From positions 2,494,501 to 2,558,500 of the forward strand of contig NZ_CP046565.1 of NCBI RefSeq assembly GCF_012769535.1: 64,000 nucleotides of DNA. The letters are read 5' to 3'. This stretch comes from Methylococcus geothermalis. GTDB lineage: Bacteria > Pseudomonadota > Gammaproteobacteria > Methylococcales > Methylococcaceae. The translations under genes were made by a program, and so were the position numbers. The notes below the pieces were generated by a model that saw only the letters and a program-made list of their open reading frames with translations, was not told the origin of the DNA and made no database searches. Below, piece after piece: positions 1-64,000 of the stretch (position 1 is the stretch's first letter; each line of letters begins with the position of its first letter).

Positions 1-398
1 GCATCCATCCGCTGGCGCAGCGCCTCCGCAAACGCCGTGCGGTCACCGATGATGCGCAGGCGCACGCCGTTCTGGTGCAGCTTTTCCGTCTCCCGTTCCA
101 GCGTCGACAGGAACAATTCCATCAGCACGGAGACTTCCTGCTCGGGCCGCCGCCAGTTCTCGCTGCTGAACGCGAACAGCGTCAGCGCTTCCACGCCGCG
201 CTTCGCGCAGTGTTCCACCACCTTGCGGACCGCACCGACGCCGGCGCGATGGCCGGCGGTGCGGGGCAGATAGCGCTCCTGTGCCCAGCGGCCGTTGCCG
301 TCCATGACGATGGCGACATGGCGGGGCAGGCTGCGCGTCTCGGCGCCATGTTCCGGTGCAACCGCCACCGGCTTGACTTTGTCCGGCGAGAAAACCAT
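1..398 (-). CDS. uppS: Undecaprenyl diphosphate synthase (3' part outside window)
   Basis: Cis-prenyltransferase that condenses farnesyl diphosphate with eight isopentenyl diphosphates to give the C55 carrier lipid for peptidoglycan; cytoplasmic. The first 132 codons are visible. The family signature [13 protein letters not shown] is at about residues 27-39, with the catalytic Asp33 that binds the Mg-diphosphate, followed by the [11 protein letters not shown] and RRP substrate-binding segments. The start is the ATG at 396-398, 14 bases after the frr stop, in the usual pyrH-frr-uppS order. The N-terminal extension of about 25 residues before the signature is normal for proteobacteria. The C-terminal half is cut by the window edge. 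Confidence 0.95.
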
Positions 399-411
399 GG
401 ATCGCAGGGTA

Positions 412-969
412 TTAAACAGCAAGCAAGTCGGCTTCCTTTTGCTCCAGCAGCTTGTCCACTTCCTTGATGAACTGGTCCGTGGTTTTCTGAATCTGCTCCT
501 GGCTGCGGCGGTCCTCGTCCTCGGAAATCAGCTTTTCCTTGAGCGCCGCCTTGAGTTCGTTGTTGGCATCGCGGCGGATGTTGCGGATCGCCACGCGGCC
601 ATTCTCGGCTTCATGGCGCACGACCTTGATCAGGTCGCGGCGGCGCTCCTCGGTCAGCGGCGGCAGCGGCACCCGGATGACCGTGCCGGCGGTGGAGGGA
701 TTGAGTCCCAAGTCCGAGGTCATGATCGCCTTTTCGATCGCCTGCACCATGTTCCGCTCCCACGGCGTGACCACCAGGCTGCGGGCGTCTTCCACGGCCA
801 CGTTGGCGACCTGGGTCAGCGGCACCTCGTTGCCGTAATACGACACCCGGATATGCTCCAGCAGGCTGGGATGGGCGCGTCCGGTGCGAATTTTGGCGAA
901 TTCATGCTTCAACGCCTCGATGCTTTTCTGCATCCGCTCGGCGGTACGTTTCTGTATGTCATTGATCAT
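412..969 (-). CDS. frr: Ribosome recycling factor
   Basis: Splits post-termination 70S ribosomes together with EF-G. The 185-residue length is exactly the family norm. It begins [16 protein letters not shown] and contains the conserved segments [12 protein letters not shown] (residues about 27-38) and [16 protein letters not shown] (about 67-82), then the long three-helix-bundle C-terminus ending in a charged coiled coil. It starts 8 bases after the pyrH stop and is almost certainly cotranscribed with it and with uppS. Confidence 0.97.
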
Positions 970-976
970 GAGTTCA

Positions 977-1696
977 TTACCCCGTTACCAGCAAAGATCC
1001 GATATCCTCACCCCGGATCAGCCGCATCACCGCACCCGGGCGAAAAACGTTCATGACCCGCAGCGGCATCTTATAGTCGCGGCACAGCACCAGCGCCGTC
1101 GTGTCCATGACATGGAGACGCTGATCCAGCGCCTCGTCGTAGGTCAGGCGCGAATAGAATTTCGCTTCGGGATCCTTCAGCGGATCGGCCGAATAGACGC
1201 CGTCGACCTTGGTCGCCTTGATCAGCAGATCCGCGCCGATCTCGATGGCTCTGAGGCTGGCGGCGGAATCGGTGGTGAAGAACGGATTGCCCGTCCCCGC
1301 GGCGAACACCACGACCCGTCCCTTTTCCAGATGCCGGACTGCGCGCCGGCGGATGTAGTCTTCGCAGACCTGGTTGATCTTGAGGGCCGACATGACCCGC
1401 ACCGGCCGCCCCAGGTTCTCAAGGGCATCCTGCATGGCCAGCGCGTTGATCACCGTGGCGAGCATCCCCATGTGATCGCCGGTCACGCGGTCCAGTCCTT
1501 CGGAGGCTTTTTCGGCGCCGCGGACGATGTTGCCGCCGCCGATGACCAGTCCGACTTCGACGCCGGCCCGGCACAGCTCGTCGATTTCCGTCGCGAGCCG
1601 CTTCAGGATGTCGGCGTCTATGCCCGCCCCCTGGTCTCCCATCAAGGCTTCGCCGCTGAGCTTGAGCAAGATACGCTTGTATACCGGTTCTGTCAT
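977..1696 (-). CDS. pyrH: UMP kinase
   Basis: Phosphorylates UMP to UDP in pyrimidine nucleotide synthesis; bacterial hexameric amino-acid-kinase fold, allosterically tuned by GTP and UTP in the family. 239 residues, normal length. The N-terminal phosphate loop [10 protein letters not shown] (about 12-21), the glycine-rich GLVIGGGNI (about 49-57), the [13 protein letters not shown] acceptor-site segment and the KATKVDGVY segment are all visible. It lies between tsf and frr on the same strand. The upstream 92-base gap holds a strong hairpin, so some separate regulation is possible. Confidence 0.97.
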
Positions 1697-1754
1697 AAAC
1701 TCGTCGGAAGCTGGTTAATCCACTCTGATCCGGGCCACACCCGGCCCGGAAGCT

Positions 1755-1780
1755 CGCCCGGCGCAGCACGGCGCCGGGCG
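1755..1780. repeat. GC-rich hairpin between tsf and pyrH
   Basis: A perfect 10-bp inverted repeat (1755-1764 and 1771-1780) with a 6-base loop sits in the tsf-pyrH gap. No run of T follows it on the minus strand, so it is not a canonical intrinsic terminator. It may act as an mRNA processing or stabilising structure. Confidence 0.45.
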
Positions 1781-1788
1781 ACGGTACC

Positions 1789-2670
1789 TCAGGAAGCGCG
1801 CACCTGCGCCATCACTTCTTCGGCGAAATTGGTTGCTTCCTTCTCGATGCCTTCGCCGACTTCGAAACGGACGAAACGCACCACCGAAGCGTTCTTGGAC
1901 TGCAGCAGCTTGCCCACGGTCTGGTCCGGATCCTTGACGAACGGCTGGCCTACCAGGGTGATTTCGCCGAGGAACTTGCCGATCCGTCCCTCGACCATCT
2001 TTTCGATGATGTTCGCCGGCTTGCCGCTGGCCTGGGCCTGGGCGCTGAAGATTTCCTTTTCCTTGGCGATCACTTCGGCGGGCACGCCTTTTTCGTCGCA
2101 GCACAAGGGCTTGCTGGCCGCGATATGCATGGCGATGTCCTTGCCCAGTTCGGCATCGCCGCCGACCAGCTCGACCAGCACACCGATACGGGTACCGTGC
2201 AGATAGCTCGCCACCCAGCCGTCCTGGCTGCTCAGCCGCTCGAAGCGGCGAACGTTGATGTTCTCGCCGATCTTGGCGATCATCTCCCGACGCGCCTGCT
2301 CCACCGGGGTGCCGTCCGCCATCGGCCCGGCAAGGAATTCTTCGACGCTCGTCGCCGAGGAAACCAGAGCCGCAGCGGCGACATCGTCGGCGAACTTGAC
2401 GAAATCGTCGCCCTTGGCGACGAAGTCGGTTTCGCAGTTGACCTCGACGATCGCCGCGGTCTTGCCGTCCGCGCTCACCTTGACGCAGACGCGGCCTTCG
2501 GCGGCGGTGCGGCCGGATTTCTTGTCGGCCTTGGCCAGCCCCTGCTTTCTCATCAGCTCGACCGCGGCGTCCAGATCGCCGCCGGTTTCCGTCAGTGCCT
2601 TCTTGCACTCCATCATGCCGGAGCCGGTGCGTTCACGCAGCTCCTTCACCATCCCCGCAGTAATGCTCAT
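1789..2670 (-). CDS. tsf: Translation elongation factor Ts
   Basis: Nucleotide exchange factor for EF-Tu. The start is taken as the ATG at 2668-2670 (protein [20 protein letters not shown]), because GAGAGG lies 9 bases upstream. A TTG three codons earlier is in frame but would overlap that ribosome-binding site. The product is 293 residues. It has the UBA-like N-terminal domain with [11 protein letters not shown], then the EF-Tu contact motif [13 protein letters not shown] (about 77-89), the two dimerisation or core repeats and the C-terminal module. It follows rpsB after a terminator-like hairpin, the standard rpsB-tsf arrangement. Confidence 0.97.
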
Positions 2671-2711
2671 TACAGCCAACCTCTCGAAATAAAAAACCGT
2701 TAATCAATCTC

Positions 2712-2742
2712 AAAAAAACGCCTCCGGGCGGAGGCGCTTTTC
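2712..2742 (-). terminator. Intrinsic terminator/attenuator between rpsB and tsf
   Basis: Read on the minus strand, the sequence forms an 8-bp GC stem (GCGCCTCC/GGAGGCG, GCCC loop) followed directly by seven T. Its place, just after the rpsB stop and before tsf, suggests partial termination that sets the rpsB:tsf expression ratio. Confidence 0.85.
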
Positions 2743-2765
2743 ACGACACTGCCGGGTGCGGGCTT

Positions 2766-3539
2766 TCAGCCTCCCAGGCTCTCGCCCGTGGCCCCCTGTT
2801 CCGCTTCCGGCTCCATTTCCACGAATTCGTCCGCAGCCGCCGTACCGAAATCCACGCCGGATGCCTTGCCCCGCAAAATCGCCGTCGCGGCGCTCTGGGC
2901 ATACAACTGGACCGCGCGGATCGAGTCGTCGTTGCCCGGTATCACGTAGTCGATTCCGAAGGGGTTATTGTTGGTGTCCACCACGCCAACGACCGGGATG
3001 CCCAGCTTGCGCGCTTCGCTGACGGCGTTCTTCTCGTAGCCCGTATCGATGATGAACATCACGTCCGGGAGGCGGTCCATGTCGCCGATGCCGCCCACGT
3101 TGCACTCCAGCTTTTCCAGCTCGCGCATCATGCCGAGCGCTTCCTTCTTGCTGAAACGGTTGAGACGGCCATCGTCGCGCATGGCCCGCAGATCCTTCAT
3201 CCTGGCGATAGATGCCTTGATGGTCTTGAAATTGGTCAGCATGCCGCCCAGCCAGCGGTGATTGACATAGGGCATGCCACAGCGCACGGCTTCTTCCTCG
3301 ATGACCTTGCGCATGGTCTTCTTGGTGCCCACGAACAGAATCTTACCGCGGTTGGCGGCGACCTGTTCCAGGTATTTCATGGCATCATTGAACAGCGGCA
3401 GCGTCTTTTCCAGATTGATGATATGGATGTTGCTGCGCGCGCCGAAGATGAAAGGGGCCATCTTCGGGTTCCAATAGCGCGTCTGATGTCCGAAGTGGAC
3501 GCCCGCTTCGAGCATCTGACGCATGGTAACTGAGGTCAT
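2766..3539 (-). CDS. rpsB: 30S ribosomal protein S2
   Basis: Small-subunit protein S2, bound near the head-platform junction and required for S1 binding. The start is the ATG at 3537-3539, preceded by CGGAGAAATCG; the longer in-frame extension upstream covers the leader and is not coding. 257 residues. It begins [20 protein letters not shown] with the conserved WNPKM and [17 protein letters not shown] segments, KILFVGTKK, the [12 protein letters not shown] motif and the [11 protein letters not shown] strand near residue 200. It is divergent from map. Confidence 0.97.
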
Positions 3540-3560
3540 CGATTTCTCCGTAAATGTCTT

Positions 3561-3581
3561 GCCGGGCTGGCAAAGCCCGGC
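3561..3581 (-). promoter_or_regulatory. rpsB leader hairpin (candidate S2 autoregulatory leader)
   Basis: An 8-bp perfect stem (GCCGGGCT/AGCCCGGC, 5-base loop) lies in the rpsB 5' untranslated region, about 20 bases upstream of the ATG. In gammaproteobacteria S2 represses rpsB-tsf through a structured leader at this place. The functional role here is inferred from position. Confidence 0.45.
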
Positions 3582-3687
3582 GGTCGGGTTGCGCCTCCAC
3601 GCACCCCGGCCGGCGACCGCCCTTTCGGGACGGCACCCCACCGGCCGTGACGATGCGTGTGTGGTGTGTTGCCAAATAAAGCTGTGC

Positions 3688-3716
3688 TTTATACCATAGT
3701 GACATTGTTTGAACAA
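3688..3716 (-). promoter_or_regulatory. Promoter for rpsB
   Basis: On the minus strand TTGTTC (complement of 3711-3716) is followed by exactly 17 bases and TATAAA (complement of 3688-3693), a good sigma-70 match. It is about 150 bases upstream of the rpsB start, within the rpsB-map divergent region. Confidence 0.6.
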
Positions 3717-3770
3717 TCAGCTCTCCCGCCCGCCACGGACCGGGAGCCCTCCCGTTTCCGTCGTAATTTC

Positions 3771-4556
3771 ATGAGCATCAGCATCAAGAGCGCCGAGGAA
3801 GTCGAAGGCATGCGCGTGGCCTGCCGCTTGGCCGCCGAAGTCCTGGACATGATCGCGCCCCACGTCAAGGCCGGCATCACCACCGAAGAAATCGACCGGA
3901 TCTGCCACGACTTCATCGTCGACGCGCAGCACGCCATTCCCGCCCCGCTGAATTACAAGGGATTCCCGAAGTCGATCTGCACTTCGGTCAACCATGTGAT
4001 CTGCCACGGTATTCCCGGCCCCAAGAAGCTGAAGAACGGCGACATCGTCAACATCGACATCACGGTCATCAAGGACGGCTTCCACGGGGATACCAGCAAG
4101 ATGTTCCTGGTCGGCCAGGTCAAGCCCTATGCCCGGCAGCTGGTCACAGTCACCCAGGAGGCGATGTATCTGGGCATCCGGGAGGTCAGGCCCGGCGCCG
4201 CCCTCAACCGGATCGGCGCGGCCATCGAACGGCATGCCAGCCAACACAACTATTCCGTGGTCCGGGAGTTCTGCGGCCACGGCATCGGCCGGGAATTCCA
4301 CGAAGAGCCGCAGGTGCTCCACTATTTCGAACCGAAACTGGACATCCGGCTGGAAGCGGGGATGATTTTCACCATCGAGCCGATGATCAACCAGGGCAAG
4401 CGGCACGTGCAGATGCTGTCCGATGGCTGGACCGCTGTCACCAAGGATCACAAGCTCTCGGCGCAATGGGAGCACACCGTGCTGGTGACGCCGACGGGCT
4501 ACGAAGTGCTTACGCTGCGGCAAGAGGAAGATTTTGGGCGAACCGAACTCGGATAA
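3771..4556 (+). CDS. map: Methionine aminopeptidase, type I
   Basis: Removes the initiator methionine from nascent proteins; dinuclear metal enzyme of the pita-bread fold. The start is the ATG at 3771 (MSISIKSAEEVEGMRVACRL), giving 261 residues, typical of type Ia. The metal ligands and surrounding motifs are present: NIDITVIKDGFHGDTSKMF (two Asp), GHGIGREFHEEP (His) with the second His-bearing segment, TIEPMI (Glu) and AQWEHTVLVT (Glu). The first ATG in the frame, at 3657, would lie in the divergent promoter region and is rejected. Its last 23 bases overlap glnD. Confidence 0.96.
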   Translation: MSISIKSAEEVEGMRVACRLAAEVLDMIAPHVKAGITTEEIDRICHDFIVDAQHAIPAPLNYKGFPKSICTSVNHVICHGIPGPKKLKNGDIVNIDITVIKDGFHGDTSKMFLVGQVKPYARQLVTVTQEAMYLGIREVRPGAALNRIGAAIERHASQHNYSVVREFCGHGIGREFHEEPQVLHYFEPKLDIRLEAGMIFTIEPMINQGKRHVQMLSDGWTAVTKDHKLSAQWEHTVLVTPTGYEVLTLRQEEDFGRTELG

Positions 4557-7164
4557 GCCGCACGACCTCTCTGCGCCCGACCCGATCTCGGCCCGCAAGG
4601 CGCAGATCCAGCACAACACCGCCGAACTGGCCGAGCGGTTCCGGTCCGGCGTCCCCGTCGCGGAGCTGATTCGCGAACGCACCTCGTTCATCGACCTGTT
4701 GCTCGCCGACGCTTGGAACCGGCGCCTCGGGCCGCATGCCGCCGGGGTCGCTCTGGTGGCAGTCGGAGGTTACGGACGCGGCGAGTTGCTGCCGCATTCC
4801 GACATCGACCTGCTCGTGCTGCTCGATGATGCCGCGGCACCGTCGTGCCAGCAGGAACTGTCCGATTTCCTGCGCTTTCTGTGGGATATCGGGCTGAAAC
4901 CGGGGCACAGCGTCCGCACCGTCGCCGAATGCGCGGAAGAAGCCCGCGCCGACCAGACCGTCATCACCAATCTCCTGGAAGCCCGTGTGCTGGCCGGCTC
5001 GGCAGCGCTGTGGGAAACGGTGAAGAGCAAGATCGCCCCGGAACACATGTGGTCTTCCGCCGCGTTCTTCGAGGCCAAGATGGCCGAGCAGCGGGTGCGC
5101 TACGCCAAGTACCACAACACGGCCTACAACCTCGAACCCAACGTCAAGGAAGGCCCGGGCGGCCTGCGCGACATCCAGCTCATCGGCTGGATCATCCGCC
5201 GCCACAGCGACGCGCAGGGACTGCAGGATCTGGTCGCATACGGCTGGCTGACCGACGCCGAATACCGGGAACTGAAGGAGGCCCAGGAATTCCTCTGGCG
5301 AATCCGCTTCGCGCTGCACGTCCTCACCGGCCGTTGCGAAGACCGGCTGCTGTTCGATTACCAGCGCGAACTTGCCGGGCTTTTCGGCTACCGGGGCGAC
5401 ACCAGCAATGAGGTCGTCGAAGGCTTCATGCAGGACTACTTCCGCACCGTCACCGGAGTGGAGCGCCTGAACGAGCTGCTGCTGCAGCTGTTCAACGAGG
5501 CCGTGCTGCATCGCGCGGAAGAGTTCTCGCCCACCCCCGTCAACGACCATTTCCAGGCGGTCAACGATTACCTGGAAGCCGTGCGCCCCGAGGTTTTCCG
5601 CGAGCACCCACTCGCCCTGCTACAAGTCTTCCTGATCCTGCAGAAAAACAGCACGCTGGAAGGAATCCGCGCCGCCACCATTCGCCTCATCCGCCAGCAC
5701 ATCCATCTGATCGACGATGCCTTCCGCAACGATCCGGAAGCCTGCCGGCTGTTCATGGCCATTCTGCGGCAGCCGGGCGGCATCACCCACCAGTTGCGGC
5801 GGATGAACCGCTACGGCGTGCTTGCCGCCTACCTGCCCGAATTCGGCCGGGTCGTCGGCCGCATGCAGTACGACCTGTTCCATGTCTACACGGTGGACGA
5901 GCACACGCTGTTCGTGGTCCGCAACCTGCGGCGTTTCGCCCTGGAGGAGTTCCGGCACGAAAATCCGCTGTGCTACGAACTGTTCCAGCTCATCGAAAAA
6001 CCCGAGCTGCTCTATATCGCCGCGCTGATGCACGACATCGCCAAAGGCTCGGGCGGCGACCATTCGGAAGTGGGCGAGAAAGTCGCGGAGGAATTCTGCC
6101 GGCGCCACCAGATCGGGTCACGAGAAACCCAGCTGGTGAAATGGCTGGTGCGGCACCATCTGGTGATGTCGATGACGGCGCAGCGCAAGGACCTGAGCGA
6201 CCCGGAAGTCATCCACGAATTCGCCCGGATCGTGCGCAACCAGAACACGCTGAATCATCTTTATCTGCTCACCATCGCCGACATACGCGCCACCAATCCA
6301 TCCCTGTGGAATTCCTGGAAGGGCGCCCTGCTGCAGGAACTTTATACCAGCACCAGCTGGACCCTGCGGCGCGGACTCGATACGCCCCCGGACTATGCCG
6401 AACAGATATCTGCCGCCAAGGATGAAGCGCGGGCGCTGCTCCACCGCTTCGGCCTGGCCGAGGACGCCATCACCGCAGTATGGGAAAACAATGGCGACGA
6501 TTATTTCCTGCGCTTCCTGCCCGAGGAAATCGCCTGGCACACCACCGCCATCGCCGCCTGCCGGCCGGAACATCTGCCGCTGGTCCTGCTGCGTCCGGAA
6601 AGCCTGCGCGGCAGTGCCGAAGTGTTGATCTACGACCGCAACCGCGACTTCCTGTTCGCCCAGAGTACCGCCGTGCTCGACCAACTCGGCCTCACCGTGC
6701 TGGACGCCAAGATCATCGCCTCGCGGCAGGGATTCGCGCTGCTCAGCTTCAATGTGCTGGAACAGTCCGGCACCGCGCCCGAAGGGCTGTTCCGGCTCGC
6801 CCAGATCTGCGGCCGGCTGAAGGAGGTGCTGAGCGGCGGCAGCGCCCCGCCGCCGGTCAGCCGTCTGGCCGCCCGCCAGATCCGGCATTTCACCGTGCCA
6901 ACCAAGGTGTTCTTCCACGACGACCCGCAGAACCGGTTCAGCATCCTCGAACTGATCGCCACCGATCGCCCCGGCTTGCTGTCCAAGGTTGGCCAGGCTT
7001 TCATGCAGAAAGGCATACGCCTGCACAATGCTAAAATTTCCACCATCGGCAGCCGCGCCGAAGACATTTTTTTCATCACCGACCGGGAAGACCGGCCGCT
7101 GAGCGATGAAGCCGACCGGTCGGCCCTGCGGCAGGCGCTGATAGATTTCGTGGGCGACCACTGA
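4534..7164 (+). CDS. glnD: Bifunctional [PII] uridylyltransferase/uridylyl-removing enzyme
   Basis: Primary nitrogen sensor: uridylylates PII when glutamine is low and deuridylylates it when glutamine is high. 876 residues, close to E. coli GlnD. Order of domains: nucleotidyltransferase with GGYGRGELLPHSDIDLLVLL (about 78-97, the GxS/G and DxD-type metal motif), a helical linker, an HD domain with MHDIAKGSGGDHS (about 500-512), and two C-terminal ACT domains, the last beginning near LELIATDRPGLLSKV. The start is TTG at 4534, preceded by AGAGGAAG, and overlaps the end of map, suggesting translational coupling. Confidence 0.95.
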   Translation: MGEPNSDKPHDLSAPDPISARKAQIQHNTAELAERFRSGVPVAELIRERTSFIDLLLADAWNRRLGPHAAGVALVAVGGYGRGELLPHSDIDLLVLLDDAAAPSCQQELSDFLRFLWDIGLKPGHSVRTVAECAEEARADQTVITNLLEARVLAGSAALWETVKSKIAPEHMWSSAAFFEAKMAEQRVRYAKYHNTAYNLEPNVKEGPGGLRDIQLIGWIIRRHSDAQGLQDLVAYGWLTDAEYRELKEAQEFLWRIRFALHVLTGRCEDRLLFDYQRELAGLFGYRGDTSNEVVEGFMQDYFRTVTGVERLNELLLQLFNEAVLHRAEEFSPTPVNDHFQAVNDYLEAVRPEVFREHPLALLQVFLILQKNSTLEGIRAATIRLIRQHIHLIDDAFRNDPEACRLFMAILRQPGGITHQLRRMNRYGVLAAYLPEFGRVVGRMQYDLFHVYTVDEHTLFVVRNLRRFALEEFRHENPLCYELFQLIEKPELLYIAALMHDIAKGSGGDHSEVGEKVAEEFCRRHQIGSRETQLVKWLVRHHLVMSMTAQRKDLSDPEVIHEFARIVRNQNTLNHLYLLTIADIRATNPSLWNSWKGALLQELYTSTSWTLRRGLDTPPDYAEQISAAKDEARALLHRFGLAEDAITAVWENNGDDYFLRFLPEEIAWHTTAIAACRPEHLPLVLLRPESLRGSAEVLIYDRNRDFLFAQSTAVLDQLGLTVLDAKIIASRQGFALLSFNVLEQSGTAPEGLFRLAQICGRLKEVLSGGSAPPPVSRLAARQIRHFTVPTKVFFHDDPQNRFSILELIATDRPGLLSKVGQAFMQKGIRLHNAKISTIGSRAEDIFFITDREDRPLSDEADRSALRQALIDFVGDH

Positions 7165-7206
7165 CAGCGGCAGTACGCTGCCGGCACCACAAGCAGGAGA
7201 ATCCGC

Positions 7207-7524
7207 ATGACCATCGCAACACCGCTGGTGGACAACTGGTACGAAGAGCGGGAAACCGGCCGGCAATTTAGGATCGTGGCCCTGGACGATGCCGGCGACA
7301 CCATCGAGATCCAGTATCTGGAGGGAGAGCTGAGCGAGTTGGACCGAACTTCTTGGGACCAGGCTTCGATCGTGGAGATCGAAGCCCCGGAAGACTGGAG
7401 CGCGCCTTTCGACGATGTGGAAATAGACGATCTGGGCTACAGCGATCCTGATCTGCACCTGCCCGACACGGACGATCTGACGCTGGACGACGTGCTGGAA
7501 GACGAGGACAAAGAGCCTTACTGA
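7207..7524 (+). CDS. Small acidic conserved protein (DUF6763-like)
   Basis: 105 residues, strongly acidic in the C-terminal third (runs such as DDVLEDEDKEPY). The N-terminus MTIATPLVDNWYEERETGRQF, followed by a short beta-rich segment and a WDQASIVEIEAPEDW motif, resembles small conserved proteins of Methylococcales and Chromatiales often annotated as DUF6763. AGGAGA precedes the ATG by 6 bases. It follows glnD by 42 bases and is probably cotranscribed. The function is unknown; no catalytic motif or membrane segment is visible. Confidence 0.75.
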   Translation: MTIATPLVDNWYEERETGRQFRIVALDDAGDTIEIQYLEGELSELDRTSWDQASIVEIEAPEDWSAPFDDVEIDDLGYSDPDLHLPDTDDLTLDDVLEDEDKEPY

Positions 7525-7531
7525 GGGCGAA

Positions 7532-8632
7532 TTACGCAGGAAACGGGCGATAGCGGTCCAGCAGCCCCAGATCCTCCGCCGCCGCCCTGCAGGTGATGTA
7601 GCCATCGTAGGCGTTCACGGCCTTGGCCAGTCCCGGATCGGCCCGCAGGCAGGCCTCGCCTTCGTTGGCCAGGCGTAGCACATAAGGCAGGGTCGCGTCG
7701 GTCAGCGCCAGGGTCGAAGTGCGCGGATACGCCCCCGGCATGTTGGTCACGCAATAATGGATCACGCCGTGCTCGACGTAGACAGGATGGGAATGCGAGG
7801 TCGGCCTGGACGTCTCCACGCAACCGCCCTGGTCGATGCTGACGTCGACGATCACCGATCCCATCGGCATCGACCTCACCATGGCGTCGGTCACGACGTA
7901 ATCGGCACGAGCGCCCGGCTGCAGCACCGCCCCTACCACCAGATCGGCGTCGCGCACGGTCTCGGCCAGGCGCGCACTGTCCGAGAGGAAGAACGCCAGG
8001 CCCGGAGCGCGCCGGCACAGGGCTTCGCCCTTCGCCGGCACCAGCCCCATGACCTGGACATTGGCGCCCATGCCCCACGCGGTCAGGGCGGCGTGCGAGC
8101 CGACCACGCCGTCGCCGATCACCACGACCTTGCCGTGGCGCACGCCCATGACCTCGCCGAGCTGGACACCTCGGCCGCCGTTGAAGCGCGCCAGATAATA
8201 AGCGCCGACCTGGGCGGCCATGTTGCCCGCCACCGCGCTCATCGGCGCGAGCAGCGGCAGGCGCCCTTGCTCGTCTTCCAGAGTCTCGTAGGCCACCGCC
8301 GTGGTCCCGCGGTCCAGCAATACCCGGGTCAGGCCGGGATCGACGCCGGCCAGGTGGAAGAACGTGAACACCATCTGCCGCTTGAGGTAAGGGTATTCCG
8401 ACGGCACCGGCTCCTTCACCTTGACCACGAGGTCCGCGGCCCAAGCGTCGGCCGCATCGCCGAGCCGCGCTCCCGCTGCCAGATATTCCTCGTCGGCGAA
8501 TCCCGAGCCGACACCGGCCGAGATCTCCACGAGCACTTCGTGCCCGGCCCGCACCAGGGCCGCGACCCCTTGCGGGGTGACGGCGATGCGGTTCTCCAGG
8601 TCCTTGATTTCCTTGGGTACACCGATTTTCAT
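7532..8632 (-). CDS. ald: Alanine dehydrogenase
   Basis: NAD-dependent interconversion of L-alanine with pyruvate and ammonia. 366 residues. N-terminal MKIGVPKEIKDLENRIAVTP contains the substrate-binding Arg, KEPVPSEY and TFFHLAG contain the catalytic Lys and His, and the Rossmann glycine motif is VVIGDGVVGSHAA (about 170-182), with VSIDQGGC and HYCVTNMPGA towards the C-terminus. Note GDGVVG in place of the commoner GGGVVG, a conservative change. The ATG overlaps the stop of the upstream host-attachment gene (ATGA), so the two are translationally coupled. In methanotrophs this enzyme can assimilate ammonia; that role is inferred. Confidence 0.93.
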   Translation of the reverse strand: MKIGVPKEIKDLENRIAVTPQGVAALVRAGHEVLVEISAGVGSGFADEEYLAAGARLGDAADAWAADLVVKVKEPVPSEYPYLKRQMVFTFFHLAGVDPGLTRVLLDRGTTAVAYETLEDEQGRLPLLAPMSAVAGNMAAQVGAYYLARFNGGRGVQLGEVMGVRHGKVVVIGDGVVGSHAALTAWGMGANVQVMGLVPAKGEALCRRAPGLAFFLSDSARLAETVRDADLVVGAVLQPGARADYVVTDAMVRSMPMGSVIVDVSIDQGGCVETSRPTSHSHPVYVEHGVIHYCVTNMPGAYPRTSTLALTDATLPYVLRLANEGEACLRADPGLAKAVNAYDGYITCRAAAEDLGLLDRYRPFPA

Positions 8633-9060
8633 GAGAAAAGGTAACTGCGTATTTCCTGTTCGGTCTTCTGCACCAGGTTCTTGTCCAGGGTCTTGCTGAC
8701 CAGCTTGGCGGTGGGACCGCTCAAAGCCTGGCGCAGCAGACCGAGAAACTCGGGCGCCGCGATCAGGATGAGCGAGAGGCATTCGCCATTGACCCGCGCC
8801 TGTTCGAGGCGTTCGGCCACCCGCTTGGCGAACACCTGGGCCTCGTGCTGCTTGGCATCCTGCGGCTTTTCGTAGTCGTGGCGCCCCTCGGTCGAACTGT
8901 TCAGCATCCGGCCAGGCCGGTCGGAAGTCAGATCCTGCTCTTTGGCTCGACCCTCCACATGCACCAGATCGTCGATTTCCTTGAGCGGATTCTGTCGATT
9001 GTCAATGGCGAAGATTCGCGCCCGGCTGCTCTCTGCGGCAACCACCCATGTCTTGAACAT
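8629..9060 (-). CDS. Host attachment protein family (PF10116-like)
   Basis: 143 residues. The start MFKTWVVAAESSRARIFAID, followed by EGRHDYEKPQDAKQHEAQVFAKRVAERL and LILIAAPEFLGLLRQAL near the C-terminus, matches the family named for an Agrobacterium host-attachment protein. The fold resembles the eRF1 domain 2 / baeRF group, so a ribosome-associated role is possible, but the biochemical function is unknown. GGAGGAAACT precedes the ATG at 9058-9060; the longer in-frame extension upstream is non-coding. The stop overlaps the ald start. Confidence 0.85.
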   Translation of the reverse strand: MFKTWVVAAESSRARIFAIDNRQNPLKEIDDLVHVEGRAKEQDLTSDRPGRMLNSSTEGRHDYEKPQDAKQHEAQVFAKRVAERLEQARVNGECLSLILIAAPEFLGLLRQALSGPTAKLVSKTLDKNLVQKTEQEIRSYLFS

Positions 9061-9185
9061 AGTTTCCTCCCTGTTCCGTTGGTGAATAAAGGGTGCAATT
9101 GCAAACGGATTGTTTCCGGCCATGGCCGGCTCCGCTTGCCTGCATTCTGCCACAAATGAGTCGTGGCGGAGTGCCTGCCGATACG

Positions 9186-10196
9186 CTAAAGCATGGCCGA
9201 TGCAGCGTGCGCCGCCCCCAGCAGGGCCGGTTGGGGATGGACGGCCACCCTCACCCGCAGTCCGCCGAGCAGGGAGGAAAGCCTCCCTTTTGCGGTCAAT
9301 CCGGCCATGAACTTCCCCGACTGCAGGACGGGCAGGATTTTGGGCGCAATGCCCCCGCCGACGATCACGCCGCCGAGCGCAAGCGACTTGAGGGCCAGAT
9401 TCCCGGCCTCCGCCCCGTAGATCGCGGCGAACGAATCGAGCACCGCACAGCAAAGCGCGTCGCGCCGCTTCAGAGCCCATTCGGCGATGATCGGCGCGCG
9501 GTCGGGCGCGCGGGCCAGCGCCGCGTGCAGCGCCTCGCTTTCCGGAGCCACGCCGGCATGGCGAAGATAGTCGTAGAGGTTGGCCAGCCCCGATCCGGAC
9601 AGTATCCGCTCATAGCTGACGTGCCCGCCAAAGCGGTCGCGCAGAAATGCCAGCAGCCCCTCTTCCAGCGGCCCGTTGGGTGCGAAATCGCTATGCCCGC
9701 CCTCGGTCGGCACTGCATGGTAACGCTCGCCGTCCCAGTAAAGGATCGCCTCCCCCAGCCCCGTCCCTGCTGCAATCACTGCGATGTTTCCGGGCTGCTG
9801 ACGGGCGGCCTGGGCGTTCAAGTCGACCCAGTCGCCTTCGCCCAGCCGGTAGGCCATGCCCAGGGCCATGGCCTGGACGTCGTTCAGCAGGCGCACCTCG
9901 CTCACGCCGGTCGCCACCGCCAGCTCCCGCTCGGACAAGACCCACGGCAGATTGGTGATTTCGCAGCGGCCGCCGCTCACGGGGCCTGGAACCCCGAAAC
10001 AGGCGACTTCGGGCTTCCCTCCGTTCTGCCTCTGCAGGAAGTCCGCCACGACCGCCTCCAGCGAGGCGTATTCCGCGCTCGCGAAAATCGCCTCGCTCAG
10101 GCTGACCAGCCTGTCGCCCCAGCAGTCGAACAGCCCCAGGACCGTCTTGGTCGCGCCGATGTCACCCGCCAGCAGCACCTTCTTCGCCCCGCCCAA
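9186..10196 (-). CDS. glk: Glucokinase
   Basis: ATP-dependent phosphorylation of glucose to glucose-6-phosphate. About 336 residues. The ATP-binding phosphate-1 motif LLAGDIGATKTVLGLFD is at about 8-24. The sugar-contact region LLNDVQAMA carries the catalytic Asp, and GTGLGEAI is the phosphate-2 motif. EGGHSDFAP and a C-terminal GGVIVGGGIAPK complete the group II glucokinase pattern. The start is uncertain: TTG at 10196, with GGGGA 9-13 bases upstream, gives the listed frame, and there is no ATG at a better place. It begins within 5 bases of the upstream DUF411 stop. Confidence 0.9.
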   Translation of the reverse strand: MGGAKKVLLAGDIGATKTVLGLFDCWGDRLVSLSEAIFASAEYASLEAVVADFLQRQNGGKPEVACFGVPGPVSGGRCEITNLPWVLSERELAVATGVSEVRLLNDVQAMALGMAYRLGEGDWVDLNAQAARQQPGNIAVIAAGTGLGEAILYWDGERYHAVPTEGGHSDFAPNGPLEEGLLAFLRDRFGGHVSYERILSGSGLANLYDYLRHAGVAPESEALHAALARAPDRAPIIAEWALKRRDALCCAVLDSFAAIYGAEAGNLALKSLALGGVIVGGGIAPKILPVLQSGKFMAGLTAKGRLSSLLGGLRVRVAVHPQPALLGAAHAASAML

Positions 10197-10200
10197 CGGA

Positions 10201-10653
10201 TCAGTCCCCGGCGTAGTCGTGCACGGACTGAACGCTGTCGCCCGGTCCGAAACCGACGACGCTGTAGGCGTCCTTGCGTCCGCCCGTTTCCATCCCCGGC
10301 GTACCGGCCGGCATACCGGGCACGCTCAATCCGAGGAGCGGCGCCTTGGCATCCAGCAGCTTGCGGATATCCGCCGCCGGCACATGGCCCTCAATCCGGT
10401 AGCCGCCGATCACCGCCGTATGGCAGGAGGCCAGGTTCTCCGGCACGCCCAGCTCGCGCTTGACCGCCGCCATGTCGTCCTTGACGATGTCCTTGACGGC
10501 GAAACCGCTCGCCTGGATGTGTTCTACCCACCTCTTGCAACAGCCGCAGGTCGGGCTGCGGTAGACCGTTGCCTCGACCGGCGCCGGCTTTTCCTTGGCG
10601 GACAAAGGATAGGCGACACACAGTGCCAGCCCCCAAAATATCGTTCTGCGCAT
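10201..10653 (-). CDS. DUF411 exported metal-binding-type protein
   Basis: 150 residues with a signal peptide (MRRTIFWGLALCVAYPLSAKEK). The DUF411 core has PTCGCCKRWVEHI (a CxCC cluster), the FAVKDIVKDD strand-helix and SCHTAVIGGYRIEGHVPA with a conserved Cys-His pair. Family members often sit near copper genes and may bind a metal through the CxCC and Cys-His pairs; binding here is inferred. The ATG is at 10651-10653, preceded by GAGGTTCCC. Its stop nearly abuts glk, so the two are likely cotranscribed. Confidence 0.87.
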   Translation of the reverse strand: MRRTIFWGLALCVAYPLSAKEKPAPVEATVYRSPTCGCCKRWVEHIQASGFAVKDIVKDDMAAVKRELGVPENLASCHTAVIGGYRIEGHVPAADIRKLLDAKAPLLGLSVPGMPAGTPGMETGGRKDAYSVVGFGPGDSVQSVHDYAGD

Positions 10654-10679
10654 GGGAACCTCGATGTTTGGTTCATGGA

Positions 10680-11102
10680 TCAGTCGCCGCCGTGCAAGGT
10701 GGCGACGATGGAGCGGGCGCCACCGTGCGTCCGGTGTTCGCCCAGGTAAATTCCCTGCCAGGTCCCCAAGGCCAGCCGGCCCTCCCGCACCGGAACGATC
10801 ACGCTGCTGCCGACCAGAATGGCCTTGATGTGCGCCGGCATGTCGTCGTCCCCTTCCAGGGTATGGCGGTAATACGGCGCACCTTCGGGCACGTGGGCCT
10901 GGAGATGGGATTCGAGATCGCGCCGCACGTCGGCGTCGGCATTCTCGTTGATGGTCAGGGAAGCGGAAGTGTGCTGGATGAAGAAATGGGCGAGGCCCTG
11001 GCGAATCCGCTTGAGTTCGGGCAGGTGCTCCAGGAGTTCCGAGGTGATCAGATGAAATCCCCGTGAGCGAGGCCTGAGAACGATCGTTTTCTGAAACCAC
11101 AT
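10680..11102 (-). CDS. yjbQ: YjbQ family protein (UPF0047)
   Basis: 140 residues. The family core is clear: FHLITSELLEHLPEL, HFFIQHTSASLTINENAD (conserved His-Thr-Ser-Ala and Asn-Glu-Asn), the Asp-rich GDDDMPAHIKAILVGSS and LGTWQGIYLGEHRTHGGARSI at the C-terminus with conserved Trp-Gln and His. E. coli YjbQ has weak thiamin phosphate synthase activity in vitro, but the physiological role is unsettled. The start chosen is the ATG at 11100-11102 (MWFQKTIVLRPR); the upstream in-frame ATG lacks homology. Confidence 0.92.
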   Translation of the reverse strand: MWFQKTIVLRPRSRGFHLITSELLEHLPELKRIRQGLAHFFIQHTSASLTINENADADVRRDLESHLQAHVPEGAPYYRHTLEGDDDMPAHIKAILVGSSVIVPVREGRLALGTWQGIYLGEHRTHGGARSIVATLHGGD

Positions 11103-11231
11103 GAAAGCGCTACCGCCGCCCGGAACGCCGACTAATCTATCACAGGGCGGGCGGAAGTGCCGCAAGGGCGCCACGCGGCCGGGTCGGGCCGGTGGCCCCC
11201 CAAGCTCCGGAGCCGGAAACCGCTGCCAGCC

Positions 11232-11852
11232 TTATCGTTGCAAATCGACGGTCAGCAGCAAACGCCGGGGCATTTGACCCAGTCCACGCGGGAAATCCAA
11301 CACCTGTCTCGCTTTCGGGCTGGTGATGGCGACGGCGTAGGGCGGCACCAGATCGGGGGATGCCGCGACGCGATACATCCCGTCGAAACCGTCCTTCTCC
11401 GCCTCTCCCAGCGCCATATCGAAGCGCCTGGACTTCGGGGCACCTCCGTAAACGCAGGCCAGTTGCAACCCGCCGGTTTCTTCTTCGATCGCGCCGGCAT
11501 CCAGGATGCGGAGGCGCAGGACCGCATATTCGGTCCGGTGCCAATCGCACCAGCGGCAGGTCAGCTGGGTGACGTCCCACACCCACGCCCGGTAGCCGGG
11601 AATATCCTGGGCCCAGGAAAGCAGGGAGCGGAAGTCGAAGTTTTCGAAATCGATGCTGTGCGTCACATCGAGCCGCACCATCTGCCGCAGCACGGTATCG
11701 ACGAAACCGCCCATCACCGCCTCGGGCTCGCGGTGACACACCCGCAGGTCCACGCCAAGCTTGCTCTCGCGAAACAACTCGCCCGGATCTTCGGCTATCG
11801 CCGCCACCAGATCCGTATCACCTTGTGCGATGACTCTCGCCAATGCCGCCAT
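11232..11852 (-). CDS. Protein of unknown function, 206 residues
   Basis: Not recognised. The start is the ATG at 11850-11852 with GGAGG 6 bases upstream. The protein is soluble in appearance, with no signal peptide or membrane segment. An alpha-helical N-terminus (MAALARVIAQGDTDL) is followed by a Trp/Cys-rich middle (YRAWVWDVTQLTCRWCDWHRTEY) and a beta-rich C-terminus ending LLLTVDLQR. The CRWCDW cluster could bind a metal or form a disulfide, but this is speculation. It stands alone on the minus strand between YbaY and YjbQ genes. Confidence 0.7.
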   Translation of the reverse strand: MAALARVIAQGDTDLVAAIAEDPGELFRESKLGVDLRVCHREPEAVMGGFVDTVLRQMVRLDVTHSIDFENFDFRSLLSWAQDIPGYRAWVWDVTQLTCRWCDWHRTEYAVLRLRILDAGAIEEETGGLQLACVYGGAPKSRRFDMALGEAEKDGFDGMYRVAASPDLVPPYAVAITSPKARQVLDFPRGLGQMPRRLLLTVDLQR

Positions 11853-11994
11853 GTCTTGCCTCCACTGAACTGGAACCGCTCGCGCGCGTATCTTTTTCCA
11901 AGCAAGGTTCAATCCAACCCGAAAGCAAGCATAGCCGGCGACTATGACAACAGGTATTCCCTGGCGATGAAACGGCGTGTTTTCGGAACCGCCC

Positions 11995-12411
11995 CTAGGG
12001 GGCCGAAACCCGGTGAAGCTCCAGATCGGCGCGGTCCGGATGGCCGAAGGTCAGCACCGGCACTCCGTGCTTGGATGCGAGTACCGTCTCGCCGTCCTGC
12101 TTGATCACGGCGCTCACCCGGTAATGCCGGTCCTCCGCGACCACCCGCCGGTCGAACGAAATTTCAAAGGGAACCGGCGAGGAGCCGGGCCAGGTATCCT
12201 CCGCCATGCCGACCAGGACCGGCCGGACGTCATGGCGGGTGACGTCTTCCAGCCTGACGACCAGTTCCGCATTCGGATGGAGCTCGACCCGGTCGCGCCA
12301 GCTCACCGTGCCGGTGACCTTGGCGAAATGGGGGTTGGTTTCGTCGCTATGAAACAGGCTGCATGCGGAGAGGAACAGCGGCGCAGCCAATGCGAAAGCC
12401 GGGAATTTCAT
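11995..12411 (-). CDS. YbaY-family lipoprotein
   Basis: 138 residues. Signal peptide with lipobox LSAC (MKFPAFALAAPLFLSAC), so a lipid-anchored envelope protein. The mature part begins with the YbaY pattern VTGTVSWRDRVELHPNAELVVRLEDVTR, then PVPFEISFDRRVVAEDRHYRVSAVI and ends with a beta strand HPDRADLELHRV. Family members are small beta-sandwich lipoproteins of unknown function, sometimes annotated as type III secretion pilotin-like. The ATG at 12409-12411 follows AAGGAGTCCCG. Confidence 0.88.
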   Translation of the reverse strand: MKFPAFALAAPLFLSACSLFHSDETNPHFAKVTGTVSWRDRVELHPNAELVVRLEDVTRHDVRPVLVGMAEDTWPGSSPVPFEISFDRRVVAEDRHYRVSAVIKQDGETVLASKHGVPVLTFGHPDRADLELHRVSAP

Positions 12412-12443
12412 CGGGACTCCTTGAATGGGAAAGAAAAAAGCGA

Positions 12444-13580
12444 TCAGCTGACCTGCCGCGCAACGGTATGCCTGAAGCGGGCCAGAGCCAGCAGAAAAAA
12501 CAGCGCGCCGATGCCGGCCATGATCAGGAATTGCGGCCAGACGGCGGCGAAACCCGCACCGCGGTAAAGCACGGCCTGCGCGATCTTGACATAATGCGTC
12601 GAGGCGAAAAACGCCATCACCCGCTGGATCGGTTCCGGCATGCTGTCCAGAGGAACGGTATTGCCGGACAGCGTGGTGATCGGAAACACCACCAGGATGC
12701 ACAACAGCCCGAGTTGGGGCATCGAACGGGCCACCGTGGCGAGGAAGATGCCGATCGCCGTGGAAGTGAACAGATACAGCGCCGTGGCGGCCAGGAACAA
12801 GGGCAGCGATCCCGCCAGCGGCACGTCGAGCACGCCTTCCACGACCAGGGTCAATGACAGGCCGACCGCGACGACGACCACCAGGCCGTTGGCCCAGATC
12901 TTCGCGCACACGATCTCGAAGGGGCCGAGCGGCAGGGTCAGCAGGTGCTCGACCGTGCCACGCTCCCGCTCCCGCATCAGCGCAGCACCGGAGGTGATGA
13001 TGGAGAGCAGGTTGACCACGTTGATCAGGACCATCACCGAGACGAACCAGCGGTCCTGGGCGTTGGGATTGTACAGAGTGCGTACCGCCAGGCTGACGCC
13101 GGCGTCCGCGGGAGCCACCCCGTTCCTGCCGAAACCGCCGACCTCTTCGCGGATGATCCGTTCGATGTAGCCGGCGCCGATACCAGCCTGGCTCATCGCC
13201 GTAGCATCGACGTTGACCTGGATTTCCGGCTGTCTTCCGGCCAGAAAATCGGCCTGGAAACGGGGGGGGATGTCGATCACGAAGGCGTAGCGTCCGGCAT
13301 CGAGCACGCTGTCCACCTGGTCCATCGGCAGCGGATCGGGCGGGAGGAAATAAGGCTGCGGCAGGGCGGTGACGATCTGCCTGGACAACTCGGAGCGGTC
13401 CTCGTCCACCACCGCCACCGCGCCGTTCCTAAGTTCCAGTAAGCCGCGGCTGGCCGGGATGTAGATCATCACGGTAAATCCATAGACGATCAGAACCAGC
13501 ATGGCCAGGTCGCGGCGGAGGCTCGCCAGCTCCTTCAGCCCCAGCCGAAAGATCGTGCGTAGACGCTTCCCTTTCTTCAT
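12444..13580 (-). CDS. yhhJ: ABC-2 type permease, YhhJ-like
   Basis: About 378 residues. One N-terminal membrane segment (LAMLVLIVYGFTVMIYI, about 24-40), a large periplasmic domain, then the ABC-2 membrane block with RERERGTVEHLLTLPL (the conserved cytoplasmic coupling signature) and five hydrophobic helices. In E. coli yhiI-yhiH(rbbA)-yhhJ encode an adaptor, a double-ATPase fused to a permease, and this permease. The same set occurs here, but yhhJ is separated from the ATPase gene by about 490 bases containing an opposite-strand gene. The GTG one codon upstream is an alternative start. Confidence 0.88.
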   Translation of the reverse strand: MKKGKRLRTIFRLGLKELASLRRDLAMLVLIVYGFTVMIYIPASRGLLELRNGAVAVVDEDRSELSRQIVTALPQPYFLPPDPLPMDQVDSVLDAGRYAFVIDIPPRFQADFLAGRQPEIQVNVDATAMSQAGIGAGYIERIIREEVGGFGRNGVAPADAGVSLAVRTLYNPNAQDRWFVSVMVLINVVNLLSIITSGAALMRERERGTVEHLLTLPLGPFEIVCAKIWANGLVVVVAVGLSLTLVVEGVLDVPLAGSLPLFLAATALYLFTSTAIGIFLATVARSMPQLGLLCILVVFPITTLSGNTVPLDSMPEPIQRVMAFFASTHYVKIAQAVLYRGAGFAAVWPQFLIMAGIGALFFLLALARFRHTVARQVS

Positions 13581-13753
13581 CACGGCATTCCGATCGGAAA
13601 CTCGGCCGGGCGGGGGGAAGCCTCATTCACATAAGGATGGTGTGGTTTTTCCGTCTGGTCCATAATTGACATACGATTGACGCCGTGTTTCCCCTTAGGA
13701 ACACCATGCGGCGCATCGTTCACACATTGACCACAACTATATCAGGAGGACCG

Positions 13754-14026
13754 ATGGACCTTTCCGTTATCGCAATCGCAGTGGGCCTGCTGGCCTATGT
13801 GCTCTATGCCGTCTATTCGTCGCCCGCCGCCGGGAAAGCGGCGGCTTCCTCGCCCACCAGCGCGGCGGAAACCGCCATGCCCGACGAACCTCCGATCCCG
13901 GCACAAGCCGTAGCAGCGCAGGAGGAAATCGCCGCCGCCGAGGAACCGGAACCGGCGGCCGCCGATACCGGTGAAACCGTGATGTCGCTGGAAACGGAAG
14001 CCGCCGCAGAAGCCACAGCGGGCTGA
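13754..14026 (+). CDS. Small Ala/Glu-rich single-pass membrane protein
   Basis: 90 residues with no recognised family. One N-terminal membrane segment (IAIAVGLLAYVLYAVY, about 6-21) is followed by a low-complexity Ala/Glu/Pro tail that lies outside or inside the membrane. AGGAGG is 6 bases before the ATG, which supports translation. It is the only plus-strand gene inside the minus-strand exporter operon and converges on the double-ATPase gene across a hairpin at 14041-14066. The low-complexity tail weakens any homology inference. Confidence 0.6.
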   Translation: MDLSVIAIAVGLLAYVLYAVYSSPAAGKAAASSPTSAAETAMPDEPPIPAQAVAAQEEIAAAEEPEPAAADTGETVMSLETEAAAEATAG

Positions 14027-14040
14027 ACGATCATCACGCC

Positions 14041-14066
14041 GTCGGGCGGAACCGTCACCGCCCGAC
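14041..14066. terminator. Convergent hairpin between small membrane protein and RbbA genes
   Basis: A perfect 9-bp inverted repeat (GTCGGGCGG/CCGCCCGAC, 8-base loop) lies between two convergent stop codons (14026 plus, 14071 minus). The position fits a bidirectional terminator, but there is no T run on either side. Confidence 0.4.
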
Positions 14067-14070
14067 CGGC

Positions 14071-16791
14071 TCAACGTCCCCGGGTGGGAAGCAGCATGAG
14101 GCTGAGCCCCAGATAGCCCAGCACGAAGGCCAGCAGCGCCGCGTGATTGAGGTAGAGTTCGGGGAAGCCCAGAGCCTTGGTGAACACCCCGACGCTGATG
14201 GTCAAGAACCAGGAGGTCGGAAATCCGTAGCCCATCACGGCCGCGGCACCGGTCTGCGAAGCCGCCGGCGCCAGGAATCCGGAAAAATTGATGGCGGGCA
14301 CGATGGACAGCAGGAACGCCGCGAACAGGGCAGCGATCTGCGAGCGCGTGAACGCCGAAATCAACAGTCCCCAGCCGGTGGTCCCGGCAACGGCCAGCAC
14401 GGCCCCCAGCAACAGAGCCCACAGGTCCCCTTTCACCGGCACGCCGAACAGCCACAGCGCCAGCGCAATCAGGGACAGCGCGTTGACCAGCCCGACCACG
14501 ACGTAGGGAAGCTGTTTGCCCAGCAGGAACTCCAGACGGGTCGAAGGCGTGGCATACAGATTGGTGATCGAACCCATCTCTTTTTCCCGAACCACGCTGA
14601 CCGCGGTCAATATCGGCGGGATCACCGCCAGCATCACCGCGATCACGCCCGGCACCAGGGCGTAGACGCTCTTCATATCCGGGTTGTAGCGGAAACGGGT
14701 TTCCACCCGCAACGGCGCGGTCAGACCCCGGGTTCCGCTTTCGTCGATCAAATCGCTGCGGAAACGGGCGTGCACGGCCTCCACATACCCTTGCACCGTG
14801 TTGGCGCGGAACGGGATGCTGCCGTCGATGCGGATGCCCACTTCGGCCCGACGCCCTGCCTTGAGGTCGCGCCCGAACCCCGGGGGAATCTCCACGGCGA
14901 AATTGAGCTGGCCCCGCGCCATTTGCCGCAAAAGGTCCTCGTCGTCGCTCAGCGGCGCCCGTTCCTCGAAATAGCGCGAATGGGCGAAATGCTCCAGATA
15001 GCGCCGGCTTTCCGGCGTCCGGTCGTAGTCGAGGGCGGCGTAAGGCAGATGCTCGACGTCCAGCGAAATCCCGTAGCCCATGACCACCATCAGCAGCATC
15101 GGCCCGATCAGCGCAAATGCCAGGCGGATCGGGTCGCGGACCAGTTCCATGGTCTCGCGCCAGACATAGGCCTTGAAACGGCGGGCGCTGAACCAGGGGC
15201 TGGCGGCGGGCACCGATGCATCGGCGGCCGGGGCGAACGAAGCCGCCCCGGCTTCGACCACCGTGGAAGCGCTCTCGCGCTCCAGGCAGGCGATGAAGGC
15301 GTCCTCCAGCGACGCCACCCCCGCTTCCCTCACCAGATCGGCCGGCGCGCCCTGGGCGAGCACCCGCCCTGCATGCATCAGGGAAATGCGATCGCAGCGC
15401 GCCGCTTCGTTCATGAAATGAGTCGAGATGAAGATGGTCACCCCCTTGTCGCGCGACAGCTCGGCCAGGATTTCCCAGAAACGGTCGCGGGCGACCGGAT
15501 CGACGCCCGAGGTCGGCTCATCCAGGATCAACAGCTCCGGCTCGTGCACCAACGCCACTGCCAGCGACAACCGCTGGCGGATGCCGAGCGGCAGCGACTC
15601 CGCCAAGGCATCCAAATGCGCCGTCAGGTCCATGCGGGACACCAGCGCCCCGATCCTGGCTTCGATCGTGGAAGGCGGTAAACCGAAGATGTGGGCATGC
15701 AGTTCCAGGTTCTGTCTGACCGTCAACTCGGTGTAGAGCGAAAACCCCTGCGACATGAAGCCGATGCGGCGACGCATGGCCGAGTTGCCCGACGCCACCG
15801 GCTGGCCGAATAGCGAGGCCGAGCCGGCGCTGGCCGGTAGGAGCCCGGTGAGCATCTTCATCGTCGTGGTCTTCCCGCAGCCGTTCGAGCCGAGGAAGCC
15901 GAAGATTTCGCCGCGCTCGATCCGGAAGCTCACGCCGTCCACGGCCAGGAAATCGCCGAAGCGACGGGTCAGCCCACTGGCCTCGATCGCCGCCTCGCCG
16001 CGGCCATTCCGGCGCGGCGGGATCGACAGAGCCGCATGTCCCCGCCTCTTGTCCGGCGGCAGCAAGGCGACGTAGGCCGACTCCATGTCGGCTGCTCCGG
16101 TGCGGTCCAGCAGTTCCGCCGCGGTCCCAGTCGCCAGGATACGCCCGGCATCCATGGCGACGAGGCGGTCGAAGCGCGCGGCCTCTTCCATGTAGGCGGT
16201 GGCGACGAGGACGCTCATGCCGGAGCGCTCCTCCCGGAGCATGTCGATCAGCTCCCAGAACTGCCGCCGCGACAACGGATCGACCCCCGTGGTCGGCTCG
16301 TCCAGGATCAACAAGTCCGGCTCGTGCAGCAAGGCGCAGCAGAGACCGAGCTTCTGCTTCATCCCGCCGGAGAGCTTCCCGGCCGGACGGTCGCGGAAGG
16401 GCGCGAGCCCCACCGCCGCCAGCAGGCGCTCGATCCGCCGGCGCCGCTCGTCTGCGCCGAATCCGAACAGCCGGCCGAAAAACTCCGCGTTCTCCCACAC
16501 CGAAAGCGTCGCGTACAGGTTGTGCCCCAGGCCCTGCGGCATGTAGGCGATGCGGTAGCACAAGCGCCGGTGAGCCTTCGGATCGGCGATGTCCTCGCCG
16601 AACACCTCGATACGCCCCGCTTGGACTTCTCGGACTCCCGCGATCAGGCCCAGCAGGGTCGACTTCCCCACCCCGTCCGGACCGACGAAGCCGATCAGCC
16701 TGCCGGCAGGTAATGCCAGCGAGATACCGGCCAGCGCTTCGACCCTGCCATAGCGGTGGCGGCACGCCTCGACCCGGACGACGGCGCTCAT
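14071..16791 (-). CDS. rbbA: Double ABC ATPase fused to ABC-2 permease (RbbA/YhiH type)
   Basis: 906 residues, like E. coli RbbA (911). First ATPase domain: Walker A GPDGVGKST (about 36-44), signature LSGGMKQKL, Walker B LLILDEPTTGVDP. Second ATPase domain: Walker A GSNGCGKTT (about 300), Q-loop, signature-like SLPLGIRQRLSLA (the normal LSGG is degenerate) and Walker B LLILDEPTSGVDP. The C-terminal third is an ABC-2 permease with a large loop and five helices (VREKEMGSITNLYATP coupling segment). The ATG at 16789-16791 overlaps the YhiI stop (ATGA). It probably exports an amphiphilic substrate with YhiI and YhhJ; E. coli RbbA has also been called a ribosome-associated ATPase. Confidence 0.9.
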   Translation of the reverse strand: MSAVVRVEACRHRYGRVEALAGISLALPAGRLIGFVGPDGVGKSTLLGLIAGVREVQAGRIEVFGEDIADPKAHRRLCYRIAYMPQGLGHNLYATLSVWENAEFFGRLFGFGADERRRRIERLLAAVGLAPFRDRPAGKLSGGMKQKLGLCCALLHEPDLLILDEPTTGVDPLSRRQFWELIDMLREERSGMSVLVATAYMEEAARFDRLVAMDAGRILATGTAAELLDRTGAADMESAYVALLPPDKRRGHAALSIPPRRNGRGEAAIEASGLTRRFGDFLAVDGVSFRIERGEIFGFLGSNGCGKTTTMKMLTGLLPASAGSASLFGQPVASGNSAMRRRIGFMSQGFSLYTELTVRQNLELHAHIFGLPPSTIEARIGALVSRMDLTAHLDALAESLPLGIRQRLSLAVALVHEPELLILDEPTSGVDPVARDRFWEILAELSRDKGVTIFISTHFMNEAARCDRISLMHAGRVLAQGAPADLVREAGVASLEDAFIACLERESASTVVEAGAASFAPAADASVPAASPWFSARRFKAYVWRETMELVRDPIRLAFALIGPMLLMVVMGYGISLDVEHLPYAALDYDRTPESRRYLEHFAHSRYFEERAPLSDDEDLLRQMARGQLNFAVEIPPGFGRDLKAGRRAEVGIRIDGSIPFRANTVQGYVEAVHARFRSDLIDESGTRGLTAPLRVETRFRYNPDMKSVYALVPGVIAVMLAVIPPILTAVSVVREKEMGSITNLYATPSTRLEFLLGKQLPYVVVGLVNALSLIALALWLFGVPVKGDLWALLLGAVLAVAGTTGWGLLISAFTRSQIAALFAAFLLSIVPAINFSGFLAPAASQTGAAAVMGYGFPTSWFLTISVGVFTKALGFPELYLNHAALLAFVLGYLGLSLMLLPTRGR

Positions 16792-17753
16792 TGCGGCAAG
16801 GGCGGCCAGGACGCCTCCGGCGAAAGCTTGACGTAAGCCACGCCGGGCATGCCGGGCTTGACCAGGCCGCGATGGGCGCGGAGGAATTCCGGATCGACCT
16901 GAGCCTTCAGGCGGAACATCAGCTTCTGCCGCTCGCTCGAAGTCTCCACCTGCTTGGGCGTGAACTGGGCCTTGGGGGAAACGAACACCAACCGCGCCGG
17001 GAGCGGCAGCTCGGGCAGGGCGTCCAGCACGATGCGCGCCTCGCCGCCGATCGCCGCCTGCCCGGCTTCGGCCTCGCCGAGGTAAAGAATCATGTAGACG
17101 TCGTTCAGATCGACGAGGGTCAGCGCCTTGCCGCCTTTGGGCAGCACCTCGCCCGGCTCCGACAGCTTGTACAGGACCCTGGCCTCCTTGGGGGCCAGGA
17201 GCACGCCTTCCCGTACCACGGATTCGAGCCGGCGCCTTTCGGCAGCGACGGCATCGATCCCCGCTTCCGCCTCGCCAATCCGCGACTGGGCCGCATCGAG
17301 CCGAGCCACGGCGTTGCTCAGCTCGGCGCGATCGTGATCCAGTTTCTCGGCCGAAACCGCCGCCTGTTCGACCAGGCGGGACGAACGCCTGAAGATTTTC
17401 TGCGCCAGTTCCAGATCGTGCCGGGCCACCCGCAGCATGTGGCCGGCATAGTCGAGCGACTCCCGCGCCCGCCGCAGCTCCGCGTCGATGTTTTGCAACT
17501 GGGCCTGCTCCTCGCTGGTATCGATGCGGACCAGCGGCTGCCCCGGAGCGACGTCGTCGCCTTCGTACACCAGCACATCCGTGATACGCCCGCCGTATTT
17601 GGCGCCCACGTCGATCTCGGTGGCCTCCAGCCGGCCGTTGCCGCGAGCGATGCCGGGAGGAAGCGCGCGGGCATGGCGGTCGCGCCATACGCCGAGACCA
17701 ACGGCACCGGCGACCAGGCATACTGCGACCAGTGCAATGACAGCTTTGTTCAC
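16788..17753 (-). CDS. yhiI: Periplasmic adaptor (HlyD family, YhiI type)
   Basis: 321 residues. One N-terminal membrane anchor (VIALVAVCLVAGAVGLGVW, about 5-23). Then comes the lipoyl half GNGRLEATEIDVGAKYGGRITDVLVYEGDDVAPGQPLVRID, a long coiled coil (about 80-170) and a returning lipoyl/beta-barrel half (LLAPKEARVLYKLSEPGEVLPKGG). It links the RbbA/YhhJ inner-membrane exporter to an outer-membrane channel, whose gene is not in this cluster. The upstream sequence appears to be decayed toxin-antitoxin DNA, so its promoter may be inside that remnant. Confidence 0.9.
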   Translation of the reverse strand: MNKAVIALVAVCLVAGAVGLGVWRDRHARALPPGIARGNGRLEATEIDVGAKYGGRITDVLVYEGDDVAPGQPLVRIDTSEEQAQLQNIDAELRRARESLDYAGHMLRVARHDLELAQKIFRRSSRLVEQAAVSAEKLDHDRAELSNAVARLDAAQSRIGEAEAGIDAVAAERRRLESVVREGVLLAPKEARVLYKLSEPGEVLPKGGKALTLVDLNDVYMILYLGEAEAGQAAIGGEARIVLDALPELPLPARLVFVSPKAQFTPKQVETSSERQKLMFRLKAQVDPEFLRAHRGLVKPGMPGVAYVKLSPEASWPPLPQ

Positions 17754-17822
17754 GCGGAACCGTCCGATTTCGCCAGCGCCAGCTTTAGGTCCGCCATGGC
17801 GGAACGCGTCCTCTTTCGTCCA

Positions 17823-18200
17823 TCATCCTTCGGCAAGGACATCCTCATCCACAGCTGTGCCTTCAAAGCCGGCCTGGCCGAATCCCTCGCCATCGGTCAT
17901 CACCCTTTCCGCAAAATCGATCATAGCGTCGATATAAAACTGCCTTTCGCGCAACGGCGCATCATCGCCCTCAGACATCGACGGCCTCCCGCTCGATGAA
18001 AGACCAAAGTGCCGGGCGCAACGCTTTTTCGGTCACCGGGTCCACCGCCCCCCGCAGATCATCCAGATAGAACCGCACTCCAGCAATGCTCCGAGGTCGC
18101 AGGACCGTCGAAAGCGATTTGCCCTGTCGAGCCGAACAACGCCAGAATGCGCGACCCCGAACCGGCGAACCGGTTCGTCGTCATGTCGAGCAAGACTCTG
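17823..18200 (-). pseudogene. Probable remnant of an MntA (nucleotidyltransferase)/HepT (HEPN) toxin-antitoxin pair
   Basis: Two broken frames on the minus strand. Downstream: a 51-codon frame (17978 to 17823) starting MSEGDDAPLRERQFYIDAM, whose ERQFYIDAMIDFAERV stretch resembles the N-terminus of HepT/DUF86 proteins, stopping where the RNLE...GEA part should follow. Upstream, overlapping by 8 bases, a frame ends DPVTEKALRPALWSFIEREAVDV, like the C-terminus of MntA nucleotidyltransferases. In a third frame SRILALFGSTGQIAFDGPAT resembles the LFGSxxxG...D core without its catalytic DxD. The order antitoxin-toxin and the overlap are typical of MntA-HepT. GGGAGG precedes the 51-codon frame. The identification rests on short matches. 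Confidence 0.45.
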
Positions 18201-18304
18201 CATGGCGAAAGATCGGTTCATGCCCAATTCGGGAAATGAGGGGCAACGGCGTCATGATGCCACTTCACGGAGCCTTCCGGGATGACCAGTGCAGTCTCTC
18301 CGGT

Positions 18305-21300
18305 TCAATACCGGATCTCGACCTCCGCCGGTGCGGCCTCGATCCTCAGCTCGGCGGCGGCCAAACCGGAGACGTCGGCGCCGTTCACCTTCGCCGCCTT
18401 GATCGGCCTCCCCGTCGGCGGGCGTATGCGGATGCCTCCCGGGGGCACGGCCAAGCCCCCGGCGATGTGAAGCTTCAGGGTATCCGCGCCTTCCGCGCGC
18501 AAACCGTAATCGAGCAGGCCGTAGGCAGTCGGCAGACGGCGGACGCCGACTTCGGCGTTCGCCGCATTGTACAGCCATTCGGCGGGGATTCCGGCGGCCA
18601 GCACCAGCGAATCGTCGCCATCGTCCTCGTAGGCGAAGCAACTGCGCAGCGACCGGATGAACTCGGCGCCGATCCAGGAATGCGGCATGTCGCCGATGAA
18701 GCGCGGCGCCTCGGGATGGCGCCAGACCACCTCGGCCCATTGGCGCCAGCCTTGCGGCCGCTGGTCGCGCAGCAGGACGCGCAGCACTTCCCAGGCGTCC
18801 TCGCGCCGGCCCAGCCGCACCAGCGCCTCGGCGATGCGCACCTCGTAGGGGGTATAGCCGTCGTCGCCGTTGCTGTCGCGGCGCTTGCGGAAATGCGCGA
18901 GATAGTCGTCGAAGGTCTTGGCCAGCGCGGCCTGCGGCAGGCGGCTGGCTTCGCCTGCGATCGACACCATGATGGCGACGGCATTGGGGTCGATGTCGCC
19001 CAGGTCGGCCGAGGCCGGGATGTAGTCGATGCCCTTGCGAACCAGGGTGGCTTGCAGCGCGGCATGAAGGTGGTCACCGAATTCCGCCCGCATGCTGCTC
19101 CAGCTCTCCGCGTGGGCCTGGTCGCCCAAGGCTTTCGCCAACATCACCGCGTCTCGGATGCCACGCAGAGTCCAGAAGTCGTCCCAGAACGCATGCACCG
19201 GCTGCGAGGCATAGCCTTCGTGGCTGATCGAAGCCGGCATCAGGCCGTAGAACGCCTTGCCTTCGCCGCTGAGGTAGCTCTCCGTCATCCGCTGGTGCCT
19301 GAGTGCGTCGATGTACCGCAGGGTGCCGATGACGTGCGGCCACAGCGTCCGCACGACAGCGAGGTCGCGGGTATAGCGGTAGTACTCGGCCAGGGTGTAG
19401 ACGAATTCGCCGTGGCTGTCGTTCTCCGGCACGCTGTCCGGACCGCGGCTGTCGACGCAGCAGGGAATGGCGCCGTCCGCAGTCTGGAAGCGGGCATACC
19501 ATTCGATGAAGCGCTTCACCTCCTCCCCGCGTCCCAGCATGAGCAGGGCCGAGGACATCAGGGCGCCATCGCGGATCCAGGTGCGGGCATAGGTCCTGGA
19601 GCCCGGCTGCAGCGCGGCGCCATCGCGGTTGACCAGGATATAGGCCAGATTGGCCCGGAGGCTCTCCACCAGGCCCGGTTCGGATTCCGGCAGCAGAAAA
19701 TCAGGCCCGGCCAGCGCCTTCCGCCAGTAGCCGACGGCTTCCTGCCACAGGCGGGCTCCCAGGGTCTCAGCTTCGGCCTTCAGCGCCGCTTCGACGGCGT
19801 TTGACGAACCGGCCTTATGTTCCGGCACGGCGATGAAGACCTCCCGTGCCGCACCCGGCGCCAGCTCGAGGTCGAACGCCCAGGCCCCCGAGGCATAGCC
19901 GGCGGCATCGGAAACCGCGGTGCGCGGCGGTAGGCGGGATTCACCCATGAAATCGGTGATGTCCCCCTGGTCGAAACCGGTGGCGCCGAAGCCATCCGGG
20001 GGGTTCACCGCCACCAGCGCGTCGGCGCCGTCCACTTTGAGGACGCGGCCGGCAGCCTCGATCCGGTGGATCGGACTCACTCCGCCCTTCATGTTGAGCG
20101 ACTGCCAGGGCGGATTGACCTGGAACGGACGCACCGCCAGGTAAAGCCTGAGTTGGCGGACCCCCGCGGACCGGTTTTCCACCCGATAGCGGGCGAGCAG
20201 CACCGGAGCGTTGCCCACGGTCCCGGCAAAGCCCGTCACCCTGAGATTCAGATCGCCGGCGTTGCGTTCGACCGACGGCAAGGGTAGATCGCCCTGTTCC
20301 AGCGACTGCGAGATCCGCCCCTCGTTCCAGCCCAGCAGCCGGCCTTCGGCGTACAGGAACGGCTCCACCGTGAAACCGCCGCGTGCCGTCTCCAGCGCGC
20401 CATCCATCCCCAAAAGGCCCTTGCGGTGCCCGCCATTGGCACCGACCAGGGTCCAGTACATCTGCTCGCCCTGGAAATAGCGAGGGTAAGCGCCACGCGG
20501 CTCGTTGCGGGCGATGTGCTCGAACAAGCGGTTGGGCGAGGCGGCGAAATCGGGCGGCTTCACCGTGAGTTCGCGGAGCGCGTAGCCCTTGCCGCAAGCG
20601 CTCTTGCGCAGATCCAGCCGGAGGTAGCGCGATTCGGTCTCCGGCAGCGGCAGGTAGTCGCGCCGGCCGTTGCCCTCCGCCACCCGGTAAACGTTGCGCC
20701 AACGCCGACCGTCGTCCGAAACCTCGACCGCATAGTCCCGCGCATGGCAATCCCCGTCCCAATCGAGAACCAGGCCGCCGTATTCGCGGCGCTGGCCGAA
20801 ATCGAGCCGGAACCACTGGCGGGCCGGTTTGGATGCACTGCGCCAGACGGTCTGCGCCTGCCCGTCCAGCGCCTGCTCCGCCGGGTCCCCGCCAGTGGCG
20901 GAAGACGCCGAAATCCGAGGCTTAGCGCGGTAATCCACCACCGCATCCAGCCGTTCGAAGCGGAGGTCGTCCAGCCACAATGTCCCCTTGCCGCCGGCCG
21001 CCGCGGACAGCGCGAACTCGATGCCGCCCAGCGCCAGCAGCGGCGCACCGCCGGAACGCCCCCAGGCGAACTCGATGGCCGACTTGCGGATCGACTGGCG
21101 CTGCCAGTCGGCGGGGAACCCCGTGGCTTGGCGCCGGTGCCACCACACGTTCTGCGCCCCGGCGTCCAGCAGCTTGAACTCCAGGGTGTTGGCCGGCCCC
21201 GCGCCCTTGGCGCGGAAGCTGAAGGCATAGTTCTCCGGCAAGGGCAACTCGAAACGCTTGCGCAGGATGACGTAGCCGGCGCCTCCGGCGAATTCGAAGT

Positions 21301-21502
21301 CCAGCCGCAACCCCTTGCCCTTGAAACCCTGGTCCTGTTTCAGCTCGAAGCGGGTGCCGGGCGAGCCTTCCGCCGTCCATCCCGACAACGCTTCGAAATC
21401 ATCGAGAATCCGCCGATCTTCTGACCTCGCGCCAGCGGACCCGGCAAAACCGCTGGCCAAGATCAAGAGACTTTGCAAAGCAAACCGCCAAATACCAGAC
21501 AT
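18305..21502 (-). CDS. Large exported glycosidase-like protein with F5/8 type C domain
   Basis: 1065 residues. Signal peptide MSGIWRFALQSLLILASGFAGSAGA (cleavage near 25). Residues about 28-190 look like a beta-sandwich carbohydrate-binding region (DDFEALSGWT, LWLDDLRFERLDA). About 205-335 form an F5/8 type C (discoidin) domain with FRLDFGQRREYGGLVLDW and SRYLRLDLR. From about 600 there is an alpha/alpha-barrel catalytic region with TWIRDGALMSSALLMLGR, GEFVYTLAEYYRYT and DDFWTLRGIRDA, similar to GH15/GH63-type enzymes. The ATG at 21500-21502 follows CGGGAAG; an alternative ATG lies 7 codons upstream. It is next to a sugar ABC transporter and probably acts on oligosaccharides in the periplasm or outside. 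Confidence 0.75.
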   Translation of the reverse strand: MSGIWRFALQSLLILASGFAGSAGARSEDRRILDDFEALSGWTAEGSPGTRFELKQDQGFKGKGLRLDFEFAGGAGYVILRKRFELPLPENYAFSFRAKGAGPANTLEFKLLDAGAQNVWWHRRQATGFPADWQRQSIRKSAIEFAWGRSGGAPLLALGGIEFALSAAAGGKGTLWLDDLRFERLDAVVDYRAKPRISASSATGGDPAEQALDGQAQTVWRSASKPARQWFRLDFGQRREYGGLVLDWDGDCHARDYAVEVSDDGRRWRNVYRVAEGNGRRDYLPLPETESRYLRLDLRKSACGKGYALRELTVKPPDFAASPNRLFEHIARNEPRGAYPRYFQGEQMYWTLVGANGGHRKGLLGMDGALETARGGFTVEPFLYAEGRLLGWNEGRISQSLEQGDLPLPSVERNAGDLNLRVTGFAGTVGNAPVLLARYRVENRSAGVRQLRLYLAVRPFQVNPPWQSLNMKGGVSPIHRIEAAGRVLKVDGADALVAVNPPDGFGATGFDQGDITDFMGESRLPPRTAVSDAAGYASGAWAFDLELAPGAAREVFIAVPEHKAGSSNAVEAALKAEAETLGARLWQEAVGYWRKALAGPDFLLPESEPGLVESLRANLAYILVNRDGAALQPGSRTYARTWIRDGALMSSALLMLGRGEEVKRFIEWYARFQTADGAIPCCVDSRGPDSVPENDSHGEFVYTLAEYYRYTRDLAVVRTLWPHVIGTLRYIDALRHQRMTESYLSGEGKAFYGLMPASISHEGYASQPVHAFWDDFWTLRGIRDAVMLAKALGDQAHAESWSSMRAEFGDHLHAALQATLVRKGIDYIPASADLGDIDPNAVAIMVSIAGEASRLPQAALAKTFDDYLAHFRKRRDSNGDDGYTPYEVRIAEALVRLGRREDAWEVLRVLLRDQRPQGWRQWAEVVWRHPEAPRFIGDMPHSWIGAEFIRSLRSCFAYEDDGDDSLVLAAGIPAEWLYNAANAEVGVRRLPTAYGLLDYGLRAEGADTLKLHIAGGLAVPPGGIRIRPPTGRPIKAAKVNGADVSGLAAAELRIEAAPAEVEIRY

Positions 21503-21564
21503 AGAATCTTCCCGACCAAACTTCATCCCGAACTCCGACAACCCGCATCCTGGCAAGCGGCTTC

Positions 21565-21760
21565 TTATTTCAGGCGCATGCAATTGGCGTAATAAGTCAC
21601 GGTTGCCGGCCAGTCGGAGAAAATGCCCAGGATGCCCAGACCGGCATGCCTGGTGTTCTTCGCGTACTCGCGACACCATGATTCGGATAGTGGCACGCTC
21701 GGCGCCTCGGGGAGACGAAGACCGCCGGCTGTGGGTGGTGAACGGACGCCGTGTGCGCGA
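21565..21760 (-). pseudogene. C-terminal remnant of a glycerophosphodiester phosphodiesterase
   Basis: Directly after the MalG-like stop, a minus-strand frame without its own start runs to the TAA at 21565-21567. Its end, [20 protein letters not shown] followed by NCMRLK, matches the C-terminal end of GlpQ/UgpQ-type phosphodiesterases, including the GIFSDWP motif. Only about 35-45 residues of homology remain, so the catalytic His and Glu residues are lost. Such a gene next to an ABC sugar/glycerol-3-phosphate-type transporter would be at home in a ugp-like operon. Confidence 0.6.
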
Positions 21761-22576
21761 CTATCCCTTGACGCTGCCCCGCATCAAACCGCCGATGTAG
21801 TAACGCTGCACCGCCAGAAACAGGAGGGTCACCGGCAGCACCGTAAGGACCGCGCCCGCCATCATCAGCTCCGTGTCCACCGCGTGCTCGCCCATGAGGT
21901 TGGCCAGCGCCACCGGGAGGGTATGAAGACGGCTGTCGGTCAGAACGATCAGAGGCCATAGAAAATCGTTCCAGCTCCCCAGGAAGGTGAAGACCGCAAG
22001 AGTGATCAGAATCGGCCGGCACAGCGGCAAGATCAGCGACCAGAAGATGCGCAGCTCCCCTGCCCCGTCCAGCCTCGCCGCATCGAGCAAGCTCTGCGGA
22101 AGCGACAGCGCATACTGCCGCACCAGGAAGATTCCGAAGATGCTGGCCAGCCCCGGAACGATCACCCCCGCATAGGTATTGATCAGGCCCAGATACTTCA
22201 GCAGCAGGAACAAGGGCAGCATGGCGACCTGCCCCGGGATGACCATGGCCGCCAGCAGCGTCCGGAACAGCGCATCCCGCCCCGCGAACGGCAGGCGGGC
22301 GAAGGCATAGCCGGCCGCGGCGTTGACCAGCACCGACAGCGCGGTGACCGAGGCGGCCAACGCCAAGCTGTTCAGCGCATACCGCCCCACTGCCAGCCGG
22401 TCGAACAACGCCCGGTAATGCTCCAGCGTCGGCGTATGGGTCCACAGCGGGGGCGGGTAACGCATGGCTTCGGCCCCTGGCATCAATGACACCGAAACCA
22501 TCCAGACCAGCGGAAACAGCGTCGCCGCGGCCGCCGTCAGCAGGACGAGATACAACCCCGCCGAGGACAAACGCAT
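21761..22576 (-). CDS. Sugar ABC transporter permease, MalG/UgpE type
   Basis: 271 residues with six membrane helices. The EAA loop that docks the ATPase is visible as [27 protein letters not shown] (about 163-189). It belongs with the MalF-like permease (33995-34858), the binding protein (34855-36123) and the ATPase (55699-56772). Normally malG follows malF within a few bases; here 11.4 kb of efflux and metabolic genes intervene. Downstream is a phosphodiesterase remnant and the large glycosidase-like gene. Confidence 0.9.
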
Positions 22577-22636
22577 CAGGATACTCCGGAAGGGTGCGGC
22601 ACGGCCTGCGGGAATGCCTCCTCGCGCCGGGCCGTT

Positions 22637-23113
22637 CTATTCGTCCCCGGCACCTTTCCCACCCATGCGTTCTTCACGGGCCGCGCGTGCGAGACTGACG
22701 TATTTCCGGCGCATCAGCGCCAGTTCTTCTTCCTCCAGCTCCTCGAGATCCAGCAAGGTGTTGTCGGCGCGCTCGACCGCCCGGATCAGCTCGTCCAGCT
22801 TCACCTGCAAAGCCTCCGTGTCCCGATTCTGGGTGTGCTGGATCAGGAAGACCATGAGGAAAGTCACGATCGTCGTGGTCGTGTTGATCACCAGCTGCCA
22901 GGTGTCGCTGAAGCGGAAAATCGGCCCCGTGATCACCCAGGCCAGAATCACGAACAGGGCGAGGTTGAACGCGAGCGGCCGGCCGGAAAGGCGTGAAAAC
23001 AACCTGGCGAAGCGATCGAACCTGGCATTCCAGTATGCGATGTCGTCCCTGTTTTCGGACAGCCTAGCGGCCCAGGACCGCGCCAGATCGCAGATATTCG
23101 GCTTCGATGACAT
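22637..23113 (-). CDS. Low-affinity iron permease family membrane protein
   Basis: 158 residues. Two central membrane helices (LAFNLALFVILAWVITGPIF and LVINTTTTIVTFLMVFLIQH) are followed by the family hallmark QNRDTEALQVKLDELIRAV and an acidic coiled coil (LEELEEEELALM). Proteins of this PF04120 type are named after yeast FET4, but the bacterial members are half-size and their function is unproven. The ATG at 23111-23113 has GAGGAGGAG 6 bases upstream. An upstream in-frame ATG would overlap that site. Confidence 0.85.
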   Translation of the reverse strand: MSSKPNICDLARSWAARLSENRDDIAYWNARFDRFARLFSRLSGRPLAFNLALFVILAWVITGPIFRFSDTWQLVINTTTTIVTFLMVFLIQHTQNRDTEALQVKLDELIRAVERADNTLLDLEELEEEELALMRRKYVSLARAAREERMGGKGAGDE

Positions 23114-23159
23114 CGGGGTCTCCTCCTCATTCATGTTGTTTTGGAGCGGAAGCATTGCC

Positions 23160-24332
23160 CTACCTTCGGCAGTCTCTCACCCAGAATTTCAGCAGCAATG
23201 CGGCCGCCAGCGCACAAGCGGCAGCGAAACCGAAGGCGGCTTCCGGGCTGGAATATTGCCACAACATTCCGAACACCAGGGACGCCGGCAATAGCATGAT
23301 ACCGGTGGTCAGGTTGAACCAGCCGTAAGCCGTCCCCAACAGGGCGGGCGGCGCGATGTCGGCGACCAGTGCTTTTTCCGCCCCCTCGGTCGCTGCCAGA
23401 AACAGGCCGTACCAGGCGAACAGCGGCCACAACAGAGAAAGGTTGGAGCCGTTCAGGCCGAGGCATAAATAAAACAGGGCATAGATCGTCCACCCCGCGA
23501 AAATCATGGGCACGCGTCCGACACGGTCAGACAGCCCCGAAAGCGGCGTGGAAAACAGCATGGCGACCAGCGAGGTCGCGCCCCATAACAAGGGGACCTG
23601 GTATTCCGGCAAACCCAACTCGCGTGCGCGCAGCAGCAGGAACATATTGGACGAATTGCCGAGCGTGAACAAAGCCAGCACCCCGAGATAGCGCCTGAAA
23701 ACCCGGGGAAGCTTCCGCAGCTCCCAGTCGAGCGGCTTGCCGTCGTACCGGATGTCCCGCGCCGGCTCCTTGACCGAAACCGCCAGGAAGACCGCCACGG
23801 CGCCGGGGAGCGACGCCCAAAGGAAGATTTCCGTGATGGGCATTTCCGCCGCCAGCATGACGGCCGCGGCCAGCGGTCCGATCACCGCGCCGGCGTTGTC
23901 CATGGCGCGCTGCAATCCGAAAGCCAGACCGCGCTGTTCGGAGGAGACGCTGGCGGCAAGCATGGCATCCCGGGGCGACGAGCGTAGACCCTTGCCCAAA
24001 CGGTCGGCGAAGCGGATGGCCAGGACGACCGGCCAGGCGGACGCCATCGCCAGCAAAGGACGCGATACCGCCGCCAGACCGTAGCCACCCACGACCATCA
24101 ACTTGGCCCGGTGCACCCGGTCGGCGATGATCCCGGAAAACAGCTTGAGCAGGCTGCTCACCATCTCGGCGATGCCCTCGATGATGCCCAGTGCCCTGGG
24201 ACCCGCCATCAGGACGGACGCGAGGTAAATCGGGACGATGGGATAAACCAACTCGCTCGCCGAGTCGTTGAACAGGCTGACCAAGCCGAGCAGCCAGACG
24301 GTGGAGGGCAACGAAAAAACCTGCCGGAACAT
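23160..24332 (-). CDS. Major facilitator superfamily transporter
   Basis: 390 residues with 12 predicted membrane segments. The start MFRQVFSLPSTVWLLGLVSL is chosen because GGAGTCCCG precedes the ATG at 24330-24332. The loop 2-3 signature (GIIADRVHRAKLMVVGG) and RFADRLGKGLRSSPRDAML are typical of an MFS group often found beside heavy-metal or stress genes in proteobacteria. The substrate is unknown. The similarity RVGRVPMIFAGW in the second half shows the usual internal duplication. Confidence 0.88.
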   Translation of the reverse strand: MFRQVFSLPSTVWLLGLVSLFNDSASELVYPIVPIYLASVLMAGPRALGIIEGIAEMVSSLLKLFSGIIADRVHRAKLMVVGGYGLAAVSRPLLAMASAWPVVLAIRFADRLGKGLRSSPRDAMLAASVSSEQRGLAFGLQRAMDNAGAVIGPLAAAVMLAAEMPITEIFLWASLPGAVAVFLAVSVKEPARDIRYDGKPLDWELRKLPRVFRRYLGVLALFTLGNSSNMFLLLRARELGLPEYQVPLLWGATSLVAMLFSTPLSGLSDRVGRVPMIFAGWTIYALFYLCLGLNGSNLSLLWPLFAWYGLFLAATEGAEKALVADIAPPALLGTAYGWFNLTTGIMLLPASLVFGMLWQYSSPEAAFGFAAACALAAALLLKFWVRDCRR

Positions 24333-24450
24333 CGGGACTCCTTCGGTTGCTGAACGGGTCATCATGGTGGGTTTACCCCGATCGGAATTCGAGCCATGGG
24401 GCCAACGACGCCGTCTTTCCCGCAGCGCGGGGTGCTCAAAGACCATGCCG

Positions 24451-24669
24451 TCAACTTCCTCCCGCCCGCAACAAGGTCCGCGAGGCTCGACGCACAGTCC
24501 GGGCGGGGTGGCATTCCGAAAGCGCGGTCAACGCCCGGACCGCGTCTCTGGAATCGAGCATCTGCCCCAAAGCCTGCACCACCGCCACGCCCTCGGTGAC
24601 ATCGACCGGATGGCGCAACGCACAGGCCAGGAGTGCGGCGGCCGCGGGATCGGACGGCTTACCGGCCAA
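24451..24669 (-). CDS. Possible small helical (HEAT-like) protein overlapping eno
   Basis: An open frame of 72 codons could start at the TTG at 24667-24669, inside the last codons of eno, as ALLACALRHPVDVTEG. Its composition is helical and Ala/Leu/Arg-rich, with a repeated pattern LGQMLDSRDAVRALTALSE that looks like one or two HEAT repeats. There is no convincing ribosome-binding site, but stop-start overlap with eno could allow coupling. It may instead be the end of a lost gene. Confidence 0.35.
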   Translation of the reverse strand: MAGKPSDPAAAALLACALRHPVDVTEGVAVVQALGQMLDSRDAVRALTALSECHPARTVRRASRTLLRAGGS

Positions 24670-25924
24670 ATCTGGCGGCCTTGCCCAGCTCCGACTCGAT
24701 TTCCAGGAGCCGGTTGTACTTGGCCATGCGTTCGGACCGGCACACGGAGCCGGTCTTGATCTGTCCGCCTCCCATGGCAACGGCGAAATCGGCCATGAAG
24801 GTATCCTCCGTTTCGCCCGAGCGATGGGAAATCACGAAGCCCCAGCCGGCCTTCCTGCAGAGGTGGACTGCTTCCACCGTCTCGGTGACGGTACCGATCT
24901 GGTTCAGCTTGATCAGCGCGGCATTGCAACTCCTTTCCTCGATCGCGCGCGCGATGAAGCGGGTGTTGGTGACCAGGAGATCATCGCCGACGATCTGGAT
25001 TTTCTCACCCAGCATGGCCGTATGCTCGCGGAAGCCATCCCAGTCGTTTTCCGCCAGACCGTCTTCGATGGAAATGATGGGGTATGTTTCGATCCAGCGT
25101 CGGTAGAGCTCGTTCATTTCCGCGCTGGTCAGGTCTCCCTGCCCGCTGCGCGTCAGTCTATAAAGACCGTTCTCATGGAATGAACTGGCGGCGGGATCCA
25201 GGGCGATAGCGATGTCCTCGCCGGGCTCGTAGCCGGCTTTCGTGATCCCTTCAACGATCAGGTCGCAGGCCTCGTCATTGCTCTGCAGTTGGGGGGCGAA
25301 ACCGCCTTCATCCCCCACGCTGGTGGCATGGCCTTTGGCCTTGAGGATAGATTTCAATGCCTGGAAGGTCTCGGTGGCATAGCGCATCGCTTCGGCGAAG
25401 CTCGGTGCGCCCACCGGCATGATCATGAACTCCTGGAAATCCAGGCTGCTGTCCGCGTGCTTGCCGCCGTTCAAGATGTTGATCATGGGGATGGGCAGGC
25501 GCGCCTGGCTGGCCCCGCCGAGGTAGGCATAGAGCGGCAGCCCCGCGCTTTTCGCTGCGGCGGCGGCCACGGCCTCCGAAACGCCCAGGATGGCGTTGGC
25601 CCCCAGCCTCTCCTTGTTCGCCGTGCCATCGAGCTCGATCATGAGACGGTCGATCTCTGCCTGCCGCCAAGGCTCCAAACCTGTGATGGCCGGTGCGATG
25701 ACGTTGTTCACATTGCTCACGGCTTTCAACACTCCTTTTCCGCCATGGGCCTTCGGGTCGTCATCTCTCAACTCTACGGCCTCGTTCTCACCGGTGGAGG
25801 CCCCCGACGGGATCGAGGCGGTAGCCGCCGTTCCATCGGTCAGCGTCAGCCTGACGCGCACGGTTGGCACGCCGCGAGAATCGTAAATCGGCATGGCTTG
25901 AATGGATTCGATACGGGTCTTCAT
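24659..25924 (-). CDS. eno: Enolase
   Basis: Interconverts 2-phosphoglycerate and phosphoenolpyruvate. 421 residues, normal length. Visible motifs: IPSGASTGENEAVELRD (N-terminal mobile loop), GGKHADSSLDFQEFMIMP, VGDEGGFAP, the metal ligands in ALDPAAS, ISIEDGLAENDW and VGDDLLVTN, the catalytic Lys in LIKLNQIGT and SHRSGETED. It lies alone in an accessory block of transporters rather than next to pyrG, so it may be a second copy; the window cannot show this. GGAGTCTCC is just upstream of the ATG. Confidence 0.95.
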   Translation of the reverse strand: MKTRIESIQAMPIYDSRGVPTVRVRLTLTDGTAATASIPSGASTGENEAVELRDDDPKAHGGKGVLKAVSNVNNVIAPAITGLEPWRQAEIDRLMIELDGTANKERLGANAILGVSEAVAAAAAKSAGLPLYAYLGGASQARLPIPMINILNGGKHADSSLDFQEFMIMPVGAPSFAEAMRYATETFQALKSILKAKGHATSVGDEGGFAPQLQSNDEACDLIVEGITKAGYEPGEDIAIALDPAASSFHENGLYRLTRSGQGDLTSAEMNELYRRWIETYPIISIEDGLAENDWDGFREHTAMLGEKIQIVGDDLLVTNTRFIARAIEERSCNAALIKLNQIGTVTETVEAVHLCRKAGWGFVISHRSGETEDTFMADFAVAMGGGQIKTGSVCRSERMAKYNRLLEIESELGKAARFGR

Positions 25925-25935
25925 GGAGACTCCTT

Positions 25936-26358
25936 TCAGGTGATGGTCCAGAGGTCAAAAAACGCCGCGGCAGAGGCGATGTCGAGCGGCGAAAGTTCCG
26001 AGCGGCTCGAATCGATCAGAAACCGATGCGGCACGAATCCGATCCGGCTCCCGGCAACCTGGTCGGGCCGATGGGCAATGCCGAGCAGCGCAAGGGGCTT
26101 CGAAGATGCCGCGCTGATGCGCAAATCGAGGCGGTAGGGCGTTTGCAGCCGTGCTTCCCGAAGAATGACAGAAAAGGCTTTCCGGGAAAAGCGGCCCACA
26201 CGTCCCCGGAGGACTTGGCGCGAGAGCCCGAAGCCGGGGTGATGCGCAACTCCGCCGCGAAAGCCTCCGACAACCGCTGGGGTCACGACCGGCATCGAAC
26301 TCCAGCACACACGCGGCTGCGACCCGGTCAATAGCCGGGAAATGCGTGCTGCCGCTCA
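25936..26358 (-). pseudogene. Degenerate or frameshifted gene of unknown function
   Basis: The RND pump stop overlaps an ATG (ATGA at 26355-26358). From there MSGSTHFPAIDRVAAACVLE reads well for about 28 codons, then coding character moves to other frames. A later frame, ending at 25936, runs FSVILREARLQTPYRLDL...HRFLIDSSRSELSP...FFDLWTIT with strong third-position GC. This suggests one gene of about 140 codons with one or two frameshifts, coupled to the efflux operon. I recognise no family. The alternative is two unrelated short frames. Confidence 0.35.
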
Positions 26359-29300
26359 TGGTCCATGAACACCCCAACGGTTCGCGTGAAGTAAAGCATA
26401 AAGCGCCGGCATGACAATCAGGACCAAAGGCACGGCAAGAAGAAGGCCGGAAATGATTGCGACGGCGAGCGGTTTTTGCATGGCGGAGCCGGGCCCCATG
26501 CCTAAGGCGAGCGGCATGAGCGCCAAAATCGAGACCAGCGATGTCATGAAGATCGGACGCATGCGCAAGGTGCCGGCACGGACCAGAGCAGGGTGATCCG
26601 GATTGCCGACTTGGCGAACTTCGGAAAAATAAAACACGGCCACTTCGGTAACGATGCCCACGATCATGGTCATCCCCATCAACGAAGAAATATTGAGCTC
26701 GGTTCCTGTCAGCCATAGCCCCGCAAACACGCCTGCGAGGGACAGCAAGGTGGTAGCCAGAATGGCGAGTACGACCCTGAAGCGTTCATAAAAGAACAAG
26801 AGCAATAGAGCGACCAGCAGGACGGCGCCGATGAAAACCAGGATCAGCCCCCGGAATGAATCCTGTTGTTCGCGGTAGAGTCCGCCATAGTCGAGATAGA
26901 CGCCCGGAGGGAGGGGTAGCGTGGCCACCCTTGCCTGCACGTCCGCGACGGTCGATCCGAGATCGCGTCCCTCGATTCGGGCAGTGACAGCAACCATCGC
27001 TTTCAGGTTTTCCCGTGTTTCCTGAGGCTGCCCTTCGATGACTTGCAGACGGGCAACGCGCTTCAAAGGAAAATCGTGGCCGTCGGGCGAGCGAACCCGC
27101 AGCGTTTCCAACTGCCCTATGCGGGTGCGAAGCGCCTCCTTAGTCCAGACGCGCACCCCGATCATCTTCTCCCCCATCGCGATTGGAGTCGCTACCGTTC
27201 CTGCCAGGAAATCCTGTACTTGTCCTGCCACCATGCCAGGACTCACACCTTCCAAGGCGGTATTTACCGGATCGAAGTGAATTTCTATGGCATCACCCGC
27301 GAGCGTAATCCCATCGAACACTTCTACGACCCCGGGAATGCCTTCCAGTATGGCTGCCACCTGGGGCGACAACTGGCGCAACACCCGGCTATCGTCACCG
27401 AAAAGCTTTATTTCGATGGGCTGAGGCACGGCGGTGAGATCGCCGATCAAATCTTCCATGAGTTGGGCGGTTTCGATCTGCAAGCCGGGAACACGGCTTT
27501 CGATAGCCTCCCGCAATTCCGTCATGACTTCCTGCACGTCCCGGCGGGGGGGCGGTTTGAGATGAATGAAAAAATCCCCTTCGTTGGCTTCGGTGATATG
27601 CCCGCCCAGCGACAAGCCGGTGCGCCTGGAATAACTGTCGATGTCCGGGATCATTGCGATCATTTGCTCGACCTGGTCGAGCAGCCGGTCAGTCTCTGCG
27701 AGGGAAGTTCCCGGCGATGCCCGATAGTCCAGCACGAACCCTCCCTCGTCCATATGGGGCATGAAGCCGGAGCCCAGCCGGCCATACGCCACGCCACCCG
27801 TGACGACCAAGACGATGATGATAGACAGCGTCCAAAGCGGCTGCCGCAGAAGCCGATGCAGCAGGCCGCCGTAGGCTCGGTGGAGCCGAGCCTCCAGCGG
27901 CCTCACCGACTCCAAACGGAGCGCGTCCCGCCGGCTCAACAAGTGATTTGCCAACAGCGGAACGGCGAGCGCTGCCACCCCATAGGAAATGACCAAGCCC
28001 GATACCATAGTCAAGGCAAGCGCCCGGAAAAATCCCCCCGTGATGCCGTCTAGAAACGCAAGGGGGAGGAACACCACGATCGTAGCGAGTGAGGAGCCCG
28101 TCAACGGATGAAGCATCTCTCTGGCGGCCGTCAGGACGATTCCGTGTGTCGGCCGGTCGTCCCGTGTTTCGCTCGAGCGGCGCATGATGTGTTCGATCAT
28201 GACAACGGCATCGTCCGTCACCAGTCCTACGGCTGCGGCGAGCCCGCCCAACGTCATGATGTTAAAACTCTGTCCGAACAGCTTCAGCAGCCAAACCGTG
28301 GCGCAAATGACACCCGGAAGCACGATGAGGATGATCAGCGTGACACGCAGATTACGCAGAAATATGAGCAAAACCAATGCTGCCAAGACTGCCCCATAGG
28401 CGAGGGCGTCGCGTACGCTGATGACTGCATCGTTGACCAGTTCCGACTGGTCGTAATAGGGTTTGAGTTCGACCTCGTCAGGAATCTGCGACGAGAAGCC
28501 GGCCAGCGCTCGCCGGGTCTCCTCGGCGATGGCCACCGTATTGGCTCCACGCTGTTGAAGAATATTCACCAGCACGGCGTCCTTCCCGTTGGCGCTGACC
28601 TGCGTCCATTCGGGCCGATGGCCGCGTTCGACCCGGGCGACGTCTTCCAGCTCCACGACACCATCTATCCCGCTTCTGAGAACCGAATGCAGAATGTCCT
28701 CCTCGTTTCCTTGATGCGAGTCGGCGAGCGTCAGGTAAAGGTGGTAACGCTCTTCCACTTTGCCTACTGCACTCAATACATTGGCATTGGAGAGCGCCGA
28801 TGCAACATCGGCCAGGGTAAGCCCCAGATCGCGTAAGCGATCCGGATCCACCATGACCTGGTATTCCGCCTGCCGCCCTCCCAGAACCTCGACCTCCGCG
28901 ACTCCAGGCAAGGCCGAAAGGAGCGGACGCAAACGGTAATAGGCAAAATCCCGCAAGGCGACGGGGTCGTTCCTGCTGGAAGTCAACGCCAGTCCCAACA
29001 CAGGAAAAACCGTGGGGTCCATCCGCCGCGCCGTAAAACGGACCCCCGCCGGGAGGTGCGGAAGGATTTGATAGACCGCAGCCTGCGCCTGTAACAGCGC
29101 AGTGACCATATCCGTGCCCCAATCGAAGGTCAGTGATAGATCAGCCGAGCCGCGGCTGGTCGTCGAGCGGATCGCGCGCGCTTCCGGAACGCCACGAAGC
29201 GCCTGCTCCAACGGCTGGGTCACTTCCACGGCCATGCGCTCCACCGGACGGTCTCCGGCATCGACGTTCACCACAACCCTTGGAAAATCCACCGTCGGAA

Positions 29301-29406
29301 AGAGCGCTACCGGCAATCGCAGCGAAGCAGCCATCCCTCCCAAGGCCAGAAGCGCCAACAAGAACAGTAGCGAACGTCGGTGCGTCACAAGCCAGGAGGC
29401 CATCAC
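26356..29406 (-). CDS. RND efflux pump inner-membrane subunit (AcrB/HAE-like)
   Basis: 1016 residues with the duplicated RND layout: membrane helix 1, large periplasmic loop, helices 2-7, second loop, helices 8-12. Helix 4 reads GLAAAVGLVTDDAVVMIEH, i.e. with the double Asp of hydrophobe pumps rather than the D-A of heavy-metal (CzcA/CusA) pumps. So despite the metal-resistance-like surroundings it may expel organic compounds. It is last in a five-gene set, regulator-kinase-OMP-adaptor-pump. The ATG overlaps the adaptor stop (ATGATG; either ATG possible). Confidence 0.92.
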   Translation of the reverse strand: MMASWLVTHRRSLLFLLALLALGGMAASLRLPVALFPTVDFPRVVVNVDAGDRPVERMAVEVTQPLEQALRGVPEARAIRSTTSRGSADLSLTFDWGTDMVTALLQAQAAVYQILPHLPAGVRFTARRMDPTVFPVLGLALTSSRNDPVALRDFAYYRLRPLLSALPGVAEVEVLGGRQAEYQVMVDPDRLRDLGLTLADVASALSNANVLSAVGKVEERYHLYLTLADSHQGNEEDILHSVLRSGIDGVVELEDVARVERGHRPEWTQVSANGKDAVLVNILQQRGANTVAIAEETRRALAGFSSQIPDEVELKPYYDQSELVNDAVISVRDALAYGAVLAALVLLIFLRNLRVTLIILIVLPGVICATVWLLKLFGQSFNIMTLGGLAAAVGLVTDDAVVMIEHIMRRSSETRDDRPTHGIVLTAAREMLHPLTGSSLATIVVFLPLAFLDGITGGFFRALALTMVSGLVISYGVAALAVPLLANHLLSRRDALRLESVRPLEARLHRAYGGLLHRLLRQPLWTLSIIIVLVVTGGVAYGRLGSGFMPHMDEGGFVLDYRASPGTSLAETDRLLDQVEQMIAMIPDIDSYSRRTGLSLGGHITEANEGDFFIHLKPPPRRDVQEVMTELREAIESRVPGLQIETAQLMEDLIGDLTAVPQPIEIKLFGDDSRVLRQLSPQVAAILEGIPGVVEVFDGITLAGDAIEIHFDPVNTALEGVSPGMVAGQVQDFLAGTVATPIAMGEKMIGVRVWTKEALRTRIGQLETLRVRSPDGHDFPLKRVARLQVIEGQPQETRENLKAMVAVTARIEGRDLGSTVADVQARVATLPLPPGVYLDYGGLYREQQDSFRGLILVFIGAVLLVALLLLFFYERFRVVLAILATTLLSLAGVFAGLWLTGTELNISSLMGMTMIVGIVTEVAVFYFSEVRQVGNPDHPALVRAGTLRMRPIFMTSLVSILALMPLALGMGPGSAMQKPLAVAIISGLLLAVPLVLIVMPALYALLHANRWGVHGP

Positions 29407-30452
29407 GGTGCCTCCCCCGTCCGGACGGCCACCCCGTCGCCAAGTTCATGATTGCCGATGACGATCACACGTTCCCCGGCTTCGATGCCAGCCTGGATCT
29501 CCACCCTTTGGCCATCATCCAAGCCAGTTTCGACCCAGCGCTGCCGCGCGTAACCATGATCGTCCACGAACAGATAAGGCTTTCCGTCCCGGATAAGCAC
29601 GGCTTGACGCGGCACAGTGAGGACGTGTTGATGTTCAGTGACGACGAGCTCCGCTTTGACCATGGTGCCCGGCAACAAATCCGGGGAGCCGCTCAACAGT
29701 ACGACAGCTTCGGCCAACCGCGTCTTTGGGTCCACTTGGTAATAGATGTGGTGGACTTGCCCTTCCTTTGGCAGAATGCCAGGATGCAGTGCATGTATCT
29801 CAACCTTCTGCCCCTCATGGACGATAGGCAAATCTTCCGGTTCGATACCCAATCGCACCCTGAGCTTATCGGCGGGGGCTAGAAGCAGCAGCAGGGCACC
29901 GGGGGATACGATATCCCCGACATGAACATGGACCGCTTCTACATAGCCGTCGATGCCAGCGCACAGACTCCTGCGGCTGGTTTCGCCCAAGCGCCTTCGC
30001 ACATTGGCCAAGGCCGACTCGGCCTTGACCAGATTTTCTTCCGCGGTGCGTACCTCGGCATTGGTGGCCAGTTGACGACTCCGCAAGTCTTTGAGGCGAT
30101 CAAGGTCTTTGGCAGCAAACTCGGCTGCGATGCCGGCATGTTCCAATTCGCTCGCGCTGTTGGCAGTCGCTGTAAGTTCCACCAAGACCTCGCCCTTTCG
30201 GACCCGTTGTCCAGGTGCGACGCGCACCTGGGTGACCAAACCCTCGCCTTGAATGCTCAATACCTGAAGCTGGTCCGGCGAAAACTCCACAGTGCCGTAA
30301 GCCGTCAAGGTCTTCCGCATGTCGGCATGTTCCGCCGGCGCCAGGGTCACCAAGACCGAGGGTTCGGCACTCGCCCCGTAGCTGGATGCAAGGCCAAGCA
30401 TAGCGGCCAGCGAGACGCACCAACGGTTCGCGGGTTTTGATTTTCGGCTCAT
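29403..30452 (-). CDS. RND periplasmic adaptor protein
   Basis: 349 residues. Signal peptide ending near ASSYGASA, then a barrel-sandwich start LQVLSIQGEGLVTQVRVAPGQRVRKGEVLVEL, a coiled-coil hairpin (about 100-160), the returning lipoyl half with GDIVSPGALLLLLAP, a beta barrel and a membrane-proximal domain (GQRVEIQAGIEAGERVIVIGN). It bridges the RND pump encoded next and the outer-membrane lipoprotein encoded just upstream. The gap to the OMP gene is 9 bases. Confidence 0.9.
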   Translation of the reverse strand: MSRKSKPANRWCVSLAAMLGLASSYGASAEPSVLVTLAPAEHADMRKTLTAYGTVEFSPDQLQVLSIQGEGLVTQVRVAPGQRVRKGEVLVELTATANSASELEHAGIAAEFAAKDLDRLKDLRSRQLATNAEVRTAEENLVKAESALANVRRRLGETSRRSLCAGIDGYVEAVHVHVGDIVSPGALLLLLAPADKLRVRLGIEPEDLPIVHEGQKVEIHALHPGILPKEGQVHHIYYQVDPKTRLAEAVVLLSGSPDLLPGTMVKAELVVTEHQHVLTVPRQAVLIRDGKPYLFVDDHGYARQRWVETGLDDGQRVEIQAGIEAGERVIVIGNHELGDGVAVRTGEAP

Positions 30453-30461
30453 GGCGTTCGG

Positions 30462-31856
30462 TCAAAGGAGTGAAGGTGAACCTACTGCGAGCTGCAGGGC
30501 GACTGCCTGTTCGGCGGCGGCCTGCTCCAAGGCCAGCAGTTTGAGACGTTTGTCCAGATAGTTCGCGCGCACGGTTTCATAGTTCACCAGCGTGACGTCA
30601 CCCGCTGCCGCAGCCTCCCGCAACAGACGTTCGGCGCGGGTCAGTTCGGGCAGTTCGCGCGCGAGCGGTGTCCGCTCGAGGGCTATCCGCGTCAGATCGG
30701 TCACCACGGTGCCGATGTCCGCACGGGTCTGGTTCAGACGAGCCACATATTCCCGGTGGAGTTGCTCACGGGTTGCTTCGGCGATGGCGATGGTGCCGCG
30801 GTTGCGGTTGAACAGGGGCAGGTCAACGCTGACGGTGGGGCCGCCCGTGTTGTAATCGCTGTAATAGTGGTAGTCGTTGAGACCGAGCGTAAATGCCGGG
30901 TATTGCCCCAGAATCGCTCGGTATACCGCTGCCTCCTGGCTGGCATAACCGGCTTTGAGCGCCTGCAGATCGAGCCGTTGCCGTTCCGCCGACGCAAAAA
31001 GGCGAGTCGCATCCAGGCTGCGAGGCGGCTCGGCATCGACCTCCGCTATCGGCACGACATGATCCGGAGGAAGTCCCAACAGCCGGTTGATATCCTGGCG
31101 TGTTTTCGCGATCTGTCGCGCCAATGCCAGAGTTCGATCCTGGGCGTCGAGAAAGGCGGCCTCGCGGATCCCCAATTCGGCGAGGGTCGCATCACCTACG
31201 GCGAGATTCTGCTTGGTCAAATCCAGCAAGTGGCCCGAAACCTGCGCGGCCTCGGCTGCGACTGTCTCCTGCCGAGAGAGATAGACCCAGCGTCGGGTCA
31301 GGAGACGCGCTTGATTCGCCACCAGCCATTCCTGCCAGGCGACATCCAGTCTGACCTGCTGTGCGTGTTCGTCGGCGATACGCACGTCGGTGGATCGCGT
31401 CGCCAGTTTGGCGAGATCCCACTGGATGGTCGCGGTATAGGGGCTGACCAGCCCGGCCGGGCCGCTAAACACCCAGTCGAAACGCCCGAACAGCTTGGGA
31501 TCAGGCAGGAGGCCGGCGTTGAAGACCTGGGCTTCGGCGACGCCTTCCCGCGCTCGGAAAGCCTTGAGATCAGGGTTCACCAGGACGGCGAGGATACCTA
31601 TGGCTTCATCGGTCAGAGGCTTGGAAAAGTCCAAAAAAACGGGGCGCAGCCGTGGATGATCCAGCTTTGCAGCGGCTTGCGTGAGCATCGCCGGGTCCGG
31701 TACCGCTAACTCCCGATGCAGCTCAGCATCATCCAACGGCTTGATTTGGTAAGTCGCACAACCCGGCAAGAGAAAGCCGGCCGCCATCAGACACAGACGG
31801 TGCTTGAGCTTTCTCCTACGCCCGCTGTTGCGCTTGCATGGCGAACGATCAATCAT
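30462..31856 (-). CDS. TolC-family outer-membrane efflux lipoprotein
   Basis: 464 residues. A charged N-terminus is followed by a hydrophobic stretch and lipobox LPGC (CLMAAGFLLPGC, about 22-33), so it is acylated. Two repeats of long helices with the PNLxxFR-type start (NPDLKAFRAREGVAEA) and LPLFNRNRGTIAIAEATREQ in the second repeat identify the TolC family. The 30-residue extension before the lipobox suggests that a start nearer to 31796 is possible. Its ATG overlaps the kinase stop. Confidence 0.88.
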   Translation of the reverse strand: MIDRSPCKRNSGRRRKLKHRLCLMAAGFLLPGCATYQIKPLDDAELHRELAVPDPAMLTQAAAKLDHPRLRPVFLDFSKPLTDEAIGILAVLVNPDLKAFRAREGVAEAQVFNAGLLPDPKLFGRFDWVFSGPAGLVSPYTATIQWDLAKLATRSTDVRIADEHAQQVRLDVAWQEWLVANQARLLTRRWVYLSRQETVAAEAAQVSGHLLDLTKQNLAVGDATLAELGIREAAFLDAQDRTLALARQIAKTRQDINRLLGLPPDHVVPIAEVDAEPPRSLDATRLFASAERQRLDLQALKAGYASQEAAVYRAILGQYPAFTLGLNDYHYYSDYNTGGPTVSVDLPLFNRNRGTIAIAEATREQLHREYVARLNQTRADIGTVVTDLTRIALERTPLARELPELTRAERLLREAAAAGDVTLVNYETVRANYLDKRLKLLALEQAAAEQAVALQLAVGSPSLL

Positions 31857-33177
31857 TTGATTTCATCGGAAAGCGAATGATTACGCTCAATCCCCTTCCG
31901 GTGCAGCCCGTTGTCAATTCGATGGCAGCGGCGTGCTGGTCGGCGATGCGCCGGACGATGGCTAAACCAAGCCCACTGCCCGCCTCGGTGTTGTCCTGGC
32001 CACGGTAAAAGCGGTCGAACACGCGCTCGCGTTCTTCGATGGAGATGCCCGGGCCGTTATCGGTGACAACCAGAACTGCGGCACCCGCTTCCTTCCTTAC
32101 GCTGACATCGATTCGTCCTCCCTTCGGGGTATAGCGCACCGCGTTGTCGATCAGATTGCCAAGCAGTATGCGGAGCTCCTCTTCATTTCCCTGAATCACC
32201 ATGGACTCGAGCGTGGCAACGCCCAAATCAATTGCTTGATCGGCTGCCAGAGCGGCCATGTCTCCCACCACGGAGCGCACCAATTCGTCGAGTTGTAGTT
32301 GCGTGAACGGTAGAGGAGGTGCCTCAGGATCGAACCTGGCCAACGTAAGCATCTGGTTAAGGAGATGAGTCGCCCGGTTGATCCCTTGCCGCAATCGCTG
32401 CAAAGCCAAAGTTTTCCTTTGCGGATCGGCAGCGCGTTCGGCAATCTGGGCCTGGAGGGACAGGGCCGTCAAAGGGCTCCGGAGTTCGTGTGCTGCATCT
32501 GCCGTAAACCTGCGCTGTGCTGCCAATGCAGCCTGCAAACGCATCAGCAAGCCGTTTAGCGCAGCGGTCAGGGAGCCGATTTCCTGCGGTACGTCTTGGT
32601 TGGGAAAGGGGCTCACGTCATCGGGAGCCCGCCGTTGCACTGCGTCGACAATGGTTTGCAAAGGCATCAGTCCCCGGCGAACACCGAACCACGCGACCAT
32701 GGCTACCGTCGGCAGCAGAAACAGCAGCGGCGCCGATAGATCTAAAGTGATCTCATCGGCAGTCTCCTGCCGTTCGCTAATAGCTTGAGCTACCTGGACA
32801 AGGCCCTCAGGGGTATTGAGGCTAAAAATACGCCATGGCTCACCACGCCAACGAACGATGCTCCACCCTTCGGGAGTATTGTTGGGGAGGGGCTCGAACG
32901 GATGCGAGCGATAACTCAGCCGCCCGTCTGCGTTCCAGCGTTGGCTGATAAGGTCGAGGTCTGCCGCCTTGGCAAAGCGATGAGCCGGCACCGAAGCTTC
33001 GGCCGTCGTGTGCGGCAAGGTTTGCAGGGAGTACGCCATGGTCTGCAGAACCTTGTCGAAGAGTTCGTCGATTTCCTCCCGAACATGGAAATACGTCGAT
33101 ACCGTAAAGGCGAATCCGGCCAGGAGAAGGGCTGGCGATAGCCAGAGCAGAAGACGGTTCCTTATCGATATGTTCAT
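31849..33177 (-). CDS. Sensor histidine kinase (QseC-like)
   Basis: 442 residues. Two membrane helices (about 8-28 and 155-175) flank a periplasmic domain of about 125 residues. Then a short HAMP-like region, H-box FTADAAHELRSPLTAL (phosphorylated His near 240), N-box NLIDNAVRYTP, G1 VTDNGPGI and G2 GSGLGLAIV follow. The periplasmic domain with DLISQRWNADGRLSYRS is like QseC/CusS-type sensors. It is coupled to the response regulator by stop-start overlap and likely controls the downstream efflux genes. The signal is unknown. Confidence 0.92.
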   Translation of the reverse strand: MNISIRNRLLLWLSPALLLAGFAFTVSTYFHVREEIDELFDKVLQTMAYSLQTLPHTTAEASVPAHRFAKAADLDLISQRWNADGRLSYRSHPFEPLPNNTPEGWSIVRWRGEPWRIFSLNTPEGLVQVAQAISERQETADEITLDLSAPLLFLLPTVAMVAWFGVRRGLMPLQTIVDAVQRRAPDDVSPFPNQDVPQEIGSLTAALNGLLMRLQAALAAQRRFTADAAHELRSPLTALSLQAQIAERAADPQRKTLALQRLRQGINRATHLLNQMLTLARFDPEAPPLPFTQLQLDELVRSVVGDMAALAADQAIDLGVATLESMVIQGNEEELRILLGNLIDNAVRYTPKGGRIDVSVRKEAGAAVLVVTDNGPGISIEERERVFDRFYRGQDNTEAGSGLGLAIVRRIADQHAAAIELTTGCTGRGLSVIIRFPMKSND

Positions 33178-33839
33178 GATTTGGCAACCCGATAGCCTAC
33201 GCCACGGACATTGGCAATGATCCCGGCGCCCAACTTTTTGCGCAGATGATGAAGATGGACATCGATGGTGTTGCTCGCAACTTCCTGCCCCCAGCCATAA
33301 AGGCGGTCCTCCAGCTGAACCCGAGACAACACCGCTCCCGGCTTTTCCAGCAGGGCATAGAGCAAATCGAATTCGCGGGCAGACAGATTGACCGGGTTTC
33401 CTCGTAGCCAGATTTCTCGAGTCACCGGATTCAGTCTCAGTTCGCCGTATTCGATCATGGGCTCGGAACGCCCCGCTGCACGCCGGACCAAGGCGTGAAT
33501 GCGGGCTATGAGCTCTTCGAGCTCGAAAGGTTTCACCAGATAATCGTCAGCGCCGCTGTTGAGCCCCAGGACACGATCCGCCAGTGAATCACGCGACGTC
33601 AGAATGAGGACCGGAATGTCGTTCGCACTGCGGCGAAGGTCCGTAAGCAAATCCAAACCTGATAGGCGCGGCAACCCCAAGTCGAGCAAAAGCAGGGTGT
33701 ACTCGGCTACGGCGGCCTTCAATACGAGCCCAGCCTGCAGCCCGTCCTGCACCCAGTCGACGACCAAGCCCTCTTGGTTCAAACCCTCGCGAAGGGCTTG
33801 GCCAATCATCTGATCATCTTCGACAAGCAGTAAACGCAT
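33174..33839 (-). CDS. OmpR/QseB-type response regulator
   Basis: 221 residues. Receiver domain with the acidic pair at VEDD, phosphorylated Asp in LLLLDLGLP (about 51), Thr in ILTSRDS and Lys in YLVKPF. A C-terminal winged helix follows, with LSAREFDLLYALLEKPG and DVHLHHLRKKLG. The ATG is at 33837-33839. It heads the set regulator-kinase-TolC-adaptor-pump; a direct TTAA repeat 45-60 bases upstream could be its own binding site. Confidence 0.93.
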   Translation of the reverse strand: MRLLLVEDDQMIGQALREGLNQEGLVVDWVQDGLQAGLVLKAAVAEYTLLLLDLGLPRLSGLDLLTDLRRSANDIPVLILTSRDSLADRVLGLNSGADDYLVKPFELEELIARIHALVRRAAGRSEPMIEYGELRLNPVTREIWLRGNPVNLSAREFDLLYALLEKPGAVLSRVQLEDRLYGWGQEVASNTIDVHLHHLRKKLGAGIIANVRGVGYRVAKS

Positions 33840-33882
33840 GAGGCCCCTCTTCGAATCTGGTAAGCAGTTTCCATCAACGACT

Positions 33883-33899
33883 CTTAACAGCAAATTAAG
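33883..33899 (-). promoter_or_regulatory. Candidate QseB/PmrA-type operator
   Basis: On the minus strand CTTAATTTGCTGTTAAG contains two TTAA half-sites whose starts are 11 bases apart (33884-33887 and 33895-33898). This fits the CTTAA-type direct repeat bound by PmrA/QseB-like regulators. It is 44 bases before the response regulator start. Confidence 0.45.
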
Positions 33900-33994
33900 A
33901 CGAAAAATCGGTTCAATGACCGCAGCCGCCCGAGTATTGCCGGCAGAGCGCCGGAACTGTGAAGACAAGCAAGGTAGCGGCTCGAAGAGACGGC

Positions 33995-34858
33995 TTAACG
34001 CCGCTTCAGCCACGCGAGGAATACAGCGAACAAGAACACCATTCCGAACAGCACGAAGGCGATCGCCGAGGTATAGCCCAGATTCCACCAGCGGAATCCC
34101 TGCTGATACATCAGCAACACGATGCTGAGCGTGCTGCCGGCGGGACCGCCCTGGGTCATCACATAAGGTTCGGCGAACCATTGGAAGTGGCCGATCATGG
34201 TGATCACGGCGACGAACAGGAAGGTCGGCGCGAGCAGCGGCAGGGTGATATAAAGGAACTGCTGGCGGGCGCCGGCGCCGTCGATGCTGGCCGCCTCGTA
34301 CAGCGATTCGGGAATGTTCTGGAGGCCGGCGACGAACACGATCATGTTGAAGCCGAAATTCTTCCACACCGCCATGAGGATGATCGCCGGCATCGCCCAG
34401 TCCGGATCGCCGAGCCAGTCGACCGGTCCGATGCCGAACCCGCCGAGCAGGTAGTTGAGGACGCCATAGCGCGGCTGATACAGGTAGCGCCAGACCACTG
34501 CCACGGCCACCAGGGTCGTCACCACCGGCAGGAACAGCAGGGAACGGAACAGCCCCTTGAACGGGGTCAGGCGGTGATTGACCAGCAGGGCCGCCGCCAG
34601 CGAAACCAGCACCGACAACGGGCCGCCCACGGCCACGAAATACAGGGTATTCCGCAGTGCGGTCCAGAACTCCGCATCGCCGAACAAGCGGCGGTAGTTG
34701 TCCAGACCCACGAATCTGAGCCGCCCGATGTCGGCCAGAGCGTAAATGTCGAAATCGGTGAAGCTGAGACCCAGCGCCGCTCCGACCGGCAAGAAGAAGA
34801 ACACCACGAGCAGCGCCAGCGCCGGCGCTACGAACCAGAAGGCGGGATTGAACCTCAT
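33995..34858 (-). CDS. Sugar ABC transporter permease, MalF/UgpA type
   Basis: 287 residues, six membrane helices. The EAA motif is ESLYEAASIDGAGARQQFLYITLPLL (about 196-221). It starts in overlap with the binding-protein stop (ATGA), so it is coupled. Its expected partner permease is not next to it but at 21761-22576, because the regulator/efflux block lies between them. Confidence 0.92.
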   Translation of the reverse strand: MRFNPAFWFVAPALALLVVFFFLPVGAALGLSFTDFDIYALADIGRLRFVGLDNYRRLFGDAEFWTALRNTLYFVAVGGPLSVLVSLAAALLVNHRLTPFKGLFRSLLFLPVVTTLVAVAVVWRYLYQPRYGVLNYLLGGFGIGPVDWLGDPDWAMPAIILMAVWKNFGFNMIVFVAGLQNIPESLYEAASIDGAGARQQFLYITLPLLAPTFLFVAVITMIGHFQWFAEPYVMTQGGPAGSTLSIVLLMYQQGFRWWNLGYTSAIAFVLFGMVFLFAVFLAWLKRR

Positions 34859-36123
34859 CGCCCCCGCTCCAGCAGCCAGCGGCGTTTTTCCAGTATCCGG
34901 TCCGCTTCATCGTTCAAGGCCTCCAGGGCCACCGACGGAGCCATTTCGCCCCGCGCAGCCTTCTCGGCATACGCCGCGATGCGGCTGGCGATCCGCTCCC
35001 ACTCGGGGATTTTCGGGGGCGGAAGCAGACGGTCCATCTGCCTCCGGAAGGACTGCGCCTTGTGATCCCCGGCCAGGACGGGATCGCTCCAGGCCGTCCG
35101 TCCCGGCGGGAGGTCGCCGGTGAGACGGTACAGGCGGATTTGCTGCGGCGGAGCGGTCAGGAACTCGATCAGCTTCCAGGCCGCTTCCTTGCGCGTGGAC
35201 CCGGCGGCGAGCGCAAGACTGGCCCCGCCGGCCAGGGAGATTCCCGGATAGGAACCGTCGAAGGACGGCAAGGGCGCGGTGTCCCAGGCGGAGGCGTCGA
35301 GATCGGCCAGCCGCCGCCGGAACTCGCCGAGGTTCCACGGCCCGGTGATCAAGGCGGCGAAATCGCCGCGCCCGAACTCCCGATAAAGATTGGCCACCTG
35401 GCCGGAGGTTTCCGAGGGCGCCAGTTTTTCCCGGAACCAGCGCAGGTAGAAGTCGAACGCCGCCCTGAAATCCGTATGGAGAAAATCGCCATAGCGATTC
35501 CCGTCCTTCAATAAAGCCGCGCCGCGCTGCATGGCGAGAATGACGGGAACCTCCCATTCGTCGATGGGCAGGAACACCGCGAAACCGTTTTGGCGGTCGC
35601 GAACGCGGGCCATGGCATCGAACCAGGCATCCCAGCTCCGCGGCGGTAGCGCAACGCCGGCAGCCCCCAGCAAATCACGGCGGTAAAACAGAATGCGCGT
35701 GTCGACATACCAGGGCACGGCCAGCATCCTTTCGCCGACGACGGCCGCATCCAGAATCCCTTCGAAATAGTCGTGTTTTGCCGCCGAGCTCTCGAACCGG
35801 GGGGCGACATCCTCCAGTGCCCGGAGCGCGGCGAATTCCGCTATCCAGGTGTTGCCGAGCTGAAATACGTCCGGCAGGTTGCCGCCGGCATAAGCTGTCA
35901 GCAGCTTTTCGTGCGCGGCACTCCAGGGAATCGGCTGGACCTCGACGCGAATTTCCGGGTTCAGTCGCTCGAACTCCCCGGCGAGCTCATGGGCGACTTC
36001 GCCCTCGCTGCCGAACGCCCAGAATTCCACGACTTCGGCATTTTCCGCCGGCTGGCAGCCGCTCAGGATCAAGGCACAGGCCAGAAGGATCGAACGGGGA
36101 CAGCGATTCCTGGTCCGGCTCAT
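34855..36123 (-). CDS. Sugar-binding lipoprotein of ABC transporter
   Basis: 422 residues. Signal peptide with lipobox LSGC (IRLLACALILSGC-like stretch, Cys at about 22). The mature part is a cluster B (MalE/UgpB) binding protein: VVEFWAFGSEGEVAHELAGEF, then NLPDVFQLGNTWIAEFAALRAL and, later, GDFAALITGPWNLGEF. It captures a sugar or polyol-phosphate in the periplasm for the MalF/MalG permeases. It follows the kinase gene by 25 bases, so the two-component system probably senses the same nutrient. Confidence 0.9.
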   Translation of the reverse strand: MSRTRNRCPRSILLACALILSGCQPAENAEVVEFWAFGSEGEVAHELAGEFERLNPEIRVEVQPIPWSAAHEKLLTAYAGGNLPDVFQLGNTWIAEFAALRALEDVAPRFESSAAKHDYFEGILDAAVVGERMLAVPWYVDTRILFYRRDLLGAAGVALPPRSWDAWFDAMARVRDRQNGFAVFLPIDEWEVPVILAMQRGAALLKDGNRYGDFLHTDFRAAFDFYLRWFREKLAPSETSGQVANLYREFGRGDFAALITGPWNLGEFRRRLADLDASAWDTAPLPSFDGSYPGISLAGGASLALAAGSTRKEAAWKLIEFLTAPPQQIRLYRLTGDLPPGRTAWSDPVLAGDHKAQSFRRQMDRLLPPPKIPEWERIASRIAAYAEKAARGEMAPSVALEALNDEADRILEKRRWLLERGR

Positions 36124-36148
36124 CGGAAGAACGGGCCTATCCAGTCTC

Positions 36149-37621
36149 TCAGGCCGGAGCCGCCAGGCTGAAAGTGAAGACTGCTCCGCGGCCTTCTCCG
36201 CTCAATGCCTCGATTGTACTTCCATGCAGTTCCAGCATCCGCTTGCTGATAAGCAGACCCAGCCCGCCCCCCATATGCCTTCCGGAATCCCGGCGCAACG
36301 GCGAATCCCGTTCGAACAGGCTTGGCAGAAGTTCGCTGGCGATGCCGGCACCGCTGTCCTCCACCCGGACCGTCACCCTGTCTCCGGCTTCGCGCCTCAG
36401 CGTCAAGTCGATCTGACCGCCCTCCGGCGTGTGGCGCAACGCGTTGTCGATGAGGTTGGTCAAAACCCGCTCGATCATCGCGATATCGGCATAGACCAAG
36501 GGAATGCGATCGCGAAACCGGGCGGCAATCCGGACTCCTTTGGCATCGGCGGCCAGCTCGAATTTCTGCGCCACGTCCTGGACAAGCTCCTGCAAGGAGA
36601 AACGCTCGAGACTCGGCCGCACTTCCTCGCATTCCAGCTTCGCCAGTTCGAACAGCTCCTGAGCCAAGTGCGCCACACGCCGGCTCTGCCGCACGGCGAC
36701 CTCAAGGTACTGCTGCCGTTCCGCCGGAGAAAGCCGGTCGGACTTCCGCAGCATGGTTTCCAGATAGCCCTGCATGGAAGTGAGCGGGGTGCGCAGGTCG
36801 TGCGACACATTGGCGACCATTTCGCGCCGCAGCGTGTCCTGGGACTTGATATGTTGCACCTGCGCGGCGATGCGCTCGGCCATCCGCGAGAATGTCGCGG
36901 CGAGCCGGCCGATCTCGTCGGGACTGCTTTGCAGCGCGCCATCCAGTTGCAAGGTGCCGGAAAAACTCGCGTCGTCGAAGGCGGCGATCGTCCGCGTCAA
37001 GGCGTCCAAACGACGGGTCACCAGCGAAAACAGGCCCAACCCGGCAACCAGGGTCAGCAGCAACGCTCCCGCTCCCGTCCACATGACACTCTGGAACACA
37101 TGCCCCTGCCAGACGTCTTCGGCCAGCCTTTGGTACTCGTCTCCGGCCAGCACGATGTATAGGTAACCGATGATTTGCCCATCCCGATTCAGCGGTGTGG
37201 CGCTGAATATCTCGCGGCGGTCGGGGTGGCGCGGATTGTCCCCTTTCACGGGCAGCGCATCGCCTCCGAAAAGGCCGCGCAAGGGGGCCAGGGAAACCTC
37301 CTTCAGCCGAACCCGCCCCGGCGGCGCATCGTAGGCCAAGATGGCACCCTTTGCGTCCAACAGATAGAGTTCGATGCTGGGGTTGACGATCATGAGCATG
37401 TGGAACAGCTCGCTCACCGCCTTGCCGTCGAACCCCTCCCCTTTCGACAAGGGCCAGTGGCTCGCGATGTGTTCCGCCAGGCCGCGGCTGAGCCGCTGGA
37501 TGATTTCCTGCTGGTGATTTTTTGCCGCGACCAGATCGAGCCCGCCGCACAAGCCGCCGAAAAGGAGAACCAGAGCGGCGAAGGTAAGCGCGATGCGGCT
37601 GTAGAGCGACCTGAATTTCAC
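36149..37621 (-). CDS. Sensor histidine kinase linked to sugar transporter
   Basis: 490 residues. Two membrane helices (about 9-31 and 180-200) bound a periplasmic domain of about 145 residues. Then a HAMP domain (TRRLDALTRTIAAFDD), H-box MVANVSHDLRTPLTSM (His near 280), N-box NLIDNALRHTP, G1 VEDSGAGI and G2 GGGLGLLI follow. The ATG overlaps the stop of the response regulator (ATGA). Being 5' of a binding protein and permease, it probably detects the transported carbohydrate or its loaded binding protein; this is inference. Confidence 0.93.
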   Translation of the reverse strand: MKFRSLYSRIALTFAALVLLFGGLCGGLDLVAAKNHQQEIIQRLSRGLAEHIASHWPLSKGEGFDGKAVSELFHMLMIVNPSIELYLLDAKGAILAYDAPPGRVRLKEVSLAPLRGLFGGDALPVKGDNPRHPDRREIFSATPLNRDGQIIGYLYIVLAGDEYQRLAEDVWQGHVFQSVMWTGAGALLLTLVAGLGLFSLVTRRLDALTRTIAAFDDASFSGTLQLDGALQSSPDEIGRLAATFSRMAERIAAQVQHIKSQDTLRREMVANVSHDLRTPLTSMQGYLETMLRKSDRLSPAERQQYLEVAVRQSRRVAHLAQELFELAKLECEEVRPSLERFSLQELVQDVAQKFELAADAKGVRIAARFRDRIPLVYADIAMIERVLTNLIDNALRHTPEGGQIDLTLRREAGDRVTVRVEDSGAGIASELLPSLFERDSPLRRDSGRHMGGGLGLLISKRMLELHGSTIEALSGEGRGAVFTFSLAAPA

Positions 37622-38328
37622 GGGCGATTCTCCCCAAAATCCGCGAACTTATAGCCGACACCCCAGACCGTCTGGATGAATTCGGGCCGTCCGGGATCGC
37701 GTTCGATCTTCGCACGGAGGCGATTGATATGCGAATTCACGGTGTGCTCGTAGCCGTCGTGGCTATAGCCCCACACCCGATCCAGCAGCGCCAGGCGGGT
37801 GAATGCCTGACCGGGATGGCGGGCGAAGAACAGCAACAACTCGAACTCCTTCAGCGTCAGGGCGACGGGCCGACCTTCCAGCATGACGGAATAACCGACC
37901 GGGTCGATGGTCAGCGGCCCACGAACGATGACGCCGGCCTTTGCCTGCGACTCCCGTTCCATCGCTTCGACTCGTCTGAACAGGGCTCGAATCCGCGCGA
38001 TGAGTTCGGGGATGGAGAAGGGTTTGGTCAGGTAGTCGTCAGCCCCGAGTTCAAGGCCCAATACGCGCTGCGTTTCCGTGGACTTTGCGCTGATGATGAC
38101 GATCGGCTGGTAATGGGGCATGCGCCGGACCTCACGGCAGATTTCCAGGCCGTCGATGCCGGGAAGCATCAGGTCCAGAACCAGGAGGTCGTAACGGTCG
38201 GCATTCAAACACGCAAGTCCGCCGGTACCGTCTCTTGCGATCTCCACGGCGTAACCTTCATCCCGCAGGTTGATGCCGAGCATGTCCCCGATGTCGGGAT
38301 CGTCTTCGATGACCAGGATGCGTTTCAT
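37618..38328 (-). CDS. OmpR-family response regulator linked to sugar transporter
   Basis: 236 residues. Receiver domain: acidic pair in IEDDPDIGD, phosphorylated Asp in LLVLDLMLPGIDG (about 53), Ser/Thr in IISAKST and Lys in YLTKPF. Winged-helix domain: LTLKEFELLLFFARHPG and HTVNSHINRLRAKIE, ending QTVWGVGYKF. It is first in the transporter operon and divergent from the beta-propeller gene across 189 bases (38329-38517), so it may control both. Confidence 0.94.
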   Translation of the reverse strand: MKRILVIEDDPDIGDMLGINLRDEGYAVEIARDGTGGLACLNADRYDLLVLDLMLPGIDGLEICREVRRMPHYQPIVIISAKSTETQRVLGLELGADDYLTKPFSIPELIARIRALFRRVEAMERESQAKAGVIVRGPLTIDPVGYSVMLEGRPVALTLKEFELLLFFARHPGQAFTRLALLDRVWGYSHDGYEHTVNSHINRLRAKIERDPGRPEFIQTVWGVGYKFADFGENRP

Positions 38329-38517
38329 TGCCGGAGCCGGACTCCCGCCGATTGGATGGTGTGGCCTGAATTATCGGCACACGGCAAGGTACAGGCCAGT
38401 CACATTTATTTGAGCGCTCCGTGATGAATTCGTGATTTTTGGCCACGCACAATGGCCACGCCCGAAAAGCCCATGGCTTGCGGGAGGAACCTTTTTTCGA
38501 TTCACACGAGGCCTGTC

Positions 38518-39639
38518 ATGAAGACCCTATTCAAGCTCACCTTCACCGCATTTGCGTTCGCATCGCTGATCCCGGGCATTGGCCTGGCCGATCCCGACAA
38601 ACGCTCCAAATTCGCCGGAAATCCGCCGGTGGAGACGGTATACACGCTGTCCAACAATGCCGATGGAAACGAGGTGCTCGCATTTCACCACTACGGCAAC
38701 GGCCAAATGGAGCCGGCAGGCCGCTTCGCCACCGGAGGAACCGGTACCGGCTCCGGACTCGGCAACCAGGGTGCTCTGGCACTGAGCGAAAATGCGCGGT
38801 ACCTGTTCGCCGTCAATGCGGGCAGCAACGACTTATCGGTGTTCCGGATCGACCGGGACGGGCTGCAACTCATCGACCGCGCCGGTGAGGAAGGCACCAC
38901 CCCCGTCAGCGTGGCCGTCGGCCCGAATCGGGTCTATGTCGTCAACTCGGGAGACGATTCCATCTTCGGCTTCCGATTCGACCACCGCACCGGCAAGCTG
39001 CACCCGCTGCCCGAATCCCACCAGAAGCTCAGCGGAGACGGCACGGCGCCGGCCCAGATCAGCTTCGACCGCGGGGGCGACGCCCTGGTCGTCACCGAAA
39101 AAGCGACCAACAAAATCACGACATTTTCTCTGAACGAGGACGGCAGCCCGGAAGCAAAGCATTCGATCGATTCCGCCGGATCGACGCCCTTCGGCTTTGC
39201 CTTCGGCAAGCGCGACCAGTTCTTCGTTTCCGAAGCCCAGGGCGGTGCCCCGGATGGCGCGACCGTGTCGTCCTACCAATTGCTGGAAGACGGAACCGCC
39301 CAATTGATCGATGGAGCGGTCGCGGCCGGACAAACCGCCGCCTGCTGGCTGGCCACGACACCCACGGGCCGCATTGCCTTCACCGCCGATACCCCCGCCA
39401 ACGCCATTTCCGCATTCTCAATCGATGCCGCCGGCCGTCTGTCGTTGTTGCACACCCGTGCAGCCGAGGAAAACCGGCCCACCGACCTCGCTGTTTCTAC
39501 CGACGGCCGAATGCTGTTTACCTTGAGCGGTGGCGACCACAGTATCGGCGTTTACCGCATCCTGAAGGGAGGCGCGCTGCAAAAGCTCCAGAGCCTGGGC
39601 GCCCTGCCCCCAGGCATCACCGGTCTCGTTGTCCGCTAG
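38518..39639 (+). CDS. Exported seven-bladed beta-propeller (lactonase-like) protein
   Basis: 373 residues. Signal peptide MKTLFKLTFTAFAFASLIPGIGLA. The rest consists of repeated blades with the pattern VYVVNSGDDSIFGFRFD, LALSENARYLFAVNAGSNDLSVFRID and AVSTDGRMLFTLSGGDHSIGVYRI, the PF10282 (6-phosphogluconolactonase-like) type. The exported members are not known to be true lactonases; a binding or scaffold role is equally possible. The ATG at 38518 is preceded by CGAGGCC. The upstream in-frame ATG at 38452 is rejected because the signal peptide would be internal. Confidence 0.85.
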   Translation: MKTLFKLTFTAFAFASLIPGIGLADPDKRSKFAGNPPVETVYTLSNNADGNEVLAFHHYGNGQMEPAGRFATGGTGTGSGLGNQGALALSENARYLFAVNAGSNDLSVFRIDRDGLQLIDRAGEEGTTPVSVAVGPNRVYVVNSGDDSIFGFRFDHRTGKLHPLPESHQKLSGDGTAPAQISFDRGGDALVVTEKATNKITTFSLNEDGSPEAKHSIDSAGSTPFGFAFGKRDQFFVSEAQGGAPDGATVSSYQLLEDGTAQLIDGAVAAGQTAACWLATTPTGRIAFTADTPANAISAFSIDAAGRLSLLHTRAAEENRPTDLAVSTDGRMLFTLSGGDHSIGVYRILKGGALQKLQSLGALPPGITGLVVR

Positions 39640-39769
39640 CAGGTAGATCGTTCGCGGTGCCTGGATCAACAGCGCGGGGCCTGACGTCCTGCGCTTGTCG
39701 CTGCCGTGCTGGATTCGCCGTGATTGCCATGACGAGGAACCGCTTTTGTCGAATGGCCGCCGAGTCCGA

Positions 39770-39862
39770 GTAAGGTATGACTCCGCCGATCTACGTAAAG
39801 CCGCGCGGGAATTCCATGCCGGCGCCAACCTGATCAGGTACTGCTCCCCTATCCCGGTCACC
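39770..39862 (+). pseudogene. N-terminal remnant of a FIST-domain gene
   Basis: In this plus-strand stretch SADLRKAAREFHAGANL corresponds to AADPREAVREFHAGVKS near the N-terminus of the intact FIST protein at 53932. Ten of the core 13 residues agree, and the DNA is similar too. The similarity ends before the CusA stop at 39863. The remaining upstream bases from 39640 hold no recognisable gene. It marks the left edge of the metal-resistance block. Confidence 0.5.
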
Positions 39863-42800
39863 TCAAGCCCTTGCCTCTTCGGCGATCGACTTTATGTCGC
39901 CGTGCCATCGCCAGATGACGTAAATCGCCGGAATGACCAGCAATGTCAACAACATGGCCGAACCAATGCCGCCGATCATGGGTGCCGCCAGGCGCTTCAT
40001 CACATCCGCGCCGGTACCGGTCGCCAGCATGGTCGGGAACAGGCCAACGATATTGGCCAGGCCTGTCATCATCACCGGCCTGATGCGCTCCCTGGCGCCC
40101 GTCTGTACGGCTTCCACCAGATCCGCCAGCGAATGTAGTTGGCCGGCGTCCCGACGCCGCCGGACAGCTTCGTCGAGGTAGGCCAGCATGACTGCGCTGG
40201 TTTCGGCGGCGACACCGGCCAGCGCGATCAGTCCCACCCACACGGCGATACTCAAGTTGTAACCGAGCCCGTACAACGCCCAGACGCCGCCCACAAGAGC
40301 CAGCGGCACACCCAGCATGACCATGAGGGTTTGCGCCACTGAACGGAAGGTGAAGTAGTACAGTACGAAGATGATGGCCAGCGTCAACGGCACGAAAATC
40401 GTGAGCCTTTGCCGGACCCGCTCCATGAATTCGTATTGTCCGGACCAAATCAGGGTATAACCCGCGGGCAGCTCGATTTTCTCTTTCACCACGCGCTTTA
40501 AGTCTTCCACGTAACCGCCCACGTCCCGCCCGGCCATGTCCACATAAACATAACCGGACAACATGCCGTCCTCGTCGCGTATCATCGCCGGCCCGCTGAC
40601 CATCCGTAAATCGGCGAGCTGGGCGAGGGGCACCTGGGCACCGCTGGGCGTACTGACGGTCAGACGGCCCAGTTTGTCCAGGTCATCTCGCAGTTCCCGG
40701 AGATAGCGCAGATTGACAGGATAGCGCTCGCGCCCCTCGACGGTGGTGGTGATGCTTTCCCCTCCGATGGCGGACTCGATGATCCTGCCCACATCCATGA
40801 CGGTCAGCCCAAAGCGGGCGATCTCGTCGCGCTTGATCGCGAAGTCCAGGAAATAGCCGCCAGAAACCCGTTCCGCGTAAACGCTGCGGGTGCCGGGGAC
40901 CGCCTTGGCGATCATCTCGATGGCTTTTCCGATCTCCTCTATCTTTTTGAGATCCGGCCCGAAGATCTTGATGCCTACGGGGGTGCGCACACCGGTGGTG
41001 AGCATGTCGATGCGCGCCTTGATCGGCATAGTCCAGGCATTGGTCACCCCGGGAAATTGCAGCGCGCGATCCATTTCGGCGATCAGGTCTTCGTAGGTCA
41101 GTCCCTCTCGCCACTGCTCCTTCGGTTTGAGCGCCACCACTACCTCCATCATGCTGAACGGGGCCGGGTCGGTGGAGGTCTCGGCACGGCCGGATTTGCC
41201 GAACACATGCTCGACTTCGGGAAACGCCATGAGTTTGCGATCCATCTGTTGCAGGAGCTGCCCGGCTTCGGTCACCGCGATGCCCGGCAGCGTGGTCGGC
41301 ATGTAGAGAATGGTGCCTTCGTACAATGGCGGCATGAATTCCGAACCCATGCGCTGGAACGGTACGGCGATGCTGGCCATCAACAGGAGGGCGAGTACAA
41401 CCACCAGCGCCCGATAGCGCAGCGCCAGCCTCAGTATCGGGACATAAAGCGCTTGCAGGATTCGGCTGACAGGATTGCGCCGCTCCGGAATGATCCGGCC
41501 CCGAATAAAAAGGGATAGAAGAGCCGGGATCAGCGTGACGGCCAGCACCGCGCTCATGGCGATAGACAGGTTCTTGGTCAGCGCCAGGGGTTTGAACAAT
41601 CGGCCTTCCTGAGCCTCCAGGGTGAACACCGGCATGAAGGCAACGGCGATCACCAGGAGCGAGGCGAAAATCGGCGGACCAACCTCCTTGGCGGAATCGA
41701 TGAGGGCCCGATTGCGCTCCCCCACCCTTCCACCCCGCTCCCATTCCTCCAGCCGACGGTGGGCGTTGTCCACCATGACGATGGACGCGTCCACCATATC
41801 GCCCACGGCGACGATGATGCCGCCGATGGACATGATGTTCAGGGCGACACCGAGCCAGTACATCGGGATGAACGCAATAAGGATGGCGAGAGGCAGAGTG
41901 ATGATGGGGATCAAAGCGGAGCGGATATGGAGCAGAAATCCGATAATCAGTACGCTGACGACGACCAGCTCTTCGGTCAAATTCTCGGCGGCCGTTGCCA
42001 CCGATTCCTTGATCAGGTCGCTGCGGTCGTAGGCTGTGACGATCCTGACGCCCTTGGGCAGGGACGACTCGATTTCCTTGAGCTTGGCTTTGACGCGGTC
42101 GATCACCTCCATGGCATCCTGGCCGTAGCGCATGATGACGACGCCGCCCACCGCCTCACCCCGGCCGTTCCATTCCGTCAGCCCACGCCGCATATCCGGG
42201 CCCAGGGTAACCGTAGCGACCTCGCGCAGCAGGATGGGTGTGCCGTTCGAATTCACGCCTATCGCAATTTGATCGATATCGGCGGTGGATTTGATATAGC
42301 CGCGACCCCGGATCATGTATTCCACCCCGGAAAACTCCACGACGCGCCCCCCCACATCGAGATTGCTCATTCGCACTTTCTCGATGATCTCATTGAGGTT
42401 GAGCCGGTAAGCCAGTACTTTAGTGGGATCGAGATTGATCTGGTACTGGCGCACGAAGCCCCCCACACTGGCTACCTCGGCCACGCCGTCGACGCTGCGC
42501 AGCCAATAGCGCAGATACCAGTCCTGAAAGGAACGCAACGAAGCCAGGTCCTGTTGCCCGGTCTCATCCACCAAGGCGTACTGGAACACCCAGCCCACCG
42601 CCGTGGCGTCCGGGCCTAGCTGCGGCGCCACCCCTTCCGGCAGGCGTCCTGAGAGCTGGTTGAGATATTCCAGTACACGGGAGCGCGCCCAATAGATATC
42701 GGTGCGGTCCTTGAACAGGACATAGACGTAGGAGTAGCCGAAGTCCGAAAACCCCCGCACGACCGTCACATTGGGTGCGGACAGCAGGGCGGTGATGATG

Positions 42801-43003
42801 GGATAGGTGATCTGGTCTTCCACCAGGTCCGGCGAGCGCCCCATCCATGGGGTATAGACGATCACCTGGGTGTCGGATAAATCCGGCAGAGCATCGATGG
42901 GGGTGTTCTTCATGGCCCACAAGCCGCCGGCGGCCAAGCCAAAGACCAGCAGAAAAACGATAAAGCGGTTCTTGGCGCAGAACTCGATGAGTTTTTCTAC
43001 CAC
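39863..43003 (-). CDS. cusA: Heavy-metal RND efflux pump, CusA type
   Basis: 1046 residues, 12 membrane helices and two large periplasmic loops. Helix 4 has AVGDMVDASIVMVDNAHRRLE, the D-A form typical of heavy-metal RND pumps. The segment WTMPIKARIDMLTTGVRTPVG carries the Met of the CusA copper/silver relay (RIDML), unlike CzcA, so monovalent Cu/Ag is the likely substrate. A further typical feature is MPPLYEGTILYMPTTLPG. The start is GTG at 43001-43003 preceded by TGAGGTAACC. It is the last gene of the metal operon, after CusC, CusB and a CDF protein. Confidence 0.93.
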   Translation of the reverse strand: MVEKLIEFCAKNRFIVFLLVFGLAAGGLWAMKNTPIDALPDLSDTQVIVYTPWMGRSPDLVEDQITYPIITALLSAPNVTVVRGFSDFGYSYVYVLFKDRTDIYWARSRVLEYLNQLSGRLPEGVAPQLGPDATAVGWVFQYALVDETGQQDLASLRSFQDWYLRYWLRSVDGVAEVASVGGFVRQYQINLDPTKVLAYRLNLNEIIEKVRMSNLDVGGRVVEFSGVEYMIRGRGYIKSTADIDQIAIGVNSNGTPILLREVATVTLGPDMRRGLTEWNGRGEAVGGVVIMRYGQDAMEVIDRVKAKLKEIESSLPKGVRIVTAYDRSDLIKESVATAAENLTEELVVVSVLIIGFLLHIRSALIPIITLPLAILIAFIPMYWLGVALNIMSIGGIIVAVGDMVDASIVMVDNAHRRLEEWERGGRVGERNRALIDSAKEVGPPIFASLLVIAVAFMPVFTLEAQEGRLFKPLALTKNLSIAMSAVLAVTLIPALLSLFIRGRIIPERRNPVSRILQALYVPILRLALRYRALVVVLALLLMASIAVPFQRMGSEFMPPLYEGTILYMPTTLPGIAVTEAGQLLQQMDRKLMAFPEVEHVFGKSGRAETSTDPAPFSMMEVVVALKPKEQWREGLTYEDLIAEMDRALQFPGVTNAWTMPIKARIDMLTTGVRTPVGIKIFGPDLKKIEEIGKAIEMIAKAVPGTRSVYAERVSGGYFLDFAIKRDEIARFGLTVMDVGRIIESAIGGESITTTVEGRERYPVNLRYLRELRDDLDKLGRLTVSTPSGAQVPLAQLADLRMVSGPAMIRDEDGMLSGYVYVDMAGRDVGGYVEDLKRVVKEKIELPAGYTLIWSGQYEFMERVRQRLTIFVPLTLAIIFVLYYFTFRSVAQTLMVMLGVPLALVGGVWALYGLGYNLSIAVWVGLIALAGVAAETSAVMLAYLDEAVRRRRDAGQLHSLADLVEAVQTGARERIRPVMMTGLANIVGLFPTMLATGTGADVMKRLAAPMIGGIGSAMLLTLLVIPAIYVIWRWHGDIKSIAEEARA

Positions 43004-43043
43004 ACGGTTACCTCAGGTTCCCATCCGAAGGTTCGCGCTAGCG

Positions 43044-43658
43044 TTAACTTGCCGCTCTCATCTCCGCCTTTGCTGCGGCCATGACGCCAAGAGCGGAGCG
43101 CATTAAGAGCAGCACGAGACAGGACGCGACGACGATATCGGGCCAGCCCGATCCGGTGAACCAAACCGCGCCGGCGGCGACAAAAACGGACAGATTCGAT
43201 GCAATGTCGTTTCGTGAACACTCCCACACCGAACTCATATTCACGTCGTCACGGCGATGGCGCCATAGAAGGAACAGGCAAAGGGAGTTGGCGGCAAGGC
43301 CTAGAAAGCTAAAGCTGCCCATAACCTCGAACAGCGGGACGGTGGGGGCAATCAGTTTGAAAGCTATTTGAACAGCCACGGTGCAGGCGGCTAGAAAAAT
43401 GAGCCCGCCTTTAAACAAGGCTACTTTGGCCTTGACGACACGCTCCCTTGAAACGGCATGAAGGCTAAGACCATAGGTCAAGGCGTCTCCGAGATTATCG
43501 AGACTGTCGGACAACAGGGCGGATGAGTTTCCATAGAAGGCAGCGGCAACGATGACCAGGAACATCGCGGCGTTGATGCCGAGAACAATCTGTAACGTTC
43601 CTCGCTGCCGTTCGCGCAACCGATCCAAAGAACAACTGTCATCACAACAACCGCTCAT
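43044..43658 (-). CDS. Cation diffusion facilitator-like transporter
   Basis: 204 residues with five or six membrane helices. The start MSGCCDDSCSLDRLRERQR carries a Cys-rich N-terminus (CCxxxC) that could bind metal. The membrane part has MFLVIVAAAFYGNSSALLSDSLDNLGDALTYGLSLH, in which the S-L-x-D-x-x-D-N-x-x-D pattern matches the CDF metal site in helix 2, and ECSRNDIASNLSVF, matching helix 5. The long His-rich loop and C-terminal cytoplasmic domain of CzcD are missing. GAGG lies 9 bases before the ATG. Its place between cusB and cusA suggests that it feeds ions to the pump from the cytoplasm (inference). Confidence 0.87.
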   Translation of the reverse strand: MSGCCDDSCSLDRLRERQRGTLQIVLGINAAMFLVIVAAAFYGNSSALLSDSLDNLGDALTYGLSLHAVSRERVVKAKVALFKGGLIFLAACTVAVQIAFKLIAPTVPLFEVMGSFSFLGLAANSLCLFLLWRHRRDDVNMSSVWECSRNDIASNLSVFVAAGAVWFTGSGWPDIVVASCLVLLLMRSALGVMAAAKAEMRAAS

Positions 43659-43685
43659 GAGAAAAAACCTCAATTGATAAAAACG

Positions 43686-44921
43686 TTAATGTTTCATGCC
43701 CGGCATGCCACCGACCGCCGATTTCAACTGACTTTCGGAGTCGATGAGGAAATTCGCCGAGGTCACGACGTGTTCGCCCTCCCGAATACCCTCCAGGACT
43801 TCCACCCAGTTTCCACTGCGCAGCCCGGTCTTGGCGTTACGCCATTCGAGCCGACCGCCGCCGAGACGGATAAAAATGATCTGCCGTTCTCCGGACTCCA
43901 GTATCGCGTCCTTGGGCACGACCAGTCGCATACCAAGTGGAATCTTCAGTTCCAGATTGGTGTACATGCCGGGTTTGAGCCGTTCGCCCGGATTGTCCAG
44001 CTCGAAGCGAACCTTGGCGGTGCGGGTCTGCGGGTCGACCGAGGGATAGATGAAGCCAATGCGTGCTTGGAGCGAGACTTCCGGCACGTAGGACAGGCTC
44101 ACGCTGGCGATCTGACCGATGGCGACGACGGGCATTTCGTACTCGTAAATATCGCCGACGATCCAGATGCGAGACAGATCGGCAATCGTGTACAACTCGT
44201 CCCCCGGCTTTGTCTGCAAGCCTTCCACCGCCATCTTGTTAATGACCGTGCCGGCGCGTGGTGCGTGGATCGGCAAGGTCGTCAATACCTTCCCGGTGCG
44301 CTCCAGGTCACGGATATGGCTCTCGTGGATGTCCCAAAGCAACAGCCTGCGGCGTGACGCTTCCAACAAGGCTCTTGCACCGGCCGCGACTTCCGGAAAC
44401 TCGCTTTCGCCCAGGGTTTTGATGCTGCGAAGAGCGATCAGGTATTCCTCCTGGGTGGCCAGCAGTTCCGGGCTGTAAAGCGTGAACAAGACTTGGCCCT
44501 GGCGAACCGATGCCCCCGTGGTATTGACCAACAGCCGGTCGATCCAGCCTTCCAGCTTGACGGTGACCCGGGCGAGCTGCCGCTCGTCGACTTCGACCCT
44601 GCCCACCGTGCGGATCGTCCGCTCCAGGAGGCGCCGCGCCGCGGGCTCGAACTTTACGCCGATGGATTGCATCCGCTCCGGGCTGATGACCAGGGAATTT
44701 TCAGGTGCCGCCGTGGTTTGCACGTGGCCCGAATGATCGTCCCGAGTGGCGGGAAGCTCCACTGCCGCCCCACGATCTCCTTGGACCGGTTTTTCCGTTC
44801 CTTCGGCGGGCGAAGCCTGCCTTAGGTTTGGGTGATCCGCGCGGAAGAGCAGGACTATGGCCAAGGTGAAGACCGATCCCAAGACCGCCCCGCCAAGCAC
44901 ATCTCGATAGCGCAAGGTCAT
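43686..44921 (-). CDS. cusB: Heavy-metal RND periplasmic adaptor, CusB type
   Basis: 411 residues. N-terminal anchor (VLGGAVLGSVFTLAIVLLF, about 8-26), then a His/Asp-rich linker (TRDDHSGH). The adaptor core SIGVKFEPAARRLLERTIRTVGRVEVDE is typical of CusB, with YSPELLATQEEYLIAL in the hairpin, IHAPRAGTVI, and RIWIVGDIYEYEMPVVAIG in the barrel. The C-terminus GGMPGMKH ends in a Met/His patch like those that bind Cu(I). The ATG overlaps the CusC stop (ATGA). Confidence 0.93.
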   Translation of the reverse strand: MTLRYRDVLGGAVLGSVFTLAIVLLFRADHPNLRQASPAEGTEKPVQGDRGAAVELPATRDDHSGHVQTTAAPENSLVISPERMQSIGVKFEPAARRLLERTIRTVGRVEVDERQLARVTVKLEGWIDRLLVNTTGASVRQGQVLFTLYSPELLATQEEYLIALRSIKTLGESEFPEVAAGARALLEASRRRLLLWDIHESHIRDLERTGKVLTTLPIHAPRAGTVINKMAVEGLQTKPGDELYTIADLSRIWIVGDIYEYEMPVVAIGQIASVSLSYVPEVSLQARIGFIYPSVDPQTRTAKVRFELDNPGERLKPGMYTNLELKIPLGMRLVVPKDAILESGERQIIFIRLGGGRLEWRNAKTGLRSGNWVEVLEGIREGEHVVTSANFLIDSESQLKSAVGGMPGMKH

Positions 44922-46144
44922 GGCATTTCTCCGATGATGCCTTCCAGCCGCGCCAGTGCCTTTTCGTGCTCGGTTATCTCACCGTGAAACTCCAGTTCGT
45001 TCTCCTGAAGCGTCAGCAGGCTGTTCAGGAGGGTGAGGAAATCCACCTTGCCGACCGCATAACTGGCCTGGGCGGAGGCCAGCGTGAGCCGGGACTGGGG
45101 AATGATGCCGTCTTTCAGCAGCTTGATGAGTTGCTCCGCCCGCTCGGCTTGGGCCACGTTGTCTTTGATCCGGGACAACAAGTCCTGACGCAGCGCTTGC
45201 AGATCCTGGAAAACAGCCTCGCGGCTGGCCACAGCCTCGCGCACGCCTTCCCGCTGTTTGGTGACGAAATAGAGGGGAACCTGTACGCGCAACATAACCT
45301 GGTAGCCTTCCGCATGCATCGCGGTATCGTGTTGCCCCCGTGCGTCCAGTTCAAAGTCCGGATAATACTGCCGGTTCGCCAGCGCGATGGCCTGATTGCC
45401 GCGTTCGAGACCCTTCTGTTGGCCGCGCAGCAATGGTGAGCCCTGCTCCAGCAGGGTATTCAACTCCGTGAGCGTATGCCTCATCGGTGTGATCCGAATT
45501 TCCTGCGGGGCGCCCAAAGGATCGCTGGGCAAACGGTTCAGGATGCGGTTGATTTCGGCATGCAGAGATTGCCTGCGCTGCTCCAGTATGGCCAAGCGAG
45601 CCAATAGACGAGATATTTCCGTTTGCGCCCGCAACACGTCCTGCTGGGCGGCCTGTCCGACCGAATAACGTGCCTCGGCGGTTTCCTCGAAACCCTCCAG
45701 AAGAGATTTGTTCTTGATGATGACCTGGCTGGATTTATGGATGAAACAAAGTTCATAAAACAGTTCTTTCAAGCGCGCGATGACGGTCAATTGGGTCGCC
45801 AGATAATCCTGTTCGGTACGCTCGGCTTCGCGCGAAGCAATTTCGCCCTTGAGAGCCAGTTTGCCGGGAAAGGGGATCTCCTGGCTTATCCCGTACATCG
45901 GTCCCTTCATCGGGGCTATATCGGTATACCCGACTGCAACCTTGGGATCCGGCAAAGTTTGCACCTGCGGAACCACCGCTCTTGCGGATTCCCATCGCTG
46001 GCGCATGGCATGAATCTCCGGGTTATGGTCCTGTGCCTCCTGGATCAGTCGCTCCAGTGACACCTGCGGGAGGTTCTCCTGAGTGACAGCGAAAACGGGC
46101 CACATCAGCCCCACCCAGAACAATGCGGATTTCACGGCGTTCAT
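44918..46144 (-). CDS. cusC: TolC-family outer-membrane efflux protein, CusC type
   Basis: About 408 residues. Signal sequence MNAVKSALFWVGLMWPVFA, then LERLIQEAQDHNPEIHAMRQRW, the first TolC-repeat start, and a second repeat around QYYPDFELDARGQHDT. There is no lipobox, so unlike E. coli CusC it is not acylated. The ATG at 46142-46144 has GGAGG immediately before it, which is too close; a GTG at 46207 is an in-frame alternative that overlaps the methyltransferase end. It opens the CusC-CusB-CDF-CusA run. Confidence 0.85.
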   Translation of the reverse strand: MNAVKSALFWVGLMWPVFAVTQENLPQVSLERLIQEAQDHNPEIHAMRQRWESARAVVPQVQTLPDPKVAVGYTDIAPMKGPMYGISQEIPFPGKLALKGEIASREAERTEQDYLATQLTVIARLKELFYELCFIHKSSQVIIKNKSLLEGFEETAEARYSVGQAAQQDVLRAQTEISRLLARLAILEQRRQSLHAEINRILNRLPSDPLGAPQEIRITPMRHTLTELNTLLEQGSPLLRGQQKGLERGNQAIALANRQYYPDFELDARGQHDTAMHAEGYQVMLRVQVPLYFVTKQREGVREAVASREAVFQDLQALRQDLLSRIKDNVAQAERAEQLIKLLKDGIIPQSRLTLASAQASYAVGKVDFLTLLNSLLTLQENELEFHGEITEHEKALARLEGIIGEMP

Positions 46145-46157
46145 CCTCCGCGCAGAT

Positions 46158-46817
46158 TCATGTGCGATCCACCGCTGGCTTACAGGCCCGATATAAAGCA
46201 AGCGCACCGGATACCGTCCGGTATGAGGCCGTTTCCCCCACCGGCTTGAATCCGGACTCCGCCATGAAAACCGGCAATAGGCCCAGGACGTTATCGTGCA
46301 CCTCTTCCACCCAGCGCACCACCAGGGAAATCAGCCACATGGAGGGATCGCCCGGTTCACCGAAATCTGCCACATGCAGTTCTCCGCCGGGCTTGAGTAC
46401 GCGGAATGTTTCCGCGAGTGCGTGCCTTTTATCCTCCCGCGTGAGGTGATGCAGCATAAGGCTGGCGAAAACTCGATCGAAGTGTCCATCCGGATAGGGT
46501 AGGCAAGTCGCAGTACCCTGTTGCAGGAAGATGGTCTGTCCTGCTTGTTCAGCCTTTCTTCGAGCGATGTCTAATACCTCGGAATCCACGTCGAGTCCGT
46601 ACACCGCCACGTTCGGATGGGTCTGCTTGATCAGAAGTGTGAGCGTTCCCGTACCGCAGCCTACATCCAGGACGTTTTGACCGGATTGGATGTGTGCCTG
46701 CGCGATCAAAGCGGCCTTCAGCGCACTTTCCGGATATAAGCGCCGCATCATCGGATCGTACCAGGGTGTCAGCCAGCGGAAATGAAATGCCGGAATGTAA
46801 CGGGAGCGCTTCTTCAT
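46158..46817 (-). CDS. Class I SAM-dependent methyltransferase
   Basis: 219 residues. SAM-binding motif I VLDVGCGTGTLTLLIK (about 50-65), motif II Asp in VYGLDVDSEVLDIARRKA, and post-motifs FDRVFASLMLHHLTREDK and GGELHVADFGEP. This is the UbiE/COQ5-like group with unknown substrate. Its ATG overlaps the P-type ATPase stop (ATGA). The same methyltransferase type occurs in other proteobacterial metal islands, but no role has been shown there as far as I know. Confidence 0.88.
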   Translation of the reverse strand: MKKRSRYIPAFHFRWLTPWYDPMMRRLYPESALKAALIAQAHIQSGQNVLDVGCGTGTLTLLIKQTHPNVAVYGLDVDSEVLDIARRKAEQAGQTIFLQQGTATCLPYPDGHFDRVFASLMLHHLTREDKRHALAETFRVLKPGGELHVADFGEPGDPSMWLISLVVRWVEEVHDNVLGLLPVFMAESGFKPVGETASYRTVSGALALYRACKPAVDRT

Positions 46818-49800
46818 AACGAAGGGGCTCTCTCGCGATGGGGCACCGCTGGGCGGGATGGCCGACGTTGCTCCCGAAACTGTCGTCGCACTTTAAGCGC
46901 TTCCAGGGTCAGTAGCGGGACAAAGCCCAGGCCGAACCAGGCCGCGCATTGATAGAGCGTTATCGGCTCGGTGCCGAATAGGGCTTGTAGCGCGGGGATA
47001 TGATGAATCACCAGTTGCAGGGCAAAACTCACTGCCACGATCAGAAACAGGCGCAGATTGGTAAATAATCCCAGTTGCCAGACGGTTTGGCGATTGCTGC
47101 GGGCGCCGAAGGCCCGCAACAGCTCGGCGGTGATGAGGGCGGTGAAGGCGGCGTCGCGCGCCTGCCCGAGATTGCCGTCGATAGTCCACTCGTAGGCGAA
47201 CGCGCCCAGGGAGACGCTGGCGGTCAGCAAGCCGGTCAGCAAGGTCAGCTTGAGAAAAGCCCGGTCGAGCAAATCGGCCTGCGGATTGCGCGGCGGTCGG
47301 GCCAGCACATCGGGATCGACGGGATCGGTTGCCAACGCCAGTGCGGGCAGCCCATCGGTCACCAGGTTGATCCAAAGCAGGTGTAGCGGCAGAAGAGGAA
47401 GCGGCCAACCCACCATTGCTGCGATGAGCATGACCGCAAGCTCCCCGGCATTGCCGCCGAGCAGATAAGCCAGCGTCTTGGCGATATTGTCGTAAATGCC
47501 CCGTCCTTCCTCGACCGCCGCGACGATGGAGGCGAAATTGTCGTCCGTGATGATGAGGTCGGCGGTTTCCTTGGTCACCTCGGTGCCGGCGATGCCCATG
47601 GCGATGCCGATCGACGCCTCCTTGAGCGCTGGGGCGTCGTTGACGCCATCGCCCGTCATCGCCACGACGGCGCCGGTCGCCTTCCATGCGGCCGGTCGCC
47701 TTCCATGCGCGTACGATCCGCAACTTGTGCTCGGCGGTGACGCGGGCGTACACCGCGACTTTCCGCACCCGTTCCAGGAGTTCCCCATCGCTCATCCGTT
47801 CCAGTTCAGCCCCTAGGACCACCTCGTCGCCCCGATCGAGTATCCCCAACTCATGGGCGATAGCTTGCGCCGTAGCGGGATGATCGCCGGTAATCATCAC
47901 GGTCTTGATGCCGGCGCGTTTGCATTTGGCGACCGCTTCGCGAACCTCTCCGCGCGGCGGGTCTTGCAGGCCAACCAGTCCAAGCAGTGTCAGCCCTTGT
48001 TCGATTTCGGCTTCAACGATTGAGTCCGGCGGACGATCCGGAAACGATTCCAGCACCCGTTCGGCGATGGCCAATACCCGCAGCGCATCGCTGGCCAGCA
48101 ATTTACTGGCGTGGATCATGGCGACACGATCCTCGGCAGTCATGGGTCTCACGCCTTCTTTGGTCTGTATGAAAGTGCAGAGCTCCAGGATGACTTCAGG
48201 AGCGCCTTTGACAAAGGCACGGGGTTCGTGCGGTACCTCCCTATACCGCACCCCTTGGGCGCTCGGCGTGCAAATCGGCTTTTCTGCCGATTTGTCCTCT
48301 TCCCAACGCCGGATGACGGTCATCCGCTTGCGATCGGAATCGAACGGCAGAGCAGCCAACCTGGGCATCTCAATCTCGACGGCAGCGCGGTTGATGCCCC
48401 ATTTGGCGGCGGCCACCAGCAACGCCCCTTCGGTTGGATCACCCACGATTTCGGAGCGTCCGTCCCGCACGGTCAACTCGGCATCGTTGCAGGCGACGGC
48501 AGCCCATAAAAGTGCGGACAGCGCAGGATCGTCGCGTTGCTCCCTTCCCTCACATATGAATGAACCGATGGGGTGATAACCTTCGCCGGTCACGCTGAAC
48601 AGGCGCTCCTGGGTAACGATCTTGCGCGCCGTCATGGCGCCGACCGTGAGGGTGCCGGTCTTATCCGTGCAGATGACCTGGGCGCAACCCAGCGTCTCCA
48701 CCGACGGCAGACGCCGGACCAGGGCATTGCGCCTCACCATGCGCTGTACGCCCAAGGCGAGCGCCACGGTCACCACCGCCGGCAACCCTTCGGGAATCGC
48801 TGCCACTGCCAGACTCACCGCGTTCAGGAACAATTCGAACGGCTCGTTCGAACGCAGGAGTCCCAACCCAAACACAACCGCTACGATTCCGAGGCAAATC
48901 CACAGGAGGCGGCGTCCGACGCGATCCAGCCGGTGCCGCAAGGGGGTTTCATCGGCTCTCGCTGTTTGCAGCAGCCGGGCGATATGCCCGACTTCGGTGT
49001 CCATGCCCGTCGCCACGACCAAGGCGCGTCCGGAACCGTTGACGATGTTCGTGCCGAGAAAGATCATGTTGCGGCGATCGGCCAAAGGGGTTTCCTTCGG
49101 CAGCATTGCGACCCGTTTCTCCACGGGCTGCGACTCGCCGGTGAGGGAGGCCTCATTGGCTTGCAGGACCGAAGCTTCGACCAGACGGGCATCCGCCGCT
49201 ACCAGATCGCCGGCCTCCAATAGCAGGATGTCACCCCGCACGATCTCCGCAGCGGCCACCACGGTGGCATGCCCACCGCGGATCACGCGGGCCTTGGGCG
49301 CGGCGAGGCGAGCCAAGGCGGCAGCGGCTTTCTCCGCACGGTATTCCTGAAAAAAACCGATGATCGCGTTCAGGATCACGATCGCCAGGATAGCGATGCC
49401 GTCGCTCCATTCGCCGAGGCCGATAGAGACGGAAGCCGCGCCGATCAATATCCAGATGACCAGGCTTTTGAATTGCCCGGCCAGAATGGCCAGTGCTGAA
49501 ACGCTTCTGCCTTTGCTCAACTCATTGCGGCCCTGTTCGAGGAGCCGCCGCCTGGCCTCCTCCGAAGCCAGTCCGTGGGTGAAATCGGCGCCGAGTTGCG
49601 CGGTAATGTCCTCGATCAGTCGGTCGTGCCAAGTCTCAAGGCGAGAAGCCTTGCCTGCTTGCTCGGTACCCCGAGTGTTGCGATCCGTTTGCGTTCTTCT
49701 GCCGGGATGGGGAATAAAGGCCGGTGTCCGCGCTTTATATCGTGCGTAGCGTGCTCCGAAGCGGACTAGCGCTTCTTGCTCTTCCCGGCGGGCGAGCCGC

Positions 49801-50327
49801 TGGTACATTGAGACCAGGACAGGGAACATCGCCAGCGTCGGGAGGGTCGGCCACTGCAGCAGAAATCCCAGCATGATCAGGATGAAGGCGGCGTACTGAG
49901 GATGACGCAGGCGGGCATAGGGTCCAGTAATTGCCAGGGTGCCGCTGCGCTGCGCGGCGTAGAGCACCGGCCACGCCGAGGCCAGCAGCCAGAAGCCGCC
50001 CGCAATCAACGCCATGCTCAGGATGTGAAGAAGGTCGAAATGGGGATCGCCATGCAGGCCCAGCAGGGTATGCCAAAGATGTCCCGCCTCGTGGGAGAGA
50101 AGGTCGATATCCGGATAATGCAGGCTCAGCCAGCCTGACAAAAGGTAGATGGTGAGCGGAAAGCCGTACATCTCGGTGAACAACGCGACAAGAAAAGCCG
50201 AGAAGGCCCCAAAACTGCGCCAATCCAGCGCCGTGCGTGGTTTGAAGAAACTGAAGGCGAACAGGATGAACACCGCCGAATTGGCGATCACCAAACCCCA
50301 AAGGCCGTAAACGGGTGCGTGGTTCAT
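46814..50327 (-). pseudogene. P2-type cation ATPase with fused N-terminal isoprenylcysteine-methyltransferase-like domain, frameshifted
   Basis: The N-terminal about 215 residues form a membrane methyltransferase-like domain (GPYARLRHPQYAAFILIMLGFLLQWPT, ICMT family). A linker (RRTQTDRNTRGTEQ) leads into a Cation_ATPase_N domain, the actuator TGES, PEGLPA in the membrane, the phosphorylated Asp in CTDKTGTLT and FVKGAPEVI nucleotide binding. At about 47690 a 19-bp tandem duplication shifts the frame just before MTGDGVNDAPALKE, which continues in another frame (to 46814). As written the C-terminal five helices are not joined, so no working pump is made unless one repeat is removed. PEGLPA suggests Ca/Mn-type P2 rather than a copper ATPase. 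It is coupled to the DUF2933 gene upstream. Confidence 0.85.
47672..47709 (-). repeat. 19-bp perfect tandem duplication that breaks the P-type ATPase
   Basis: Two identical 19-base copies (47672-47690 and 47691-47709) lie head to tail. With one copy removed the protein reads RAWKATGAVVAMTGDGVND without interruption. Because 19 is not a multiple of three, the second copy shifts the frame. Confidence 0.95.
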
Positions 50328-50554
50328 GGACTACGCTCCTTGTGCTCGGAATGAATGCCTTCACTTCCATGGTGCAAGAAATGCATCAGCGGGCAGATCA
50401 GTACCAACAAATAGGACAAGAGACCGAACAAATGGGCCGTGTGCTCCATCACCAGGTAATAGAGACTCAGAGCCAAAAAACCCATCAACGCCGCCTTATG
50501 GCGCCAGCTGGATTGCGTCGGAGGGACGCCGTGATATTTACGCTCCAGAACCAT
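50324..50554 (-). CDS. DUF2933 small membrane protein
   Basis: 76 residues. One or two membrane helices (AALMGFLALSLYYLVMEH, LLSYLLVLICPLMHFLHHG) with the DUF2933 end CPLMHFLHHG; the Cys, Met and paired His could bind copper. These proteins are encoded next to isoprenylcysteine-methyltransferase-like and Cus genes in metal islands of proteobacteria. GGGAG precedes the ATG at 50552-50554; the stop overlaps the fused ATPase start. Confidence 0.85.
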   Translation of the reverse strand: MVLERKYHGVPPTQSSWRHKAALMGFLALSLYYLVMEHTAHLFGLLSYLLVLICPLMHFLHHGSEGIHSEHKERSP

Positions 50555-50594
50555 CGAAACATCTCCCGAATAATGATTTTTTCGGCGGAGCCGC

Positions 50595-50617
50595 AGGACC
50601 GGCAGCGGGCCGGTCCT
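50595..50617. repeat. Hairpin between the 31-codon frame and DUF2933 gene
   Basis: A perfect 9-bp inverted repeat (AGGACCGGC/GCCGGTCCT, 5-base loop). No T run follows on the minus strand, where A-rich DNA follows, so it is not a clear terminator. It could attenuate or stabilise the operon mRNA. Confidence 0.4.
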
Positions 50618-50641
50618 GAGACTGAGTGTCCCTTTCCGACC

Positions 50642-50737
50642 CTATGGCACCTGACCGATCATGTAGTCCACGGCAGCCGTCGGATTGGCCACCCACAGGG
50701 TCAATACATCCTGGCCTATATTTCCTAAAGTTCTCAT
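50642..50737 (-). CDS. Candidate 31-residue peptide upstream of DUF2933
   Basis: ATG at 50735-50737 preceded by GGAGGGCGGA, a very good ribosome-binding site. The 31-residue product begins MRTLGNIGQDVLTLWVANPT and ends YMIGQVP, amphipathic and without Cys. It is too short to recognise. Lying between the multicopper oxidase and DUF2933 genes on the same strand, it could be a leader peptide or a small membrane-associated protein. Confidence 0.45.
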   Translation of the reverse strand: MRTLGNIGQDVLTLWVANPTAAVDYMIGQVP

Positions 50738-50846
50738 TCCGCCCTCCGCCTGTTTTAGAATAAGGTTGCAAACGCAGAAGGATCGCAACGGCGGCAGGTC
50801 GCCTCTAATAAAACAGAAAACCGACCGGAAAAAAGAGCGAAACGAT

Positions 50847-52499
50847 TTACCGGATGAGAAGATTTCGCATCATGCCGTTATCTTCATGTTCAAGGTTATG
50901 ACAATGGTATAGGCTGAGTCCTGAATAGGTATCGAACCGCTTCAGTAGCGCCACCTCCTCACCCTCGACGACCAGAACCGTGTCTTTCCATCCGGCGTCG
51001 ATGAAACCATCCTTGATGGTCGCGTAGTTTCTATGGTCTCCGCTTTCCTTGAATGAGCGCTTGACTATCTGAAACGATGATCCATGCATATGGATGGGAT
51101 GCGCCATCGACATCATCGTCATATTTTGCACTCCCATGCCACCATGGTCATGGGTAATTGAAAAGTATTGCGCTGAGTTAATATTAATGATTTCATCCGG
51201 GTCTACGGACACCAGGTCTTGCGGGAAAGGCTCGTCATTGAACAGAGGGGTCATGGTGGCATCCATTGCCTGGGTGATGCGGATGACGCGCGGTGTGCTG
51301 CCGTTATCCGCATCCTGAATCCCCAAGGCTTCGATCTCCGACAACTTATTCGGCAAAGTCAGCTGATTTGCCGCGCTGTTTTTTCCTACCTTGATCTTTA
51401 GAATATCCACTGCAGCGCTCTGCCTCATGAGGTGGCCAGGCTTCTTGCTGGGCATATCTACTATGTCCATTCCCTTGCCGCTCATCCCCATGCCCCCGTG
51501 TTCATTATTCTGCATGCCTTGATGTGGCATGAACCCAGCGTAAGCCAGACTCCTTAATAGAAGTTCAGTGCCGGGTTTCATGTGGCTGAAATCGACCCAT
51601 AAATCGATACGCTCACCAGGTGCAAGCATGATATAAGGCCGCGTTTCCGGCTGCGCCAATAGGCCGCCATCCACACCGATGGCGACAAGCGGCATTTTAT
51701 TGCTCCAGCCCAGTTTGTAAATCCTGGAATTTGATCCATTTATGCAACGGAAGCGGTACTGCCCTCGGTTCACACTGAGCTTTGCGTTTGGCTTGCCATT
51801 AACTAAAATACGGTTACCGAAGAAGCCGTCAACGCCCCCAAAATAACTAAGTTTGTTTGTTTTTGTGAAGCTGCGATCTTGAATCAACAAGGGGATATCA
51901 TATTCGCCGCGTGGCAAATCTACGGCTTCTTCGTCGTCGTCACTTATGATCAAGGCGCCTGCCAATCCCTTGTAAACCTGGGTGGCGGTCGCGCCATGCG
52001 CATGAGAATGATAGAAATAGGTTCCCGCGCGATTTATGACTTCGAACTCGTAAACATAGATGTCCCCGTGGCCAATCTGATCTTTGGGGTGCCCATCGGC
52101 CGCTTCTGGCACATGCAATCCATGCCAATGGATATTGCTTTGCTCGGACGGCAGATCATTCGTAAAGTATATTTTGACTTTATCACCTTTGCGAAATCTC
52201 AGAGTTGGCCCAAGATAGCTAGGCATATCAATCAGCGTATCCGCAGGCCCTTTAATAACTTCACCAACATATTTATAGCACGATGTATTTCTCCCTTTTT
52301 GAAAGATAGGCACATCTACTTTCCGGGCCGTAAGTTTGATTTCTACATTGGGCTGAAAGTCTGCATCGGACGAAGTCGCCATGTCATTTTCAGAGGCTCT
52401 GACCAACCAATTTTGAGAAGCCAGCAAGGACAGCCCCACGCTGGCTCCAATACATTTAAGTGCTCTACGTCTGTTCCGATTGATACCATGTATACTCAT
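50847..52499 (-). CDS. Multicopper oxidase, CueO/CopA-like
   Basis: 550 residues. Twin-arginine-type signal NRRRALKCIGASVGLSLLASQ. All four copper-binding sets are present: NIHWHGLHVP, FYHSHAHGAT, HPIHMHGSS, and HCHNLEHEDNGMM with the type 1 Cys and axial Met. A Met-rich insert (GGMGMSGKGMDIVDM) is like the Cu(I)-sequestering insert of CueO. It probably oxidises Cu(I) to Cu(II) in the periplasm. This gene and the next two are visibly less GC-rich than the flanks, suggesting separate acquisition. Confidence 0.93.
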   Translation of the reverse strand: MSIHGINRNRRRALKCIGASVGLSLLASQNWLVRASENDMATSSDADFQPNVEIKLTARKVDVPIFQKGRNTSCYKYVGEVIKGPADTLIDMPSYLGPTLRFRKGDKVKIYFTNDLPSEQSNIHWHGLHVPEAADGHPKDQIGHGDIYVYEFEVINRAGTYFYHSHAHGATATQVYKGLAGALIISDDDEEAVDLPRGEYDIPLLIQDRSFTKTNKLSYFGGVDGFFGNRILVNGKPNAKLSVNRGQYRFRCINGSNSRIYKLGWSNKMPLVAIGVDGGLLAQPETRPYIMLAPGERIDLWVDFSHMKPGTELLLRSLAYAGFMPHQGMQNNEHGGMGMSGKGMDIVDMPSKKPGHLMRQSAAVDILKIKVGKNSAANQLTLPNKLSEIEALGIQDADNGSTPRVIRITQAMDATMTPLFNDEPFPQDLVSVDPDEIININSAQYFSITHDHGGMGVQNMTMMSMAHPIHMHGSSFQIVKRSFKESGDHRNYATIKDGFIDAGWKDTVLVVEGEEVALLKRFDTYSGLSLYHCHNLEHEDNGMMRNLLIR

Positions 52500-52582
52500 A
52501 TCTCATCCTTATACAAATAATTACCAGGAGATACGCGGCAGTTCCGAAACTTGCCTCTGCCGCGACTCCTTGGTCTTACTGA

Positions 52583-52942
52583 TTACTTCGCACTTTCAGC
52601 TAACTGCCGATGCATCTTCGCCATCTCCGAGTTGGCATTCCCGATCTGCTGATAAGAGCGAATAATCGCTTCACAATGAGATTGGAAGTTCAAGGCTTGT
52701 TTTCCATAGAGGTAGCCCCGTGTTTTATATTGCTCGAGAAGCTTCTTGTGCTCGTCAATTTTGATCGCGGCATCTTTGGCAGCTTGTTCATAATGCGCCG
52801 CCAGCGCTTCGTGGTCGGCCCTGGTCTTGGCGCTCTGTACCGCGGCAGTCATGTCCATAGGGTGGAGATTCGATTGGGCGCAGCTGGCCAGCAGCCCAAG
52901 AGTTAGAGCAACTGGCAGCAATATTTTGATCATATTGTTCAT
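52583..52942 (-). CDS. Small helical lipoprotein
   Basis: 119 residues. Signal with lipobox LASC (MNNMIKILLPVALTLGLLASC). The mature part is a helical, Lys/Ala/Glu-rich coiled coil (KTRADHEALAAHYEQAAKDAA, FQSHCEAIIRSYQQIGNANSEMAKMHRQL) with scattered His and Met. I do not recognise a named family, but similar small lipoproteins occur in metal-resistance loci. The start is the ATG at 52940-52942 rather than the one 4 codons upstream. It lies 83 bases before the oxidase gene and is probably cotranscribed. Confidence 0.75.
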   Translation of the reverse strand: MNNMIKILLPVALTLGLLASCAQSNLHPMDMTAAVQSAKTRADHEALAAHYEQAAKDAAIKIDEHKKLLEQYKTRGYLYGKQALNFQSHCEAIIRSYQQIGNANSEMAKMHRQLAESAK

Positions 52943-52951
52943 GGCATACCT

Positions 52952-53265
52952 CATTGATCAATGTCAGATTAATTACGGGCTTATTTGTTGAAACACAAAA
53001 TATGATTAACTGTCCGCTTTATGTTACCTCCTCCATTTCTGAATGATGTTCCGGAAGTTGGACTTGCAACCGTGATGCTGTCGTGGGCCTCCCGGAATTT
53101 TTTCCGGAGCGCGCCCTACGGCATAGGTTTTCTTCTAACAGAGGGTCGTCAACGCAGGCGAACGCGTTCCTCGGATAAATCCCGATTATATAAAGCGCAG
53201 CAATGAACGAACTTGAGTTTGCCGGGGAAAACCGGCATGACAAAGACATAGCCACTCCCCATCGT
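52952..53265. other. Intergenic region upstream of the lipoprotein/oxidase genes
   Basis: Non-coding. It contains a perfect 12-bp palindrome CATTGATCAATG (52952-52963) close to the lipoprotein start, and small inverted repeats around 53094-53107 (CGGAA/TTCCG) and 53221-53236 (GCCGG/CCGGC). A promoter for the lipoprotein and oxidase genes must lie here, but no convincing sigma-70 pair stands out. Confidence 0.4.
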
Positions 53266-53290
53266 AAAAACCTTATATCCCGAGGTTTTT
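53266..53290. terminator. Bidirectional intrinsic terminator
   Basis: Eight-base perfect stem AAAAACCT/AGGTTTTT with loop TATATCCCG. The T-rich arm follows the stem on either strand. It lies 14 bases after the stop of the His-rich membrane protein gene and ends its transcript. Confidence 0.65.
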
Positions 53291-53303
53291 AGACGGAGAG
53301 GGG

Positions 53304-53738
53304 CTAGTTGAGCAGACTGCAGAATTGGTAGATGAGGGGAGTTTCGCGCGCGCGCAGCCGGAAATCGCGTGGATTACGCGCGCAACTGGAAATCTCAATG
53401 AGCGCGACGGATATCAGAGTCTGTAGGATAGCGATAGCTATCCAGATAACCATCTCAGGCGCGGTTTGTTTTTTCAGGACGGCATCGTCGTCGCTGCCGG
53501 AGATAGCGTTTATACAAGGATGGGCCGCACAATCCAGTGGTACCTGGGCATGATGATCGCGACCGTCATGCGCATGGGAAGATTGGCCGGCACAATCCAG
53601 CAAGACAGGATGTTCATCGTGTGTCACAGGCACGACGCAGCTCACCCGCAGCATGGACGAAAACTGCGCGGCAATTAACATCAGCGCCAGAAAGCATATC
53701 CAGCATCGATGTCTTCTGTATCTGAACGAATTCAGCAC
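53304..53738 (-). CDS. Small His-rich exported/membrane protein
   Basis: About 144 residues from a GTG at 53736-53738 (AAGGA 12 bases upstream); the open frame extends further back, so the start is uncertain. The N-terminal hydrophobic segment is CWICFLALMLIAAQFSSML. A loop rich in His, Asp and Cys follows (THDEHPVLLDC, SSHAHDGRDHHAQ), then a second helix (MVIWIAIAILQTLISVALI). The C-terminus ends RETPLIYQFCSLLN, like short proteins found upstream of Cus-type efflux genes. The His/Asp loop suggests periplasmic metal binding. The function is not known. Confidence 0.6.
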   Translation of the reverse strand: MLNSFRYRRHRCWICFLALMLIAAQFSSMLRVSCVVPVTHDEHPVLLDCAGQSSHAHDGRDHHAQVPLDCAAHPCINAISGSDDDAVLKKQTAPEMVIWIAIAILQTLISVALIEISSCARNPRDFRLRARETPLIYQFCSLLN

Positions 53739-53769
53739 GATTGGAGAATTCCTTAAACCCGCTCGAATG

Positions 53770-53795
53770 TTGGCTGAGACAGCCAAGCATGTCAA
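53770..53795 (-). promoter_or_regulatory. Candidate MerR-type promoter/operator
   Basis: On the minus strand TTGACA (complement of 53790-53795) is followed by the perfect palindrome TTGGCTG-TCT-CAGCCAA (53770-53786), lying in the spacer of a possible 19-20-base promoter. A long spacer with a dyad is the hallmark of MerR/CueR-controlled promoters. The -10 element is poor. It is about 50 bases upstream of the His-rich membrane protein start. Confidence 0.4.
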
Positions 53796-53931
53796 GTGAC
53801 GTGACCTAAAGCGGTCCCATCCTGTTCGAGCCAAGCGGCATCGCCATGCACTTCCGGATTTTCACCGGCGCGATGACGCTCATGTTGACCCGCTCAACCG
53901 ATAGAAAGGCAAAAATAGCCAGCGCCCTTTC

Positions 53932-55128
53932 ATGAAAAACCGGAATTCCCGCTCAGCTACGGGAGGAAAAAATTCCTCCTCCATCCGAATCGCCCAGTCG
54001 TGCGCCGCCGATCCCCGCGAAGCCGTGCGGGAGTTCCACGCAGGCGTCAAATCTCAGCAGCCGGCGCTGGTGACGTTCTTTTGCTCCAGCGAATACGATC
54101 TCGACGCGATCGCCGCTGAAATGCGCCGTCTGTTCGCCGGTCTCCAGGTCGTCGGCTGCACCACGGCCGGAGAAATCGGACCGGCCGGCTACCGCGAACA
54201 TAGCCTCGCGGGTGCGAGCTTCCAGGCCGACAGCTTCCATGCGGTGGCGGATATCCTGACCGGTCTGCAGCAATTCGTCGCGGCCAGAGCTTATGCCCTG
54301 GCGCAAGCACTCCTGCAACGGCTTGAGGTTTCGGCCCCAGGGGCGCGTCCGGAGAACAGTTTCGCCCTCTTGATGATCGATGGCCTATCGGTTCGCGAGG
54401 AAGAGGTCGCCCATGTATTGCAGGATGCTCTGGGCAAACTTCCGCTGATCGGCGGCTCGGCCGGCGACGGCATGAAGTTCGCGAAGACCCAGGTCTATTT
54501 CGACGGCCATTTCCACACCGACACCGCGGTTCTGACGCTTTTCAGCACGCCCTTGCCTTTCAAGGCGTTCATGACCGAACATTTCGCCGTCACCGACGAA
54601 CGCATGATGGTCACCGAAGCCGATACCGCCCACCGCATCGTCCGGGAAATCAACGGCAGGCCGGCTCTTCAGGAATATGCACGGCTGATCGGCATCGATC
54701 CCGCGCAGGTCGGTTCCGAGCATTTCGCGGCCTCGCCCGTCGTGGTGCGCATCGGCGGCACGGACTATGTACGTTCGATCCAGAAAGCCAACGCCGACGG
54801 CAGCCTGACCTTCTATTGCGCCATCGAGACAGGCATGGTGCTGCGCCTGGGCCGTAGCGGAGACCTGGAACGGAACGTGGCGCAGACCTTCGAGCAGCTG
54901 CGGGAAACCCTGGGTCCGCTGCAAGGCGTGATTGCCTGCGATTGCATTTTCCGCAACCTGGAAATGACCCGCTGCGGCGTCAAGCAGCAGGTGGGCAGGA
55001 TTTTTCAGAACAACCACGCCGTGGGCTTCAGCACCTACGGCGAGCAATATCTCGGCGTACATATCAACCAGACCTTTACCGGAATCGCTATCGGCGCCCC
55101 CGGGAGACCTCGGCATGACGGACAATGA
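53932..55128 (+). CDS. FIST domain sensory protein
   Basis: 398 residues, soluble. The FIST N domain has AVREFHAGVKSQQPALVTFFCSS and VVGCTTAGEIGPAGYREHSLAGASF (about 75-99). The C domain has the pattern GVIACDCIFRNLE, then VGFSTYGEQYLGVHINQTFTGIA at the end, typical of FIST_C. FIST proteins bind small ligands and signal to GGDEF or kinase partners; the next gene, overlapping by 14 bases, encodes a GGDEF-type protein. A remnant of a related gene lies at 39770. Confidence 0.88.
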   Translation: MKNRNSRSATGGKNSSSIRIAQSCAADPREAVREFHAGVKSQQPALVTFFCSSEYDLDAIAAEMRRLFAGLQVVGCTTAGEIGPAGYREHSLAGASFQADSFHAVADILTGLQQFVAARAYALAQALLQRLEVSAPGARPENSFALLMIDGLSVREEEVAHVLQDALGKLPLIGGSAGDGMKFAKTQVYFDGHFHTDTAVLTLFSTPLPFKAFMTEHFAVTDERMMVTEADTAHRIVREINGRPALQEYARLIGIDPAQVGSEHFAASPVVVRIGGTDYVRSIQKANADGSLTFYCAIETGMVLRLGRSGDLERNVAQTFEQLRETLGPLQGVIACDCIFRNLEMTRCGVKQQVGRIFQNNHAVGFSTYGEQYLGVHINQTFTGIAIGAPGRPRHDGQ

Positions 55129-55698
55129 GCAGGTCCTGCGCGCGGAAATCGCTCGCCTGAACGAAATCATCGATATCATCATGGACCGGGTGGAAAACAA
55201 TCCGAACCTGCGGCCGACCTCCTACTTCGGGCTGTTCCAGGGGAAGATCGTGCTGGAGAACCAAGTCAGGCAGCGCACCCCGGAGCTGGGCGCGGCGTTG
55301 CGCGAAATCGAAAAGATCAACCGGGTGCTGAAGGAATCCGAAGCGAAATTCCGCGCCGTGCTTGACCAGTCACTGGTCGGCATCCTCATCACCGAGCGGG
55401 TGCGCGACGAAAAGGCAATGCGGGGCAGCGACATGGGCTGCCGCTGCGGCGGCGAGGAATTCGTGCTGGTCTGCCCGCGCATGCCGCTGGCCAAGGCGGC
55501 GGAACGCGCGGAACACTTGCGGAAAAGCTGCGCCGCGGTGCCGTTCGATCGCGGCGATGCGGTTTTGCAGGTTACGGCGTCTTTCGGCGTCACCGGCGAC
55601 CTGCTGATCCGCTCCGCCGATGGGGCGCTGTACGCGGCCCAAAAGGCCGGCCGCAATCGGGTCGAGTGCCATGCCGACACCGAATCCGGCGAATTCAC

Positions 55699-55702
<4 letters not shown>
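55115..55702 (+). CDS. Internally deleted PAS-GGDEF protein
   Basis: 195 residues. The first about 90 hold a coiled coil (EIARLNEIIDIIMDRVENNP) and the start of a PAS domain (KFRAVLDQSLVGILI). It then jumps in frame to the middle of a GGDEF domain: RGSDMGCRCGGEEFVLVCPRM and GDLLIRSADGALYAAQKAGRNRV. The rest of PAS and the first half of GGDEF, including the conserved FKxxNDxxGHxxGD segment, are missing, and CRCGGEEF has Cys for the usual Tyr. The protein is therefore unlikely to be an active diguanylate cyclase. It overlaps the FIST gene and the ABC ATPase gene (ATGA). Confidence 0.85.
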
Positions 55703-56756
<1,054 letters not shown>

Positions 56757-56772
<16 letters not shown>

Positions 56773-57365
56773 CCGTCGCGCGCTTCCAGCGCCCGGAGCT
56801 CCTCGAGGGAATTCACGTTGGCGAACAGCTCCGGCACATCGCTGCAGTCGGTCCGCCGCGTCCGGTGCCGGGCCAGCCAGGCTTCGACCTTGCGCTCTCC
56901 CGAGGCCAGAAATGCCTGGAGATCGGCCAGCAAGGACCGCCGCGCGATGAGGAAGACCGGATGCAGGCGCTCGCCATCGTGCGCCACGGCGATATCACAG
57001 TCCGACGCCACCTGATCCTCGACCAGGCGTTTCAACACGCAGGCGGTGACCAGCGGCGTATCACAAGGCACTGTCAGAACGAATTCCGTGTCGGCCCAGG
57101 CCATCGCGCTCAAGAGCCCCGCCAGCGGCCCCTCGAATTCACGGCACTCATCGGCGATGACCGGGCAGCCGAACCCGGCGTAAATTTCCCGGCTACGGTT
57201 GGCGCTGATCACCACCTGCCCTGCCACCGCCCGCAAGGCCTCCAGCGCGTAGACCACCAGCGGCCTGCCCCTGAACGGCACCAGCCCCTTGTCCCGGCCG
57301 CCCATGCGGCTTCCTCTTCCGCCGGCCAGCACGCATCCGGTAATCTTGGGGGAAGGGTAATTCAC
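56757..57365 (-). CDS. mobA: Molybdenum cofactor guanylyltransferase
   Basis: Transfers GMP to molybdopterin to form the bis-MGD type cofactor. 202 residues. The N-terminal nucleotide-binding signature ITGCVLAGGRGSRMGGRDKGLVPF is at about 8-31. VISANRSREIYAGFG and TVPCDTPLV (Mg-binding Asp) follow, then HPVFLIARRSLLADL. The C-terminus ends ELFANVNSLEELRAL. Its end overlaps the convergent ABC ATPase gene by 16 bases; it is divergent from the DUF302 lipoprotein gene, with only 17 bases between starts. Confidence 0.95.
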
Positions 57366-57382
57366 GACGCTGATCCTTTAAG

Positions 57383-57850
57383 ATGACCGAACAACCCATG
57401 CGACGCCTGCTGCCGATCCTCGCGGTAGCGGTCCTGAGCGGCTGCGCCGCGAAAACGCCGGACTGGCGCGCGGATTACTACGAAGTGGAAACCACCAAGC
57501 CTTACGCCGACGTGATGGCCGAACTGGAGCTGGCGATCACCGAACGGAATTTCCGGATCACCGGCCACAACAAGATCGGCAGTGTGATACGCCAGCGGGA
57601 TCATATAGACTTTCCCGATTATGATACGCTGCAATTCTGCAATCTGACCCTGGCCCGGCAGATGCTGGAAATCGAGCCGGCGGCGGTGGCGTGGATGCCC
57701 TGCAACGTCGCCGTCCGCTTCGAGGGTGGACGCACTCGGATCACGGCGCATCTCTTGCCCGAAACCACCCGAAACCCGCCCCTCGATGATTTCGCCCGGG
57801 GGATGAATGAAAAACTCAAGAAAATCGTCGACTTTGCCGCCGAGAATTAG
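57383..57850 (+). CDS. DUF302-type lipoprotein
   Basis: 155 residues. Signal with lipobox LSGC (LLPILAVAVLSGC, Cys about 21). The DUF302 pattern begins near YADVMAELELAITERNFRITGHNKIGSVIRQRD, with DYDTLQFCNLTLARQMLEIEP in the middle and RITAHLLPETTRNPP at the end. DUF302 proteins form small dimeric alpha/beta folds of unknown function. The ATG at 57398 (MRRLLP) is an alternative start. It is 37 bases upstream of the next lipoprotein gene. Confidence 0.85.
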   Translation: MTEQPMRRLLPILAVAVLSGCAAKTPDWRADYYEVETTKPYADVMAELELAITERNFRITGHNKIGSVIRQRDHIDFPDYDTLQFCNLTLARQMLEIEPAAVAWMPCNVAVRFEGGRTRITAHLLPETTRNPPLDDFARGMNEKLKKIVDFAAEN

Positions 57851-57887
57851 TTCCTTATACCTCCTCATACCTCCTCACCGATCCGAC

Positions 57888-58367
57888 ATGACCATGGCGA
57901 AGACCTTCCCCGCTAAAACGACCCGGCCCGTCGCATTGACTCTGCTGCTGGCGGGCCTGAATGCTTGTGACCCCCAACCGGTGCAACCGACGGTCCAGAC
58001 CTCGGCCGCTTCCGAGCAAACTCCCGCCGGGGCGGCGGCTCCCCAAGGCGCCAACGATTTCCCGACGCTGACACGGGTCGAATACGTCCTGCAATGCATG
58101 CAGGAGCACGGCGGGCAGAACTACGACAACATGTACCACTGCGCCTGCGCCGTCGACGTCATTGCCAAGGCCATGGCCCCGGAAGAGTACGACCAGGCCG
58201 TGACCTTCACCAACCTGTTCGGCATGGCGGGCGAACGCGGCAGCGTCTTCCGCGATCCCCCTCAATCCGAACAGCTGCGCAAGAAGCTCAAGGACGCCAA
58301 GGCAGCGGCAAACGACACCTGTTTCCCGAAGGCGCCGGGGAGCACCCGGGGCCAAGACGGGAAATAG
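57888..58367 (+). CDS. Cys-containing exported lipoprotein of unknown function
   Basis: 159 residues. Signal with lipobox LNAC (VALTLLLAGLNAC, Cys about 27). A Pro/Ala-rich linker leads into a compact C-terminal domain with CMQEHGGQNYDNMYHCACAVDVI and ATNDTCFP-like ends; four Cys suggest disulfides or a metal or haem-like ligand set, but no CxxCH is present. I do not recognise a named family. It follows the DUF302 lipoprotein and is probably in the same transcript. Confidence 0.7.
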   Translation: MTMAKTFPAKTTRPVALTLLLAGLNACDPQPVQPTVQTSAASEQTPAGAAAPQGANDFPTLTRVEYVLQCMQEHGGQNYDNMYHCACAVDVIAKAMAPEEYDQAVTFTNLFGMAGERGSVFRDPPQSEQLRKKLKDAKAAANDTCFPKAPGSTRGQDGK

Positions 58368-58448
58368 CCGCGAGGACCTGCCCCGGCACGGCTTCGAACA
58401 CGGCCCGCCGGTGCATCCCAGGGATTGAGGTGCACGACGGCGCAAACC

Positions 58449-58771
58449 TCATCTGAAATTCGGGGCAATGATGCGCAAACCATCCACTTCTCCGGCCAAA
58501 TCCGCCTTGGAAACGCGCCCAGAGGCCAGCGCCCATAACGGGTCGTCTTCAAATACGTATAACGCATCCCGAGACAGTTCATTGCGGGACAGGGACAAAG
58601 CCAGATCGCGTCTGACGCGATCGATCTTGGCGTTATCGGCTCTGCCAAAGTAGCCTGCATTTACCGTCATTCCATTCCTGGCAGCGAAGTGCACCACAGG
58701 CACCCAATTGGCCGGCTCATTTTTCGGCAATAAGAGGGTGTAGACGAAAACATCATCCCGTGCGATATATT
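58449..58771 (-). pseudogene. C-terminal fragment of a large membrane protein (DUF6311-like), cut by an IS
   Basis: An open frame runs from the left end of the insertion sequence (58771) without a start codon: YIARDDVFVYTLLLPKNEPA...WVPVVHFAARNGMTVNAGYFGRAD...DALYVFEDDPLWALAS...DGLRIIAPNFR. It matches the periplasmic end of multi-pass membrane proteins of the DUF6311 type (glycosyltransferase-like). The upstream membrane part is absent on the other side of the IS cluster, so the gene is a decayed remnant. Confidence 0.7.
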
Positions 58772-59812
58772 AGAGTTGCTTCCGATGATAAAAATGGATT
58801 TATTGTGGTATAAATATACCCATTAACAACAATCGAATGGTGTCAGTCAGTGATTTTTGAAAAGTTCATGGAAGAAACCAGCGAACGTACTGTCAGAGCC
58901 CTGATCGGAATGAACAAGGCTCAATTCGCCAAGCTCTACCCTATCTTTGAAGAGGCCTATGCGGAGATTCAGCAAGAACGTGTTAGGCAAGGCGAAATAA
59001 AACGGGTACAAAAAGGAGGTCATGTTGGCTATCTCGATCGGATGGATAAGAAGCTGTTCTTCATTTTGTATTACCTCAAGACCTACTGTACCTTCGATGT
59101 CCTGGGCTTTCATTTTGGCTTGAGTTCGGGGCATGCGCATCGACATGTGGAACAACTTCTGCCCGTGTTGCGGCGCAGCTTGGCGAAGCTCGATCTGCTG
59201 CCAGAGCGGGCGCTGACGACACCGGGAGAGATGATGAAACTGATTGAAAAACATGGCGATCTCATCATTGACGGAGTGGAATGCGGTTGCGTCAGGCCGC
59301 AGGATGACGATCAGCAAAAAGCCCGCTATAGCGGCAAAAAAAACGACATACGGTTAAAACCTTAGTCATTTCGACCCTTGAGCGGCAAATTCTATTCGTT
59401 GGAGGTATGGTGGCCGGCAGCGTTCATGATGATGCGCTGATGAAGCAACTGTTCGATCCTGCATTATCGTGGTTTGATGGCGCCGATGTCTGGTTGGATT
59501 TGGGGTTCTTTGGTGCCGCTGCCGATGATGGGAATAAAGCCAGAATTCACCTTCCTCACAAGAAACCCAGGACATCCAAGAACAATCCTCATGCCGCGTT
59601 GACAGTTCAACCAATACGAGAGAATAAAAAGCAAGCACGAACCCGAATCTCAGTCGAGCACTCCATTGGAGGAATGAAGACCTTTCACTGCTTGATGCAT
59701 CGGATTAGAAACCGACTCAACATATTCATCGATGGGTTTTTCGGCCTTGCCGCTGGCCTTTGGAATCTAAAAATGTCTTTGTGATCATATGGTTATCATT
59801 GGAAGCAACCCT
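58772..59812 (+). mobile_element. Insertion sequence, IS5 family, ISL2 group
   Basis: 1041 bp. Terminal inverted repeats AGAGTTGCTTCCGATGATAA (58772-58791) and its complement at 59793-59812 (18 of 20 match). Target duplication ATT (58769-58771 and 59813-59815), which fits the ANT duplication known for ISL2-group elements. It carries a DDE-superfamily transposase in two frames. It has cut the membrane-protein gene on its left. Confidence 0.88.
58850..59784 (+). CDS. IS5/ISL2 transposase, two frames joined by -1 shift at A8
   Basis: The first frame (GTG 58850 to 59365; alternative ATG 58868) carries the N-terminal helix-turn-helix region LFFILYYLKTYCTFDVLGFHFGLSSGHAHRHVE and the first catalytic Asp in LIIDGVECG. 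The second frame carries GSVHDDALMKQLFD, VWLDLGFFG (second Asp), HLPHKKPRTSKN and VEHSIGGMKTF (Glu), ending FGLAAGLWNLKMSL. At eight A (59336-59343) a -1 shift rejoins them as SGKKKRHTVKTLVIST. A run of eight A is a classic slippage site, so the full enzyme may be made by frameshifting; decay is the alternative. Confidence 0.8.
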
Positions 59813-59883
59813 ATTGAGAAGGGCATAGAATTATGCTAGTGTAGCGTCCCCTGACATAAATTTATAAATGTTATCATTGGCTG

Positions 59884-60967
59884 ATGCGAAAGCCGATGAC
59901 GATTGAACTGAGAGAGGGTGACCTTGCGATACTCACGCGTTGGGTAAAGAGTCGGGCGGTGGGCGATAAACCAACCTTACGGGCGCGTATCGTTCTGATG
60001 ACGGCGGAGGGTTGTTCGACCCAGGAGATCATGGAGACGCTCAAGGTGAGCAATCCGACGCTGAATCTCTGGCGCCGGCGCTATCTGGAGTGCGGCATCG
60101 AGGGCTTGAAGAATGGGAAGACGCGCCCGTCGCGGGTGCCGCCTTTGCCGGTGGAAAAAGTCCAGGAAGTGCTGACCCTGACGCTGAGTGGAAAGCCAGC
60201 GGCAGCTACGCACTGGAGTTGCCGAACCTTGGCCGAGCAGGTGGGCATTTCGCGCATGGCGGTGCATCGCATCTGGCGGGAGCATCGGTTGAAGCCACAC
60301 CGCGTCAAGGGTTTCAAGGTGTCGAACGATCCGCAATTTGAGGAGAAGCTGCGGGATGTCGTGGGACTGTATCTCGATCCACCGGAGAAGGCCATCGTGT
60401 TTTCCGTCGATGAGAAAAGCCAGATCCAGGCACTGGATCGCACGCAACCGGGCTTACCGATGAAGCCGGGCAAGAACGGCACCATGACGCACGACGATAA
60501 GCGCCACGGCACCACGACCTTGTTCGCGGCCCTCAATGTCCACGCGGGGACCGTCATCGGCGAATGCCTGCCCAAGCACCGCAACGATGAGTTTCTCAAA
60601 TTTCTGAAGAAGCTCGATAAACTTACGGACAAGGCTTTGGGGGGTGCATGTGATCGTCGACAACTATGCCACGCATAAGCATCCCAACGTGAAAGATTGG
60701 CTGGGCAAGCATCCACGTTTTCATCTGCACTTTACGCCGACGTCAGCATCCTGGGTGAATCTGGTGGAGCGTTTCTTCCGCGACATCACCGAGGAACGCA
60801 TCCGTCGTGGCGTCTTTCGTAGCGTTGAGGAACTGAAGACGGCCATCATGGAGTACCTGGAGCACCACCATGCCAATCCAAAGCCGTACCACTGGACTGC
60901 CAAGCCCGACGCGATTTTGGCAAAAGTCGCCAAAGCTAAGGAACCTCTGAACAAACCCTGCGGGTAA
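59884..60967 (+). pseudogene. IS630 transposase, frameshifted and 3' interrupted
   Basis: First frame (59884-60678): helix-turn-helix region EIMETLKVSNPTLNLWRRRY, AEQVGISRMAVHRIWREH, first catalytic Asp in IVFSVDEKSQIQALDRTQP. Second frame to 60967: second Asp in HVIVDNYATHKHP and Glu in SASWVNLVERFF. Six G at 60639-60644 hold one extra base relative to an unbroken ALGVHVIVDNYA. The last codons are replaced by IS5 sequence; joining across its target duplication restores KAKVTLGTLH and a TAG at the IS end. Confidence 0.85.
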
Positions 60968-62111
60968 GCTATTCCTGCCCAGAACCCCTGAACGCGGAGC
61001 CCCGATGAAACAGACCACCTTCGCCTCCTTAGCCTTTGACCGGAAGAAGAAGCAGACCCGGCGTGAGAAGTTCCTGGCCGAGATGGAGCAGGCGGTGCCG
61101 TGGCCGGAGTTGCTGGCGGTGATCGAACCGCATTACCCGAAAGCGGGTCGGCGCGGTCGTCAACCGTACCCGTTGGCGACGATGCTCAGGCTTTACTTCC
61201 TCCAGCAATGGTATGCCTTGTCCGACCCGGGCCTGGAAGATGCCCTGTACGAGATCGAATCGATGCGGCGCTTTGCGGGTCTGGAGTTGGCCGATGACGC
61301 GCTGCCGGATGAAACCACGATCCTCAACTTCCGGCGCCTGCTGGAACGTCACGAGCTGACGGCGAAGTTGATGAACGCCATCAATGACGTGTTGGAAGCG
61401 CGAGGGTTGCTGCTCAAGGGGGGGGCACGATGGTGGATGCGACGATTATCCACGCCGCGCCATCGACGAAGAACAAAGCCAAGACCCGCGACCCCGAGAT
61501 GCACCAGACCAAGAAGGGCCATCAGTGGTTCTTCGGCATGAAGGTGCACGTGGGAGCGGACGTTCACACCGGCGTCGCCCACACGGTCTCGGTGACACCG
61601 GCCCATGCCGCCGACATCAGCCAGTTGCCGAACCTGCTGCGCGAGGACGACCGGCTGATCCTCGGCGATGCCGGCTACGTCAACGACACCTATAAGCGCG
61701 CTGCGCGGCAGGCCGGGGTCGTGTGGGGCGTCGCCTTGAAAGCCCGTCCGAAACGGCGCTTGGGGGCTGCGCAGAAACGCCGCAATCGGCGAATGTCGTC
61801 GATCCGCAGCCGAGTCGAGCACCTTTTTCGGGTGATGAAGCGGCAGTTCGGCTACACCAAGACGCGCTACCGGGGTCTGGCTAAGAACGCCGCCCAGGTG
61901 TTGACCCTGATAGGGTTGACCCATCTTTACCTAAAGATGCGCGCATTGATGACCTGAGGGGCGAGGTGCGCCCGGCATCCGCCCCGACGGGCGCATCCGG
62001 GGGGGATCGCCACGGTAAGTAAGGAATTTCGGTACCCTTCACCCATTTTCAAAGCCTGATTATCAGCGGGATGTGTTTTTACCGGCCAAATCGGGTTTGT
62101 TCAGAGGTTCC
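60940..62111 (+). mobile_element. IS5-family (IS5 group) element nested in IS630
   Basis: 1172 bp. Identical 19-base inverted ends GGAACCTCTGAACAAACCC (60940-60958; complement 62093-62111). Target duplication CTAA (60936-60939 and 62112-62115), which fits the YTAR target of the IS5 group. Downstream of the transposase (61958-62092) there is no gene. Confidence 0.9.
61005..61957 (+). CDS. IS5-group transposase, two frames joined by -1 shift at G8
   Basis: First frame (61005-61541): MKQTTFASLAFDRKKKQTRR, the IS5 N-terminal domain QPYPLATMLRLYFLQQWYALSDP, and DDALPDETTILNFRRLLE. Second frame (to 61957): first Asp in MVDATIIHAAPSTKNK, KVHVGADVHTGVAHTV, second Asp in LILGDAGYV and Glu in IRSRVEHLFRVMKRQFG. 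The frames are joined by a -1 shift at a run of eight G (61418-61425), giving LLLKGGTMVDATII. The product could come from slippage, or the element is inactive. Confidence 0.8.
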
Positions 62112-62137
62112 CTAAAGTGACGTTGGGGACGTTACAC

Positions 62138-62257
62138 TAGACTTAATATAGTATTAATTCTAATTTTTTCGGATACGTCGTGGGGGATGTGAAACGGAGC
62201 GAGACCCTTAATTTGTGAGTTTTCTTAAGTAGTATGAAAGCCTTCTGGAGCCCTTCT
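62138..62257. other. AT-rich leader upstream of the terminal gene
   Basis: Non-coding. AT-rich directly after the IS630 end (ACTTAATATAGTATTAATTC), so a promoter could lie within 62140-62180, possibly aided by the IS. GGAG at 62247-62250 serves as ribosome-binding site for the ATG at 62258. Confidence 0.35.
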
Positions 62258-64000
62258 ATGGAAAAAGTCATTGCAATCACTCCTCCTCACTGTACCCGCC
62301 CCGAAATGGTGATCGCGGCATGCAGAGCCGGGGGCATAGGGGTGGTGGATCTAGGCTACCGCGACATATTCGATTGGTCGGTCGCTAATTTAGGCCGTAT
62401 TGAATCCAGCGTCGATCGCACCTCGCTTTGGGGTGTCCGCTGGGATACCTTGGGTTTGCCGCAGCGCAGTCCGGAACTATTACTCAAATTATTTCGCCGT
62501 TCTCGTCCTGTTCCGATTCTCGTGTTGGCGGGCCAGCAACCCGCTGAATTCCCCCGTTTCCGCGAGCTAACGCGACGGATCGCTCGACAAGCATTCGTCG
62601 AGGTTCATGATTTGGAGTCTGCCCGAAGCGCCATTGCCGCCGGATACGACGGTCTGATCGTCAAGGGACACGAGGCGGGCGGCTTGGTGAGCAAGCACTC
62701 GACCTTCATCCTGCTCCAAGAACTCCATGGCAAACTGAACGCTCCCTATTGGGTACAGGGAGGGATCGGCCCGCGCAGCGCCGCCGCGGCGATCTTAGCC
62801 GGAGCAAGAGGCGTGGTATTGTGCGAACAACTCTGGCTTGCCGACGAAAGTCCTTTCTCCCGCACCGATATGCGCAATGCCTGGAGTCGGCTCGACGGAA
62901 GTGAAACCATCCTGCTTGGACCCGATGATGTTCCCTATCGCCTGTTCAGCCGCTGGGGCCGAGGCAAACTTCGCGAACTGGAGCAACGGATTCTGCACGG
63001 CGAGCCGTGGCGAGAACGGTTGTCCCAATACCTGGGCGAGGCGGACGATCCGCTATTGCCGTTAGGCCAAGATATTACCTTTGCCGCCCCATTGGCAAAA
63101 CGTTACGGCACGGTCGGCCGCATCGTCACGGCGATCCGCAACGACATGGAGTCGACCGTGCGACTTGCCCGCTCTCAGAGGGTTTTTTCTCCGGAAAGCC
63201 CATTGGCGCGTAGCCACGGCACCCGGTATCCGATCGTGCAGGGTCCCATGACACGGGTCAGCGACACGGCCGCTTTCGCCAAGGCGGTGGCCGATGGCGG
63301 GGCGCTGCCCTTTCTCGCGCTGTCCGTGATGCGCAAGCCGCAAGTCCGGGAACTGCTGACGGAGACCCGATCCTTGTTGGGGGAGCAACCTTGGGGCGTG
63401 GGATTGCTGGGCTTCATGCCGCTCGAGTTTCGCCAAGAGCAAATCGAGGTGATTCGAGAGATCAAGCCGCCCTTCGCCATCATCGCCGGCGGTCGACCCA
63501 GCCAAGCCCGTGAGCTGGAAGAACTGTCGATCGCCACCTATCTGCACGTGCCGTCCCCGGGGCTCTTGCATGGATTCCTCAAGGAAGGCGCACGGAAGTT
63601 CATTTTCGAAGGCAGTGAATGCGGCGGGCACACGGGGCCACGGACCAGTTTCATCCTGTGGGAGTCTGCCATCGAGATCCTGCTGACAGCCGAGATCCCG
63701 GATGCCGAATCGGTCCATGTCTTATTCGCCGGAGGCATTCATGACGCGGTATCGACCGCCATGCTTTCGGTTCTCGCCGCCCCGCTCGTTGCCCGAGGCA
63801 TGAAAGTGGGGATATTGATGGGCACCGCGTATCTCTTCACCGAAGAGATCGTGCGCACCGGAGCAATCGTCGAGGAATTTCAGGCGCATGCCGTTACTTG
63901 CAAGGAAACGGTTTTGCTGCAATCGGGCGTGGGAGTCTACACCCGTTGCGCCAAAACGGATTTCTGCGATGAGTTCAATCGCAAACGACGCGAGCTGTTG
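62258..64000 (+). CDS. N-terminal part of a large enzyme with tandem nitronate-monooxygenase-like barrels (PKS/PUFA-synthase-like)
   Basis: Open to the window end, 581 codons. The ATG at 62258 has GGAG 7 bases upstream; an in-frame ATG at 62234 has none. Two FMN-type TIM barrels follow in tandem. Barrel 1 (about 1-290) has YDGLIVKGHEAGG near 130, PYWVQGGIGPRSAAAAILAGARGVV and a degenerate active site. Barrel 2 (from about 320) begins RYPIVQGPMTRVSDTAAFA and has KFIFEGSECGGHTGPRTSF with the conserved His, then VLFAGGIHDAVSTAML. Such barrels, as in PfaD, serve as enoyl reductases of polyunsaturated fatty acid or polyketide synthases; some giant type I synthases begin with them. The downstream domains are outside the window. 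Confidence 0.7.
   Translation, partial: MEKVIAITPPHCTRPEMVIAACRAGGIGVVDLGYRDIFDWSVANLGRIESSVDRTSLWGVRWDTLGLPQRSPELLLKLFRRSRPVPILVLAGQQPAEFPRFRELTRRIARQAFVEVHDLESARSAIAAGYDGLIVKGHEAGGLVSKHSTFILLQELHGKLNAPYWVQGGIGPRSAAAAILAGARGVVLCEQLWLADESPFSRTDMRNAWSRLDGSETILLGPDDVPYRLFSRWGRGKLRELEQRILHGEPWRERLSQYLGEADDPLLPLGQDITFAAPLAKRYGTVGRIVTAIRNDMESTVRLARSQRVFSPESPLARSHGTRYPIVQGPMTRVSDTAAFAKAVADGGALPFLALSVMRKPQVRELLTETRSLLGEQPWGVGLLGFMPLEFRQEQIEVIREIKPPFAIIAGGRPSQARELEELSIATYLHVPSPGLLHGFLKEGARKFIFEGSECGGHTGPRTSFILWESAIEILLTAEIPDAESVHVLFAGGIHDAVSTAMLSVLAAPLVARGMKVGILMGTAYLFTEEIVRTGAIVEEFQAHAVTCKETVLLQSGVGVYTRCAKTDFCDEFNRKRRELL

Follow-up and report, generated by a model that had tools for sequence, protein, structure and literature searches.

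The 5' end of a probable arsA gene, with one His-less and one His-bearing reductase-like barrel in tandem, in a probable methanotroph genome

The window analysed here is a stretch of 64,000 nt (bases 2494501-2558500 of a single-contig 3.37 Mb genome), and the gene which begins near its right end is very likely the start of arsA, the gene for the type I fatty-acid synthase of a phenolic-lipid (alkylresorcinol) operon. Of the two barrels at the N-terminus of its product, the second would be the sole reductase and the first its partner. The ArsA system is already known, and the window adds a new host branch. A prediction made from the window alone had described a giant multidomain enzyme with a frame open to the window end. 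This was borne out, since the frame is open from its first ATG at 62234 and stops after 2,524 codons counted from there. According to frame reading and orthologue identity, the 5' part of the arsA orthologue occupies 62258..64000 on the plus strand, and the stop codon lies beyond the window at the window-equivalent position 69808 (L002:8808; window coordinates correspond to those of the locus record L002 plus 61000).

The start at 62258 appears better supported than that at 62234, since a GGAG (62247..62250, plus strand; a likely ribosome-binding site) precedes this ATG by 7 bases and Met is found there in all 14 aligned proteins. In the alignment of 14 rows M1 never varies, and each of the 13 orthologues has its Met precisely there; for nine of them the frame has no earlier start codon, for the other four it has one. 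The good start noted in the original prediction thus corresponds to 62258.

Instead of a stop soon after position 64000 with no synthase domains, we found that the same frame goes on into further domains. In the Pfam analysis their order is NMO, ketoacyl synthase (KS) with its C-terminal parts, acyl transferase (AT), one phosphopantetheine site (ACP) and KR, so that the ArsA orthologue has the layout barrel-barrel-KS-AT-ACP-KR (ER*-ER-KS-AT-ACP-KR). This rules out a stand-alone double oxidoreductase and supports the earlier suggestion that a secondary-lipid or polyketide locus begins here. The synthase domains looked for to the right of the window were present in frame with the exception of the dehydratase, which lies outside the arsA frame and is encoded by the third gene of the operon (Pfam). 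The KS, AT, ACP and KR motifs, which we take to have their usual functional meaning, are aligned and intact in all 14 ars-type proteins; in two methanotroph MAGs the KS motif reads DAACAAS, with the Cys kept.

The assignment to ArsA relies on full-length similarity. By BLAST, the protein is 57.2% identical over 2,549 columns to a protein of the A. vinelandii locus L008, which we infer from species, neighbours and size to be A. vinelandii ArsA. Identity to 12 of the 13 orthologues is 57-70% over 2,501-2,565 columns, and the A. chroococcum orthologue is 63% identical along the initial 1,648 columns; the ten from outside Azotobacter (relatives and the two methanotroph MAGs) are 60-70% identical. 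The same nine Pfam families, with a single ACP, occur in the same order in the A. vinelandii protein. It shares with the protein described here the length, the N-terminal barrel pair and the adjoining genes for a type III PKS and a DH/PPTase protein. In the arsABCD operon ArsA is the fatty-acid synthase according to PMC4824345; it passes the acyl chain from its ACP to ArsB and ArsC (PMC6274091) and was filed under Type P secondary lipid synthases by Shulse and Allen 2011 (PMC3098273). The double barrel, which had been presented as an oddity, is therefore typical of a known family.

The best NCBIfam model for the protein is that of the PUFA synthase subunit PfaA (omega_3_PfaA, TIGR02813), with 1084.7 bits and thus above the cut-off of 1010.1. 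This match would fit a locus for polyunsaturated fatty acids, and the KS-AT-ACP-KR order is indeed shared with PfaA, as is the TIM-barrel enoyl reductase with PfaD. However, the arsA product contains one PP-binding stretch (Pfam) and lacks the tandem ACPs of the PfaA type, its reductase is fused in cis and doubled, its neighbours are genes for a type III PKS, a DH/PPTase protein and transport-like proteins, and the protein is orthologous to ArsA. We consider it extremely improbable that the gene encodes PfaA.

Barrel 1 comprises residues 1-310 from the 62258 start (62258..63187, plus strand) and barrel 2 residues 311-620 (63188..64000, plus strand, and about 117 bases past the window). Searched alone, each half passes the cut-off of 28 bits of the Pfam NMO family (PF03060), with 35.4 bits for barrel 1 and 64.8 bits for barrel 2. 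The NCBIfam model FabK (TIGR03151) gave 35.6 bits (E 5.9e-9) and 71.6 bits (E 6.6e-20), respectively, and neither value reaches its curated cut-off of 453.1 bits. At E up to 1 FabK was the sole NCBIfam model returned for either barrel, but a PfaD model is possibly absent from NCBIfam. Hence the comparison with PfaD and nitronate monooxygenases, which had been proposed as a check, placed both barrels with FabK/NMO models and did not establish a PfaD identity.

In agreement with the original prediction, barrel 2 is intact. It carries motif III as ECGGHTGPR (63617..63643, plus strand), with the catalytic His as residue 458 (63629-63631), and motif I as QGPMTRVSD (63239..63265, plus strand), the place of the FMN-contacting Met according to the motif description in PMC13311796. 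In barrel 1 the aligned motif III, as defined in the same source, reads EAGGL (62672..62686, plus strand), Leu replacing the catalytic His at residue 143, and no Met is visible at the ITP stretch which was taken as its motif I. To this extent the first barrel is degenerate, as claimed earlier; it is nevertheless a complete barrel which scores over the Pfam NMO cut-off.

An AlphaFold2 model of residues 1-620 (14 sequences; mean pLDDT 69.4, pTM 0.70, pLDDT below 50 at the motif III loops of both barrels) contains eight barrel strands in a row in each half. The best fold match of its first half (VIA-align) was the nitronate monooxygenase 3bw3 (Z 23.5, rmsd 3.5, 264 residues), followed by FabK 2z6j (Z 22.2), the MlnA reductase domain 4z38 (Z 22.2) and PfaD 6lkc (Z 21.2). 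Since barrel 1 aligns with all these structures, it is, as modelled, a whole barrel of the NMO/FabK/PfaD fold. The fold comparison covered barrel 1 and hardly barrel 2, whose assignment relies on sequence profile and strand count. With FabK and the nitronate monooxygenases the pair thus shares the fold (as compared for barrel 1), the profile match of both barrels and motif III in barrel 2, and it differs from them by scores far under the FabK cut-off and by its fusion into a type I synthase. In PfaD an N-terminal subdomain of about 80 residues precedes the barrel (PMC13311796). In contrast, the first modelled strand of barrel 1 is already at residues 5-7, so that such a PfaD-type subdomain is absent before it.

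To describe the pair across homologues, we assembled 27 proteins: 14 of the ars type (the one starting in the window, five from named records and eight from related genomes) and 13 wider homologues, which were identified by their barrels and came from a class survey (six) and a phylum survey (seven). In two of the wider homologues the synthase parts are covered incompletely by the sequence (G662 is a frame of 571 residues and G148 runs into N). The class survey, with barrel 1 alone as the query, covered 369 genomes and gave matches with E no higher than 1e-10 in 16 of them; eight of the frames were long, two of them ars-type, and entered the pair set, while the other eight (308-411 residues) were single-barrel proteins. 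In the phylum survey a match was found in 10 of 398 genomes, each spanning both barrels, with at most three candidates scored per genome, so single-barrel synthases may have been missed. Since every phylum-survey match spans both barrels, the two seem to move together as a unit. Two such barrels in tandem had been regarded as unusual, but among the homologues found they are the rule. As a side observation, in two small genomes (L037 and L040) the single-barrel NMO-like protein reads EGGGF where the His motif would be.

The catalytic-His place of barrel 1 is occupied by W (10 proteins), S (6), L, F and R (3 each), E (1) and A (1) and in none of the 27 by His. In barrel 2 the His of motif III is kept in 27/27; barrel 2 was located by a pattern that includes this His, and no row of the 27 was lost thereby. 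Motif I of barrel 2 is QGPMTRVSD in 24 of the proteins, QGPMSRVSD in two and QGAMTRVSD in one. Among the eight single-barrel NMO-like proteins of the class survey six keep the His and two do not, so the loss of this residue alone is no proof that all activity is gone.

Both barrels are under purifying selection. For barrel 1, dN/dS is 0.07-0.19 in all seven pairs (the dN/dS table has 21 rows, one of which, for the KS of the two MAGs, was left out), and these values, together with many invariant residues, rule out a decaying remnant. A recent duplication of one barrel was also considered, but is unsupported, since the mean identity between barrel 1 and barrel 2 is 18%, as against 22% and 24% to the one stand-alone NMO in the alignment (14 of the 27 proteins). 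According to hhalign the two are homologous (probability 87%, E 3.8e-6). The barrel tree was built from 14 of the 27 proteins and one of the eight stand-alone NMO-like proteins, and no rooting was drawn from it.

The purifying selection on barrel 1 would also be expected if both barrels were catalytic, barrel 1 using another residue (H138 or H147 of KGHExGGxVSxH) to reduce enoyls of other length or geometry, or working as an oxidase. In the 14 ars-type proteins neither H138 nor H147 varies, nine of the 13 wider homologues have H at the H138 place, and a flavin-phosphate-like GGIG stretch is present in most barrel 1s. However, the H138 place is S, Q, Q or Y in the remaining four, the H147 place is never H in the 13, and the catalytic His as well as a visible Met at the presumed motif I are missing from barrel 1. 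Moreover, barrel 1 is the faster-varying of the two, with a mean identity among homologues of 32% vs 58% for barrel 2 (14 of the 27 proteins). Two catalytic barrels are therefore unlikely in our judgement.

We favour the reading that barrel 2 is an FMN enoyl reductase, in all likelihood the only one of the synthase, and that barrel 1 is probably a conserved pseudo-reductase which serves as the dimer partner of barrel 2 in cis. TIM-barrel enoyl reductases need dimerisation, and the thraustochytrid ERb and ERc form a heterodimer (PMC13311796); the need for a second barrel is what suggests a cis partner. A FabK-like interface between the barrels is assumed here, for barrels which are on average only 18% identical (14 of the 27 proteins). 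The thraustochytrid PUFA synthase (PDB 9SDD) likewise has two TIM-barrel reductases, whose pairing is demonstrated in PMC13311796, but there they are separate proteins, 75-80% identical and both with the His, while here they are in tandem, 18% identical and one of them is without it. The earlier proposal was that the first barrel may have ceased to be catalytic and turned into a structural partner. Its first part is in line with the absence of His in 27/27 and the selection data, and the partner role is our interpretation. We found no description of a His-less first barrel in open-licence papers, and its conservation across the family is in this respect new: this barrel stands out as a candidate pseudo-enzyme within a megasynthase.

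Between them, ArsA and the DH/PPTase protein contain all activities required to assemble, on one ACP, a long saturated acyl chain out of malonyl units. The AT would load malonyl onto the single ACP, the KS would condense, the KR would reduce and the DH of the second protein would dehydrate. Barrel 2 would then reduce the enoyl with FMN, the flavin being reduced by NAD(P)H and passing a hydride to the enoyl chain with His458 as acid/base, and barrel 1 would act as a pseudo-reductase and cis dimer partner of barrel 2. Finally, the ArsB-type type III PKS would accept the ACP-bound chain, carry out three extensions with malonyl-CoA and cyclise the product to a 5-alkylresorcinol.

The genes behind arsA fit this scheme. 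In L002, arsA (1258-8808, plus strand; frame and Pfam) is followed by the genes for the type III PKS (8875-10098; Pfam), the DH plus PPTase protein (10023-11924; Pfam), an ATPase with the best score for LolD (11842-12726; NCBIfam), a permease with the best score for LolC/E (12723-13973; NCBIfam), a LolA_like protein of 247 residues, 246 of which were searched (from 13986; Pfam PF17131), and orf415 (14726-15973, window-equivalent 75726-76973), which encodes 415 residues with no Pfam family over the cut-off. The starts of the third and fourth frames were set mechanically and overlap the preceding gene, so that the true starts may be further in. The downstream order matches that of arsABCD, save that A. 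vinelandii has two type III PKSs, ArsB and ArsC, and this locus has one of the ArsB type.

The residue at the place of ArsB Trp281 decides between resorcinol and pyrone (PMC6274091). It is Trp in all nine single-copy type III PKSs and in the three Azotobacter first copies, and Gly in the three Azotobacter second copies, and because of this Trp alkylresorcinol is the predicted product of the operon. Two of the three ars-bearing genomes of the genus (G002, locus L021; G003, locus L020) lack a type III PKS, and there the DH/PPTase frame follows about 70 bases after arsA, while the synthase and the export-like genes, including orf415, are kept. No close type III PKS was found elsewhere in these two genomes; a 26% match in G002 was rejected as such, since its frame, judged by eye, is a 390-residue ketosynthase-like protein. 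Thus, the chains made by the synthase may not in every case go to a resorcinol synthase. One could go further and assume that the phenolic lipid is no longer made in the genus, that the synthase makes another long-chain lipid, and that the type III PKS behind the window is a leftover or a late re-acquisition. However, the latter is full length, has the GCYGA, HPGG and Trp281 stretches and is 61-78% identical to those of the other loci, and we regard such a loss as quite unlikely. The preferred product of the locus remains an alkylresorcinol.

The export-like genes resemble the LolCDE-LolA system in their best scores and in the adjoining LolA_like protein, which passes its Pfam cut-off (PF17131, 130.3 bits vs 30). 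They differ from it in that the ATPase (TIGR02211, 241.8 bits vs 307.75) and the permease (TIGR02212, 89.9 bits vs 362.45) are below the curated cut-offs, in their MacB/FtsX resemblance, in the single permease gene and in their location beside lipid-synthesis genes, with no lipoprotein substrate implied. We therefore do not class the transporter as LolCDE, although its mode of action may be similar. The ATPase matched 191 NCBIfam families; LolD was top, and among the best 25 of the 191 none was over its cut-off. The permease also matched MacB and FtsX families, and the two proteins may instead form an exporter of the MacB type with a different substrate.

The ATPase, the permease, the LolA-like gene and orf415 or part of it lie downstream of the synthase genes in all ten loci which cover that stretch (that of the window, A. 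vinelandii L050 and L020-L027; in L022, L023, L024 and L026 the locus ends within orf415). A permease is at the matching place in A. chroococcum and the two MAGs as well. None of the four genes was found in four wider double-barrel loci (L044-L047), in which about 1 to 9 kb downstream was searched. Three of these other double-barrel loci (L045, L046 and L047) adjoin stretches 30-41% similar to the DH/PPTase protein. The orf415 family is conserved behind ars, has a signal-peptide-like start and a C-terminal Phe and belongs to no Pfam family; its structure model (mean pLDDT 42.9) contains many long strands, which only suggests an outer-membrane barrel protein. Table 3 of PMC10651043 lists the A. 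vinelandii protein Avin_29510, named "ABC-type antimicrobial peptide transport system, ATPase component", next to arsC, arsB and arsA. According to this table it was, like the Ars proteins, undetected in an algU mutant kept under encystment conditions. From name and tag, we identify it with the ATPase in L050.

Based on these observations, it is tempting to view the ars operon as a make-and-export unit, a reading which we offer tentatively and rate at somewhat below even. An ABC transporter resembling LolD/LolC-E, a periplasmic carrier resembling LolA and possibly an outer-membrane barrel protein would lift the phenolic lipid or its acyl precursor from the inner membrane to the outer membrane and the cyst coat. 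Function and substrate of the set are deduced from similarity and gene order. Such a Lol-like path for a non-protein lipid would be common to Azotobacter and cyst-forming methanotrophs and able to outlast the loss of the head-group enzyme. In open-licence papers we found neither a report of Lol-like genes beside ars, which are new in this sense, nor an explanation of how Azotobacter phenolic lipids reach the outer cyst layers. The conserved neighbour set offers named candidate genes for phenolic-lipid transport to the cyst.

The host is very probably a methane-oxidising gammaproteobacterium. This is based on the named Methylobacter and Methylococcales records and on PF02461, which presumably covers a methane monooxygenase subunit: the genome of the window has two PF02461 genes and none of 14 control genomes has a match. 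Among eight genomes examined, no PF02461 match was found in G004, of the same genus, or in G009. The full barrel pair was present in 9 of 61 genomes in our first survey, namely in 9 of 37 in the family of the window's host and in none of 24 outside it (the count omits two weak matches, one of them partial in G048 and the other an additional one in G007). Within the genus three of six genomes have it, and it was not found in the complete genomes G004 and G005.

The role of phenolic lipids in Azotobacter cysts is known from the literature. Desiccation-resistant cysts of the Azotobacter type are described for Methylococcaceae and Methylothermaceae (PMC6315193); three other strains of the family showed no cysts (PMC5023254). 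We found no report of alkylresorcinol in methanotrophs in open-licence papers, and for Methylococcus capsulatus Bath one PKS gene, MCA1238, is mentioned (PMC517821). The presence of ars in 9/37 genomes of the family thus points to a possible chemical basis of methanotroph cysts.

The setting differs from that of A. vinelandii arsABCD in the probably methanotroph host and also in a run of transposases directly upstream. At positions 58850-61957 of the window three transposase units lie in a row, ending about 300 bases before the start of arsA. Each of them is split over at least two frames, and their families are HTH_Tnp_4 in one unit, HTH_23/HTH_32 in another, and DUF772 plus DDE_Tnp_1 in the third.
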